A DNA stretch of 64,000 bases from Gracilariopsis chorda (Eukaryota; Rhodophyta; Florideophyceae; Gracilariales; Gracilariaceae). Below, piece by piece: positions 1 to 64,000 of the stretch (positions are counted from its first letter, which is position 1; each line of letters starts with the position of its first letter). The position numbers and the translations under genes are program-made. The notes under the pieces are model-generated. The model made no database searches. It saw nothing but the letters and a program-made list of their open reading frames with translations, and was not told the origin of the DNA. The DNA is taken from NCBI GenBank assembly GCA_003194525.1, contig NBIV01000036.1, forward strand, positions 248,001-312,000, given 5' to 3'.

Positions 1-1110
1 TCCAGGTTTGGAAATATTTCTGCATTCCGTTCATCTGCAAGCTGGGTTTCTATGAAGTTCGCCAATCTCCTCCAGTACCGGGCTTCGGACCACCTGAGAG
101 CTTGCGTAGCTTGATTCGAACGAGCTATAACATTTAATTCTACCTTCCAAAAGGCGAAGTGAGAACAAGCGATGGGTCTCATTTCCTCAACGCGGTGGGT
201 ACTGCTCATGACATCCCCTAGATTCCCAGGCAATCGTTCTATAATAAACTGCGACACGTTCGGAAGAGGTTCATACTCAAAAAGCATATATGGAAAGTCT
301 AAAACTGGGTGAATAGTTGGCGTAAGACAAAACGCACGTTCCTGATCAACATAGAAAACATCAACGAAACGGTAACGTGCCATTTGCAGCAGTCGCCGCA
401 GCTCTGTAACACGCGAAAAGGAAGTAAAACTTCAAAGAGAATTTCTGTGATGCGAGCTGTCTGTGACCACAGCTCATTTATTCTCCGATTTATTGCTTCC
501 CTTGGAACTAAAATAGGGCCATGTTACAACGAAAGGTTCTTTTAGTCTTCTGCCTCATGGCGCGACATGTTCGTCAAAAGAGCTGGTGGTCTCCCCCAGT
601 GAGCTGGGAGCCCACGATACGCTTCGGATAGAAACCCATTGATCTCACTTATAACGCGGGCAGAAATAACGAACGGATATTTTCGTGACATACACAGCTT
701 CTGAGAGCCAATGCAAAAAGCGGTAAGATGCTTAACCCATCCCCATAGCCACTGATGCATAGGATCATACGGAGGGCATCTCGCGATATCTATACATAGT
801 TTTCAAAGTTCTGAGCTCTTTTTGATACCCTTTTTCGTCTGTAACCTTTCACGCTCAGCCATGGACTGGGTAGAATCCAGATCTTTCCATGTCTGCGTAA
901 AATCCCAGAAATATTTTTGCAATGGACATTCGGCTTCAATCTATTCGCTTCGCATTCTATCCATGATTCCCTTCATGGCCTGCTTTCGAGCTCGAGCTCC
1001 AAGCTCGGGGATTAAATGCAAGGAAGGGGAGCTGGCACCTTCTATGGTCCGGGCTCGTTTCTTGGATCTTCTACAAGCGTGTTCTGCGTTATGACCTTTC
1101 ATTCAAAGAA
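1..1110 (-). mobile_element. CACTA (En/Spm) TNP2-like transposase remnant, cut by window start
   Basis: Reading the minus strand from about 1,110 to 1 gives protein-like segments in more than one frame, so it is a broken gene or one with unseen introns. One segment (760-542) holds DPMHQWLW followed by a hydrophobic stretch, then LPAHWGRPPAL and MSRHEAED. The last segment (383-1) opens with ATG and stays open for 127 codons to the window edge; it contains ERLPGNLGD and HRVEE. The order DPMH, a P-rich turn, a W/E-rich segment, then an ER..G.LG motif followed by R..E resembles TNP2 transposases of CACTA transposons. This is pattern recognition only; an unrelated host gene is possible. The element's other end lies outside the window and no terminal repeats were found. 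Confidence 0.38.
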
Positions 1111-2314
1111 GCTTGCCCGCCGCAGGCCAGTCTGCAGTTACCAAATCACAAACACATAAAGTGTCCTCTTCCTTCCATCTGCACATAGTGCCTGCACACC
1201 ACTTTCCAACTGCTGAGGGCCTGCAACACTGTGTAGAAAAGTGTCAAAGAAACTGTTGTCATGAGACCCGGGAACAAAGCCAGTGAGCAAAGTGTTCGAT
1301 GCCTGAAAAAAGTTTTAGAAGAACGAAGATCGAAGGCCATGGAGATCTCTTGCTATTACGACCCATGAAGACTTCGAACCAATCAGATGAAAACGTGAGG
1401 AATACAAAACGCTCTTCCATTAGATCATATGACAACAGTCTCCTACCGAATTTCTATTTGAAGTACGAGCAATTGTAATAGTCTTGGATATACAAGCCCT
1501 GTCTGCCCCCTTACTCTTCCATGCTTTTCGTAGCTGTCAGAGAGCTCTCCGTGAGAGCTTCAAGGCAGTTGCCCTCCCTACAGAACGAACTCAACATACC
1601 AGACAAGCTACTGTAGAAATACGTTTTAGGCATTGATAAATACCTAGGACAGAAGGCAACTGGACATTCACGTCAGTATTCATCTCTTTTCTCATAACCT
1701 GGAGGATCCTCTTCCAACCACATAGTACCGAAATGCTTTTCAACCCCTGCTCTAAGCAGCGCGTATCTGAGCAGGACATCATAGATTTACTTGGATGCAA
1801 CAACATTTGTTGAAATAAGCGCTCGAGAATCATTCTGTAAGAAGACCCTATTCTCTACTATGCTCAAGATATCACTCAATCGCTTTATTTCTTTGTCCTT
1901 TTGTTCATCTGAGAGCCCGACGCACCCGTCACTATCAAGCACGTCATGCTATGTTTCCATCGAGTTGCATCTAGATATATTCGAATACGAAGCAATTTCA
2001 GACAACCATTTTGTTCTTTTGAAAGCCAGGAACTTTGTCATACCCCATGGGCTGCTCTGATATTGGAAAGGGTATATCGAGAGCAGAAGGTATTGATACA
2101 ATTAGACCTCATTCCAGTTCGCTGTCTTATTCCGGAGTTCACAGCGTTGTTTCCAGAGCATTCCACGTGATTCTTATCCAGAGTCTCATCGGGACCTAAG
2201 ACCCGTGCTATTAGAAGCGTTGGTGTACTTCTTGGATTATTCTGAAAGCCATTATTTCAATCATTAGCACTGAAGGTACCATCTGCATGTGTAGGAGGAA
2301 TAGTGCATGACCTT
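1111..2314. other. No recognisable gene
   Basis: Only short ORFs on both strands, with no domain I recognise. It could be the upstream part of the CACTA-like remnant or decayed repeat sequence. The stretch ends at the 3' LTR of copia1. Confidence 0.5.
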
Positions 2315-2319
2315 CTAGG

Positions 2320-2500
2320 TGTGACGAAGTGTGTGGCCAGCAGAAAGCACACACTACGCCACCGGCCGCTCCTTTATAGAATTTATATTCTAATTTTTTG
2401 TTAGCCTAATTTAAGGAGAGTACCGAATGCAGTCTCAATTCGGAGTTGCATTGTAATTTAGAGAATTACAATGCATCTCTCTCTTATTCTACCTTTCACA
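2320..2500 (-). repeat. copia1 3' LTR
   Basis: Direct repeat of 7,847-8,025 and related to 29,014-29,196. It contains a TATA-like CTATAAAGGAGCGG-type box on the minus strand and a stem-loop built on GTTGCATTGTAA / TTACAATGCA. Confidence 0.85.
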
Positions 2501-3053
2501 CCATCCTTCGCAAACAACTCTAGATATTTTGCGTTGGAAACAGAGGATACAAGTTAAAAACTATGCTTAAGTGAGTAGATTAACAGCTACCGTTAAGAAC
2601 CTGTTGATGGAGCGAGCAACTGCCCAAATTGGAAACAGATGTTTCCCGATAAAGAAGAACCATTCCATTTGAATCACTATGAATGGCAGGTAGCGCAGCG
2701 GACATGCAACTCAGATGGAACGGTGCGCAGTAGAAATAGAATATAAAAGCTGACTCTCAGAGCAAGAACTCTGGGAGAAGGAGGCAACCTCAGTAGGACT
2801 TCTGAGGTTTTCGTGCCTGTTTATTTTTCCTTGCAAGAATACCACACATAGTCGATATTCGCCGGCGTAGCGTACCCGAGCAATAAAATCTCTTGTACCA
2901 GTAAAAACCTGGTAGGAAAAATATCTGCATACAATAGGAAAAGGTATAACCTTTGCTTAGTTTGATTTCCTCAAGATCATTCCCTATATGCTCTGCAAAC
3001 GTTCACAACACAAAAAAGGAAAAAAAATACGTTAGAAATGTAGTAACAAGAGA

Positions 3054-5990
3054 TTATCTCAAACTGCAAAGGATAGAAAGCTTATATAAGTGGTCTTGAG
3101 AAACAGCTTTCTTCATAATGTCTGCTGGTTGTACTTCGCTTCGTATCTGCGAGATACTTAGGACCCCAGACTTCACAAGTTCCCTAACATGTTGGAACTT
3201 CAGTGTAATATGTTTGTTTCTTTCAGAAGTCTTGGCCACATTCACAATAGAATTTGCAGTGGAGCTCTCGGTACTAATACAAATTGGATACATGTCATTC
3301 GTTTCATCTTCAGGAATGGTACCATTTCGAAGCTCCCAAAATACTGTTCGTAACCACGATAGCAGCTTCCCACAATACAAGAAAGCAATGTATTCAACTT
3401 CTCCAGAACGCAAAGCAATGATCGTGGTTGTTCGTCGTCCATAATACGGGTCCATCATTCACCTTCACAAGTATGCCAGTTGTGGACTTTCTAGTTTCGT
3501 GACAACCAGCCCAGTCAGCATCACAGAATGCTTCCGTCGGAGCACGGCTCTCTGACGGGAAGTATACGCAAAGGTTTTTTGTGCCTTTGAAGTATCTTAA
3601 GACGCGTTTTGTCAGTGCAAGGTGCCTCTGACAAGGATTTTGTACCTTTCTCGCCAACATTGATGCCGCGAACATAATATCAGGCTTCGATGCCACTGCC
3701 AAGTACATCAGGTAACCAACCCATTTACGGTATTTTCCATGAAGCAATGATGGAAGAATTGTTTCACCATGACCTGTCGTTGAAACAGTGCAAGGAGACG
3801 GTAATGGAGTCTTTGCCGGGTTCGCATTCGAAAGATTGTAATCCCGAAGTAGTTTCTCCACATACATCTCTTGGCATGCACGAATGCTACTCTTATATCT
3901 TTATAGATCCAGACTTATGAAAGACTTGGCCTCATCAAGAAGTTTCACCTGAAACAGTTTCTTCATTTCGGTCTTAAATTCTTCTAAGAGAGACTTTGAA
4001 TCGGCCAGAGTGAGAATGTCGTCTATGAAGACGACAATAATTATTGTGCCACTTCCTGAACTGTAAATGTACAGCCTACTGTACGTCTTCGGCTGTTTAG
4101 TTCCCAGTCGAAGTACCTCTTTGTGCAAGAGAGATCCCCAAATTTTTCCCACTTGCTTTGCACCGTAAATTTATTTCAACAGTAAGCAAACTTTACCAGA
4201 AACATAGGAAGAGCCCAAGGAATTCTGGGGTTGCTCCATGATCAACGGATCTTCTAGGTCACCATAAAGATAAGCGTTGCTTATATCCATCGTCTCCAAA
4301 AGCAGTTTCTGTGCGGCTGCCTTGGCTAACGCTAGTAGGAATGTTTCGAGCCGAGCCACAGTTGCGTACAGATTGTCAGGATCGTAGTCCAAATACGGTC
4401 TTTGCATGTCGCTTCTTACGACACATCGAGCTTTGGGGAGAGTTTCTGGAGGACTTATACTTATGTGTTTCCCGTTAAAACTCCACAGAAATGGAAGGGG
4501 TTTCATTCCTGCCTTCCTGTCAATGAGTCTCCAAGTTTTTCTTTCAACGAGAGCATCGTGTTCCCTGTTCATTGCTTTTGCCCATGCGGGTATATGTCTT
4601 GCTTCATCGAAGTTGTTTGGTATCTTAAATGAGTCGTTTTCATCCAAGTAGCGAGAGTGTGCAACTAAGCAGTGAACGAGAGCGGCGTCATAATACTCCT
4701 TTTGTTCTTTATCGAGTCGCTGCTCAGGTTCTCTCCAGCTTAAGGAATAGAAGTCAAGCAGCGTGTTGATGGGTGGTAGATAGTCCTTTGACAACTTGAA
4801 GTCCTTTTGCCTGACCATGATCACCTTCTCTGTGGAAGGGATGTAAATCCTGTATAGCGTTTGAGTGCTTTCCATTCCAACGAATTGTATCTTCAAAGAT
4901 TGGGGTAGTAACTTCTTGTTCGGTGCAGAATAAGAACGATAGATATACGCATGACCTTCTTGTCCGACCTTAAGTAGGATGGAGAACTAGCGCTTTTTAC
5001 CAGACTATTCCGTGTAAGGCACCTCTATGGCGACTCTGGAATTTAATATATGGTTCCATATCCAATTTGGATGGGATATGGCTTCTTCGCAAAGCTGTAG
5101 GGGTAGTTTGGATGCGTAGAGAAATGTTCGAGCCGTCTTCCACAAATTCTGAATGATTTTCTCAGCAGCATCACTCGACTCGTTTGCATAAGGTGGTGTA
5201 CATTCTAGGATGATTCCATTGTCGAATGCATAAGTGAAGAACTCGTTCAATTTATTCTCACCCCCTCCGTCAAGTCGAACGCGGTGTAGACGGTTCCTTG
5301 CCTATCATTTTCCGCGAGAGCCTTGTTCCAGTTTATAGAGACGAAGAATTATGATTTAGTCGATGGGAAGTAAAGCTAAGATGCTCTTGTGGCGTAATCA
5401 AGGAGTACTTGCATGTACGTTGATCCTTGTAATGACGATGGGGTGATGGGACCAGTTAGGTCTGTGTGCCTGAGCTCCAGTGGGGAAGTTGCTAAGGATG
5501 AGGATCGTTCTAGTGGAGCGCGTCTCGATCCTGCTTCTAAGAATTATGTGCAATGGATGTTTTGAACATCGGATTTCGAGAGATCGGGCACACCGTTGAA
5601 CTAGTGGACGGTAGAGAGTAGCCGGTTTCTTCCAAGATGTCCTAGTTTTTCGTGGCATTCTTTTGCTGTATTTCCAGGTGCTGTAGAACTGGCCTGAGCG
5701 CAAATCGGAGGGATTGGGTTTGGTGGTGGATAAAGTCCGATCTTTGCTGTGCCATGGTTAAGCAGTGCATGGTTTCGAGAATCCTTTATGATAAACCTAG
5801 TAAAGGTATTATCAATTCTGAATGTGACAGTAGCATAATATGCAAGTACTGATAGAGAGACGAGTTTGGAATCAAATGAGGGAGTGTGTTTTGCAGGTAA
5901 AGAGATTCCATCTCCCAAAAGCAGCATGATTGTTCCTGTCCCTTTTATCTTAGACTCTCTGTCACATGTAAGCACTGATTCATACTCCAC
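3054..5990 (-). pseudogene. copia1 pol region (protease, integrase, RT, RNase H)
   Basis: Minus-strand segments carry, in order, an integrase zinc-binding part (ECHEKLGHLGRNRL, about 5,620), the integrase core (5,250-5,005), the linker and reverse transcriptase (4,896-3,901, with RQKDFKLSKDYL and the palm motif VVFIDDILTLADS), and the RNase H part (3,867-3,054, with VGYLMYLAVASKPDIMF and FCDADWAGC). This order, with integrase before RT, defines Ty1/Copia. It is a broken fossil and the closest relative in this window is copia2. Confidence 0.85.
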
Positions 5991-6200
5991 GGCTTTATAA
6001 TTACAGAAGAGGGCTCTATCGTTGACGAAAACATGATTAGCGCCGGAGTCCTGCCATGTAACTGCCTCATGTTCGTGAACAGATAGTTTTGCCTGTGTTA
6101 TAGTAACAAACCCACGAGTTTCGGTGTTCTGTCTATCTTGGTTTGGCTGGCTGGAGTTTCTTCCGTTGGATTTCCATCCCTTCGATCTGAAGTTATTATT

Positions 6201-6929
6201 TCACAATCGGTTTGAAGATTGTTTCCGATAATCCTCGTTTGGCTTGGATTGCTTTCTCCAACGACAATCGGACCAAATATGGCCTAGTCTTCCACAATTC
6301 CAGCATTGAACCGTTGTGGATCTCCTAACCCGCTTTAGAATTGCGGTCTTGGACTTCCACGTGGCTATATGGTGGTATTGGGAACCGTTTTGTATATCAG
6401 CGGTTTTGATGGTACTAGTGGAATCACGGTGTTTGCGGCGATTCCTTTCAGATATTATCAACGAAACGACTTGGTCGTGTTCCATGTTATTGGCATCTGC
6501 GAGTAATTTGATCGCCATTAATGAGTCTGGTTAGGTTCTCAATAAACAAGCTGTTCGCTCCTTGTCGGTTAATGGATCTCCAAGACGAGCAAGCTCCAGG
6601 AATAATGTTTCCATATCATGGAGATGTTCGGGAATGTTTCCTTCATCCTTTAACACAAGACTACTGAGACGTTTTCGAAGATTCATCTTCGTTTGGATGT
6701 TGTCCTTTTAGTAAGGACTGTCGACCTTGGTCCACACGTCTAATGCAGAACATCGTGGTCCTTCAAGAAGCTCTGACACGGCAACAATTGGCTGAGTACC
6801 AAGGTTCTGCACAATATGCGATCTTGCTTTTCTATCCCCGTCATCCCATGAGTGGCGAGCTTGGGCAGAGCTCCCACTTGCCAATGGGTAGGCCTCCGTT
6901 ATTACAAATAGAACTCGGTCAGCGTTCAT
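6201..6929 (-). pseudogene. copia1 gag region
   Basis: The segment 6,929-6,708 resembles the core of Copia gag (DRKARSHIVQNLGTQ, then an A-D-W spacing). The segment 6,518-6,201 carries a CCHC zinc knuckle, CWNCGRLGHIWSDC, followed by basic residues. Together they would form the nucleocapsid-like part of the element. Broken fossil. Confidence 0.75.
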
Positions 6930-7846
6930 TATGTCTCAAACATATATTCTCCATGTGTAATAGTCCGCGGATCCCTTAAGGCGTGGGAGTGTTCTCTTGC
7001 CCTCTTCTCTACTTCCACTCATCTGTTTCGGTTAAGAATGAAAGGAGGGTGATGAACTCTGTTTAGCGAGGTTCCTTTTGTTATTCTGCTTGACCTCTAG
7101 CTGGCGAGGTTTTTTTGCTAGTCTTCTTTTGTTCGGGCGCAGGGACAGGAGAAACTACCTCCGCTACCCTAGAGGTCTGACCTCTGGACCCGGATTACTC
7201 TCTCTCGGTGAGTCATGACTTTCTGCAGCCTTCCAAGCTATGCGCGAACAAGAGCGAGGTGCGTTCAGTCTCTACGGAACGTCCAAGGGAGGTTACTAAT
7301 TGAAGATAAGTTTTCACCAGTTGAACCCTTCTAGTTCCTTGCAAGAATCGAGTGCAGCTTTGTTGGTTAGTAAATTGAAAGGCTTATTGAGCAGCTCGGG
7401 CCCATCGACGACACACTATGTCATCAAAGGCAGACAGAGCATACCCCAACTGAGCCGGTTATCCAGTGTGATATTAAATCTTAAGGATTACTTCAAGTGC
7501 CCGATCAATTCCCTTCCCGGTACTTGGCTTGCGAGCTGTTCAGCCTAGGGTTGAAAGTGGTAGTTGAATGTCCAGGGTAGAAATAAAAGTTGGAAAGCTG
7601 AGTAGTAACGACCAACATGAGCTTGTAGGCTTCGAGTCCAAAGATGATTTCCGCGGTCTCCAAAGAGGTAGCAATGAATATGATGCGCGTTGCGGAGCTT
7701 CTCTGAGAAGAGAAGTACGCCGTTGATGTCGAGAGGGAAGGCTTTCGAATGGCGCTGGTGGGGGTGGTTGGGGGGGGGGGGGTGGTTGAAGTGGAAAGAG
7801 GGCTGGTTGGGGGTTGCGGTATAGGGATGGTTGAGCGATATGACCA

Positions 7847-8025
7847 TGTGACGAAGTGTGTGGCCAGCAGAAAGCACAGACTGCTCCACTGGCCGCTCCT
7901 TTATAGACTATCTTCCAACATTTTGTTAGTCTAATTTAAGGAGAGTACCGAATGCAGTCTCAATTCGGAGTTGCATTGTAAATTAGAGAATTACAATGCA
8001 ACTCTCTCTAATTCTACCTTTCAAA
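7847..8025 (-). repeat. copia1 5' LTR
   Basis: Direct repeat of 2,320-2,500. A perfect 12-base stem (7,970-7,981 with 7,991-8,002, 9-base loop) lies in the half nearer the element's outer end and is kept, with small changes, in the other two copies. The leader inside it (7,000-7,846) is non-coding and includes a G run near 7,775. Confidence 0.85.
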
Positions 8026-9479
8026 CTAAAATCACCTGTGGATACATGTTGTGGTGCGGTGTCAGATAGATAATGTAAAATAAACCAATTAGAACGGGAA
8101 GTGAGTATATAGTTTGTGACATGAGCCCTAAATGCCGCAGTGGTACTTATTGTTGGAAACCGGGGTTCAATAAAACTGCCTCTATCCGACCTTTATGTAG
8201 AAGCGCTTGTATTAGATGACGTTTTGTGTATGTGCTCGAAACTGGGTTGCGCATCATGTTCTCTTTCTCTTTTGAGATCTTCTTCTGAAATATTATTTAT
8301 ACTCTGACTTTGAAGAGGCGTTTTTGCCAGAGGACAAAAGATATTTGGGTTGTATAAACTGTCTTTTCCATCCTGTGTGGGCTGTATTTTCAGAAAATGA
8401 GTCGTACACCGTTCTCTGCATGGTAGGATTCCGAAGAAGGACAATACGTTTCAAGAATTTATATGATTCCCATGTTAATTGGCGTCATGGCAGGCACTCA
8501 AAGCACTCGTATATCGCTTTTCGTTTCAATCCCTCCAATATCCTTCCATTTCGAAGCGAAACTGTAGAAGCTCTTGTTTCCTATCTATGCCAGCAATGAT
8601 TACCATTCTCCTCCCACTCGTCTCTTAGTCATGAGAACCGGCGTTTCGCTTGCTTTATCTCAGATGAGCATGCTTGAAAAATATTCGTCTCGAACCCGAA
8701 ACCCTTTGCGATACACCAATTCTCTTTCATAGCAAGAAGATTTTTGTTCATTCTCATACAACTGCAAGTTCGAGGTTCAGTGTCTTCAGTCGCCTTATCG
8801 CAAAGCAGCATTGCAGTTATTCAAATCTAACAAGCACTCGAGCATACTTGATCTTCTTTCTGTCTGCACCTGATCATAGATCCCATATCTACATCTTTGC
8901 CGCAAAGCACAATTGGCAGCAGTAATACCGAACCGTTTTCTGAACGATTTCTTTCCATCCCTATCAGACTAGATTCTCGCAGCAAGGACCGCAGTGGCGT
9001 TGAAGGAATAGTATCTAAACTTCAAACCAGAGGAATATTCAACAGAAACCTGGCTCTGCTTGAAAATATGGAGTACGATTCAATGGTACCCCTCGTAGAA
9101 GAGTGTGGTATATCAATTATGAAGAGCATCAGGTAGCACATCTATAACATCCCTAATATTTCTTGCAGTCGAACGATGACGTACCGGTAACTACACATAG
9201 AACACACAAATGTTTTTCTCGAAGTGCCCTCCAAGATTGAAAGACATTATAGGATTCCCAAGTACGTCGAGGGTCGGTGGGCTGGCAATATGTTCATCCA
9301 AGATGCACTTAGAAGGGAACGTACCTGTCGTGGAACGCGATGCCGTCATCCTGATTTGGGTCCTTTGCAACAGATATCAAGCCGGATGAATGCCAGTAAC
9401 ACGACAAGACGACTGCATGAAAACGATCGATCTGATTATGCAGTACAAAGATCTGATGTAAATGTACCGGTAGCTGATG
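8026..9479. other. No recognisable gene; flank of copia1 and copia2
   Basis: Short ORFs only. The 5' LTR expected for copia2 is not visible here, so either copia2 is cut short at its 5' side or its start has decayed beyond recognition. Confidence 0.45.
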
Positions 9480-9920
9480 AGAACACACAAGTCCTTCCCC
9501 TTTTCATTCATAAGAATGTCCAAGTTTTCTGTTCTACTTCAGTTCGGACAAAAAGATCATGCGTATATCCATCGATCTAATACTGCAACGAACAAGACGT
9601 TACTACCCCAACCTGTGAATGGACAGTTCGCTGGTATGCAAAGTACTCAGACAATATACAGAGTTTACATCCCCTCCACCGACACGGTGATCATGGTCAG
9701 GCAAAAAGATTTCAAGGTATCTAGGGACTATCTATTATCCATCAACACAATACTTAGCTTCTCGTCATTTGGCTGGACAGAAGCTGAGCAGCGACTCTAT
9801 GAACAAGAAGAGGAGTACCATGACGCCGCTCTGGTGAACTGCTTAGCTGCCCATTCTTGCTGTAGGCATGAAAATGACTCGTTTAAGGTACCTAATAGCT
9901 TCGAGGAAGCAAGAAATATT

Positions 9921-10982
9921 TGTACCGCACTGGATCTTGCCCTTATATAGAGGCCAGAGGCCTGGCCATTACGGTGCAGCCACACTGTTAACATACAGGG
10001 CAGTGCCCTGACCATTTTAGTTTTTGCCCGCACTGCTGCACTGCACTCGGCCCCATTGGGCATCTCTTGTCTACGCGTGGCACTTGCCTTTGACCGACTG
10101 CAGCGCGCGGGTAACTGTACATTTGTACAATTACGTACTTTATTTATTAGAGTAGACTAACTTTTGGACAGCTGTCGTAGTGGCCGGCCATATTTGTGTG
10201 CCAAGCTCATTTCGAACTTCTAAGTAAAGTCCGTCGAACTCTTTGTTGCTTCAGAAATTCAGTTCCGGTATTGCAACACAAGTCCTCCTGGATTTACTCC
10301 CGTGTCAACGCAGACAATACAGGCTATATCCGGCGCAACCATAGTCGACGTCCACCATGTGTCCCACACTCGCCAGGTATTAACCGTTGAGTCCTAGTCG
10401 CTACCAACCTTTGGCCCTTGCTAGTGCACGTTGCGCTCTTACTTAACCTGGTAGGGTACTGGCAACCCTGCCGTCTCAGTAGATAGGCAGACTATTGTAT
10501 CGACCCCGATACTTGGGTGCAGACGCGAACCGCGGTTAGTGAGCATAGCTCACTTTGAGTGCCAGATGCCGCAGCCATGGAAGACATACACGTCTCGGCT
10601 CTGGCGCAATATCAGAGATACGCTGCTCTGCTGTTACCATCTGTTGGATGTTTGGTCTAAGCGTCGTACGCGACGCAAGCGAAGGCCCTTGGCCGGGCTT
10701 TGATCCCATCTTGGGGCTTTGACTACGGTATCCGTCGCCACGCAACGTTCTCAGTTCGCCAATAGCTATTGTGTCGAGTCCGACACACTGGTTGTACGTC
10801 TATGAGACGCTTGTCCGTTTGCAAGGTGTGGGCATCGCCCAGTAGTCGTAATTCCGTTGGAAGCATAGAACCAAGCTCGTGATTCGAACTCTGCTGGGCA
10901 AGGTAGGCTCTTTTAGCCAGGCTTTGCCTGCTGTTTGCTACGCTCGTAGTGGTTGGTCTCCCGAGGAGGACATTGAGTTACA
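9921..10982 (+). repeat. Solo LTR (unknown family) inside copia2, with TSD
   Basis: The insert interrupts copia2 RT-linker coding sequence. It starts TGTACCGC and ends GAGTTACA, giving TG...CA ends with inverted TGTA/TACA tips. It is flanked by the perfect 5-base duplication ATATT (9,916-9,920 and 10,983-10,987). It is 1,062 bases long and has no coding capacity I recognise. Solo LTRs form by recombination between the two LTRs of one element. Strand is arbitrary. Near its right end it contains TGGTCTCCCGA, the same 11 bases that open the gypsy2 primer-binding site, so it could instead be a reduced element retaining a primer site. Confidence 0.7.
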
Positions 10983-12775
10983 ATATTCACGAATTGAAAG
11001 AAGTAATCAACAGGGCACACGACGCTCTCGTTGAAAGGAAAAATTGGAGACTCATTGAAAGGAAGGAAGGAATGAAACCCTCTTAATTTCTGTGGAATTT
11101 TCACAGGAAAAGTATAAGTATGAGTCCTCCAGAACGTCTCCCGAATAGCTCAATGTGTTGTACAAGGTTACATGCAAAGACAATACTTTGACTACGATCC
11201 CAGCAAACTGTACACGCCTGTATCTCGGCTCCAAAGATCCCGAATATCTTTGGCCAAGGCCGCCGAACAGAAACTGCTTTTGGAGACTATCGAAATAAGC
11301 GAGGCCTACCTTAACGGTGATCTACAAGAACTGTGGATAATGGAGCCAACCTAGAATGTGTTTAGGTGTTCTCGTGTTCCTGGTAAAGTTTGCTAACTGC
11401 TGAAGTCCATTTAGGGTGCGACATAACCTGGGAAAACTTTAGGGATCTCTCTTGAGAACAGAGGTAGTTCGAATGGGATTTAAGCAGTCGAAGACGGACA
11501 GTATGCTGTATAATTACAGGTCAGGAAGCCGTATTAGAATAATTTTCATATTTGTAGACGACAGTAAGACTCTGTCTGACTCAATATCTCTCCTGGAAGA
11601 CTTTACGGACGAAAAGAAGCAACTATTTCAAATAACCTTTCTTGGAAAGGCCGCGTATTTCATTGGCCTGGAACTAAACAGGGTTTTGAACGGCATTCGT
11701 ACAAGCCAATATAGCTATGTGATAATCCTACTTCGGGAATACAATCTCTGCAACGTTAACGCTGCAAAGACCCCAATACTGTCGTCTTCTACGGTTTCAG
11801 AAAGAGGTCATAGTGAAACAAATCTTCCATCCTTGTTTCATGCAAAATATCGTAAATGAGTTGGTCACCTAATGTACATGGCAGTGGCATCGAGGCCTGA
11901 TAGTATGTCCGCAGCTTCCATTTTGGCGAGACAGGTACAACATACCTGTCAAAGGTACGTTGCACTTGCAAAACACATCTTAAGATACTTGAAAGGTGCA
12001 AAAGAACCTTTGTCTCTACTCGCGTCTGAGAGTCATAATCCGATGGTAGTATTCTGTGGTGCTGAATGGGCTGTTTGTTGCAACACTATTAAGTCTACCA
12101 CTGGCGTAATAGTTACAGCAAACGATGGACGCGTGTTATGGACGACAAAAAAGAGAAACATCATTGCTCTGTTTTTCTGAAGAAGCTCAACATATTGATC
12201 TCTCGTATTGTTGGAAGCTGTTAACGTGGTTACGAAGACCGTTTTGGTAGCTTCGTAATGATATTGTTCTTGAAGATGAACAAGATAAAATTTACCCAAT
12301 TCGTACCAGTAAAAACGGCTGCACTGCTAATTACACTGTTAGTACGTATAAAACTTCTGAAAGGAACAAACACATTGCACTGAAGTTCCATCATGTTAGA
12401 GAGCTTGTAAAGTCTGGGGAATTAAGTATCCTGCAGATACAAAGTGAATTTCAACTAGCAAACATTATGAAGAAAGTTGCTTACAGAGATTACCAAAAGC
12501 TTTGCTTTGTTGTAGTTTGCAATATTGTTTTATGACATTTTAAGCTATGGTATTTTCGGTGAGTGTTTCCAGAAAATATGTGAAATGACTTTGACAACGT
12601 CAAGCTAAGCGAAAGCCATACCTTTTTCATTGTACGCAGATGTTCTTTCTACTAGTTTTTTACTGGTGCAAAGGTTTTTAACGGTAGCCGTTAAGCTCCT
12701 CGACTTTAGCACAGTCATTGACTTGTGTTCTCTGTTTCCGACGCTATTTAATTAGAGTTTTTTCGCGAAGGATCG

Positions 12776-12934
12776 TGTCATCATGCACCTATGTGCGCTG
12801 TTTCATAGAATCGAGCAGTCATCACGCTACCATCACGCAGTGTGCACGTTGATATGAACTGTAAAAGGCGCTACTCCACACCGCGGGCGCTAGGACTGGC
12901 GGAAGTGGAGAGGCATCGATTTTCTCTTGTCACA
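12776..12934 (+). repeat. copia3 5' LTR
   Basis: Direct repeat of 28,850-29,008, with TG...CA ends. It lies directly against the purine tract of copia2. Confidence 0.8.
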
Positions 12935-13158
12935 AGTTATAGGAACCATCGCGCCACAGCAAAACGCCAGAGTACCCACCCCATCGATCCACGGTTTGAA
13001 CGTCGCTCCTGTGACCAACAACTCAAAAAACACACCGTTTACGCCATTTTACAATCGAAGGCGACGCAAAAAAAGTCAAAATTGTCGCCAAACTAGCTCC
13101 ATCTGGAACGAGTTCTGGCAAAACGCAAGAAAAATCTCACACGACGTCCAAGGCACAC

Positions 13159-14052
13159 ATGAGCATTTCCCAACAATTGTACGGTCGTTCTGCATGCAGA
13201 ACCTCCACATTTCCTTCATGGGGTTTTATGGAAGAACTTGTAGAGCTCACACCCAACAACTTTGTTCAGTTGAAACAGGACGTGTGCGACATTGTTCGTA
13301 AACACGAGTACAATCATCTTCTCGAAGGTTCCCTCACACTAGTTACCAATGAAGATCACGAAGCAACAGTTAGTCATCGCCGAATCATAACCAAGAGTAT
13401 AATGCAGGAAGTTACTGATCTACTCGTGGACATCAACATATTGACACGGAAACCTCAACTTATTGTCCAGACTATTCGCCAAACTATCGAAAGCCATTCT
13501 GCAACCAACTACTTCAGCCTGACAACGGAAGACCTGAATTTAATTCGTACCGAATCCATAGCAGAGTTCATTCTGGCACACTTGGCTATCCACCGCAAGC
13601 AAATTGTGGCAAACACTCCTGTAGTATACAATGAAAGAGTCAAAATCAACTACATCCTACAAGGCCTGGTCAACGACCGTCGTGTTTCCCAACGGGCTCT
13701 CTCAGTAATGCTGGACTCTCCACCGATCAAGATCAAGGATAAACAACATCGCCTTGAACAGTACGAAAGCATTTTCAACCAACAAACGCCGATGCCGGGA
13801 CTAGTACCATTCATGGGACACACCAACGGGGGATCTGCACAGAACCTCTCTGGAACGCGAGGTCGAGGCCTAGGATGTGGTGGATACAGCAGCTTTGGAG
13901 GACGGGGTATTCAGCACACGATTGAAGAATTGAACAAGGAAATGGATGCGCTACAAACCACGGAATCACGATGCGGACGTGGTTGCTCCACAGCCAAACA
14001 AGCCTGTTCCACCAATGATGCCACATCTGCCGAAATTGTACAGGCCATGTAA
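13159..14052 (+). CDS. copia3 gag-like protein
   Basis: An open frame of up to 297 codons. It begins with a helical, charged region and ends with a Gly/Arg-rich tail (GTRGRGLGCGGYSSFGGRG) before a short Cys-containing end. The middle (residues about 80-220) follows the Copia gag pattern of long helices with spaced hydrophobic positions. The Gly-Arg tail probably binds RNA in place of, or next to, a zinc knuckle. It lies directly downstream of the copia3 5' LTR, as expected for gag. This is element coding sequence, not a host gene; I judge it a fossil along with the rest of copia3. Confidence 0.65.
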   Translation: MSISQQLYGRSACRTSTFPSWGFMEELVELTPNNFVQLKQDVCDIVRKHEYNHLLEGSLTLVTNEDHEATVSHRRIITKSIMQEVTDLLVDINILTRKPQLIVQTIRQTIESHSATNYFSLTTEDLNLIRTESIAEFILAHLAIHRKQIVANTPVVYNERVKINYILQGLVNDRRVSQRALSVMLDSPPIKIKDKQHRLEQYESIFNQQTPMPGLVPFMGHTNGGSAQNLSGTRGRGLGCGGYSSFGGRGIQHTIEELNKEMDALQTTESRCGRGCSTAKQACSTNDATSAEIVQAM

Positions 14053-14199
14053 GCACTAGAGTCATCCCCCCTCCGTCACCCGGCTAACAATATTACGCAG
14101 GGTACGTACACACTCGACTCCGCAGCACACCCAACAATCATTCAGCACAGTACGCCAGACGAAACTGATCTTCTTAGTCCCGTTTCAACACATACGGCT

Positions 14200-16612
14200 G
14201 CTTCAATCATCCAGACAACGAAGAAGGGAACTCTCCCCCTTTTAAGAGATACCGGAGCACAGATAACTATTCCGACGGTGACTAAGGACGACATTAAGTT
14301 AATCTAATATCGGTACACTTACTATCCAAACACCTTCGTCCAATCATATTTACACCCCAACATGCATTCACCCTCTGCAGAACACTACCGCTGAAAGCCC
14401 TTGCCACTACATCCTAGACCACCAATTGCTACACTCTCAACATCAAAAAGCACGATAGCCCAGCCAAAAACTGCATATATGAAACGTCCAACTCCTTCAT
14501 ATCATTAGAACCAACTAAATGTGCTTGCCTTCCTTCTCCTCTCCCATCCACAACCACACCAAGGATAATCAGCACCAAACGACCGAAAGGACGTCCTTCA
14601 TTTCGACCAAAACCGCTAGCAGTAACCTGTTCCATCCCATCGTATACCCAAGATGACGACAAAACCAATACTCTCCACATATGGCACCTTATCTTTACTC
14701 ATGCACCCTCCATCAAAATAGCCTCACTCGTTGCCCCTAAACACATAAGCAATGCAGCTCTACGCGCCATAGAACAAACTGATTTATCCTCCAGTGGTTG
14801 CTTACAGGGCAGAATCAAACGGCGACCATATTCGAAACGATCTCACAACTACCAAGTTGGAAAGGTAATCACTTCTGAAATCTTTGGACCTATGCCACAT
14901 ACATCGACACACAACAATCGATACTTCACAAACTTCATCGAACTCTTCAGTCGCTACATTTACTTCCAATTGTTTCCTAACAGAAAATCCCTGCATCAAG
15001 TTCTGCCGTTCGTAATGAGGCTCTTCCAAAATGGATAGGGATGCACGCCGTCCATATTTCGATCTGAAAATGCTAAGGAGTGTCTCAGCAAAATCATCCC
15101 ATAATTCTTTCACAAAAATGGCCTCCTCCAGTTCACCTCAACCCCCGATACACTGCTACAGAATGCGATAGCAGAACGAATAAATCAAACCCTTGCTCCG
15201 TGGCACTAGCAAACCCCATACATAGCAAGCTGGGCTATGGAATATGTCTGTTGTAGTTGTAGGAAGAATGTGTCAATGAGTTAGCGGCTAGGATCCGCTA
15301 CCAGATAGTCGTCGATGTTGAGGCATATGATTTTTTAGTATGTAAGAGATCTGCGTGCAATGAATAGAGCTGGATCATCGGGTGATTGGGTATATCCGAG
15401 AGCCGTTAAACATTTCCATGTTTGCTCGAGGAAATAATGACCAGCTGATCGCGTTCCGCGTAAGTTGAGCAGTAGTTGACCACCTGGCTCTTGGTTTGCG
15501 TAGGATTCATCAAAGCGCGGGTGTTGTTTGACGTACACAGGATTGTAGTGTCGATACTTTTCGTGTGTCCACGCGGATGATATGTCGAAATGTTCAAGCA
15601 TGGGTTTTTGTTCTACAGCAAGAGCAAAGATGAGGCGTACGGAATGCTTGTGTTAGAGATGTGCTGCGGTTTCGTTGAGATTAAAGTCTGCTTGACGGAT
15701 CCTTCAGTTGCCTCGTATTGAGCACCTGGCTTTGTGCCCTATAAAGAAGCTCCTGTTGTTCCGGGTGTAACGGTATGTTATTGGTCATGGAATGAGGCGT
15801 TTGGGAAGTTCTGTCTTGGGGAGTCATTTTATGGCGGGTAATCTGTCCAGCTTGTCCAGTTCTTCATTATAAGCTCTGCACCATTCAAGTGCGTCCGAGT
15901 ATTGCGCGGATTGTTTCCGAGATGCTGGGAGTGGAGTGTGTGTTGTGATGTCTGATGGAGTTTTGTGCGGAATTTGACTTTTGAATGCCCTTGATTGGCT
16001 GGCAGCGGGGTTGTAGTGGATGTTGTAAGGATGGAAGTTACCACATGGGACCTGAATGTATGTACCTGTTCCGATGGCCATGAAGATGATGTTGTGGGGA
16101 CTGATGCCGTACATGTAACGGCATGGCAACTCTCAACTGTCTAATTTGGTGTGTTTGATGTCTTCTACTAGAAGATATGCATACCGCAGTCGGGCAAAGG
16201 CAAAAAGAGCACTGGGGTTCTCTGGTGAGCCGAGAAAAGCTTCATGAGTTGTCTGGCCTGTTTTAGTACGCGGGGAGAGGTTGGATTTGTATGCAGTGTC
16301 CCTGACTGCATCTTCCCAGTGTTCATCAGAAGGCTTGGCACTCCAACAAAGTACTTAGGATGGAACATCACTACGCAACCATGCTATGCAATTACTCTAA
16401 CACAAACCACCACCATATACTATCTTCTCACAGTTACTGGCCTGCAAAACGCTAACACCGAGACTACCCCGTACACGTAGGGTCTAGGATTTCCCCCCCC
16501 AAGCCAGAAAGATACGCCAGCGACACAGTCCAAGTCTATATACGCTCAAGTAGTCGGACGTCTGCATCGGCTTGCAGACGGCACACGCCCTGACATTGCA
16601 TTTGTAACATCG
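14200..16612. pseudogene. copia3 protease / integrase / RT region, rearranged
   Basis: Plus-strand parts include a protease-like LLRDTGAQITIPT (about 14,235) and an integrase core (14,802-15,230, with FGPMPHTSTHNNRYF). RT parts are partly on the minus strand (15,335-16,371, with FDISSAWTHEKY and YTQSPDDPALFIARR) and partly on the plus strand (16,338-16,612, with KYLGWNI and RPDIAFVTSIL). All belong to one Copia pol. Broken fossil. Confidence 0.65.
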
Positions 16613-16618
16613 ATACTA

Positions 16619-17152
16619 TGGTACAACCAATTAGGTGTCAAGTACTAGTGGGGTAGTCCGGTTGGAAAACCTTCGGTGGGAGCGTGAAGAGGGCTCGATC
16701 TGAAGGGAGGAAATTGGGTAACCGAATGGGGGTGGCAGCAGCAAGCAACTAGGGGCAAAATATAACCATGCTGGTTTACCGTAACCAATTGGTAGTGCTG
16801 GTAATATGGCATACACGTGTTAGTAAAGCCTGAATAGTTTTAGCTAAACCAAGAGGTTGACTGTAGAAACCAGTTGGTATCATACTAAGCCTAGAGGTGC
16901 TTACCTTTACTATTCTTGGTGAGGTAGCGCTGCACCCACTTTAAAGGTTAGCAAGACTCAACTTCAGGTGCACTGGGCTATGTGGCATACGTTGGGGACG
17001 GCCATAGTGGCCTGGCCCCACACCACCGTACCGGGATGTCACTACCTATATAAAATAATTAAATAAATTAGTAAACTAACTAGTTAGCCACTCTAACTCA
17101 CGTGGCACACTCAACAATTGGTCCACCGCGCGTTGCCCTGCCCATGTGGTCA
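16619..17152 (-). repeat. gypsy1 3' LTR
   Basis: On the minus strand it runs from TGACCACATGG to GGTTGTACCA. Just inside it (about 17,156-17,190) the minus strand has the G-rich polypurine candidate GGTAGGAGGGGGGT. Confidence 0.8.
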
Positions 17153-17690
17153 GATCCCACTGTATTGCAGACCCCCCTCCTACCGACAGGCACGCCCTCC
17201 TTTCTGTGCACCGTGACCCAGTGGGCAGTGTCGGTGAACCAGTTTTGGCGGCAACTCTGGCGCGTGGCGCAGCGTGTGTAGCCATTTGGTAATGGCCTCG
17301 ACGGTCGGCCGTGCATCTTCATTGCGGTAGATCCAGACCGGAGGTTTCCCACTTGGCCTCAACAACCCATCCCATACCCGTTGGCCACCTGAATCTTCGG
17401 AATAGCGCAACACCCACTTCAGTGGTTGGTCCTTTTCGTTCCTTTCGGTTGACTTCTGTCCGTGGGCACGTCCACGACAGCAAAAATTTCACCCGTTAGT
17501 CTGCTGAAAACTTGAATTTGAGCTTCCAATTCAAGTTTTCAGTTCCTTGCATTAGAAGCCTCTACCTCCGGTCAGTATTACCTCTTCGGTCTATTGTGGG
17601 TGAGACGTAGGCGCGCCATGAGAATGGCAGTTGCTCTTCCTCCCAATTGGTTAGTCCTAGTTTGACACGTCATGCGTCCCACCCAGAGAA

Positions 17691-19517
17691 GTGGTGAGCC
17701 TTTTGGACTTGGAAGAGCGAGAGGCCTCGCCAGCGCATCCACAGATTGATTCTGCGGAGGCGCCACCGCGGCGTCCTGCTCCTCTCACGACAACACAAGA
17801 CATCGATTCCGAGGGGGATGGACCAGATACCCACTCAGTTTACTCCGAGCAGAGGGAATCGTCTTCCACCCTTCGGCGTTTCCTCCGTGCATCGAGGCCG
17901 CTCACTAATGTGTTGCTGCCAAGCAATGGGGCTCCTTCAGCAGTCACCAAACCAGGTCCCGATCCCTATTTTACCACTCGGAACGACTGCCCTGGTCTGT
18001 CTCTTTCCTCTTCGCCAACTGTATTTCACACAAGCCCAATTGGTTTGGCGTCCGCAATGAGTCATCACCCTCGGATGAGTCCCTACGGGGGCATTTCGAA
18101 ACGGGTTACTCGCTCTCAATCCCGGGGAGGTGGGCACGCTCCCAGTAATGGTCAAGACCGTGGTCGCAGACACCCTTTGGCTTCTCAGAGCAACTATCCA
18201 GACCCAGTTTCGATTCCTGGGACTTCTCACACCACTCCGACAGCTGTTGCTGTTTCTTCTATGGGTCAACCGAGTCCGCGTTTTCTTCCCGTTGGTGAAC
18301 TATTTCACCGCCAAGGTGGTTATGAAACCGCTCTGGAGGACGTGAACCACCGCATCTTCGATTCCAATTATTAGCCTATCAATACCAACTCCGTTCAGAC
18401 TCCGAAGGAATACCGTCTACCCTCCGTGGACACCTATGTAACTAATAGCCGAATGGATTGCATACGCCTAACGCAGAGTATCACCTAAAGGGCTCCACCA
18501 CCCCCTGGTAGCCGAAACCAGCAGCTCAACCGATCGGCGGTGCTTGATTTCAAGCGGCGTCATACACCCTCCGTGTTTTCCATACCTCCGATGGTTCCGT
18601 CTGAATTTTGCCTTGGACGTGGTCTCAAAGAGGTGAGCTACTTCCACCGAATGGTTTGGTTCCTATACGATATGGGTCCCCATTCTTTGGCCGTGTGGTA
18701 TGAATTTGACTTGGTTTGCTCCGAAAAACCGTTGCATACCAACTGGTTCATTGACCGTGAAATGTGGGCTGTGGAATCAGCTGACGAGTCCCGCCTTCGT
18801 CACTGCCGGGCCAACGTGCGGAATATGCACACGTACAATCTAGTTAAATTATTCTTGCCGGATGATGCGATGCGCCATAAGATGTATGTGTAACGACCAA
18901 TGTAGTTGGCGCACTACGAAGTACGCCAGTGCTTGGACGTCCCAATCTCTCCGGTTTCTGCCTACTTCGGCAATGCTATTATAGATAGGCCTCCTTTTGC
19001 AGGTACCGTTTGGACCATTGCCCTTGCGGAGTTTGCCACCATGACGGCTCTTCTATCCCTCCAGACAGCTCTAGAGGGCGTGACATGGCCTGCCTGCTCT
19101 AATGATCCTACCTTTCTGGCTCACGCTCTGTATCCTTTTAGTCGTATCTATTGTATGTCGAAGCACCTGGTGGAGATTGTACGCGACGAACGTGGCGTAG
19201 AAAACCTGGTAAGAGATACACCGTCCTCGTGCAAAGAGCTCACCGGCATTTTGGATGCAGCTGAAAACTGCTCCTGGAGAGCAGGGACGGTATGGACGGT
19301 ATGGAACCACAAAACACTCCGCGTAGCTAAGCCGATGGAGGAGGGCCTCCCAGTTCATCTCGTAGATCAGGGATATGGGGACCACGCGGACGTTGCTATG
19401 CCCAAATCGGTTATAGAGTCCCCTGCAGTGCCTGCGAGCGTCCCCGTGGCGGCCACTTCACCTACTATGGTCGCGCCTACTACTGGTCGCGTTCATCCCT
19501 CCACTCCAGTTCGTTAG
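17691..19517 (+). pseudogene. gypsy1 antisense ORF (opposite to gag-pol), broken
   Basis: Plus-strand coding-like sequence covers the space between the gypsy1 chromodomain and its 3' LTR, opposite in sense to gag-pol. The first part (17,691-18,374) is rich in Ser, Pro, Thr and Arg, suggesting a disordered N-terminal region. The later parts (18,540-18,893 and 18,906-19,517) look globular, with many Trp, Tyr and Phe. A core at about 18,951-19,043 (PVSAYFG then VWTIALAEFA) matches a core in the gypsy2 antisense ORF (PVITYLG then LWSVVATEWA) with nearly equal spacing. I recognise no known domain. Broken in a few places. Confidence 0.6.
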
Positions 19518-20429
19518 CTATTGCTGTTCCATTCCGATCCGTTCCGGTGTTCGGCCCTTTGGTAACACGCGATGGCGGGCACCTCGACAGTATCAAAAGT
19601 GCTTTACACTGACTCCATCATAGTTTTATACGGTGCTTCAACAAACAAGCTCCTCCGCATGCCATTGCGGCCATTGATGCCTTGACCAGTTACCTTCCAG
19701 TCTTGGCACAGCAGGAGGCTCAAAAAGATGGTCTCCGCTGCTTCCGTGACCAATTCCAGCACGCGCTGTACCAGGTGGGGACGTAACATGTGGGAGCTCT
19801 TTCCAAGGTAATTGACGATACGCCCGCGGCTAGTACGTCTTATAACCAACAGGCTGCCGTGGGGCTGACTCAACCATTTGTTGTTTCGACCATGACCACA
19901 CGAACCGACTTCCAGCTACCAACTTCCTACGGCTTAAATTCCCATTCAGGTGTTCCGTCCATGGCTCTATTCGGTACGGCATCACCTTTGGCTTAACCGA
20001 CGCAGACCCATCCGGTGTATATCAATCGTCCTCCACCAGTTCTGGCTACACAGAGTTTACAGGCTAGTCAAGCCCGTCCCTCGACTGTTCCGTCTCCTAT
20101 GGCAGGAAATACTCCTGGTGGTAGCTCCAGTGCCATTGGGTCGGCCGGTAGCCGGCATAGCCGGGGATGGAATCTGCCCAGGCCTAAGATGCCTCTCGGT
20201 CAGGGAAGTAGACATGGCGGGTAAGGTACTTGATCTCCGTCTCGTTATGTTCCTTAAAATGCGGTTTCTTCGTCGCCTTTGCACAATCTTTTCAGTGCCA
20301 ACATGCGTAAATGTTTTCTGATGTTGGCCGAGTTGTTGTTAGTTCCTTTTTAGTTATTCACCTCATGGCATTGCTTCAATAATTTCTCCCCTTCCCCCTC
20401 CTTACATTTCATGCACGGCATAGAAGTTG

Positions 20430-20610
20430 AGGGATCCAGTTGGTGGTGTTTCATTTCGTTTGCGCCAATTCCATATGAGGACGTTACTGGGTACGTGTTG
20501 GGACGGTTCCATGGTGTCATGGAACGCCATCCGCCCATACAACCGTACACAATACCGAGTTCCCTACATGGTGAACTCGTGACCGACGATAGATTCAATG
20601 ACCTTTTCTG
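20430..20610 (-). pseudogene. gypsy1 chromodomain
   Basis: The minus-strand frame carries IESIVGHEF, RYCVRLYGR, then TMEPSQHVP. This follows the chromodomain pattern in which a WEP..HL motif closes the fold, and it lines up with the gypsy2 chromodomain (VDRLVGHTW, YRVRWYGY, TWEPIEHLP). Chromoviruses use this domain to steer integration to marked chromatin. Fossil. Confidence 0.65.
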
Positions 20611-20929
20611 TTTGTGATGGTACATTTCCAAGAGGCTGTGTTGCTTTCCCTTGTGGTAGTGTTCCATTTCCAGTCAGTGAAGCAGTGGGAGCGACCGTAG
20701 GGTCAGCGATTACCGTCTTTGGTCCAACTGGTTTAGTGCTCCCAGCAGGTGACAGACTAAAAGCCGAGTCCCTGGGAGCTTTTTGTTCCAGTGCGGTTGA
20801 TGGAGCCGGAGCAAGGTTGCTCTGTGTCCCATCGAGAACTTTGGATGGTACTTTGGCCTAAGGGGCTCTTGAAACCCGATCCGCTGAAACGGTGTTCTCT
20901 AAACCTTCTTCCGGGATGGTTACCAGGTG

Positions 20930-23900
20930 TTAATCTGCTTGTATAAGCTCGTAAGGACCAGTTGACTTCAGCAGTGGCTTGTAGTTTATCTCCTCCGCTA
21001 CCATCCGGTCACCTTTGTCGTGCTTCGGCTGTGGCAAATCACCACTTGGTGGGACATCCATGAAAACGAAGTCCCTGAATTCTACGTTGGTAATTCCTTT
21101 CACCTTCTGCTCGAAGTATTTCTTGTACCACTCCTGGACTGCGGTCATCTTTGATATTGCTACCGCAAGGGTGTCCATCAACTTTCGTAGGATATCCCTC
21201 TTCACCTGAGTGGCAGATTGTGTCCCAGAAGCACGGTGGTTTGCCGGACCAGCTTGGACAATAATACCTGGATGATGTCGTGACAAAACCAAATCAAAGG
21301 GAGTGGTTCCCGTTAAGCGATGTAAATGTAGGTTGTAGGCGTACGGAAGGGCTTTAATAACACAGCCCCATCCGTTTTGTGTTCAGCTCCGTAATGACGT
21401 AATCGTTCCAAAAGGGTTTTGTTAAACCTTTCCACTTGCTCATTGGTCTGGGAGTGGTACGCAGTCGCGTAATAGTGCTTCAAACCTAAAATTATACAAA
21501 ATGATTCGAGAAACTTCGAAGTCAAGTTAGAAACATTATCGGTGAGAAGATAGAGTGGAGAACCGTACGGATATACCCAATGGTTTAGAAATACTTCCGC
21601 TAGAACCAATGAGGTTGTGCTCTTGAAGTAGACTGGCCTCGGGAGCGTCGTAAACCGAATGGTGATTACCATGGCGGACGTATATCCTTTTGAGGTTTTG
21701 GGAAGTGGTACCAATACGTCAATAGCAATGAATGCCTCGGGGCCAGCCGCAGGGAATAGCTTCATAGACTTACGATGTTTTCGAATACCCCCACGGGTTT
21801 TAACGCAGTAAGTGCATCTAGCCACATAGGTATAGACCTCGTAAGCAAGCAGGGTTCAGTAGAAGTCTCTCCTTAGGGAGTAGTAGATTCATGTACCTCC
21901 CAGGTAGTCTGCCAATCGTGGCCGGTGAGCCAAGTGTAGAAGCTTTTGGCGAAGCGGCTCCGGAAAGACCTCTTGGAGCAGGCCATCTAAAGTCGATCTC
22001 CTGAATGAATAGCCTTATTGGTTCACATCGAACTGCGTATCTTTCCGCCCAAAAAGGTGTTGCAATTACTTGCAATACCTATCGGTTTCTTGCTCTCACA
22101 AGAGTTTCTCTTTGCTAATAGGGGAATATTCCTCCTCCTCTACTGCAAAAACTCAACTCACTGCATCATCTGCGCCGATAGCCTAATGGTAGTCTTCTTC
22201 TTCATCCAAGAAGTTACGTGCTTTAGTTTTCTCTCCCTGTTCAGCCCTAACCAATTGGAAATTGAAGCACAGAATATCGTCCTCCACCGATTTCTTTTAT
22301 AACCCATTCGTATTCAAGCGTGGAATGGCATCTCCCACGTTATGCAGTACCCATGGGCGGTATTGTACCTCATACTAAAACTCTGAGAGTCTCAACGTCC
22401 ATCCGGCTAGCCATCCCGAAGCGTCTGTGACGCCCAGTATTCACTTTAAGACATCTTGATCTGTCTGCAGGGTAAACTTCGTTCCATATAGGTAAGTACG
22501 GAGCATCAGCATGCTACACACCACCTCTAGGCATTACTTGTCTGTCACTGTGTAGTTCTGCTCTGTTCTGGTGAGCGCCCTACCCCAGTAACCGATTGGT
22601 GCCTTGCTGTCATCCGCTAGTTCCTGAATAAGGCAGCATCCTACCTGAACGGAAGACGGGTCCTTATTAAGGGTGTAGTCATAGCCAGACTTGGGTGAAG
22701 CCATTATTGGTGGGGAGATCAAGGCAGCTTTCAGTTTCTGAAAAGCTTCGATCTTGTTCTCCTCAAGGTATCCAAACGGATCTTGTTGTCTCCTTCGCAG
22801 TTTCCTATTAAGGAGAGCTGCAATCTTAGCAAACCCCTTGATAAACCGACGTTACACATTGCATAAACCAATGAAGGAGCGGATATCAGTTTGGGTGTGT
22901 GGGAGCCTAGCTCCCTGAACCGCTCAGATATCTCTCTCGGCTACCTGTAGGCGTCCTGGGCTCATCATATGGCCCAAATACTCCACATTTTGGTGGAAGA
23001 ACATAAATTTGAGTAACTTGAGCGTCACCTCTGCATCCTTCAGGAGCTAGAGCACCGTTCGGACGTGCCCAAAGTGCTCTTCAACCGATCGAGAATAGAT
23101 GAATACGTCATCTATATACACTAGCGCTGTCTGACATCTTATCTTCGATAGGATTATGTCCAGAGCTCTCTGAAACGTAGCGAGGGCGTTCTGTACACCA
23201 AATGGTATTCGCAGGAAACGGAAGAGACCAGCATGGCAGGTGAATGCAGTCTCGTCCCTATCCTCCTCAGGTGTCTCCAATTCCTAGTAACTGCAATTGG
23301 CATCCAGTGTGGTGAAGACTTTCGCATCCCCGAGGGAATCGATAAATTCGTCCATTCTGGGTATCGGATACGAACCCTGACCGTAACGGCATTTAGTTTT
23401 CGAAAGTCGATAAAAAACCGCATTCTGATGTCTCTTTTCTTCTGAACCAATACGACTGGGCTGGCCCACTCCACATATGCGTGCTTAATTACCCCTTTCT
23501 TGAACATCCTTTCCACCTCTTGGATTTCAACATGTTGGGCTTTCAGACCTGCCCGATATGGTAGGTGGTGTATCGGCTTGGCTCCAGGCATAAAGTCCAT
23601 ACGGTGTTGCGTGGCCTTGTAATACCACTAAGTGCCCTGAAGACTTGGCACTGAACATATTCAATAGTTCGAGGATGCCGTCCTTACAAGGATTCCCTTC
23701 GCACTCTATGGGTACTTCCTCTTTCCAATTGGTATTTTTGTCCTGTGTCGGTGTTGCTTCGGCACTTGCCAGCATGGTTGAGTTATTGTTTTCCGCAGTT
23801 GGCTTCCCCCCTCCTTAAGGTGGTGTTCTCTAAACGACCGTAATGGTGTCAGGGCAAATATGATAGCCAGAGCAGGAGATGCGATTCCAACAACGGTGTT

Positions 23901-24466
23901 TTTGGTAATTTGATTGTATGGTTGCTGGAGTTGCTTAAGCATACCTGAAAGGTTTGATTGGGTATATTGTCCACGATTCCGCTTGCCATCATCATTATGT
24001 GGCGTTCCAATATTTTATGGGGGCTTTCTAGTGTTAGAAAACCTGATCGGTCGCATACTACTTCGGCTACCACTTGGTGCATGGGCGGAATTCGAATGGA
24101 CTCCGCCAATCGAACCTTATTGGATACTGTCGCCCACAGGGTTTTCTGTCTCGGACCTGATGCGGTTCTCGATTTTTGACGACCTAAAATGGCGACTCTT
24201 GGACCCTTATGGAACAAAACTGTTCTAGGACGAGGCGAAATTACCCGGACATAGTTGTTTATGCGTGTAGTTCCAAGGATACAATCCGTTGCCAATTGTT
24301 CGATCAAGATAAATTGTACCCAGACCGTAAGGTCTCTCTCGGTTACCATATGGTCTACACCTCCGCAGACCGCTAATGGTGGCTTATTTGTATCCAACAA
24401 AAGGGTTTTGATGGTACTCGGTGTTACCCTTTCCAATACCTTTGGGGATAGGAACTTCGCATTCAC
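20930..24466 (-). pseudogene. gypsy1 protease-RT-RNase H-integrase region
   Basis: In minus-strand order: protease-like part (24,466-23,849), RT (23,600-23,047, with RFFIDFRKLNAVTV, FRIPFGVQNALATFQ and palm TALVYIDDVFIYS), RNase H piece (22,722-22,534), and integrase (22,075-20,930, with DVLVPLPKTSKGYTSAM and AYHSQTNEQVERFNK). The domain order and motifs are Ty3/Gypsy. Fossil with many breaks. Confidence 0.8.
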
Positions 24467-24608
24467 CAGGTTCCGTCCAGCTCAAGTATTCAATATAGAG
24501 GTACACAGAACCAAATGGTTAAAAGAAAATCCAAGGGTGATTTTTACATTGTAGTTATAACGTTTCAGAAAACAAATAGTTACCAATTGGTCTTCTACTG
24601 CTTCCTCT

Positions 24609-26430
24609 TCAGTTACCACAGGGCGAACATCCAAACAAGAACCAGCTGGTGCCGGTCAGCCTTCCGAATGGGACCGGTTGGGATTGGCCTGCGGCCCAGT
24701 CTTTAGGCTTTTCCAGCATGTTGTGGTACGGGGGCGGCTTCCTCTGCCGTCTCCGCACCGGTGACCAGAAAACCTGTTCATTTCGAGGAGATTGATTATC
24801 CTGAACCTGTCGGTTTCCGCCCGCTTGGCCAAATAACACCTGATGGTTTCGCTGACGCACCTGTAGGAGGGCTGCACTGACCTGACGGGTGCCATTAGCA
24901 CATGTCGTAGCCAAGTGGTGAGGTGACACGCAAAAACAACAAAGGAGATTCCCAGTGGTTGGATCCCTCAAAGCCACACAGGTTCCGCGCATTGGCGTCC
25001 TGTCCATCGGTTGGAAACCCGCCGTATGGTACGAAGACCACTGACTCTGGGTTGGGGGCCTAGCACTTGGTTGTATCGCGAGTACCTGTTGGTCATGGAC
25101 AGACACCTGCGTGGCTCCCGTCACCACCTTCGAGGGTGATGCTACCATTGGGGACGTCCATGCAGATGAAGGAGACACCGATGCGGTTGCGGGCTTGGTG
25201 TGTACCAAGTGGACCGTGAATCCAAATTGTGTGACATCGTGCGCCGTGCCGTCTGAAGGTGACCAATAATCCACCTCCAGGAGCCTCTGTTTCAGCATAT
25301 CATTGCCAGCCTTGAGAACCGTACTGGGCTGTCTTTGACCGGCTCGGTGAGTGTCTCCAAGGGCTTGCTCATATCGCACGAGCTCGTTATAGTCCACATT
25401 TTGGTTTGCCACGATGTAATATCACACCTGCGACCTAATGGCTATGTGGATGTTATAAGCTAACAATGACTTTAACGGCGTGGAGCTGAATACAATACCA
25501 CACTAGGAGGCCATCGCCAACAAAGACCTCGCCAAATCCATTTCGGTTGGTCCTGACGTCTGATGGTAACCTAGAAGCTCAGCGTAAGCTTCCAGAATAA
25601 CCTCATCGGTCTCGTAGGTTTCCAAAAGGTAGTTGACGACCTGCGGATAAGTTCGAAGCATTTCCGTTTGGTCTTCATCCACTGCCATGGTGTTTCCTTG
25701 CATCCTACTATGTAGCAAGGATGTGGCCTGCTTCTTCAAGTAGAACTGTAATAAAGACATGGCGGCACCTTCTGAAAAACCATTCTGGTCACAAGCAATC
25801 TTGAAAATTTAAAGGAAATCAATGATGGCAATGGGATCATCACCTGTGAAGGTAGTATCACCCATTTCGAAACCGAGCCGTTTTTACTGCTTGGTAATCT
25901 TGTGAGCCACCTGTGAGGTATACTCAAAATCCAGATTCCGTAATTTGTACCTCCTTTAGTCAACCACCTTGGTGAATAAGTCGTTCAACGGCCGAAAACA
26001 CCTCCAGGTCCGAAGCCGTATCGGACTCACTGTCATCGGATGAGTCATGCCGTCTGGTCTTTCCTTTACGGTTTTTCTTCACCTTCCGACGGTGTTTTTC
26101 GTTCCTCATTTTCCAACGTTCACGGTGCTCGTCACTCTCCGACGGCTCCATATCGGTCCTGGAGTCCAAGTAGTCAGGGACTGACCCATGGCCCTTTATT
26201 CTTCTCCTATTGGTCTTCTTCTTTCCTTTTGGTCTCCGTTACCCCTCATTCTCCAAGCTCGACGAACCACCATCATCAGGATTTTCTTCTTTGGGTCCTT
26301 GCTTGGCTCTACCAGGTGGTTCCAAAAGGTATACATTGTACAACTTCGTTGAATGAGCTCGCCCACAACTTGGATTAAGACCTGCAATGGCGGGGATAGG
26401 TCGATAACGTGGCTACCCATTAGCGGCACG
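24609..26430 (-). pseudogene. gypsy1 gag region
   Basis: Minus-strand segments include a highly charged stretch (26,169-25,960), a gag-like helical part (25,760-25,503) and a C-terminal part (25,412-24,609) with the CCHC-type knuckle CCFCVSPHHLATTC. It is placed between the 5' leader and protease, as gag should be. Fossil. Confidence 0.65.
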
Positions 26431-27601
26431 TGTATGGATGGCAGGTGAGCTGGGCAGGTGAGCTCCCGCTTAGGCTGGGTGAGCTCGTTTTCATGTGCTC
26501 GGTAGATCAGTACCGTTCACTAAACAGAATAGTATTTCTGCTTTCCACATGGCAATGCGCCCTTAATCAGATAATTTCTCTGGTTCGGACAACGTCCGAA
26601 CAGAGGAACTGAATCTATCCTTATGCGGTCCTCCGGATAGGACTTGGACCGAAACTGTAGGACCGATCAACTTGGCGGGCCGCAAGTTCATGTCTGTGTA
26701 GTACTTAGATGCAGACCAAGCTGGTCTGAGTAAAGGCATCGCGCACGCGGATGACATTCGTGCTGAGCGACATTGCCTCTTTTTGCTTTCGCTCTTTCAC
26801 AACCATTCTCTTTAATAACCTACTGGAAACTAAAGTACCTATCCGCGCCTACGCGTTAGCGAGCAACACAAGGTGTTCCAATATACCCCGGGCCTTCGTG
26901 TACCTAAAGGTTTGCTCGTTTCCGAAATTGGTCGGGAACCGTTCCACCAGTTTGGTTAATAGGAAGGCATGGCTGGATAGCCTACGTGACCAATAAAACC
27001 TGTGAGTTACCCTGAGTGGTTGGAGTCATTACCAGGACGGTTTGCGGGCTCGGCAGGGCCACCATTTGTTGTTCCTGCAGGGACTCCTGTACCATTTGGT
27101 CAACATAATGCCGAGGGCTCTGCTCCAGGAATTGGAAAACCAATGCGGGTACTTGGTCGGCCAGCTGGTGTGTGGCATGGCCAACCACCATGTTGGTGCT
27201 TGTATCCAGATCCAGCTTTGGTAGCTCCGTTTCCTTTTCTTGTATCAGTTGGTCAGATGTGGCATCGGTCCTCGGCCCCACCGAGGAAGCGTGCTCTACC
27301 ACATTGGTTACCGGGGGAGCTGCATCCTCCGCGGTCTGCTCCCCTTCCTCGGCATAGACTTGTACGGTAGTTCTTCTCAATAGTTCCTCTGGGTTGTCCA
27401 GTGTTGGTTCAACGAACCCCTGGGATGGGCCTGCACCCGTTCCTCGACTCTATGAACCTCTGGACCTTGTGTTAGGTTGCAGCATATCCAATTGGTATAC
27501 CGATGGGTCATTAAATTGCTTTCTAGTGATGACCAACCCAAAAGGTGTGCAAAGTACACTTCTTTTCTAAGTTCTTCTTTCCAAAACCAATAAGTGTAGT
27601 T

Positions 27602-27623
27602 CCAATTCTAGGTCAGGAGAACG
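27602..27623 (-). other. gypsy1 primer-binding site (tRNA-Tyr-like)
   Basis: Five bases inside the 5' LTR, the minus strand reads CGTTCTCCTGACCTAGAATT and two more bases. It matches 18 of 22 positions of the gypsy2 primer site at 33,047-33,068. Confidence 0.6.
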
Positions 27624-27628
27624 AAATG

Positions 27629-28190
27629 TGGTACAACCAATTGGGTGTCAAGTACCAGCGGGGTAGTCCGTTTGGAGAACCATTGGTGGGAGTGCAACGA
27701 AGGCTCGACCTGAAGAGTGGAAGTTGGGTAACCGAATGGGTCTGGCAGCACCCAACCACTAGAGGCGCAAGATAACCAGGCGGGCTTAACGTAACCAGTT
27801 GGTGGTGTTGGTAGTACGGCGCACACGGGTTAGTAAAGCCTGAATAGTCTTAGCTAAACCAATAGGTTGTCTGTAGAAACCAGTTCTTATCACAATTAGC
27901 CCAAAGGTGCTTACCTTTACCATGCTTGGTGGGGGATCGCAGCACCCACCTTAAGGGTGAGCAACGCTCAACTTCATGTGCACTTGGCTACGTGGCATAA
28001 GTTGGGGCCAGCCCTAGTGGTCTGACCCCACACCACAGTAGCGGGGTGTCACTAATTACCCAAAGTAGTTCAATAAATTAGTAAAATAATTAGGTAGCCA
28101 CTCTAACCCACGTGGCACACTCACCAATTGGTCCAGCGCGCGTTGCAATGCCCAATTGGTCCAGCGTGCGTGGCTTTGCCCATGTGGTCA
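27629..28190 (-). repeat. gypsy1 5' LTR
   Basis: Direct repeat of 16,619-17,152. It is longer mainly because a 28-base unit beginning CAATTGGTCCAGCG is present twice near 28,125-28,180. Confidence 0.8.
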
Positions 28191-28195
28191 GATCA

Positions 28196-28625
28196 TACTG
28201 TATCACACAAACTGGCTGTCACTTTAACGCATCCAACTGAACGCCATTACAGACACGTAAAATCCGTAGCACAGTATTTGAAACACACTGCAGCACACGG
28301 CCTTCATTATATCCGAACCTCACTCATAACACAAAAACAGCAACTCAATTTATACTCCGATGCAAATTTTGCAGGAGATGCTGAAAAACGACGCTCGACG
28401 TCCACTGCAACTCAATATCTCATTGAAAACCTTGTTTCGTGGTCATCAGGAAAGCAATCTTCGTCAGCACTCTCTATATATGAGGCGGAATATATAGCAG
28501 CTACCACAGCCACGCGAAACACAGTTATACTTCGATGCATACTACAGTTTTTAGGCTTTCCAGCCTCCACTCCATCAAAGATGAATATTGATAATCAAGC
28601 GCCTATCAGCGCCACACTGACCTAA
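28196..28625 (+). pseudogene. copia3 RNase H region
   Basis: Typical Copia RNase H strings: VAQYLKHTAAHGLHY, LYSDANFAGDAEKRRSTS, SWSSGKQSSSALS, EAEYIAATTATR. It lies directly beyond gypsy1, so it is the far part of the copia3 pol that gypsy1 split. Fossil. Confidence 0.8.
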
Positions 28626-28849
28626 CGTCCATCTAAATGAAGAAAATACATCGACCTACATCATCAATATCTCCATGATCACATTTCTTAAAAACATATT
28701 GCAGTCCAACACAACCTATTCCAACAACAACGAGCGGATATAATGACCAAACAACTCAAACCGCAAGCATATGAGAACAACTTTACGCTACTAAATATAA
28801 AGGCGGCATCTCTTCAATCATCCTAATGACTTAGTCGCGTCGGGAGGGC

Positions 28850-29008
28850 TGTCATCACGCAACTATATGCGCTGCTTCATCGACGCGAACAGTAATCACG
28901 CTGCCATCACGCAGTGTACACGTTGATAAGAACTGTAAAAGGCGGCACTCCAGACTGCCGGCACTACGACCGGTGGAAGTGGAGGGGCATCGATTCTTTC
29001 TTGTCACA
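28850..29008 (+). repeat. copia3 3' LTR
   Basis: 159-base direct repeat of 12,776-12,934, preceded by the purine tract CGGGAGGGC. Confidence 0.8.
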
Positions 29009-29013
29009 GATGG

Positions 29014-29196
29014 TGCAAATGGTAGAACTGGAGAGATTTGCATTGTAATTCTCTCAATTACAATTCAACTCCGAATTGAGATTGCATGCGGTATTCTCCT
29101 TCAATTGGGTTTACAAATAATTAGAAGTTAGAATCTATAAAGGAGCGGACAGCAGCGCAGTATCCGCTTTCTGCAGGCCACATGCTTCGGCTCACA
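29014..29196 (+). repeat. copia2 3' LTR, displaced by nested insertions
   Basis: Plus-strand copy of the copia1-family LTR, with TGCAAATGG start, stem-loop, CTATAAAGGAGCGG box and GGCTCACA end. It follows copia3 directly and is the missing terminus of copia2. Confidence 0.75.
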
Positions 29197-29460
29197 ACTG
29201 ACATCTCATGTACCGAAGGTAGCAGTGCCAATAGACGTTTTGGATGTCATTATTAATAATGAAGAAGATTGTACTTATTCATGGACCTCTTTTAAAATGA
29301 TTTCAGGTTATATAGTGCAATGCAAAAGCAAGAACAGCAGAAGTGTAATAGCACAAATTTTCACGGAGCACTTGTCAGAACTTCATTCGGTAGCAAACTT
29401 CCTCGACGCAAAACACTGTGTGTGCCACTGTTTGTGCAGGGTGAAAAAGATGTTGATCGC
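29197..29460. other. Unassigned flank between copia2 and the DNA transposon
   Basis: An open frame starting near 29,225 runs into the transposon at 29,461. No domain is recognised. It is probably older DNA into which both elements inserted. Confidence 0.4.
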
Positions 29461-31735
29461 TACCCTTCTCAATGGCTTGATTTGGGCCATTGAACGGTAC
29501 TTTAAAAACAAGTTCACCTTACAGATGAGGTATTCTTGATTACTTGATACGAATGAAATCAGCGTCGAAAGCTGATTAGATTGGCATGTCGAACACCAGA
29601 TGAACACCACTCAGACAAAAACAGCCTCCTATTCTGCCCTGGTCACTGACAACCAACGTCGCCAGAGCTTGGGGTTAGTTTGGCCCCCCATTCCCGTCCG
29701 ACTCCTACGTCCAGTGCCTCGCTCACTGCCCCCAATATAAGTTGCGCAGTAAACTGCAACGCAAACAATGGTTGTTTCTTACACCTCGCGACTCTAACAC
29801 CTTTATTTAGAGCCAATGAAGCCGAAACCTCCCGCGCACATTGAGCCAAACGTTTTGCATCGCGAAGGAAACTCGTCAAACGTTGCTTCTGCTCTGCCCT
29901 CTTTGCCCGAGCTTCACGCATTTGGAGCAGCAATTAGCGTCAAGCTTCTCATTCAGCTAATTTTGCTACAAGTTTGAGCTCGCCGTCATTCGCACGACTT
30001 TCAACTTCCTGTTCTGCTCTCTCGCGGGCAATTATACGCTTTTTGGCTTTCTTTGTCTTCTGTTCAAGATGTTCCTGTTCCTGAGGTCTTTTTGGGCCTC
30101 AAACATTTTCCTAGGTCTCATCTCCTCTCCATGTGTCACCCATTTCGCAGGTGCATCAGGGTCATACAAAAAACGATTTGCATTCTTCGCTTTTTCACTA
30201 CCAGTGGAGCCTTTCTGCATTCGTATTTTGCCCATCAGAATGCTGTTAACAGTCTCTTCTTTCTGTAAGAGAATTTTTTTTCTCGAATCTTGCTCGACAC
30301 ACCTTTGCTCTCGGCTATAATGTCCATAGTCCTAGTGAAAACATTCTGGTCGCTGTGCCTCTTTCTCAACGAAACTAACGGCGACGCAATTGTAGCATTC
30401 TACACGCGTTCCTTTTTCTCCTTCATGCGGTCCACTTGCTCGTCTTCGTACGTCTTGAACTTCTCAGCAAAATTCCACTTGAATTGAAAGGTCCCTGGTA
30501 CTTTGAAGGAAGCTTGCTCGAGTTTCGGAGTAATTATTCGAGAGGAATATATGGGGCATGCCAAAGCGAAGTTAAGCCTAGTGGTATCTAAACAGCCTTG
30601 CCGATTGAATTCATCTCTCACAACGCTCATTAGCCCATGAAAGCGCTTGTTAATGAGTTGGTCACATGGTTGCAAGATGTAAGACGTATGTACGGCGTTT
30701 ATAACAGTATTCATTACGTTCTGGAAGCCAAATTGAATGCAGCTGAGTTGTTTTCTGGATGAATGGCCGTCTAGAAATAGAAAAAATGCCTCTACATGTA
30801 CCAGGTGTTGTCGCGGAGTTTGCTACACATGTTGGAAAAATGCGTTGAGAATGGGCCCTTCCACTGAACCATTCTCAGTAGCTGCAATGCATTCATTGCT
30901 GGGAAACGAATTTGGTTAGGTGAAAGCTTCAAGGATTCCCCTGGGTGCCTCGGTAAAAATACCAGTCAAAGGAGAGTTCCAATCACTGCTTTTCTGTTTC
31001 CCGCAACAAAGAAGAAAGAAAAAGTCAAAACGCCGGCAGCGCAGGCACCTATAACAGCAATTATGTGTTTGCTAGCGCTATATGTCGATTTTAATCCTCA
31101 AAGACCCCTGTTTTTAGTGTCCCTTGCCGTAAAAGCTTTTTTCAATTTGCCAAAAGTGCACTCAACCACAGTCTTGTTTAAGTTTCAGACTCTGTTCGCA
31201 TTGAGAAGAATCTCAGGATATATGAGCTGAATATTATCAAAGGCGGCGAAAAAGGTATCAATATAGGCGTACGTTTTAGCAGCAAGCTTGGCATGCTCCT
31301 TGCTTTCCACTTGTTTGTCTGTGATGTCATTATTTTGAGATTGATATGTCCGTACGACTTCATCATTTGGGATACCGGTTTTGTATTTTTTTCTACCGTG
31401 TGCACCTATGCTGGAAAGTACTTGCTTAAACTGAGCATTATCAACCGCAAACCAACGGGATGAAGCAGTTTTTAGTCTCCCGTTAATGAGTGCAGCTTCT
31501 TCGTTAATTATCACTCATGGTCTACCCGTTGTTATGCTGGTGCTGGTTAAACGGGATAGAAGTGCTGTGTTACTAGTAGATATACATTTTTTTAGACGCT
31601 GAACAGTGCTGCGAGCTACGCCTGTTGCGCGAGAGGCTTCGGGTACGCAAAGGTAGGGTGTTTTGGTGTCAATCGTAATGGTTGGAAACTGTCCAGAATA
31701 TGCCCCCATCCCAAATTAAGCCGTTGAGAAGGGTA
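29461..31735 (-). mobile_element. Pogo-like (Tc1/mariner superfamily) DNA transposon with TIRs
   Basis: A 26-base terminal inverted repeat (29,461-29,486 and 31,710-31,735) matches at 24 positions: TACCCTTCTCAA, then [T/C]GGCTT, then [G/A]ATTTGGG. The outermost TA on each side fits a TA target duplication. The minus strand inside encodes a decayed DDE_1-type transposase. An N-terminal helix-turn-helix-like part (31,709-31,515, SRATGVARSTVQRLKK) is followed by a middle part (31,514-31,185), then FLFLDGHSS (about 30,770) and TSYILQPCDQ (about 30,680), and a Lys/Glu-rich tail (to about 29,640). The frame is interrupted repeatedly, and the usual NLDET motif reads NLNKT with a stop two codons earlier. 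No active copy remains here. Confidence 0.7.
29640..31709 (-). pseudogene. Pogo-like DDE_1 transposase, decayed
   Basis: The first codon (31,709) lies just inside the right terminal repeat, as in many small transposons. Recognisable parts are the DNA-binding helix-turn-helix, LDGHSS (second catalytic Asp in pogo relatives) and ILQPCDQ (the LQPLDQ-type motif carrying the third acidic residue), and a basic coiled tail (REARAKRAEQKQR). Several stops and frame changes separate the parts, and the first catalytic Asp appears to be Asn. Jerky- or CENP-B-like host proteins share this fold, but the terminal repeats and the decay argue for a transposon. Confidence 0.65.
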
Positions 31736-32382
31736 CGTACTCCGGTGGCGGGTGTTTCAACATCCCAGAAGACAATAATTATTGCGAATCTACGTGTATG
31801 TTCTTGCCATGATGGGAGGGCGTGCACCACAAAATTGCCATGCCCTGCCATCATGGCAAGGCCATGCATCTGCATAAACATGCAGAGCAGCCGGCCAGTT
31901 CACCGCACACCGGCAGCGCCCTTCCAACGCCCCGGCCAAGTCTGCCGTCCACACCACCGCCTGCACCTCCTCAGCCACCGCGTGCACTACCTCAGCTGCC
32001 GCCTGCGCTACTCACCCAAGCGCGAAGTTCCCTGATCCATGCTCCTGCTATGAGGACTAGGTTTGAGCGCGGTGCAAACACTGCTGATGGTTTGGAAAGG
32101 GCAGCTGTCGACTACGTGATGATGATGAACGGACATGAAAAGCGTCCTCTTCCGCCGGGCCCCACGCACGAACCGTCACTGCACGAGCCCCTTGGCATCA
32201 CGTGAACCGACGGCATAAACGGCATTCGACATCCCACTGTGTCAGCCACGAATGGTAGCAATGTTGAGCAACAGAGACACGTTCTTACAGGTGTACATGT
32301 GGTCTATACCGCTGGAAAACCGACGAAAGTGACTCTCCACAAATGGCACGAGACTCTGTCAAGCGAAGGCGAGTTGGTGTGC
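31736..32382. other. Unassigned stretch between DNA transposon and gypsy2
   Basis: Contains a Pro/Ser-rich frame (31,840-32,205) and a short frame that runs into gypsy2 (32,239 onward). The segment 31,805-31,890 is rich in CCATGG/GCCATG-type inverted words. Nothing recognised; it is the pre-insertion site of gypsy2. Confidence 0.4.
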
Positions 32383-32387
32383 ACCAT
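32383..32387 (+). repeat. gypsy2 target-site duplication, left
   Basis: ACCAT, repeated exactly at 43,870-43,874 beyond the other LTR. This fixes both outer ends of gypsy2. Confidence 0.9.
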
Positions 32388-33043
32388 TGAAGTGCAACGC
32401 CCTCAGGGAGGGATTCGTGGTACTTGATCGTTTTCCAGATATTATCGGTTGTGTAGTGTGTATATGAATTACGCCCCACAATGGTGGGTATGGACACGTG
32501 GGACACGGTTTTGGGTCAATTGACGGTTGGCCACAGTAGTGGATGTTGCCACGAAATGTGGAGGAATAGGAATAAAAACCCCTAAAAACCCCTTGCACAT
32601 CTAAAGAAGCCCATCCTTGGGAGTATAATTGTTCCAATCATATTGGTGTTTCGCCCTGTATAGGGAGTCCTGTCCACCGGCATTGCCGTATCTGTTCGTC
32701 GCTCTCGCGAATCACTTCGTCCTCTCTTCCTCCTCTTCGCCCTTCCTTTTCCCCCTTTTTAGGGTAGCACCTCCCGCTATCCGCGGCCCTCGTGTGCGCA
32801 TCCGCTCACACACCCCCACTTACGTGGAAACATACCTCTATTGAGGATCACACCCCGCTCACGCGGATACCAATTCTTCGCTTTCACCTCCCTGCGCAAG
32901 TCGCGTTATGTGTCCCTGGTCTTACAAACCGGCTTCGCCGTGACACCTCTGGGAGGGAGGGCTCTACCCAACTGGGTTCACCTCGTGAGAGGAAGATCCC
33001 GGACGTATTTCGGTGTTTTTCCCCTTTGGGGCATTGCACCACA
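32388..33043 (+). repeat. gypsy2 5' LTR
   Basis: 656 bases, starting TGAAGTGCAACGCC and ending GCACCACA. It repeats at 43,043-43,869, which is about 170 bases longer. Confidence 0.9.
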
Positions 33044-33046
33044 AAG

Positions 33047-33068
33047 TGGTCTCCCGACCTAGAATCGG
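33047..33068 (+). other. gypsy2 primer-binding site (tRNA-Tyr-like)
   Basis: TGGTCTCCCGACCTAGAATC plus GG, three bases inside the LTR. Its complement has the layout of a tRNA 3' end: part of a T loop (CGATT), T stem CTAGG, acceptor strand TCGGGAG, discriminator A, then CCA. G72 would pair with C1, the pair typical of eukaryotic tRNA-Tyr. Confidence 0.65.
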
Positions 33069-33148
33069 TTTTTGTTTTCCCTCTTACGAGGTTTGTTTTC
33101 ATTCACCGGAAGTTCCGTGATCGTTTCCCGTCGTAACGGTATTTTCTC

Positions 33149-35245
33149 ATGTCGAGAAATCCCTCCGATGCGGAGCCAGTGGTTACGCGTAGTCGCTCCC
33201 GCGACAACGCGGACACTTCCGAAGTTCGGTTCGTACCCCGTATCCCTATACGGACAAGTTCTAGCCGTGCTGGCGCCGCTTCATCGCGGAATGATACCCC
33301 CGACCGGGAACCCCGGGACCTCCTTTTGCCCTCGTTATCACCCCCGCAGGGGAATGCAGCATCGACTCCGGCTGTTGCCGCAGTGCCCCAGGCACCCCGG
33401 CCCGCTCCCGCTGTCGCGGCTTCAAACCCCCGTGGAACGGGCGATAACACCCCCCAGAGAACTTCCCTGGAATCCCAGGTCCGCGCTCTGTGGACCGCCC
33501 ATGACACCCTTGTAGGGGAACTAAAATCCTTCCAAGAGGTGGTCTTGGCAACCCCCGTAAAGGAGGTTGCCGAGGAACTCCGTATTTTACGGTCTGACGT
33601 CAACTCCTTGTTGGAGAGTTTGGGACAACCCGCCACCTTCATCGAAGGAGTTGAAGCCCGATTTGATCGGATTGGTGCCCGCCTGGAGACGCTGGAGCAG
33701 ATCGTCCTCATGGACAAACCATCCCCGGATGATCCGGTAAACGAGGCATCGCACAACGACCAGCTTGCTGGGAAGAAGAAACGCCGTCATCGACGGAAAC
33801 ACCACCGAAAATATTCGGACTCCGATTCTTCGACATCGTCGGACTCATCCCGAAACCATTCGGTTAGCTCGAGCTCCTCGGACTCCAACTCGGAGGACGA
33901 GAAGCGAGGCTACTCCTCCCACTCGAAGCGGTCATCGGCCACTGAAGGTGTGGTCCGAACCCGCCAGAAGGGGAGAAGACACCCCGGTCTCCGGGATTTG
34001 AAACCGACCAACCCGAAATACCAGAAGCTTTTATCATACCGGTACTACCGGCTCGAAGACTCGTCACTTGGACGTACGCCCCGCGGTACGGGAAAGGTGC
34101 GAGAATGCATTAAGCGAATGCAGCTCTCGCTCCGCAACCAGTATTTTACTGGAGAGGACCCGGTCCTAGTACTGGATTTCCTATCCCGCTTTGTAGCGGA
34201 GGCCGATATCCTCGGTATGAATGAGGGAAAAGCCTATTTGGCTTTACCGTATTTCTTACGGGGAGTGGCGGAGGACCAATACAACTCTGTCAGAGGATCT
34301 TCTCGTGCCTCCGAGGGAGGAGTTACTTGCTGGCCGGAGGCTGTGCAGTATCTACTGCGCTCCTACGCCACAAGCACCGCTATTCAGCAGGCTATCCTCG
34401 CTTTGCGAGATACACGCCAGCGTGCTGGAGAGACCGAGACCGATTACTCGGTGCGCCTTAACAAGAATTTCCACAGATGTGGTAACGTGTACCCCGCTGG
34501 GGAGCGCAGTACCATGTTCATCGATGGTCTTGACCCGGCAATCTGGAGTTTAGTTACCCGTTATCGGGAGGATAAGCGGAGGATCACCTATCTCGAGCTG
34601 GTTCAACACGCTCGAGCGGAAGGGGATGCACTTCGTGCAAGAACTCCGAACAATCGGTCTAAATCAGCCAAGGCGTTGTTGCTGGAAAGCGAAGCTTCCT
34701 CACTCCCGCTCACTGCGGATGGGAACCCTGGACAGGGATTTGATACCGTGCATTTAGTGCAGGGGGATGGTGTGTCGATACCCACCAGTGATTTGCCGTC
34801 AACGACGGAGATGACCCGTGATACGGGAACAGAAGATCCCGGTCTATACGGTGGTAACGGTCGGGTCCAACCCCAACGACTCCCGTTTTCAAACGGTCAA
34901 TCCCGTTATCAACGGCGTGGATGGACTGACACCCGCCCTGCGGTTCGCTTCTCCGATACTCGGAATAATAATCCGCGTGTCGCGGTATTGGCTCTCATTT
35001 GCCACCTGTGCTATGCCCATGGCCATACCTCACCTCAGTGTATTTGTTCACTGAAGGATATGGCCAAGGTAGTGGCAAATTATGAGGCCCTCACTCCAGA
35101 AGAAAAACGTTCCGTCCCGACGGCTTCCTACCTCCGTGCTAAAACGGACTTTTCCCATGCCCTACCACAGACCACGCGTGCGCGGCAAGCTTCATACACC
35201 CCGATTCGGGAGATCACGCAACCATCCGTTGCAACCCCCGCTTAG
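33149..35245 (+). CDS. gypsy2 gag protein
   Basis: An open frame of 698 codons from ATG, 105 bases after the LTR. The N-terminal 280 residues are Ser/Pro/Arg-rich with long Ser-Asp runs and are probably disordered. Residues about 310-490 form the capsid-like retrotransposon gag domain (YFLRGVAEDQYN and a W..AV.YLLRSYA stretch). A CCHC zinc knuckle, CHLCYAHGHTSPQC, lies near residues 618-631 and should bind RNA. This gag is longer than most Ty3/Gypsy gags because of the charged N-terminal region. It is the virus-like-particle structural protein of the element. Confidence 0.85.
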   Translation: MSRNPSDAEPVVTRSRSRDNADTSEVRFVPRIPIRTSSSRAGAASSRNDTPDREPRDLLLPSLSPPQGNAASTPAVAAVPQAPRPAPAVAASNPRGTGDNTPQRTSLESQVRALWTAHDTLVGELKSFQEVVLATPVKEVAEELRILRSDVNSLLESLGQPATFIEGVEARFDRIGARLETLEQIVLMDKPSPDDPVNEASHNDQLAGKKKRRHRRKHHRKYSDSDSSTSSDSSRNHSVSSSSSDSNSEDEKRGYSSHSKRSSATEGVVRTRQKGRRHPGLRDLKPTNPKYQKLLSYRYYRLEDSSLGRTPRGTGKVRECIKRMQLSLRNQYFTGEDPVLVLDFLSRFVAEADILGMNEGKAYLALPYFLRGVAEDQYNSVRGSSRASEGGVTCWPEAVQYLLRSYATSTAIQQAILALRDTRQRAGETETDYSVRLNKNFHRCGNVYPAGERSTMFIDGLDPAIWSLVTRYREDKRRITYLELVQHARAEGDALRARTPNNRSKSAKALLLESEASSLPLTADGNPGQGFDTVHLVQGDGVSIPTSDLPSTTEMTRDTGTEDPGLYGGNGRVQPQRLPFSNGQSRYQRRGWTDTRPAVRFSDTRNNNPRVAVLALICHLCYAHGHTSPQCICSLKDMAKVVANYEALTPEEKRSVPTASYLRAKTDFSHALPQTTRARQASYTPIREITQPSVATPA

Positions 35246-35340
35246 GCGGATAGAAACCCCCGTCAACGGGATGAAGCACTCGTTGTCGAGGGAACCAACC
35301 CACCACCGAAGGCGGAAAACTAACTGAGGGAGTCTCCCCT

Positions 35341-36381
35341 TTGGGAGAGGCGTCCTCAAGAACGAGGCTGTTGGCGCCCGAGGCGTCCTCGCCTCGCTCC
35401 CGGGTGAAAGTCCTCTCGAGGAAAGACACCGCTGACGCGGACTCTGCGCACCTCGGTGTGTTGCGTCGCCCGTGGATACGGAGTAAAAATCCCCGGATTC
35501 CCGGTAGAGTCTTGGTCTTGGCCAAGCGCAACTATAGGGTCTATGCCGACCTTGGCCTTGACCCCCAGTTTATGGTGAGGTTTCTCACCGTCCTGGATAC
35601 AGGTGCAGGCCCCAACATTGTTGTGGAATCATTGTTACCCCCGCTTGTGCGGTCTCGTATCCGCTCTGACGCGGTCCCCGACATTTCGGATGCGAACAAC
35701 AATCCGTTACAAACGGTGGGCACAGTGGACCTCGTCGTGAGACTTGGTACCTTTGTGGTGAAGTTGGACTTCATCGTTTGCCGTTCATTGGCAGCACCAG
35801 TCATACTGGGATGTGATTACTGCGACAGATTTGTCGACGCAATCAGGCCCCGCCTCAGGCGTGTAGAACTTGACGACGGATCGTCGGTTCCTATTGTTCG
35901 CCGCCCGCTAAAGCGGTCCTCTCGGAAACAAGTTCCGCTCCCTGCTGCGCAGGAACCACCGCCCGCTTCCCGCGAGTCCACCAAGCTCCGCGTCGCTGCC
36001 TCGGTTTCTATACCGGCTGAGTCCCAAGTCTGGGTGCAGGTAAATTCCCGCCAACACGGTCTTCGGGTTATACAACCCGTCGCCTCGTTGTACGAGAAAT
36101 CCCAGCTGGCGCTAGCTAATGGAATTGTCTCCATTTCCCCGGATGTTCCTTTCCAGATATTGGTTGCCAACCTTGGCAAACACCCCCAGTATCTGGTAAA
36201 ACACCAATTAATTGGGAGTGTAACCCCCCATCCTATGGGAATGCTGCCAACAAAGATGACAGCCGCCAATGTACTCGGAGTTACCACCTCTTCTGAGGAG
36301 TTCGCCCCGCCCTCCGAAGACGTCAAGTCTAAGGAGGGGGAGGAAACCGCTACGTCAGCGTCGAACACACCGAGTAACTAG
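35341..36381 (+). CDS. gypsy2 protease frame
   Basis: A frame of 346 codons between gag and pol. An aspartic protease core is visible near residues 80-165, with LDTGAGPNIVVE (catalytic D-T-G) and a later ILGCDY motif typical of the flap/second-strand end. The N-terminal 80 and C-terminal 150 residues are not recognised. In the family the protease processes gag and pol. It lies in a frame of its own, ends four bases before the pol frame opens, and how it is expressed (read-through, shift or separate start) is not visible. Confidence 0.8.
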   Translation: MGEASSRTRLLAPEASSPRSRVKVLSRKDTADADSAHLGVLRRPWIRSKNPRIPGRVLVLAKRNYRVYADLGLDPQFMVRFLTVLDTGAGPNIVVESLLPPLVRSRIRSDAVPDISDANNNPLQTVGTVDLVVRLGTFVVKLDFIVCRSLAAPVILGCDYCDRFVDAIRPRLRRVELDDGSSVPIVRRPLKRSSRKQVPLPAAQEPPPASRESTKLRVAASVSIPAESQVWVQVNSRQHGLRVIQPVASLYEKSQLALANGIVSISPDVPFQILVANLGKHPQYLVKHQLIGSVTPHPMGMLPTKMTAANVLGVTTSSEEFAPPSEDVKSKEGEETATSASNTPSN

Positions 36382-36384
36382 GAA

Positions 36385-39300
36385 TTGCGAACCACACCTG
36401 TTCCACAGGACAATGCTCCATCGAGCAACCACCGGATTGATCCGGAAAAGGCAATTGAAGCGCTTGAATTTAGCCACGTGCCAGAGTCGCACCGCGACAA
36501 ACTCCGTACCATGTTACGGGAATTCACCACAATGTGGGATGGCTCGCTTGGCGAGATTAACGCAACGGAACACCGGATCGATTTAATACCCGGTGCGCGA
36601 CCGGTCGCACAACCCCCTTACAGGGCAGATCCGAAAGCTCGGGAAGAGGGGCAGTCCCAAGTGGACAAGATGCTCCGCACAGGTGTGATTGAGCTCGCTC
36701 AATCACCCTGGGCATCCCAAGTTGTACTGGCTTTAAAGGCCGAGGGAACCTGGAGGTTCTGTGTCGACTACCGCCGGCTCAATGCCGTGACCGTTAGGGA
36801 CACATACCCTATCCCTCGTATGGACGAGTGCATTGACTCCCTTGGAGACGCCACCGTTTTCACGGCCCTCGATGCCAATTGGGGATATTGGCAAGTACCC
36901 GTCAGACAGGAGGATCCCGACAAAACGGCATTCACCTGCCACGCTGGGACCTACTGCTTCAAGCGGATGCCATTTGGGCTGACCAACGCCCCCGCCACCT
37001 TCCAGCGTGCAGTAGATATTCTACTGAACCGCTTTAAGTGGCCGAGTTGTCTGGTCTACCTTTATGATATTATCATCTTCTCCAACTCGTTGGACGACCA
37101 TCTCACTCACGTCCGAGACGTGCTGACCGTACTCCGCGATGCGGGAATTACCCTCAAGTTGAGGAAATGCGAGTTTTTCACAGATACTGTGAAGTATCTG
37201 GGTCACATTATCCGTCCTGGATGGTTAGCGATCGAGAAAGCTCGAGTCAAATCCCTCGTTGAGGCGAAAGAGCCCCGTACTCAAACGGAACTGCGCTCCT
37301 TTTTGGGGCTGGTCAACGTCTATCGACGGTTTATCCCGAACTTTTCAGATACCGCGGCGCCCCTAAACGCGTTGTTGCGAAAGAGGAACCCCCCAAAACT
37401 GGGAACATTTACGCCCGAGCAATCGGAAGCTTTTAACTCCTTAAAGGAGGCTGTCACATCAGCACCAATCCTACATCTCCCAAAACTTGGGTTGCCATAC
37501 TCCGTAGATACGGACTCGAGCGACTACCAAGTCGGGTGTGCTCTTTTTCAAACCACCCCCGAGGGGGAACGACACCCAATTGGTTATTGGTCGTGCTCGT
37601 TCAATATTCCTGAGCGGAACTACTCCGTATCGGAGAAAGAGTGCCTCGCCGTCGTATGGGCGATGACCACTCCGCGCCCCTACCTTATGGGAATTCACTT
37701 CACCGTGTACACGGATCATTCCTCATTGAGGTGGTTGATGAATATCTCCGACCCGTCGGGACGCCTCATGCGCTGGAGACTCCGCGTCGCGGAATATGAC
37801 TTTCAAGTCATTTATAGAAAGGGTGCGCAGAACACCCAGGCCGACGCTTTGTCGCGGTTACCCACAAGTGGGGAAGCACTCCCAACGGAGGATGATGAAG
37901 TCCCATGTTTCATGGCCATAGACCCGGATGATCCGGAATGTGCCATCGAGGCTGCGCCAGAAATCTGGGACGAGGATGCTGACTTTGACGAACTACTCGC
38001 ATCGCGAGATGAATCTGAGAACCCGTTACCGGGAAACTTTGCACCGGTATCACCGGAAGAAATGATCCGCGAACAATTCGGCGACCCATTCTGTACGAGG
38101 ATTCGTGCCCGTATCAACGGTGGTGAAGATCTCCCTTTCGGGGTAAACGACAAAGGCTATCTCGTAAGGAAGGTCGAAGCCCGCCCACAGATTGTGGAAC
38201 CTCATTCCCTGCAGTCGCGGGTGTTACATCTATCACACCACGCCCCCATTGGAGGTCACCCAGGTGGGAGGAAACTCTACCTAACCCTGCCAGGGGATTT
38301 CTATTGGCGCGCCATGGCGGTGGATTGCTACGCAACCGTGCGTTTTTGTAGCGAATGCGCGAAGAATCGCGTCAAACTCCGCAAAAATGCGAAAAAGATG
38401 AAACTATTCCCCGCAAGGGCGCCGCTCGAGTTTATCGCGATCGATATTCTCGGACCAATACTCACCACGAAACGTGGAAACAAGTTTCTACTTGTCATTA
38501 CCGACCGCTTTTCTAAGCTGGTACGGACTGTCCCTCTTCGGAGGATAACCGTTCTCACGGTGGCCCAGGCTCTGCTGACGCACTGGATTTTCGTCTACGG
38601 TCCCCCTCTGGAGGTGCTCTCCGATAACGGGAAACAGTTCGTGAGCAAGTTCTTCCAGGATGTTTGTCGCATCCTGGATGTCAAGAACTTGTTCAAGACT
38701 ACCTACCACCCCCAGTGTAATGGGCAAGTTGAACGGTTCAACCGAATGTTACTCGCGGCGTTACGTTCCTACGTCGCAGACCACCCAAAGAACTGGGACA
38801 TGTACGCTGATGCGTTAACCTACGCGTACAATACGCAGGTACACCGGACTACCGGAGTTTCGCCATTCGAGTTGGTTCTATCTAGAACAGCTCCGCCTGT
38901 GGCGCTGGAACCCCAAGCTACCTTAGACAATTTCCCATCTGTGGGTATCTACCGCCAGCAATGGAAGCAATGGCTTTCCAAGCTGGTCTCCGCTGCGCGG
39001 ATGTCAATGGCTCGGGCCCAAGCGGCTTACAAGCCGGATTTTGATGCTCGCTTGCGAGGGAAACCGTCCCCGATTCGGGCGAATAACTACATCTTCATAA
39101 GGAAGGAGTACTACAACCTGGAACGGGAGAAGCGCCATAAACTCTCGCCTGTGGCGGATGGACCATTCAAGGTCATCTCTGTGAACACCGACACTGTCGT
39201 GGTAGAGATGGGCGACACGCACGAACGGATCTCCCATGATCGTGTTGTCCTTGCCCCTCCTCCCTCGTCAGATGTAAATCTGGATCCAGGCAACCCCATT

Positions 39301-39702
39301 TCTACGGACTCTGCAACACCGGAACCATCCGGGAGTACTAGGTCTACGGTACTACCACACCCCAGCCGGGGCCTCTCAGACCTACCGACCCTGTCGGCCT
39401 CACTGGCTCAGCCAGGTAATTCGGGCCTCTCAGCGCCCGCCCCTATCACGTCTGCCCCACTGGCGCGCATTTATACCCGCCAGGCGGGGAATGTTATCCC
39501 TTATCCCGCCGCTCCGTCTAAGGAGGGGGAGGAGAACACTCGTTTTCGAGGAACGATATCGCCGTCGCAACGGGAAACACACCGTAAAATACGGAACACT
39601 GACCGTGGAGCACGGAGTATGTCACGCGACACAATCCCCCGTTCTCGGGCAGTGCTGTGCAACAGGAACCAGACACGCAGGCCCCGCAAAAGCGGCAAAT
39701 AA
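36385..39702 (+). CDS. gypsy2 pol (RT, RNase H, integrase)
   Basis: An open frame of 1,105 codons in Ty3/Gypsy order. RT spans residues about 70-290 (FCVDYRRLNAVTV near 127, RMPFGLTNAPATFQ near 193). RNase H spans about 365-490 (YSVDTDSSDYQVGCALFQ, YTDHSSLRWL). The integrase HHCC zinc-binding part follows near 617-660 and the catalytic core near 680-830 (FIAIDILGPI, YGPPLEVLSDNGKQF, YHPQCNGQVERFNRML). A GPF/Y-like module (SPVADGPFKV) precedes a Pro/Ser-rich C-terminal region. The chromodomain follows further downstream in another frame. The element would copy its RNA to DNA and insert it. Confidence 0.9.
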   Translation: MRTTPVPQDNAPSSNHRIDPEKAIEALEFSHVPESHRDKLRTMLREFTTMWDGSLGEINATEHRIDLIPGARPVAQPPYRADPKAREEGQSQVDKMLRTGVIELAQSPWASQVVLALKAEGTWRFCVDYRRLNAVTVRDTYPIPRMDECIDSLGDATVFTALDANWGYWQVPVRQEDPDKTAFTCHAGTYCFKRMPFGLTNAPATFQRAVDILLNRFKWPSCLVYLYDIIIFSNSLDDHLTHVRDVLTVLRDAGITLKLRKCEFFTDTVKYLGHIIRPGWLAIEKARVKSLVEAKEPRTQTELRSFLGLVNVYRRFIPNFSDTAAPLNALLRKRNPPKLGTFTPEQSEAFNSLKEAVTSAPILHLPKLGLPYSVDTDSSDYQVGCALFQTTPEGERHPIGYWSCSFNIPERNYSVSEKECLAVVWAMTTPRPYLMGIHFTVYTDHSSLRWLMNISDPSGRLMRWRLRVAEYDFQVIYRKGAQNTQADALSRLPTSGEALPTEDDEVPCFMAIDPDDPECAIEAAPEIWDEDADFDELLASRDESENPLPGNFAPVSPEEMIREQFGDPFCTRIRARINGGEDLPFGVNDKGYLVRKVEARPQIVEPHSLQSRVLHLSHHAPIGGHPGGRKLYLTLPGDFYWRAMAVDCYATVRFCSECAKNRVKLRKNAKKMKLFPARAPLEFIAIDILGPILTTKRGNKFLLVITDRFSKLVRTVPLRRITVLTVAQALLTHWIFVYGPPLEVLSDNGKQFVSKFFQDVCRILDVKNLFKTTYHPQCNGQVERFNRMLLAALRSYVADHPKNWDMYADALTYAYNTQVHRTTGVSPFELVLSRTAPPVALEPQATLDNFPSVGIYRQQWKQWLSKLVSAARMSMARAQAAYKPDFDARLRGKPSPIRANNYIFIRKEYYNLEREKRHKLSPVADGPFKVISVNTDTVVVEMGDTHERISHDRVVLAPPPSSDVNLDPGNPISTDSATPEPSGSTRSTVLPHPSRGLSDLPTLSASLAQPGNSGLSAPAPITSAPLARIYTRQAGNVIPYPAAPSKEGEENTRFRGTISPSQRETHRKIRNTDRGARSMSRDTIPRSRAVLCNRNQTRRPRKSGK

Positions 39703-40382
39703 ACCGTTTGTCACGGGAAAACGAGAAGCCTCCCTCCAATCCCGCAGCAGTGGAAATGCAATCGCCCGATCCATCCCCGGAGGCATTTCCACAAACACGG
39801 GAAATATACCGTGCCACACGGGAAGTTGAAGCGCAACTACCGCACACCCCTGTTATAGAAGGATCCCCGATACGGGAGTATGGTGAAGATTGTCCCCAAC
39901 CCCCTGAGCAGAGGGATGCATCGAAGCCGCCATTGGCGGGAGCCCCCGCGGAGAAGAGGCGTCCAGATACGCCAGCCTTACAGGGAAATACCCACACCCC
40001 TCTTGGGGAAAAAGGCAGCCAAGCCGCAGTCGAAGCTTCAGGCCCTTGCGTGCAAGTGCCGGAAACGCCTCCCGTCGTCGACGGAATCGAAGCCCCCGCT
40101 CCGGGGAATAATTTGCGCCGACCCCCGCAACGCTGCGGCGAAGAACCGAGGAACTCGGGAAAAAACGCGCGCCATCGCACGCTCGAAACCGGTCGTACCG
40201 GACGCTGCTCCTCCTCATGGAGATGGTGCACCGCGCTTAATGGCAATTCCCCTGAGAAGGGGGTCATCGGCACCTGCCCGGCACCCCCCAAAGGGGAATT
40301 TTGACCAAAATACCGGTGTACCGGAGTTAGCCCCAGGCAACCCGTCAGTAACCGGGGACACCACGGCGTCGCCGGAACGTAG

Positions 40383-41009
40383 GTGCAGAGCGCTCGTGCA
40401 CCTAGCAGGGAGGCGGAACGCTTACCAATCACCGTGTCGCACGGGACCCCGCAGGGGATGTCGCAAACGCCATTCCCGCATACGCGGCAAGAACCCCGCA
40501 AGCTCGCGGTTCGCGAAGAAGACCGCACTCGCGGAGTTCAAGTCCCCGGCCGGTTGGCGGTTCGCCCGGCCTACCGTGAAGACGGGAACAAGGACACCCC
40601 TCTGGGGAACGACTTGCCGGTGGAAACCGTGACGCCACACACCCTCTTGAGGGATATTTTCCCGCATGAGCAGCGGCCACTAGGACAGCGCACGGCAACG
40701 CCGGAGACATCGCCGACAACCCGGATAAGGGGTAATATACCGCGCAGCGGACAACCCTCGCAAGGGAATGCAACCACCACCCGGCACGGCCGGCAGGTCT
40801 ACGAACGAGAGTTCGTAGTAGACCGACTTGTCGGACACACCTGGGACCAGGATGGTATTCTACAATACCGCGTCCGCTGGTACGGGTATGACCCCAGTGG
40901 GGATACGTGGGAGCCAATTGAACACCTCCCACGATCACAGGTCGTGCGATACCACCGTCATACGGGAACTGCAGCCCCAGCCACGCTGGTTAATGCCCAA
41001 GTCGGGTAA
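40383..41009 (+). CDS. gypsy2 C-terminal frame with chromodomain
   Basis: A 208-codon frame downstream of pol. The first 135 residues are low-complexity, Arg/Pro/Thr-rich. A chromodomain follows at 40,796-40,970: YEREFVVDRLVGHTW, YRVRWYGYDPSGDTWEP, IEHLP. The three aromatic cage positions look present (Y, W, Y/W). In chromoviruses this domain sits at the end of integrase and directs insertion to histone-marked chromatin. How it is joined to pol is not visible. Overlapping low-complexity frames between 39,657 and 40,632 may be part of the same long linker. Confidence 0.75.
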   Translation: MQSARAPSREAERLPITVSHGTPQGMSQTPFPHTRQEPRKLAVREEDRTRGVQVPGRLAVRPAYREDGNKDTPLGNDLPVETVTPHTLLRDIFPHEQRPLGQRTATPETSPTTRIRGNIPRSGQPSQGNATTTRHGRQVYEREFVVDRLVGHTWDQDGILQYRVRWYGYDPSGDTWEPIEHLPRSQVVRYHRHTGTAAPATLVNAQVG

Positions 41010-41196
41010 CGCTGCCGCGCGGGCGGAGGGCAGTAACAAGGGATAGCAAGGGAAAGTCCGTCCAAGACGGGGAATTCTAAATGGAAATCACCCTCCGAGA
41101 TGGGAAAGTTTACCTAGTGGAGCAGCAAGCTCGATACTACACTACACTAACTGGCATAAACAGGGAAAGAAGAACCAGGAAACTGGACTACAGGTT

Positions 41197-42984
41197 TCAC
41201 TCACCCCCATCGTCCGGGGCGTAACCACCAGCGAGGCGGTAGGCCAACGCGTCTGCCCTGGAGGTGACATCCCCCGATACCTCGGCAGCGCTCAGACCGG
41301 CACCCCGGAGAAAACGTGCGATGATCTCGTTTTCATTCGCCGTCACCCCGCTGGGGATAGAAGGTCCGGCACTTGCCGCCGAAGGGTCAGCAGCCGGCTC
41401 GGCCGGAGATATCCCCTCTGGGAAAACTTCCGCGCTAGGGCCGGTTTTCTCTACGTCCATCTCCCCGGGTTCTTCCGGTTCGTTATCGACCATTGGGTCA
41501 TCCCTGCCGTATGCGCGGTAGTAGTCGTCAGAATCGACGTACCCAACGGGGTGGTCTTCCGGCACATGCCGGGGCGTATCGCGAAGCTCGCGCGCCTCCT
41601 CGGAGGAAATTTCCCGGAACTCCCAGGGGTCGAAGTAGATAAAATCCCCCGCAAGGGCGGTGTTTCTACCGAGTCCTGGACCACCGGTGTTACCGCTGCC
41701 GCCATCCAAACGACCGCTTTGCTCCAGCGGGACCTCACTCCAGCTAACGCTGTCGATGTACCCAAGTAATTGGAGGACCTCTTCATTGTTGGCCTGGCCC
41801 CCAAGGGGGATGCGAAGATCCAAGTTGCAGATCGCTGCCCGCACATGCGGTGGGAGGAACCAGAGACGAAACTGGTCGTACGCCTCGTTGAGGATATAAG
41901 CCGCAGCGTGGGCCGCCCACTCCGTAGCCACTACGGACCACAACCCCGACCGGGGATCCTGCATTAGCAGCGAACCGAGGTACGTAATTACCGGCGGGAG
42001 TTCTATGTAGCACCCCCGGCAGGCTTCATGGAAGCGCCACCAATCGGGGAGTGCTACATACCGACTTAGTCGGTGAGGCGGCGCAATCCGCTCTATATCC
42101 ACGTTCTGATACGGGATGAAATACCCGAATCGGGATCGCCAACGCCGCTCATAGCGGATGAAGTTTTGGAGAAAGTTGGACCGGTATTGTCGGGGAAGAT
42201 ACCTGAACTCCGCCCGAATAATCGGTCGCTCCCAACAAAGGGCTTCTTGCCACGCTGCGGGGAAATTCCTCCAAGCGAGGGTCTCGAGGCGGAACAGGTT
42301 GTCGCCGTATCCAATCTCCCCGCGAGTGCGGAAGTGGCTAATGTCGAAACCGAACTCCAGTGGGACCGGTACATCGAATGGAGCCCGGCTCTGCCGTTGG
42401 TATGCCATGCGTGTCAACGCGGTCTGCGCCGCAGCGACGGTCTCGCCCGAATTCCTTCGGAGGTGGTGACGCGGAATCGCAATCCGGTGACGCCAATCCC
42501 ACGATGTGGTGACTGCTCTGGGCAGATCCCCCGGAAGGGTATCTGAGCCATCCGCATAAGCGGTGAACAATCCCTCATTGAGGACAGCGACCGGGTGAAA
42601 CCAAGGGGCAAGGCGCAGGCGCGACGCGTGATTCCGATTCATCGGGTTGAGCCCCACCAGGGTTTTGTAGGTTGGCCAGTTGAACGCCGGAGTGGTTCCG
42701 GAGGACACCACCGAAGGTGGTAGTGCGAAGGGATGGTCGGCTGCAGCAGCCATATTCCCCGGTTGTACCGGATGTCGATCGCCCTGAGGCAGGGGAACCG
42801 ACCGGAAACCGGTGGTGTATCGCCCGAGAGGCCTCGGAGGTTGGCTGTTATGGTTGATGTTGTTGTCGTTGTTCATTTCTCCCTTTTTGAGGGTGGCTGT
42901 TGTTGTTGTTTGTGCGCTCGATGACTCTGGTGCAGAGGGATTTACCGGAGAACCGGAGACAGAGCACGCGCTTTTATCACCCAT
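41197..42984 (-). CDS. gypsy2 antisense ORF, 595 codons, unknown function
   Basis: A complete open frame from ATG (42,984), opposite in strand to gag-pol and filling the space between chromodomain and 3' LTR. The N-terminal 80 residues are Ser/Thr/Asn/Gln-rich. Residues about 100-400 look globular, rich in Trp, Arg, Tyr and Phe. The C-terminal 190 are acidic with many Pro, Gly and Ser. A core at residues about 312-360 (ALPDWWRFHE, PPVITYLG, LWSVVATEWA) matches the gypsy1 antisense ORF. No transmembrane span, signal peptide or known enzymatic motif is seen. Extra antisense ORFs are known in some plant Ty3/Gypsy (Tat-lineage) elements; homology to those is untested. The start is only 58 bases from the LTR, so its promoter probably lies in the LTR. 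Confidence 0.7.
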   Translation of the reverse strand: MGDKSACSVSGSPVNPSAPESSSAQTTTTATLKKGEMNNDNNINHNSQPPRPLGRYTTGFRSVPLPQGDRHPVQPGNMAAAADHPFALPPSVVSSGTTPAFNWPTYKTLVGLNPMNRNHASRLRLAPWFHPVAVLNEGLFTAYADGSDTLPGDLPRAVTTSWDWRHRIAIPRHHLRRNSGETVAAAQTALTRMAYQRQSRAPFDVPVPLEFGFDISHFRTRGEIGYGDNLFRLETLAWRNFPAAWQEALCWERPIIRAEFRYLPRQYRSNFLQNFIRYERRWRSRFGYFIPYQNVDIERIAPPHRLSRYVALPDWWRFHEACRGCYIELPPVITYLGSLLMQDPRSGLWSVVATEWAAHAAAYILNEAYDQFRLWFLPPHVRAAICNLDLRIPLGGQANNEEVLQLLGYIDSVSWSEVPLEQSGRLDGGSGNTGGPGLGRNTALAGDFIYFDPWEFREISSEEARELRDTPRHVPEDHPVGYVDSDDYYRAYGRDDPMVDNEPEEPGEMDVEKTGPSAEVFPEGISPAEPAADPSAASAGPSIPSGVTANENEIIARFLRGAGLSAAEVSGDVTSRADALAYRLAGGYAPDDGGE

Positions 42985-43028
42985 TTTCGTCTGGGAATCC
43001 TCCGCGTCCGTGGTCGTTTTCCCGTTTT

Positions 43029-43040
43029 AGGGGGAGGGGA
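43029..43040 (+). other. gypsy2 polypurine tract
   Basis: AGGGGGAGGGGA directly before the TA|TGAAGTGC start of the 3' LTR; the expected plus-strand primer of Ty3/Gypsy elements. Confidence 0.8.
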
Positions 43041-43042
43041 TA

Positions 43043-43869
43043 TGAAGTGCAACGCCCTCAGGGAGGGATTCTTGGTACTTGATCGTTTTCCCGATATTAT
43101 CGGTTGTGTAGTGTGTATATGAACTACGCCCCAAAATGGTGGGTATGGACACGTGGGACACGGTTTTGGGTCAATTGGCGGTTGGCCACAGTAGTGGATG
43201 TTGCCACGAAATGTGGAGTATTTTAGTTAATATTATTTATTATTTTCACACCCATTTCTGGGAAGCTAGTACTTAGTGCGACGGCGCACTGCCGTCGCAC
43301 TAGTAAACCTTCCCCAACAAGGGACCCCAACCTAGGGAATTGGCTCTAGTTGTTGCCGCTTGCGCGCGTGCTCTACTCCTCCTTGGAGGGAAACGCCGTA
43401 AACCACGGGACATCTAACCCCCTTGCACATCTAAAGAAGCCCATCCTTGGGAGTATAATTGTTCCAATCGTATTGGCGTTTCGCCCTGTATAGGGAGTCC
43501 TGTCCACCGGCATTGCCGTATCTGTTCGTCGCTCTCGCGAATCACTTCGTCCTCTCTTCCTCCTTTTCGCCCTTCCTTTTCCCCCTTTTTAGGGTAGCAC
43601 CTCCCGCTACCCGCGGCACTCGTGTGCGCATCCGCTCACACACCCCCACTTACGTGGAAACATACCTCTACTGAGGATCACACCCCGCTCACGCGGATAC
43701 CGATTCTTCGCCTTCACCTCCCTGCGCGAGTCGCGACAGTTGTCCCTGGTCTTACAAACCGGCTTCGCCGTGACACCTCTGGGAGGGCTCTACCCAACTG
43801 GATTCAACTCGTGAGAGGAAGATCCCGAACGTCTTTCGGTGTTCTTCCCCTTTGGGGCATTGCACCACA
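43043..43869 (+). repeat. gypsy2 3' LTR
   Basis: 827 bases. Compared with the 5' LTR it has an additional segment (about 43,222-43,420) with an AT-rich start and a perfect 12-base inverted repeat with 5-base loop at 43,274-43,302 (TAGTGCGACGGC / GCCGTCGCACTA). Confidence 0.9.
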
Positions 43870-43874
43870 ACCAT
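43870..43874 (+). repeat. gypsy2 target-site duplication, right
   Basis: ACCAT, identical to 32,383-32,387. Confidence 0.9.
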
Positions 43875-43994
43875 GACCCGTTTGTGTCTTAGGATCCCAC
43901 GACTGGTGATACTACAAACGACGGCCATGTGCCGGCAGTACAGAGACAATAACAACACAGCAGCCCCAATATCAAAATGAAGATGAGATATCTT

Positions 43995-44210
43995 TTATTT
44001 GTCCAAACATGTATCAAGCATAGTGAGAAGTAGTGGAATAGGGCCGACGTTAGTCAGAAGACGACAGTTTGCAGAGAACACCGCACCATGAAGTAGCTCA
44101 CGAACGTAAAGATTCAGTGCCTGGGCAATGAGATCATTCAGTACCACAGCAGCTTCTTCCCATTTCATTTCGCTTTTAGAAATACTACGGAGAATCTCCT
44201 CCAATTCCAA
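43995..44210 (-). CDS. Possible last exon of a small helical (histone-fold-like) protein
   Basis: A minus-strand frame of about 71 codons without an in-frame ATG at its start. It would need an upstream exon; a possible acceptor (CTAAG) lies at about 44,225. The residues form three amphipathic helices: a short one, a long one centred on LIAQALNLYVRELLHGAVFSAN, and a final one ending PIPLLLTMLDTCLDK. Spacing resembles the small histone-fold protein CENP-X/MHF2, whose last helix also ends in a leucine-rich ILPQLLLDF-type tail. That identification is weak. An ATG-opened 27-codon frame (about 44,328 downward) could be part of an upstream exon. Confidence 0.28.
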   Translation of the reverse strand: MELEEILRSISKSEMKWEEAAVVLNDLIAQALNLYVRELLHGAVFSANCRLLTNVGPIPLLLTMLDTCLDK

Positions 44211-44339
44211 TAATAAGTCCTTAGACCAACCAAATCCTTTTAATTAGGAGGCGAATCCATTAGTAGCGTCTTTTTCAGAAGCCGCCGGCGCCAGGTTATG
44301 CGTTTTTTCATGTTCTCTCGCCTCCATATCGATAAAAAG

Positions 44340-47300
44340 ATAATATGGAATGGAATGACCTGATATAATGGAATAATCAGTCATGTCGCAAATGGTGGCA
44401 GTGGTGGCAGACTTGGTCATAGCGAGTTGGTTGACACGAGGGTGCTGGAATCATCTGCTGCAATCACCAGATATTGTATAGACACAGGAATACCCTAAAC
44501 AGAACAGTGCCATTGCCCAGCTGGTTTTTTATGTCTCCTGACAGGTTGTTATGGGTTATTATCTAGACTTAGTATTAATAACTAGAGACTATTGACAAAG
44601 CCTAATTTTCTATGAAAGCCCGAGGTCGGTGGCCTCCAAGCCAAGTCGGGCCAGACCACTCCTTCCTTCTTTGGGAGACACCACCTTGTCTTAGAGCAGT
44701 CTGCTCTTCTTTGCAATCAATGACACTCTACACCACCCACCCCTTTACTTGTTGCGAATTTGTCTCCTGCATTGTTCTACGTGATTGTAATACACTGCCT
44801 TTGTCTGGGCCCGTCTTTTGCAGCTTGGTACAATTTGGCCACGTACTAGACCTAAGGTTTTGGTCGTACGTGTTGACCATTGTGCTATATTAGGCCTGAT
44901 CATCAGTACTACGCTAGATCTAACGTTTTGGTCGCGTTGAATATCTGTTGGTGTAGTTTCTTTGCTACACTGTCCCGGACTTTGTCGCCCGTTGTGTTGT
45001 ACGGTCATTGCCGGGGTTTCTTTCTACCTTTCACCTTGGGTCTTTGTCACAGTTTGTGCCTATTCACTACATTGGCATTGCACGCCTGTGCTGGTACTCT
45101 CGAGCTACGAACCCATTTCTTGTCCTCTTCTAGCCAAGAAGGGGGCATATTAAGGACTGTCTTCGTCCTGTGTCGTTTCCTTGTGCAAAATGACACTCAA
45201 AACTACCATGTTTGCCCGAGCAAAGGAAGAAGTCGGTCAAGAATCTTATTAGACAGTGTTCGTATAAATTCCTTGGTTTCCTGCAGAGAGAAAAATATAT
45301 TCAACCAGATAAGTCTCACCCTCATGTGTGTGTGTGTTTTTTGCGTTTTTCACTCTCTACAAGTAGAAGGCTAATCATCAATTCGACGACTGAGTTCTAC
45401 AAATAGACCCAATCGCATCTCCATTTGGCTTCGTCATCCGTCGTAACTTTATAGTGTTTTATAGCCTTTTCGGAAGGTCGCCACAACTCGACGAGCGCCG
45501 CATGTGCCCTGAACAGGACTGGCCAGTACCTTGCAGTTCTCCCTCACCACAACGGTATCCAGCACAAAGCGATTTAAAATCGTGATTCCAGATGGGCTAC
45601 GACAACTTTGGCACCCACTCACCCTCATGTTGTACGTAGACTTCAACGACCCACAGTAAAAGAGGAGAAGAAGAAGAACGCAATTACTCTCGAAACTGTC
45701 GCCAAGTCGCGAGTAGGATGTTACACGTTTTCGTTTCCTGCTTTAGAAGAAGGGGGTTTCCTTGGCTTTGCTGCCTACTTCTCCATCTTTGTAATGATCA
45801 GAATGTCATTCTATGCGCGGGGTCGTCGAAGGATTAATCACGAAGTCTGGCAATCAGGCCAAGCTCTCAATTGCTTGCAGTCTGAACAGCCCCCTGCAAG
45901 AAGGATACCTATGCTCGTTAGCGCTGGGCCCGAATTCAAAAATAGAAAAAAGAGAAAGTGCACTGTCGATACTTCTGTCCTTCTAGCACCACATCAAGTG
46001 CTACGTAGGAGACAGGGAGTACCTTCATTCACGCCGAGTGACGGCATTACACTCGTCAAAATGAATCATGGTGCTCTTGTACATGACGTAACGGTTCGAT
46101 GTAGCTGCTTGAGCGAGGCTTGGAAAAGGAGTACTCATTGCCATTGGACCCTCGAAACTCCCGCCGCTCCAGCTCTGTACTTGCTCTTGCTATGGATGAC
46201 AAATGAGCAAAAGCAATGATTCAGCCACACGGGAAATGATGGAAAAAAGCCCTAATCAGTTCCTGTCACTGGTTTAATAAAAAAGCAGGTAAGACCTTAC
46301 GACTTCGTGACACCACTCGAGAACGCATTCTCATTCGTAATACATTCTGGTTAAATTTCAAGCGTCAAGTCGCCCAAGCTAGCAGTTCTACAAATGTATA
46401 ACCGACCTATGTACGCTGTCTCCTATTTACCCTTGGTCAATACTAGCGCGTGGGAGAACCGTGTACTGCTTCCGACTCGAAAAGTTCAAGGTCCGCAGAA
46501 TGCTTACGACACACATCCGGAGGCCCTCAATGCCACAGACGGAAATGCTCTCTCCTGGCCGCCCGTTTCCCATATCTCCCACTCGGATCGTGGGACGTGT
46601 AAGGATTATCCATATATCTGGAGCTAGGCACGAGTGCAAGTGAGCCACCTTCGTGCTCCTCGCACTCGAAGAGGCAAATGACACTTCGAGAACAGGATGG
46701 TCACGCGGCACACTGCCATCCTGCAAGATGGAAAGCCCATGGCCACGGGAAATGCGGCACTTGTTACACGCCCATTGGCTGCTATCACCGGAGCCACTGT
46801 ACAGTACTGCCACTGGCCACACCGTACCGATTCGCCAGAATTGAAATTCGACAAATCATCTGCCGCCGTCGCGAGTATGAGGGGTCAGCGAGGTACAAGG
46901 GGTGGGTACTAGTATTTCCCGCCAGAATTTCGCCGTGCTGTTGATAGTAACTGCCAAAATCGTACCGTTTGGGCACATTCGCGGTTCCCCACCCACCCTT
47001 CCTCGCCTGCTATTTCCACCCATCCCGAGTGATTATTAACCTTCTCCACGCGCTGCATGCCGAGGCATGTGCAGCAATTCATCACCAAACTGCGTACCCA
47101 AAGCCGCCTGTCCCACAACATTCGTTACGCATCTTTCCCCCGTACCCGCACACCTGCTTCCCTTCGCAGAACTCACAAACCACTTTCCTTACTTCTTTTG
47201 TCTCTTCCTTACGGTCAGCGTCACGCTCTGCGCTGGGTACAATCCGCGTAGTGCTTTCCTTCCTTTCGTTCGTTCCCTTCCCCTCTAACCGGAGGTAAAG

Positions 47301-47486
47301 CGCATCTTCGCGCTGCACCATTTTTCGAATTCCCTACAGAAGCGGGCGTTGCTTCTCTCATGTCCCCCGTGGCCTACTTCTCTTTCTTCGAACCTAATCC
47401 GATACATAGCCGTCCATCGTTTTTGCCTCGGATAACCCGAATCAACTTGATTTTTACCTTCCTGCTCAAGGCCGAACTAGTACACG
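44340..47486. other. Intergenic stretch, no gene recognised
   Basis: Several open frames exist (for example 45,608-46,219 plus), but they lack ATG starts at the right place or any recognisable domain. An imperfect repeat built on GTTTTGGTCG occurs at 44,847-44,876 and 44,916-44,940. A pyrimidine-rich stretch (47,100-47,290) lies upstream of the 47,487 gene. This zone separates the mobile-element block from the host-gene block. Confidence 0.4.
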
Positions 47487-48545
47487 ATGTCTCAAGCTCC
47501 GCGGCAACACTCAAAGAAACCTCAGCATCGGAACGTGCAAGCCAATGTGGCATGTGCTACTCCACCGGAGTCTATTCATCCGGCTCCTAGAGTCCCGCAT
47601 CGAGCCACTCGAAGCGTTTCACGTGCGCTTGGCGTTCAGCGTTCGCATTTGCCGTCGGCTCTAGAGATATACAGTCGCCGGCGTGTGGATCGTACCACGT
47701 CGGTCCAAACCGAAGATCGAAGTGGGTCCGCCATCAGCAAGCCGAGGAAACGCTTCCGAAAGAAGGTGTCAAGCATATTTGCGAATAACACCGAGCTCAA
47801 GAAAAGAGTGGAGAAGCTTTTCATCGACATATCCCATGAAGAATTGCTCGCCTTGGCCGCCGCACCTGTGCAGCCGCGCAGGTTTGCGGCAAAGCCAGAT
47901 ACGTGCCCGCTCAAGTTACCAGATAAAGCGCTGAAAATGCTCGAAACCATTGCAAACTCGGATGAGGCGGCCGCTGCTAGACGGCGAATGAAGAACCATG
48001 AGGGATTCAAGGTAAATGCGTCGAAGGTTTGGGGTATGGAAAAGGTTGAAGAAGTTCGCAAACGCATTTCAAGTTGTTCCCCAATCAGTGTGCAGTCGTT
48101 TGAGAAGGTGTTTGACCTAGCAGGCGGGAAAGAGAACTCTTTGGAGACAAGTACCGAGAACGGCAGTCGAAGGAATGTCGAACCCCCCAAGCGACTGAGT
48201 GTAAAGTGGTTTGAGGAAGACGCCCGCATCAACGGGTTGAAATCCGAGAAGCCCCTGGACCGAATTGGAATACCCGCTGTGCTAAGAAAGCATGCGAGAA
48301 GAAACGAGAGAGGGTACCGAATCGACGGTCGGCCTCGGGCCCCAGGAGGACGTGCCCTTAAACGTACCAGAACGACGACACAGCGTCGGGTAACACCGAG
48401 AAGTGCAGACGCGTTTCAAATGCTGGTTCAGGTTGCAACCCAACAGAACTGCAGTGAGAAGGCAAGGCTGATGTATGAGTATCCGGATGAGAAGGGTGAT
48501 GAGATCGTACGGAGTTTGAAGAAGAGAAAATTGCGCTCTAGCTGA
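47487..48545 (+). CDS. Basic nuclear-looking protein with KEN box, unknown function
   Basis: A single open frame of 352 codons from ATG. I do not recognise the family. The N-terminal 110 residues are basic and Ser/Thr/Pro-rich with an RKRFRKK nuclear-localisation-type cluster. Residues about 115-175 contain helices (NNTELKKRVEKLFIDISHEE, then KALKMLETIANSDEAAAARR). A KEN box (GGKENSLE) lies at residues 215-217, the degron read by the anaphase-promoting complex, and its flanks are polar. The C-terminal end is strongly basic (RSLKKRKLRSS). The combination fits a cell-cycle-regulated nuclear protein but this is inference. It converges on the PAP2 phosphatase gene, 455 bases away. Single-exon structure is assumed from the open frame. 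Confidence 0.7.
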   Translation: MSQAPRQHSKKPQHRNVQANVACATPPESIHPAPRVPHRATRSVSRALGVQRSHLPSALEIYSRRRVDRTTSVQTEDRSGSAISKPRKRFRKKVSSIFANNTELKKRVEKLFIDISHEELLALAAAPVQPRRFAAKPDTCPLKLPDKALKMLETIANSDEAAAARRRMKNHEGFKVNASKVWGMEKVEEVRKRISSCSPISVQSFEKVFDLAGGKENSLETSTENGSRRNVEPPKRLSVKWFEEDARINGLKSEKPLDRIGIPAVLRKHARRNERGYRIDGRPRAPGGRALKRTRTTTQRRVTPRSADAFQMLVQVATQQNCSEKARLMYEYPDEKGDEIVRSLKKRKLRSS

Positions 48546-48629
48546 TGCTTGCAGGAGTTTTGACAGGCAGGGTTGTCCGTCTGTTGAAGCATTCACAGGC
48601 CTTCTAACTTGGGATTACTTTTAACACTT

Positions 48630-48635
48630 AATAAA
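48630..48635 (+). terminator. Candidate polyadenylation signal AATAAA
   Basis: Lies 85 bases after the stop codon of the 47,487 gene in an AT-rich stretch, a reasonable distance for cleavage signalling. Confidence 0.45.
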
Positions 48636-49000
48636 TTTAAACACATGTGTAAAGTTGAGCAGCGAATATGTAAGAGTGGGCCTGCATGGGAGCGGCTGAG
48701 GTTCACCCGTGAGTAGTGAAGTACGCTTTGCAAAGTGCGAGCACCCTAGGCTCAATGTGTATAGCTCTGCGAGAAGGCTGAGTAATCAGGATCGCAATGG
48801 TGTAGGCTACGGAGGGGACAACGAATGGGTTAGGAAGCAGCGCCGAAAGGCTCTTCTCACGTGTCCACGGGAGCAGACGTGGGACACCAAAGTCTCAATT
48901 ATAGGATTTGCTTCGCTGTACCTTCGTAGGTATTAAAGGTAACGTTGGTAGTTCCACAGGTTCAGAAAACGAGCACAGCCGTTGCGCGGACTGACAATCG

Positions 49001-49876
49001 CTAATGAGAGGCATGACCCGCACACGCGAGCAGCCCGCTGTCGGACACCAAACTATGTAGACGACAAAGACGGCGAGCAAGTCTCATGCTAGTAACCGAC
49101 ATTGTAGAACGAACGGCTCTTTCCACAAGCTTTGGGTGCAGTTCCTTCGCTCCAAACAACATTCCCCTCAACTGGTCCCTGAGACTCTGGCCCACGGCCG
49201 GCGGCACCCAGAACGGTACCCAAAACGCGACGTACGCCACCCCCAGAAGTAGACCGACGACCACGTCGAGAATGTGGTGGCGGCCGAGAGCGACGCGGCT
49301 CACACCGGTGGCCAGGGCCCACAAGACGACGCAGGGCACCACCACGCCCCAGACCGCCCAGCTTAATGGCAGCTGATAGTGTGCTGCAGCCACAGGCACA
49401 AAGGCAGCCACGAGACCAGCGCGTGTAGCATGACCAGACGGGAATGAAAATTGGTCTACGGCGTGTAGAGAGAGGGGGGCAATCGAACGGTTGTAGTGTG
49501 GACGAGAACGACGGAAAAGGGGTTTGAAAAGAGCAATGAGACCAAGGTCGATAATTGTTACCGCGAGGAGATTGACGAGCAGCGCCGAGTTTGTCGGTGA
49601 TAAAGAGGGATAAAAGAGAAGAACTAGAAGGGGAACAATGAGCCAGGGGACGCCATGAGCTGCTATCTCAAGCAGGTGGAGAGGAAAGGTGGGCAGGTGA
49701 GCGTTGTAAGAGCGGTAGATGAAGTAGGAGGCATCTTTGTCCCAGTCGACCAGAAGCTGGAAAGGTGAGCGCATCGTAGTGGGGGTGGCAGAGCGGAGGT
49801 CGGAGCGCTCTGCCACCTGCGTAGGGAGCAGTGGCGAATCGATGGTGAAGAGCTGTTGCAGTTGTGTGCGGCGCAT
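49001..49876 (-). CDS. PAP2-family membrane phosphatase (PLPP6-like)
   Basis: 291 codons from the ATG at 49,876. It has the full three-part active site of the PAP2 superfamily: KPLFRRSRP (residues 118-126), PSGH (146-149) and SRVALGRH (193-200), followed by D204. His149 and His200 would be the catalytic histidines. Hydrophobic spans at about 74-90, 97-117, 151-165, 172-192 and 204-222 fit a multi-pass enzyme of the endoplasmic reticulum. The family hydrolyses lipid phosphates; length and motif spacing resemble presqualene/polyisoprenoid diphosphate phosphatases (PLPP6 type), so a role in isoprenoid diphosphate turnover is likely but not proven. The last 65 residues are not conserved-looking. 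It faces the 47,487 gene tail to tail. Confidence 0.85.
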   Translation of the reverse strand: MRRTQLQQLFTIDSPLLPTQVAERSDLRSATPTTMRSPFQLLVDWDKDASYFIYRSYNAHLPTFPLHLLEIAAHGVPWLIVPLLVLLFYPSLSPTNSALLVNLLAVTIIDLGLIALFKPLFRRSRPHYNRSIAPLSLHAVDQFSFPSGHATRAGLVAAFVPVAAAHYQLPLSWAVWGVVVPCVVLWALATGVSRVALGRHHILDVVVGLLLGVAYVAFWVPFWVPPAVGQSLRDQLRGMLFGAKELHPKLVERAVRSTMSVTSMRLARRLCRLHSLVSDSGLLACAGHASH

Positions 49877-50734
49877 AAGCGGCTCGTATCTACACAACAG
49901 AGCACGGAGGAGATGTCCATATGACGACCATCACAAGCCGGCAATGCCTGACAGCCTACGTGGCAACGTGGCGCGCGTTGGCAGCACCGTTGCCCGCCGA
50001 ACGTGCCGTTGCGCACATTATTGTAACTTTACGGCGCTTTTTTGCCAGCCTTGACCACGTCATCATTCACTACCAAGGGTAGCTCCTTCCGAATCTTCCC
50101 TCCTCCTGCCCTCCTGTGGATGCGTTATCCTACCTGTTGGTTGGCCCCGGTAATCAACTCCCGGAGCATGCCAGGTTTGTGCTCCTACACGCCTTTTTCC
50201 TTCTTCCCCTTTTTCCTTCCGTGCAACTTGCAGGGGTCGTACTTTGTGGGGTTGATCTGTCCTTACAGGTCCGAGTGTTGGAGGAGGAATCGTTGCTGGC
50301 TAGAATTTACGTCGCAAACCCTTCTTTGTCAGGGAAGGCCTCGACTGCTGATCTGCTTCGCTTTCCCCAGGCTTATCATGCTATGCTAGCAGCATGTCCT
50401 GCACAGTACCACGAGCGGAGCAATACGATGGGCCCCGGCTCGGAACTCACGCCTGTCCACAGGGGCTTCCACACCGCAAACCCAAACCAACAGAGACTAA
50501 CGTCGCACACCCTACAGGTGCCGCACGTGTCCCGTCCACAAGACGCGCATCGCTGTCGCCATACCGAACTGACGAGCCCACAACGCGTCGACATTCTTTA
50601 CTTCCCATTCCTTCAGACATTGCAGAACCCAGTGAGAACTATCATCATATCACATCTCATATGAGTTGACCGTCATCCCGTGAAGCAAACAGCCCTTCAA
50701 ACCAATGGTATCATAGTTGCTAATCGCTCTCTCA
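49877..50734. other. Intergenic stretch between PAP2 gene and POP1
   Basis: Upstream region of the PAP2 gene and downstream region of POP1. A plus-strand open frame (50,116-50,664) has no ATG at its start; a GT...AG pair (GTAATC near 50,151; TTGCAG near 50,235) could mark an intron of an unrecognised gene. Evidence is too thin to call it. Confidence 0.35.
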
Positions 50735-52924
50735 TCAAACTTCAGGGGGAAGCACCGTTACAATACCGCCACGATAATGAAGCGAATCCGTGTTCCTGAA
50801 CAGCACCACCACGCCCTTCTTTCCACCATTTCTGACATTCGCTGCCCTCGGGAGCCGACGTAGAGCGCTCAGCGCGATAAAACCCGTTGCCACGGGACTT
50901 CCGGTTGACATACTCCAACCGCCAAGACTGATATAACCAACAACTTCCCGCGTAGGCTTCGTCTTGCCCTGCTTCGGTTCTGCTTTCTCCTCCCTTTCCC
51001 CTACGTACTTTGCACCCAGTTTCCGCATAGAGTCCATGTCCGCTACATTTGGTTCGCAGAGAATACCGTTTTTCTCTGGCCCGCCACGAGACAGTGGCTT
51101 GATGCAAACCCGAGCGAAGTGCTTGCAGTGCCGCTCAGTCGCTTCATTATTCATGCTGTTTTTTTCTTTCACCACTGTAGATGAGTGCAGGCATTGTCGC
51201 TGCTGTCCTCTTTTTAGACTGCTGTTGGTGATAAGTCTTTGGTACAACGATGTTCCCAAAAGCTCTTCCAGCAGCGAGCGATCTCTAACTATGCGAATCG
51301 AATCTTGAATCTCTACGTTGGGGTCCAGCCTTGGTCGCTTTGGTTTCCGGCTAAGTATTCTAATTTCGGAGTCTCTCACGCCACTCAGGTCAGGAATCAT
51401 AGGCGATTCGATCCTGTTCATCGTGTAGTTCACTCTTTTTGCAGGCGGACGACGGTGGTACCACTCGTTCTTGTTCAGCATTTCTGTCTCCATTAACGAG
51501 TATCCTACTGCTCCATCCTGGAAATCCTCCGGGAACACTTCAAGCAAGTTCTCGATACGAAGGCGACGCATTTCTTCAACTCCAATTGCCCTCGCTCCGT
51601 TCGCATACATTAGAGAATTCCAGAAAATCATTCCAGTTCCTGGGGGAATCAGCAAGTCATATCCTCCAGCAACTGACATTGGTCGTTGAAGCAGAATGAA
51701 AGGCATCTCCTCAAGCACGGACTTTCCTTTCCCAGTGGCAATGCGCTCCTTCCATAACTCTCGCTCCTTATCGTGCCATAGTTCACTCACAGGAACCGTT
51801 TGAAAGGCTTTCCCGATGTCGCCGGTACCACCCACGAGTTTTGCGTTCTCGCTCATTCTCTTCGGTGGAAAACTAGCTCTCGGATCTTCAGCGTGTCCCG
51901 CAAATACACAATCTGCAGGTAGACAGTTTGCCGAACGAGCCCGAGCTATGTGAGAGAAGTATATACTTTTGCACTGAAGAACTGAAGCAAGAACGATTCC
52001 ACTTCGAGGACCAAAGAGAGAGAAGATCTGAGGGGGGAATGTTAACTTTTGTATCTTCGTTGTTCGCGTGGCATGATTCACCAGTAATCTTAGCACAAGA
52101 TCAGTTAGGCTGGGTTGAATCCATACCCAAACCTTGGTGTCTTCTTCTGATTCTCTCATCACAACATCGCCTTCCGCGGACGGTACTACCTCTGAACGTG
52201 GCTGCCATAAGATGTCCGAAGGACCAACAGTTCTATCACCATCCATGATTATAACATTTGTGACGCGACGGAGGCCTTTAACCACGGGGTCTGTTGTCAC
52301 CCTCGAACCGTGTGCTCCGGTCGCTGCCTTCAATAGGGCTTTCAGTTTGTTTACGTTTCCTGTAATCTCTATAATGTCCAAGTAACTTGCGTCGTGAAGT
52401 ACGCATGCACGGGCAGAAGCTCGGTACGCAGAACGATACCCACGGTCGTTGCACCTCATGGCAACATGTCGTCCCCCAACATTCCCCATCAAGAAGCGCT
52501 TCGCATGCCATATATGTGTTTCAAGCCATGCTTCGTTCTTTGATCTGAGCTTTCGAATAGCTTTCAAGAAGCGCGCCTTCTTTCTATACTTTCGACATCG
52601 AGCTGCTCCTTTCGGACCAATTTGACGCTCAGGCACACCAGGTGGGCGTTGTTTTGCTAACTGAGCTGCGTGAGCTGCCCGTAATCTTGCTGGCATTCTC
52701 CTGGAGGAGTGAGACATTGTTCGTCGCCGACCATGCCATGCGAGCTGTTGATAAACGCGACGCGTTCCAGTGGAAGACGAAGTCGCATTTCGCAACGTTC
52801 GTAGCTCCAGAGCTCGTGCAACTGCAAAGTCCACGACATCCAGAGTTGTGTTTTGTACCTGACGCTGACGGTCCGGCCTGCTTCGGTTGTTTGTAGTTGG
52901 AGCCCTGGATATCGATGGTGCCAT
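50735..52924 (-). CDS. POP1: POP1, core protein of RNase P and RNase MRP
   Basis: 729 codons from the ATG at 52,924, close to yeast and human POP1 sizes (about 875 and 1,020) but shorter. The N-terminal POP1 domain shows the hallmark run of basic residues (KYRKKARFLKAIRKL) followed by WLETHIWHAKRF and a second cluster CVLHDASYLDIIEITG (residues about 100-200). The POPLD domain is visible at about 405-520 (GGYDLLIPPGTGMIFW, GARAIGVEE, EWYHRRPPAKRVNYT). The C-terminal part (PVATGFIALSALRRLP, VLFRNTDSLHYRGG) is the conserved end. The protein scaffolds the RNA in tRNA 5' maturation (RNase P) and pre-rRNA cleavage (RNase MRP). No intron is seen. It is divergent from MPP10. Confidence 0.93.
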   Translation of the reverse strand: MAPSISRAPTTNNRSRPDRQRQVQNTTLDVVDFAVARALELRTLRNATSSSTGTRRVYQQLAWHGRRRTMSHSSRRMPARLRAAHAAQLAKQRPPGVPERQIGPKGAARCRKYRKKARFLKAIRKLRSKNEAWLETHIWHAKRFLMGNVGGRHVAMRCNDRGYRSAYRASARACVLHDASYLDIIEITGNVNKLKALLKAATGAHGSRVTTDPVVKGLRRVTNVIIMDGDRTVGPSDILWQPRSEVVPSAEGDVVMRESEEDTKVWVWIQPSLTDLVLRLLVNHATRTTKIQKLTFPPQIFSLFGPRSGIVLASVLQCKSIYFSHIARARSANCLPADCVFAGHAEDPRASFPPKRMSENAKLVGGTGDIGKAFQTVPVSELWHDKERELWKERIATGKGKSVLEEMPFILLQRPMSVAGGYDLLIPPGTGMIFWNSLMYANGARAIGVEEMRRLRIENLLEVFPEDFQDGAVGYSLMETEMLNKNEWYHRRPPAKRVNYTMNRIESPMIPDLSGVRDSEIRILSRKPKRPRLDPNVEIQDSIRIVRDRSLLEELLGTSLYQRLITNSSLKRGQQRQCLHSSTVVKEKNSMNNEATERHCKHFARVCIKPLSRGGPEKNGILCEPNVADMDSMRKLGAKYVGEREEKAEPKQGKTKPTREVVGYISLGGWSMSTGSPVATGFIALSALRRLPRAANVRNGGKKGVVVLFRNTDSLHYRGGIVTVLPPEV

Positions 52925-53941
52925 TCTGCTCAAGATTTTTGTCGAAGCGGCATTTGGTTCAGTTTAGTTCGGATTCAAGGCAAGGGTTATAGGGATAACC
53001 TGCAAACAACAGCAGTTAGATGGTCAGCAGATGATACAGTGGGAGGGAGTCACACGTAAGGAGAAAAAGAGTTAAAATGTGATCCATCAGCATAAACAAG
53101 ACCCAATATCGTTCGGATCAACCCCGGTGCTCCGTTCAGACGCCTGGGTAGCAATTCTTTGTTCCTGAAGGGTTAGATTGCTGGCGTGTAGCTGCCTTTG
53201 TAGTAACCCTTTACCCTTGTAAAGGGATTGCTAGCCATGGTACAGTGGGTAATAGGACTGTCCAACGTTCCTGAACGGGAGGTTTTCTGGTAATTGAAGG
53301 AACGACAATGTAGTTTTTATTGGCAATTACGCAAGGTGGACGACGACTTTGATAAAGGACTGGCTTGTGCAGCGGATACGCCATCTCAGTCTCCGTCTCC
53401 GTCGTCGCACACCCACAGCCTTGAAGTGGCCGTTCTTGCTTTTCAAACCCTCCCACGTCTCCACACGGCTACTCATCCATCAATCATGGATTGTGCTTGT
53501 GAAGAGTGAAGAGTCTTCACATGCCTGCGAATACTCTTTGCAGCAACTGGTACGCACGCCAGCAATGCTCGACCAAATTATTTAAAACAAGGTTTAAATG
53601 TTCTGGCCACTGAAAGTGTGCAAGAATAAAAACGCCATACTCAATAACAAATCCGAAAATTCCCAGTTGTCAGTCAGCTATTGGATGTCCGAACTCGACA
53701 GCGTTAGCACGTTAGCGCATGTTGGCGACGGCGTGACGCATTCCATGATCCGGCTAGAGCTCTTCGTTCCTGCTCTTGAGTTTCTGGACTTACCTACGGT
53801 ACCCTTCGGTAAGAGGTTAAGGGGTAAAACGTGACTCTTCGTGCTCTTCGAAGTGATACCAAGAGTACTAAGAAACCCTCTGCCCCCGCACCACCGCGCT
53901 GTTTCCTTTTCTCCCACCGAGATCGATTCTCCTTTAACCTC
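52925..53941. promoter_or_regulatory. Divergent intergenic region between POP1 and MPP10
   Basis: About 1 kb holding the 5' flanks of both ribosome-biogenesis genes. It includes an inverted repeat with 8-base arms (53,207-53,214 and 53,219-53,226, CCCTTTAC / GTAAAGGG) and a 6-base-arm repeat (CTTACC 53,789-53,794, GGTAAG 53,808-53,813) near the MPP10 start. No TATA box is convincing. Regulation is inferred only from the layout. Confidence 0.4.
53207..53226. repeat. Perfect 8-base inverted repeat with 4-base loop
   Basis: CCCTTTAC-CCTT-GTAAAGGG, about midway between POP1 and MPP10. Could form a hairpin or be a palindromic protein site. Confidence 0.6.
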
Positions 53942-56900
53942 ATGGTCGAGACTCGTGCCTCCCGTCGCGCAGCTGAAGAGGACAGTATAAGTTCCTCCCA
54001 GGCTCAGAGGGCACGCCCTCGCTCCCAATCAGCAGCTGAAGAGAGCTCTCATCCCCCTCGTACCCCGAAGCCCCCAAAGCGAACTAAGCATCATGCCAAG
54101 GACGGCACTGCTTCTGCACGAACGCCTTCCTCACGAAGAACGCGGTTGAACTCTGCGCAATTCGTACCCCAGACCCCGTCACAAGCCCCGCGAACGCGCT
54201 CCAGCATCCGTCGTGAAGCTGAAGAAAGCATTGCTTCTTCTGAGCCACAGCTGCGTCCGCAAGAGCAAACGCATCCAGACGAAGAGAATAGCCATGTGAT
54301 TCGTCCAATTCCTTCCGCTCGACGCTCTGCTCGAATGTCGCGAACGCGACCCGATTCCGCTAATGATCCTAACACGCAGCACAAGCTTCAAGTTACTACC
54401 CCAATGCGGCTCACACGCTCCGCCGCCCGACGCACGCGTGCAGCTGCAGAAGCTGCCGTTGCAGAGGCGCCGAGCTTAAATGATCACGACCTCCCACATT
54501 CAGGTTCTGTTCTGGAACATGCGACCGATCGAGATCATGTGAGCGGCGAGTGTCAATCAACCATTGTGCCAGAGACTGGCACTGAAGAACATTCTTCGCA
54601 ACATGTCGATTCATCGCATGAGCAGAGTCCGAATAGTGTGCACCACTCTCCAGTCCCTATGATCCAGCTTGAGCGTTCGAATGATTTGGACAATTCGTCA
54701 GTGGAAGGCCAGGATGCAGCGCAAACAAAGAAGAGCAAAGAAGCAGAAGTTGAGGTTATAGTGATCGATGACAATGATGAGATCCCTGATGGAGTGAAAT
54801 TTGGTGCGCAAATCAAGGCAGATGGATCCGAGGCCGGTACGCTATGTGAGTATGGCCATGAGACCGAAGAGAATGAAACAAGAAACGATGGTTTTGCCCC
54901 TGTTCTCCAACACAGCACCACTGATGCTCTTCCATCAGCTGAAGAGGTCTATGAACTAGACGATGATATCACGAAATCATTAGGCTTGGAAGTAGATGGA
55001 TATGATCAGAAATCAAACACGGTGGATGTCAGTCCACCTCATCAAGTTGAACACGATTTTGCACAATCAGATAAGAAAGAATCTGAGCAAGGGCGAATGA
55101 TGAATCTGACGAAATCATCATATTCGAATGAAAAAGAACAGCATCAAACATCACTTCCACGAAAGGAAACAAATGTTGTGCCATCGGAGGGTCCTCACCA
55201 AAAGCAAAGTCAAGAGTCTGGCGTGGCGAAACCATTGCTTCTGGAAGACAGCGAATCTAATCAGACGGAAAACAAAGTAGCGACGGCTGCGTCACAACAG
55301 AAGGCAAACGATACGACAATGTCCGAAGAGCGGGAACAAATGCGAGACAAACCATCGAAATCACCGCATTTAAGCGAAGAGAGAACGAATCAAACGAAGA
55401 AGAGAGTTGCAGTCCCTGCATCTCAACTGAAAAGCGCTGATGTAGTATCATCAGGTGAAGAAGAAGATAGTGGAGACTTTGTTAAAGAGTCGCTAGTGTC
55501 GAAGGACATCACTAGTCCTGGCCATGACGTCGCGAATGAAGTGAAGGAAGTAACTGATGTTAACAGACGCGATACCTCAAAGATCGATACGTATAGTCTT
55601 GCGCTGCCTTCCGCGGAGGCCTGTAAGAAGCCTGTAGATGAGATCATTCATACGGTGACAGGAGAACCGAAGCCTCATCAGATCCAGTCGGTTGACCAAA
55701 TGCTCAAGTTAGACGACAAGATGATGTCACTGTTCTTCCGTCGGGACGCAATAATTAGTGGTTTCTGCCGACAGTTTCTTAAACAAACATATGCGCGCCA
55801 AACAAAACTAGAATTTGGGACGGACTCACGTTATCAGTTCATACCAAAGCGCCGAAGAGGCTTGCCTCCCATGGGACCTCTCGCCCAGGTTGAGATTGAC
55901 GACCAGTTTGATGCTGGACAACTATGGGAGGAACTGGAACTCAGAAACAAGCCGCTCTTGGCACATTTGCAACGTAGAGTCAATGCGATTCACAAGGAGC
56001 AGGAAGAAACCACAAGAGCGTTGAGAAGGGCTACTGCAAATGACGAAAGTTCAGAAGCAGACGAAGAGTTTGGAGAAAACGAAGGTATATCAGAGCGGCC
56101 TGAAGAAGAACATGCGGGGGATGTACTCTCACACGATAAAGACTCGCGAAAAGAACTTGAAAAGGGAAATAGCAAAAGCCTCATAAACGATGGTGAAGAT
56201 ATGAAGAAGCAACCGAAGACGGTTAGATTTAACGTGAGCTCGGGCAAGGCAAACTCCGATGACAAAACTGATGAAAGGCGCTTGGGCGACGACCAAGATT
56301 TGCAGCGAAGCTCTTCAAGAACGAGAAAACGCCAAGGTCTAGAAGATGGGTTCTTTAGCGTAAACGACATGGAGAATTTTGCGGCGGAGGCTGAGGGCCT
56401 TGCTCTTTCAGGGAAACTGATAGCTTCAGATAATGAGGATGATCGTAATGACGGGTGGTCAGAGAGTGTTTCAAGCGAAGAGCAAGAGCAAGGAACTGAC
56501 GGCAAGATCGGGAGGTTTTTGTATTCTGATTTCTTTGACCCACCCACGAAAATCGGAGGAAAACATACTGGAGCGGTCAAAGCACTGCAGCTTCTTGAAG
56601 ATGATGAGTTGAGTAATTTTGGCGCAAACCTTGAAACAGGGAAACCACGAGGGAGCCCCGCACTTGATTCTGCGCTTCCAGCCGGTGTTTCAGAGCCTGA
56701 TAACTCTCAAACTACTCCTCTGGAAAGATCTCGATCAAGAGCAAAGAGAAAGATCGAGGCGATGGAAGAAGCGAGTGTCTCAAAGAAGTCGTGGGAACTT
56801 AGAGGCGAGATTTCAGCCTTTGCACGCCCCAAGGACAGTCTGCTGGACACTGATATGCACCACGATATAGCTGTGAAGCCGAAGGCTTTCTTAGCGAGTG

Positions 56901-57697
56901 AAATCAATGAAACTATCGAGGATGTGATCAAACAGAGAATAATAGATGGCCTTTTTGATGACGTTGTGATGCAACTTCCGGACGCGTATGTGGAGCACAA
57001 GCGAAAAGGACGTCAGAATGAGCTCGCTGATATTTCTCAAGAGAAACCTACTGAGGGACTTGCGGATCTGTACGCTAGGGAGTTCAACGAGGAGCGTGAA
57101 AAGCAGAACAAGGTCATGCTTGCATCTAAGGAAGTCCAGAGGGAGGCTGATCAACCCCTAACCGAGCAACAACAAGAAGTGAATAAGCTGTTTGAGAAGA
57201 TTTCAAAGAAATTGGATGCACTATCTAGCATGCGCTTTACACCACTGTCGGAAGACGTCAAGATTGATGTGTCCACGAAGAACGTCAAGGCCATTGCTGC
57301 TGAAGAAGCTATTCCGGAAGGTGTCAGCGACGCGAACTTGTTAACGCCGAAAGAGGTGTTCAGTGTGGACAAAAAGGAGGCTGTTGGTGAAAAAGAAGTC
57401 ACTAAAGAAGAAAGGCGTGCAGCGCGCCGTATGAGGAAGTCTAAGAAACGAAAGCGGCAAGCGGCAGATGAATCGAAGAAACAAGCGCTTGTCCAAACAG
57501 ATCCTATCCTTGCGGAGAAGAGGAGAGCAGAGACAGCTCTAATTCGCCGCGGAAAGAAGCCCAAGCTTGCAGATGAAGATACGAGACTTGGGGTAACTCA
57601 AACAAAGGACTTGATGAAGCGCTTTGGAGGGATTAAAAACCCTGAAGCAATTGAGACTCAACTTCACAAGAAGCCAGCTTCTCATTTCAGACTATAG
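53942..57697 (+). CDS. MPP10: MPP10, U3 snoRNP protein, with very long N-terminal extension
   Basis: 1,251 codons from the ATG at 53,942 (an open stretch reaches further upstream without ATG). The C-terminal 670 residues match MPP10. Markers are FDAGQLWEELELRNKPLL (near residue 660), YSDFFDPP (near 860), SWELRGEISAFARP then LLDTDMHHDIAVKP, IEDVIKQRIIDGLFDDV, GLADLYAREF, KKLDALSSMRFTPL, and a Lys-rich KEERRAARRMRKSKKRKRQ stretch. MPP10 acts in the small-subunit processome with IMP3 and IMP4 in 18S pre-rRNA cleavage. Human and yeast proteins are about 590-680 residues, so the first 580 residues here are extra: acidic, Ser/Thr/Gln-rich and likely disordered. They include an imperfect repeat of about 43 residues (NQTENKVATAASQ and NQTKKRVAVPASQ). 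No intron is seen. Confidence 0.9.
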   Translation: MVETRASRRAAEEDSISSSQAQRARPRSQSAAEESSHPPRTPKPPKRTKHHAKDGTASARTPSSRRTRLNSAQFVPQTPSQAPRTRSSIRREAEESIASSEPQLRPQEQTHPDEENSHVIRPIPSARRSARMSRTRPDSANDPNTQHKLQVTTPMRLTRSAARRTRAAAEAAVAEAPSLNDHDLPHSGSVLEHATDRDHVSGECQSTIVPETGTEEHSSQHVDSSHEQSPNSVHHSPVPMIQLERSNDLDNSSVEGQDAAQTKKSKEAEVEVIVIDDNDEIPDGVKFGAQIKADGSEAGTLCEYGHETEENETRNDGFAPVLQHSTTDALPSAEEVYELDDDITKSLGLEVDGYDQKSNTVDVSPPHQVEHDFAQSDKKESEQGRMMNLTKSSYSNEKEQHQTSLPRKETNVVPSEGPHQKQSQESGVAKPLLLEDSESNQTENKVATAASQQKANDTTMSEEREQMRDKPSKSPHLSEERTNQTKKRVAVPASQLKSADVVSSGEEEDSGDFVKESLVSKDITSPGHDVANEVKEVTDVNRRDTSKIDTYSLALPSAEACKKPVDEIIHTVTGEPKPHQIQSVDQMLKLDDKMMSLFFRRDAIISGFCRQFLKQTYARQTKLEFGTDSRYQFIPKRRRGLPPMGPLAQVEIDDQFDAGQLWEELELRNKPLLAHLQRRVNAIHKEQEETTRALRRATANDESSEADEEFGENEGISERPEEEHAGDVLSHDKDSRKELEKGNSKSLINDGEDMKKQPKTVRFNVSSGKANSDDKTDERRLGDDQDLQRSSSRTRKRQGLEDGFFSVNDMENFAAEAEGLALSGKLIASDNEDDRNDGWSESVSSEEQEQGTDGKIGRFLYSDFFDPPTKIGGKHTGAVKALQLLEDDELSNFGANLETGKPRGSPALDSALPAGVSEPDNSQTTPLERSRSRAKRKIEAMEEASVSKKSWELRGEISAFARPKDSLLDTDMHHDIAVKPKAFLASEINETIEDVIKQRIIDGLFDDVVMQLPDAYVEHKRKGRQNELADISQEKPTEGLADLYAREFNEEREKQNKVMLASKEVQREADQPLTEQQQEVNKLFEKISKKLDALSSMRFTPLSEDVKIDVSTKNVKAIAAEEAIPEGVSDANLLTPKEVFSVDKKEAVGEKEVTKEERRAARRMRKSKKRKRQAADESKKQALVQTDPILAEKRRAETALIRRGKKPKLADEDTRLGVTQTKDLMKRFGGIKNPEAIETQLHKKPASHFRL

Positions 57698-58362
57698 CAA
57701 GGTGCATATCTAGCTAGCTAGAGGTGTAGTCACGAGGATAAAAGATAGCAATCTAGCCGTCCGTCGGTAGATTACAAGGAGCAGCATAAGGCTTAGCAGT
57801 GGCTACAGTACCAACGGTACAGGTACCTTTGGTACGGAGTAGATACCGCGGTCGGTTTTCGCGGGAACTTGTCTTTTGTATTCAAGAATGTGATCACAGA
57901 TCTGCGTCAAACAGATCGCACCAATCAAATCACGTTTAACGATGACTTGACCTACCCTTCGGTACCGTTCGTACCCAACTGCTAGGTCTGATCTTTGACG
58001 GCAAAGTTACAGATTTGGAACTGTGAACCAACGCCATTCGTCGCAGTAGACGGATTCGTATTATCTATAGGTGCTGTTCTTCCGAAACTTTCGCTTTGGG
58101 GGTTCCCCTTGTCAGTTGTGTGATACATCTAGGAGCAGTCTAGTAACTCCTTTGAGTTGCCGTAACCGTACCGTAATTGCCAGAAAACTGTTGCTCAGTC
58201 TACTTCGAACTATTTTCAGTTCTCCGAAACAAATCGACGACTCGGGACCTCAACAAGCAGCTATCTTGAGCTACATATTCCTCGAGTTCTCACAGTTTGG
58301 ATAGATTCTCAGCTCTAGTTGACGATTCAGAGACCTCATTTCGATCTTTCAAATCAAACAAC
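57698..58362. other. Intergenic stretch with GTACC palindromes
   Basis: Between MPP10 and the membrane-protein gene. It contains short inverted repeats GTACC-AAC-GGTAC (57,809-57,821), GTACC-TTT-GGTAC (57,824-57,836), ACCGCGGT (57,846-57,853) and GGTAC-CGTTC-GTACC (57,961-57,975). No ORF is supported. Confidence 0.5.
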
Positions 58363-59059
58363 ATGGTTTTCTTCCCTTCGGAGTTCATACCCGAATATCG
58401 TCCGGCGAAAAAGTACTCTGTTCTTTCCTCCAATGGATGGTGGATGAATCGGTGGCCTTTGCTCGGGTGGTTGGAGACGTTTGTGAAAGTAGCTGCTTGG
58501 ATTGCAGTGCCCTATATTCCTGCTCAACGCACAGAACGTATACCTTCCCTGTCGCCGCAAGTGGCCGTTGAACTCTCAATAATGTTGCTCGCATCTGTTC
58601 TGCTTGCCGTCGCTATCATTGATCGTCTCGTATACCGTGAGATACTATCCATGATATTTGTGTTTCCTAACAACTGGGCACATTGGTCGGTTACTATGGC
58701 TCTGTATCAACATGGACGAGATGGTATTAACGGCAAGTATTTCCGCATTTTCTGCTGGCTTATGCTAACAGGAGATATAGTGAAACTTTTGTTCTTCGCG
58801 GTTCACGACTTTTCGAGAATAGGGGTAGCAATCTATGTAAGTTTCATCTTTCCTTTTTGAGCTTTAGGTTGATGATATGTACTAAGTCTTCGCTCATGTC
58901 CTTCTTTTCTCACGAAAGGTCTTCTATGTCTTAACGGCTCTCTTTGCTGCGATGTATGGTGCAATTCTAGTTTTGGACTACGGATATGGTACCCCATGGG
59001 CCCTGAGTGCTGCTAAGGCCCTTTCTTTGCAGACTTTTTTTGAAAGGCTGCGAAGGTGA
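58363..59059 (+). CDS. Small multi-pass membrane protein, one intron, unknown function
   Basis: Two exons, 58,363-58,836 and 58,919-59,059, give 204 codons. The ATG at 58,363 starts MVFFPSEFIPEYRPAKK. Hydrophobic spans lie at about 38-58 (WLETFVKVAAWIAVPYI), 70-92 (ELSIMLLASVLLAVAIID), 130-150 (FRIFCWLMLTGDIVKLLFFAV) and 158-180 across the exon joint (VFYVLTALFAAMYGAILVLDY), suggesting four membrane passes. The protein ends FFERLRR, a basic tail expected in the cytosol. The joint is phase 0 and the second exon continues a membrane span, which supports the splice. No family is recognised. It converges on TRAPPC13 with only 78 bases between stop codons. Confidence 0.7.
58837..58918 (+). other. 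Spliceosomal intron, 82 bases
   Basis: Begins GTAAGT and ends CACGAAAG. A branch-point-like TACTAAG lies at about 58,880, some 35 bases before the acceptor, with a pyrimidine-rich stretch between. Without splicing, the frame stops at 58,860. Confidence 0.75.
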
Positions 59060-59137
59060 GGATTGCAATGTGTTCATGAAAATACGTAATCGGACATAGC
59101 TAATGTCCGGAATTAATCAAGGGATACGGTTACAACG

Positions 59138-60454
59138 TTATAAGACTGTTATGGAGGGTGAGTCAGCTTTGTAGCTAACTTTTGAATCAATATCTACCAC
59201 CCGTATACCGCTCAGAGTGTGTTGTCCCCGCACAAGAGCAATCATTGTGATTCCACACCTAGCAATTTGTCCGGGAAATACATCACCAAGAGAAACCCCG
59301 CTAACGCCAACTGGAACAATGTCACCCACCAAATCTCGGCGAATTTGTAAATATAACCTCCTCTCGGTATCTGTGTTGTTCCTTGCGGCGCATCGTACAA
59401 CAAAAGGCTGATGAACATGTATGTCCTGGGGTACGGCACATACACCAACCTCGATTTCTGGTTGCTTGTCTTGTATGTTAGACAAGACCACTTCCTGCTC
59501 CATTCTCGCATGTTCTCCAGCTGCCGAGCGCCATGATATTGCTATTTTCCCTAAGTATTTCGTGGAGTTCTTTGATGATGAATCATACTGAGGACGTCGT
59601 ACCTCTGCTCCGTCCCATAGGCTAGACGAAAGCTGCAAAGGGAGCTTCCGGTAAACGTGAAACAGAAACGTTGTGATATCACCAGCACCGATAACGGCAC
59701 GACGACCATGTTTGAGCATGTAATCTAGGGTTTGCAAGCGACTCTCATCATCCCTTCTCAGAGCTCGGACGCTGTAAGGGGCTTTGGGTTCGAAGACAGC
59801 CTTAGTGGCGTACAGGGGCATTGGAATGGCATTTAAAAGGCGTAAGTCAACAAGGTAATGTAGATAAGTAGAAGATGGGATTGGTGGAGAAGCAATCGGA
59901 ATGGCATCAAGACGGCGATATAAGGGCACCACTGACAGCGTTGGTTCCAACGGTGGAAGGACATTGAAGCGGAAGAACTGACGTAATGATCTGGTTTGTC
60001 CATTGTCCCGATAAGAAGCAGTGCACACCAATACATGTACGCCGAGCTCTGATAGAGTGATGCTGACGACGTTGTTCATGCTCTTGCGCGATTTGAGCGG
60101 TAGAGGTTTATGATTTTCGAAGAGTGGAATACGTTTCTGAGAAGCAGTTTGCATCATTATGTTCACAACTACCGATTCAACTGCAGACTGAGAACGATTA
60201 AAGACTGAAACGAAGGAGCGAAAGGTTTCATACGCGTATATGGAACCGAATGAAGACGGCAGGACAGTTAGAGATCCAATGCCGCACGGAGCGCCTTCAG
60301 CCTCCCAGACGGGGGCGTTTTCGAAGATATCCGCAGGAGTGTTGACAGCTGTGAAGGGCAGTGGGTTCGTTCGTGTAGGAAGCGGAACCGTAAGACGCAT
60401 CACGCGAAACGTGAGAGCGTGAGGGCCAGAGCGCGCTGGTGAAGCATCCCGCAT
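59138..60454 (-). CDS. TRAPPC13: TRAPPC13 (DUF974), TRAPP complex subunit 13
   Basis: 438 codons from ATG, close to the human protein (about 417). Family hallmarks run in order. HALTFRVMRLTVP (residues about 12-24) is followed by LPSSFGSIYAYETFRSFVSV (about 66-85), then the NNVVSITLSELGVHVLVCTASY segment (about 128-150), FFRFNVLPPLEPTLSV (about 161-176), and HYLVDLRLLNAIPMPLYATKAVFEP (about 204-228). The C-terminal part is made of beta-rich repeats ending in VRGQHTLSGIRVVD. TRAPPC13 is a subunit of the TRAPP II/III-type tethering complexes that activate Rab GTPases in ER-Golgi and autophagy traffic. It is single-exon as far as seen, and divergent from alpha-tubulin across about 750 bases. Confidence 0.92.
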   Translation of the reverse strand: MRDASPARSGPHALTFRVMRLTVPLPTRTNPLPFTAVNTPADIFENAPVWEAEGAPCGIGSLTVLPSSFGSIYAYETFRSFVSVFNRSQSAVESVVVNIMMQTASQKRIPLFENHKPLPLKSRKSMNNVVSITLSELGVHVLVCTASYRDNGQTRSLRQFFRFNVLPPLEPTLSVVPLYRRLDAIPIASPPIPSSTYLHYLVDLRLLNAIPMPLYATKAVFEPKAPYSVRALRRDDESRLQTLDYMLKHGRRAVIGAGDITTFLFHVYRKLPLQLSSSLWDGAEVRRPQYDSSSKNSTKYLGKIAISWRSAAGEHARMEQEVVLSNIQDKQPEIEVGVCAVPQDIHVHQPFVVRCAARNNTDTERRLYLQIRRDLVGDIVPVGVSGVSLGDVFPGQIARCGITMIALVRGQHTLSGIRVVDIDSKVSYKADSPSITVL

Positions 60455-61204
60455 CGTGATGAGCAGTCAACACTGATGCAAACTCTGTGTTCGTCAGCGT
60501 TGCGGCAGCCCAACTCAATTGCAGTGATCAGGAAGCAATGCGTCGACAACAATAACGGACGGTGGCTCCCAGTATCAAGCTCAGCGTGTGAGGGAAAAAC
60601 GGAGACGCTGGCGATGAAATGCTTGCATACCCCAGACTGTGTTGCGCTTCATTTCAGGCTAGGCCATCTTCTCTGTCGTGTGCTACAAACGGTAAGGGTT
60701 ACAACGGTGGGGAGAAATTCGTTCGCCCATGGCGTCTAATACCAAAGGTAAGGTTACTGCTACTCGCTGCCAGCGAGTCGCTGGCTCTTCCACTCGAGTC
60801 GAACGCGCAAAGCACAGCAGAGACCCGTACACATGATGCATTTTTTTGGATCCACATTACGCACCTTTCCAGCTAAGCAGGGCACCATTCGCTGCCACCA
60901 CCGCGCGCATTCAAAAGTTGGTCCCCGTGCACTTTGAACGGCGACGAGCGCACAAATATTTCCAAATTTTTGAATTGGCTTAACCCTAAGCCATGTTTTT
61001 GGCGCCCTACCGTTCGCGCTCTTTGCTTCCTTGGCTTAAAACCGTCCGCCCTCCAGCCCTCTCCTCCCTTCGTCGTCTCCCTCAACCCGGTTAGCAGTTT
61101 GACGAGTGCTCGCTGAAGCATTTCTTGTTGAACTCTTCCCATCACGCGTATTGCAACGCAAATTCCTTGCTCTTCTTCTTCATTCTAATCCGACATCTAT
61201 CATC
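60455..61204. promoter_or_regulatory. Divergent intergenic region between TRAPPC13 and alpha-tubulin
   Basis: No ORF supported. The 150 bases before the tubulin ATG are pyrimidine-rich (61,045-61,090 and 61,160-61,195), a common leader feature of highly expressed genes. A TTAAAA-type box at about 61,037-61,042 is a possible core-promoter element. The frame upstream of the ATG stays open but is taken as leader because alpha-tubulin starts MREI. Confidence 0.4.
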
Positions 61205-62560
61205 ATGCGCGAGATCATCTCTCTTCACATCGGCCAAGCCGGCGTCCAGGTTGCCAACTCCTGTTGGGAACTCTATTGCATGGAGCACGGTATCGATCCG
61301 GATGGATCCATCTCCGCCGAGAAGTCGAAGAATAGAGGAAGCGATTCTTTCTCCACCTTCTTCTCAGAGACTTCTGGAGGAAAGCACATCCCACGTGCCG
61401 TTTTCCTCGACCTCGAACCCACTGTCATTGACGAAGTTCGTCACGGCGAATTCCGCCAACTCTACCACCCCGAGCACCTCATCACCGGGAAGGAGGATGC
61501 CGCGAACAACTACGCTCGTGGCCACTACACCGTTGGCAAGGAAATTGTCGACGTTGCCTTGGATCGTATTCGCAAGCTCGCCGACAACTGCTCCGGTTTG
61601 CAAGGATTTTTGGTGTTCTCCTCCGTTGGTGGTGGCACTGGCTCTGGTCTCGGTTCACTGCTTCTGGATCGAATTTCATGTGACTATGGCAAGAAATCTA
61701 AGCTCGGTTTCACCGTCTATCCCTCTCCGCAGGTTTCTACTTCTGTTGTTGAGCCGTACAATTCAGTGCTGGCCACCCACGCCTTACTGGAGCATCTTGA
61801 CGTCGGTGTGGTTCTGGACAATGAAGCTATCTACGACATTTGCAGACGCTCTTTGGGTATCGCTCGCCCTACCTACTCAAACCTCAACCGCCTCATCGCA
61901 CAGGTCGTGTCTTCACTTACCGCCTCCCTTCGCTTTGATGGTGCCTTGAATGTCGATATCAATGAGTTCCAGACTAACCTTGTGCCGTATCCTCGTATCC
62001 ATTTCATGCTTTCCGCCTATGCACCTATTGTGTCGAAAGAGAAGGCTTATCACGAGGAATCTAGTGTTTCCGAGATCACTTCAGCAGTCTTTGAGCCTAA
62101 TGCTGCATTTGCCAAATGTGATCCACGCTCTGGTCGCTACATTGCTGTGTCTTTGAACTATCGTGGAGACGACATCTTCCCTAGGGATGTCAACGCGGCA
62201 GTCGCATCCATCAAGACGAAACGTTCTATTCAATTTGTGGAATGGTCACCGACTGGTATGAAGATTGGTATCAACTCTCAGCCACCTACCTTGGTGAAGA
62301 ACGATGATCTCGCCGAGTCCAAGAGATCCGTGTGCTCCATTGCTAACTCAACTGCCATAGCAGAAGTCTTCGCTCGCATCAACGCCAAGTTTGATCTCAT
62401 GTTTTCGAAGAGGGCCTTCGTGCACTGGTTCGTTGGGGAGGGTATGGAGGAAGGTGAATTCTCCGAGGCACGTGAGAATCTTGCCATGTTGGAGAAGGAC
62501 TACGCCGAAGTGTCAAACGAGGAAGAGGAGATGGATGAGGAGGGACCGGACGGATACTAG
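61205..62560 (+). CDS. TUBA: Alpha-tubulin
   Basis: 451 codons from ATG, exactly the standard length. It starts [15 protein letters not shown], matching the MREC/MREI opening of alpha-tubulins. The tubulin signature GGGTGSGLG lies near residues 142-150, and [18 protein letters not shown] places the catalytic Glu near 254, which promotes hydrolysis of beta-tubulin GTP. Lys40, the acetylation site, is present ([10 protein letters not shown]). The acidic tail ends [13 protein letters not shown], so the terminal Tyr is kept though the usual E-E/E-G-E-E-Y ending is not. It would pair with beta-tubulin in microtubules. No intron is seen. Divergent neighbour: TRAPPC13. Confidence 0.97.
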
Positions 62561-63637
62561 ATTGATGCGTACAAAGGCGTACAGAGGGATTTTCAGGACT
62601 TATCCGTAGGATAGCCAGTTTTAGTTGAGCGGTATTGCAATCAGACAGCCACTATTGTGTTATCAGGGCTAGAGCGAAGCCGCTATTCGATAAACTATCC
62701 TGTTGTGGTTCAATATGTTTTACACCTTAAATCTCCCTAAAACCCTTCTGTTTGAAGAGTCGGAACCTGACAATTCCACGAGCAAGCCACAGAGCTGATG
62801 AGAATGATAACCAGTCGGCCGATGTGATTACGGTTCCATGACCCAAAGATACATTGTCCCCCTCACGTTGTGTAATCGAGCACTATCTGTTCCCTTGCAC
62901 AGATTAGCTACGCTCAATCCGGGAAGTCAAACGCTACTTCAGGTAATGCTGAAACTACGAAGACCGGATAGGCAACTATTGTGGAGCACACTGAAGCTCC
63001 AGAAACACTATGGCTCAACCAGCTTGCTGCGTGTTGTCTTTACTCTAGAATCCCCTCTTGTCACCTAGCAACAACAACACGCTACAGGATGGCGCAACAA
63101 TCGTCTTCTTCTTCTTTTTTATGGGCACACATTACCTGATTACGGCATTGTGGTAGAATCTAACTCTACAGGGGAGCTTTTCTTCGTCTAGCATGCTAAA
63201 CTCTATGTACGTAAAGCTCCTCGGAAAGAAAGATTTTCTCTGTCCCGTAGTACCAATCTCTATTCATGTCCCCGGAATGTAGCCGATGACTGCTGCTTGC
63301 TCTCACCTTGCAGCAGCCGTGTTGCGCTCACTAGCTACTATCTCGGAACATGGAAAGATTAGTACCAAGCTTCTACGGGAAGACCCGAGATCGGATCCAT
63401 TTCGTTCTGACGCGACTCGCCTTTTCCATTCTTTTCTCTGCTATTCCTTCCCTTTCCACCAGAGGACGTCAGCTAAGGGGCACACCACGACAAGGCGGAT
63501 TCCAATGTGCCTCGTTTTCGTCGTCTAGAAGCACTAACGACGTTCTACCCACCCTTTCCTCTTTACCCTTGGCGATTTCGGGTAGTTGAACCGACCTAAC
63601 ACACGTGCTTTTCTTCAATCCTGGCGCAAGTTCCGTA
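62561..63637. other. Downstream stretch of alpha-tubulin, no gene recognised
   Basis: Short frames only (for example 63,350-63,589 plus). No polyadenylation hexamer AATAAA is obvious after the tubulin stop. I see nothing else I can support. Confidence 0.4.
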
Positions 63638-64000
63638 AAAACCCTGTAAAACCATTCAGATCCTTGTACGGGCGGGCCTGTTTTCTTCCATTATCCACGC
63701 GATGCTGAGATGCTGCGTGAGGTAAGACTGCCGCCTCAGTTTCCGTAGGAAACTCCTGACCCTTCCGGGAAAACTCAGGGAAAGGCTGGCAAGATCTTCC
63801 GGGAAGCGCGTGCGTCGTGCCTACCGTTTCGCACAGCTTAGCGGGGGCCTTTTCTGGACAGTGCCACCCAGGTCGCTTGGGGCCGTCGGTCTGCCGACTG
63901 CCTGGTCGCTTTTAGAGACATCCCAAGTCGACGAAGGCGACCAGTCCGCCGATCGCCTGGGCGAGTTTAATGACATCCCGGGTCCAACAATCGTCAGGAA
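63638..64000. repeat. GC-rich palindrome-dense stretch, cut by window end
   Basis: Contains AGTTTCC-GTA-GGAAACT (63,738-63,754), GTCGG-TCTG-CCGAC (near 63,890), two CTTCCGGGAA words, and an imperfect tandem unit of about 55 bases ending GACATCCC (two copies, 63,885 onward). The style resembles gypsy2, so it may be the edge of another element. Confidence 0.4.

What the first reader, a model, noticed from the sequence alone, without database searches (positions are those of the whole stretch)
41197..42984. Long open antisense ORF in a chromovirus, between chromodomain and 3' LTR
A 595-codon frame opposite to gag-pol has stayed open in an element whose other frames are also long. The region is not overlapped by gag-pol, so it is not a shadow ORF: nothing recognisable lies on the plus strand there. 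Established: some plant Ty3/Gypsy elements carry extra, including antisense, ORFs of unknown role. Inference: this element carries an accessory gene expressed from an antisense promoter, possibly a regulator of its own RNA or a captured host gene.
Basis: partly seen in the sequence, partly recalled or inferred. Interest (0 to 1): 0.75.

Follow-up and report, generated by a model that had tools for sequence, protein, structure and literature searches.

The report
Antisense accessory gene in seaweed retrotransposons
A common jumping gene in a red seaweed carries an extra protein gene written backwards next to its end repeat, and the protein has been kept by natural selection while its carriers diverged widely, although nobody knows what it does.

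Summary
The 595-codon frame 41197-42984(-) is real, longer than chance allows, and lies between the chromodomain and 3' LTR of a Ty3/Gypsy element. The host is not a land plant but the red alga Gracilariopsis chorda. The frame is a protein-coding accessory gene of the element. In the same genome 58 of 74 scored places of this family have no stop, as do 52 of 69 of a family only 39-40% identical in protein. dN/dS has median 0.29 within the family and is 0.27-0.31 between subfamilies A, B and C, against 1.0-1.8 in four of the other five frames. It is antisense to the chromodomain in 20 of 20 fetched loci. Its start codon position lies 47-58 nt from the LTR in 8 of 8 elements examined, so its mRNA most likely starts in the LTR. 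Named relatives outside this genome come only from Gracilaria; no Pfam or PDB match; AlphaFold failed. It belongs to a known kind (antisense accessory ORFs of Grande, Retand, Boty), but unlike known families and in a new host group. A regulatory role is untested analogy; host-gene capture has no support.

The parts
41197..42984 (-). Antisense accessory ORF: 595 codons plus stop, ATG at 42984, open frame reaching upstream to 43026
   Evidence: purifying selection
40383..41009 (+). 3' end of pol with the chromodomain (domain about 40812-40946), convergent with the antisense ORF, 187 nt apart
   Evidence: PF00385 E 5e-11
36382..39702 (+). pol: reverse transcriptase, RNase H, integrase
   Evidence: Pfam PF00078, PF17917, PF17919, PF17921, PF00665
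35275..36381 (+). upstream part of pol, separated in this copy from the RT frame by a stop
   Evidence: no Pfam family; protease location inferred
33149..35245 (+). gag-position ORF
   Evidence: position only, no Pfam gag match
32388..33043 (+). 5' LTR, TG...CA; lacks about 170-180 nt that the 3' LTR has
43043..43869 (+). 3' LTR, TG...CA, presumed source of the antisense promoter
   Evidence: promoter role inferred
43029..43042 (+). polypurine tract next to the 3' LTR
   Evidence: sequence; purine-rich tracts at the same place in the other elements
43150..43155 (.). CACGTG palindrome in the LTR, present in 8 of 8 elements examined
43219..43246 (.). A/T-rich block in the LTR, candidate core promoter on either strand
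   Evidence: function inferred
32383..32387 (.). target-site duplication ACCAT, left copy
43870..43874 (.). target-site duplication ACCAT, right copy

Best explanation
The frame is a genuine protein-coding accessory gene of a red-algal chromodomain Ty3/Gypsy retrotransposon lineage. SHOWN: it keeps place, strand and frame across four families (A, B, C, D) and is under purifying selection at the protein level. INFERRED (about 0.7): it is translated from a separate antisense mRNA started in the 3' LTR, because the start codon position lies only 47-58 nt from the LTR in the elements examined. INFERRED (about 0.45): the protein acts in trans on the element's own cycle (transcription, RNA fate or nuclear steps), as proposed for Grande GENE23 and reported for HTLV-1 HBZ, rather than as a structural or envelope protein. 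Protein anatomy: a basic N-terminus of about 130 residues rich in S, T and P, a conserved core (about 131-480), an acidic linker and a short C-terminus conserved in most relatives.
For: No stop in 58 of 74 scored places and in 52 of 69 of a family 39-40% identical in protein. dN/dS median 0.293 over 253 pairs of 23 copies, other frames 1.09, 1.60, 1.01, 0.417 and 1.755 with 6-23 stops per copy. Between subfamilies A, B and C 0.27-0.31. 42 of 80 changes between the window and L002 are synonymous against 24.5% expected, p 7e-8. dS of this ORF is close to that of RNase H-integrase in the same pairs (L017: 1.48 and 1.38), so it travels with the element. Opposite to the chromodomain in 20 of 20 loci, with a match to the window LTR beyond it in 18 of 20. 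Start codon position to LTR 47-58 nt, and a CACGTG in the LTR, in 8 of 8 elements examined. No transmembrane stretch (maximum 19-residue hydropathy 1.03).
Against: No transcript or protein evidence was available. The annotated G. chorda model P0002 appears to bridge a disrupted copy, so it is not expression evidence. The regulatory role rests on analogy alone: no credible domain match, and both AlphaFold jobs failed (pLDDT 31.8 and 33.4). Copies came mainly from the top of score-ranked lists, which favours open frames. Frame -1 also gives a low ratio (0.417), though with 17-20 stops per copy. The pair L012-L014 inside subfamily B shows 0.97 and the broken copy L031 0.53. The start codon is altered in L003, L014 and L030, and L050 has a stop in its last codon. 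D has a second possible start 176 nt from the LTR, and its A/T-rich stretch is only 9 nt.
Confidence: 0.62

Rival explanations
1. The open frame is a by-product: the antisense RNA itself matters (dsRNA or small RNA, or a non-coding brake), and the protein does not.
For: Antisense RNA of LTR elements may act through dsRNA, as discussed in PMC7264820 (passages); no protein evidence here.
Against: Selection is codon-based: dN/dS about 0.29 in this frame, shared variable sites 21/12/50 by codon position, and 36-41% protein identity kept between the D family and the others while synonymous sites are saturated or nearly so.
Confidence: 0.06
2. A structural, envelope-like or movement protein, simply written on the other strand.
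For: The position between pol and the 3' LTR is where env-like ORFs of other elements lie (PMC7264820, passages).
Against: No hydrophobic stretch long enough for a membrane span (maximum 1.03 over 19 residues); no plausible family match at E up to 10. A capsid-like or nucleic-acid-packaging role is not excluded.
Confidence: 0.2
3. A captured host gene, or the remnant of another element or virus inserted in reverse in the common ancestor.
For: A separate gene on the opposite strand must have come from somewhere; pol has 6101 relatives at E<=1e-50 (best 120 listed, most without a host name), while this protein gave 3 and 5 hits.
Against: No hit carries a host-gene or viral name; the named ones are hypothetical proteins of Gracilariopsis and Gracilaria. 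The 20 fetched loci and the D locus L055 have the chromodomain opposite. The genomic surroundings of P0001, P0003 and P0006 were not seen. This rival concerns origin, not present role.
Confidence: 0.12

Closest known systems
Antisense additional ORFs between pol and 3' LTR (aORF-3R) of plant Ty3/Gypsy elements: Grande GENE23, RIRE2, Retand (TRP28, PF04195)
   Same: Same place and strand, present in most copies of a family, function unknown; Grande's is transcribed antisense and its protein is nuclear (PMC7264820 passages and section 5, PMC11963269 passages).
   Different: Retand is a non-chromovirus lineage of flowering plants; here the carrier has a chromodomain and the host is a red alga. 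No TRP28 or other credible Pfam match. Grande's promoter is said to lie upstream of gene23, whereas here only about 50 nt separate the start codon from the LTR.
Boty of Botrytis cinerea and Sclerotinia sclerotiorum
   Same: A non-plant LTR element with an antisense ORF in the same place (named in PMC7264820, section 5).
   Different: Fungal; its protein was not compared here.
HTLV-1 HBZ and other 3' LTR-driven antisense retroviral genes
   Same: Antisense gene read from a promoter in the 3' LTR (PMC10186651, passages); the layout here allows the same.
   Different: No bZIP or other credible Pfam match; promoter and regulatory function are untested here.

Membership tests
Antisense accessory ORF (aORF-3R) of LTR retrotransposons | ORF antisense to gag-pol, between pol and 3' LTR | tested here: met
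   20 of 20 loci antisense to the chromodomain, match to the window LTR beyond in 18 of 20; D family locus L055
Antisense accessory ORF (aORF-3R) of LTR retrotransposons | Present and conserved in most copies | tested here: met
   58 of 74 and 52 of 69 scored places without stops, lists being score-ranked; dN/dS median 0.293 within A, 0.27-0.31 between A, B and C
Antisense accessory ORF (aORF-3R) of LTR retrotransposons | Antisense transcript | not testable with these tools
   no RNA data on hand
Ty3/Gypsy element with chromodomain (chromovirus) | RT-RNaseH-integrase order and a C-terminal chromodomain | tested here: met
   Pfam; in this copy the chromodomain is in another frame
Ty3/Gypsy element with chromodomain (chromovirus) | Placement in the chromovirus clade by RT phylogeny | not tested
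   no tree was built
Retand/TRP28 protein (PF04195) | TRP28 domain in the antisense ORF | tested here: not met
   6 members of alignment A2 scanned (two of them partial proteins), no PF04195 at E up to 10
HBZ-like LTR-driven antisense gene | Transcription from the 3' LTR | tested here: inconclusive
   start codon position 47-58 nt from LTR in 8 of 8 elements examined; no transcript
HBZ-like LTR-driven antisense gene | bZIP protein | tested here: not met
   no bZIP family among Pfam matches

The most novel reading that the evidence does not exclude
Red-algal chromodomain retrotransposons independently evolved a fixed two-way design: the LTR is a bidirectional promoter whose 5' copy makes gag-pol and whose 3' copy makes an antisense mRNA for a protein family of a fold not yet known, which feeds back on the element, as HBZ does in HTLV-1.
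Probability: 0.3. Interest if true: 0.75.

Novelty: new variant of a known kind. Interest (0 to 1): 0.55.

Why it matters
The role of antisense accessory genes of LTR elements is unsettled (PMC7264820, passages). Here dozens of copies in one small genome give codon-level evidence that such a protein is kept, in a eukaryote group far from flowering plants and retroviruses. Together with the antisense protein of Retand, with which no likeness was found, and HBZ of HTLV-1, it suggests that the slot opposite the 3' end of pol, next to the LTR, has been filled by an antisense gene more than once. The layout makes direct tests possible: LTR promoter activity in both directions, and what the protein binds.

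Tried and rejected
Chance frame: rejected. Non-coding antisense RNA only: unlikely (codon-level selection). Known domain or fold: Pfam for the window protein and for the 6 members of A2, PDB by sequence and by profile: only weak matches (best Pfam E 0.24, best PDB E 0.44). AlphaFold on the whole protein (A4, 5 sequences) and on residues 100-475 (A5, 5 sequences) gave mean pLDDT 31.8 and 33.4, so no fold search was run. P0006 was left out of the fold alignments because it looks frame-shifted. In dN/dS, L037-L039 were dropped as duplicates of L006-L008, and L053 and L054 are cut at the start; codons with gaps or stops were skipped. In one search the L030 antisense-ORF figure mixes two copies and is not used. 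One search failed on a missing locus name and was repeated. One search was run on 8 elements chosen from those fetched.

Full report
WHAT WAS CHECKED. A Markov null of the same composition never exceeded 414 codons in 2000 trials, median 169. It lies in an 11.5-kb LTR element, 32388-43869, with LTRs starting TG and ending CA, the duplication ACCAT on both sides, a polypurine tract at 43029-43042, pol domains by Pfam and a chromodomain.

HOST. G000 (91.3 Mb, 1081 contigs) is Gracilariopsis chorda, a red alga: two proteins named from that species lie on contigs with the exact lengths of G000 contigs C30 and C71, and P0002 matches C30 at 100% over residues 1-491.

COPIES. The protein finds at least 74 places in its own genome at 92-100% identity (the window included); 58 of these 74 have no stop. 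Counts are lower bounds and favour good copies, because only the best candidates are scored. Other subfamilies exist: B (P0002; L012 is 53% identical to the window protein), C (L027, 50%), an intermediate A' (L030, 72%), and D (L055, 39-40%), of which 69 places at about 90-100% identity were scored, some partial, 52 of the 69 without a stop. The 20 loci (one of them the window copy) all show the ORF opposite to the chromodomain, with a match to the window LTR beyond it in 18 of 20 (L023 and L024 lack one). The D locus has the chromodomain (PF00385, E 1.8e-9) opposite to its 643-codon frame.

SELECTION. Over 23 copies of the window's family (253 pairs) dN/dS has median 0.293 in the antisense frame; the other frames give 1.09, 1.60, 1.01, 0.417 and 1.755 and carry 6-23 stops per copy. 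The window against each of the other 22 copies gives 0.26-0.43. One of the 23 copies, L050, has a stop, in its last codon. Shared variable sites fall 21, 12 and 50 on codon positions 1, 2 and 3 (chi-square p 6.5e-7), singletons 56, 49 and 82 (p 0.008). Pairs are not independent; the single pair window-L002 has 42 synonymous of 80 changes where 24.5% are expected, p 7e-8. Between A, B and C the ratio is 0.27-0.31; against D, whose synonymous sites are saturated or nearly so, it is 0.18-0.30 where it can be computed. For comparison, the window against 7 loci of B and C: RT 0.03-0.10, RNase H-integrase 0.12-0.16, chromodomain 0.11-0.18, antisense ORF 0.25-0.29, with similar dS, except that RT dS is higher in the C loci. 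The gene therefore travels with pol and is constrained, though less than pol. Against: L012-L014 within B gives 0.97, and L031, a broken copy, 0.53.

LAYOUT. Start codon position to LTR is 58 nt in the window, 57 in L033, 56 in L030, 47 in two B and two C elements, and 50 for the first methionine of D, with a second at 176 nt. The start codon itself is altered in L003, L014 and L030. The 8 elements examined all have a CACGTG in the first 330 nt of the LTR (chance about 0.07-0.09 each, but they are related) and an A/T-rich stretch further on, only 9 nt long in D. An mRNA for this protein has almost no room for a leader outside the LTR, so a start in the LTR is the simplest reading. This is inference; no RNA was seen.

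PROTEIN. No credible Pfam or PDB relative. Searches of 5.8 billion proteins gave 3 and then 5 hits, with 7997 candidates scored each time: three are named from G. chorda or Gracilaria domingensis, two have no named source. By contrast pol has 6101 relatives at E<=1e-50, the best 120 listed, most without a host name. The N-terminal 130 residues are basic and rich in S, T and P, residues 481-545 are acidic (pI 4.1), and there is no membrane span. The AlphaFold models are unusable.

MECHANISM. Best reading: an antisense mRNA from the 3' LTR makes a trans-acting accessory protein. That it is a protein gene under selection is shown (about 0.95). LTR promotion is inferred (about 0.7). A regulatory role is the most likely of several (about 0.45), by analogy with nuclear GENE23 of Grande and with HBZ; a packaging or other structural role remains open.

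WHAT IS KNOWN. Antisense ORFs between pol and the 3' LTR are a described kind: Grande, RIRE2, Retand, PvRetro13, and Boty in fungi (PMC7264820: passages and section 5; PMC11963269: passages). Retand's carries TRP28, not found here. 3' LTR-driven antisense genes of retroviruses are reviewed in PMC10186651 (passages). Rotifer elements carry extra ORF3s (PMC5408684, passages). For red algae, searches of the held library listed 4, 8, 2 and 4 papers; none of the titles or abstract starts shown describes such an ORF. The genome paper of Gracilariopsis lemaneiformis (PMC5970526, passages) gives repeat totals and states that transposons were removed before gene prediction. Most subscription papers are not in that library.

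VERDICT. Real, constrained, and of a known kind in a new place with a protein unlike those in the libraries searched. Interest moderate to good.

Noticed in passing
32388-33043 and 43043-43869: The two LTRs of the window element differ by a block: the 5' LTR lacks about 170-180 nt, including the A/T-rich block, and has a short unrelated filler; other aligned stretches are about 94-97% identical and the target-site duplication matches.
   Followed up: partly
L024 4870-6765: A mosaic antisense ORF: residues 241-381 of P0002 are matched at 98.6%, other pieces at about 60-72%, suggesting recombination between subfamilies.
   Followed up: no
L020 3558-5012: Subfamily B has about 1.45 kb between the chromodomain match and the antisense ORF (under 200 nt in the window), with no frame longer than 154 codons.
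   Followed up: partly
L030 1305-8000: Two antisense ORFs of different subfamilies (72% and 93% to the window) lie within 7 kb, suggesting nested elements.
   Followed up: no
4174-4986 (-): Fragment of a Ty1/Copia element (RVT_2).
   Followed up: no
49004-62557: Host genes by Pfam: PAP2 superfamily, POP1, Mpp10, TRAPPC13, tubulin.
   Followed up: no
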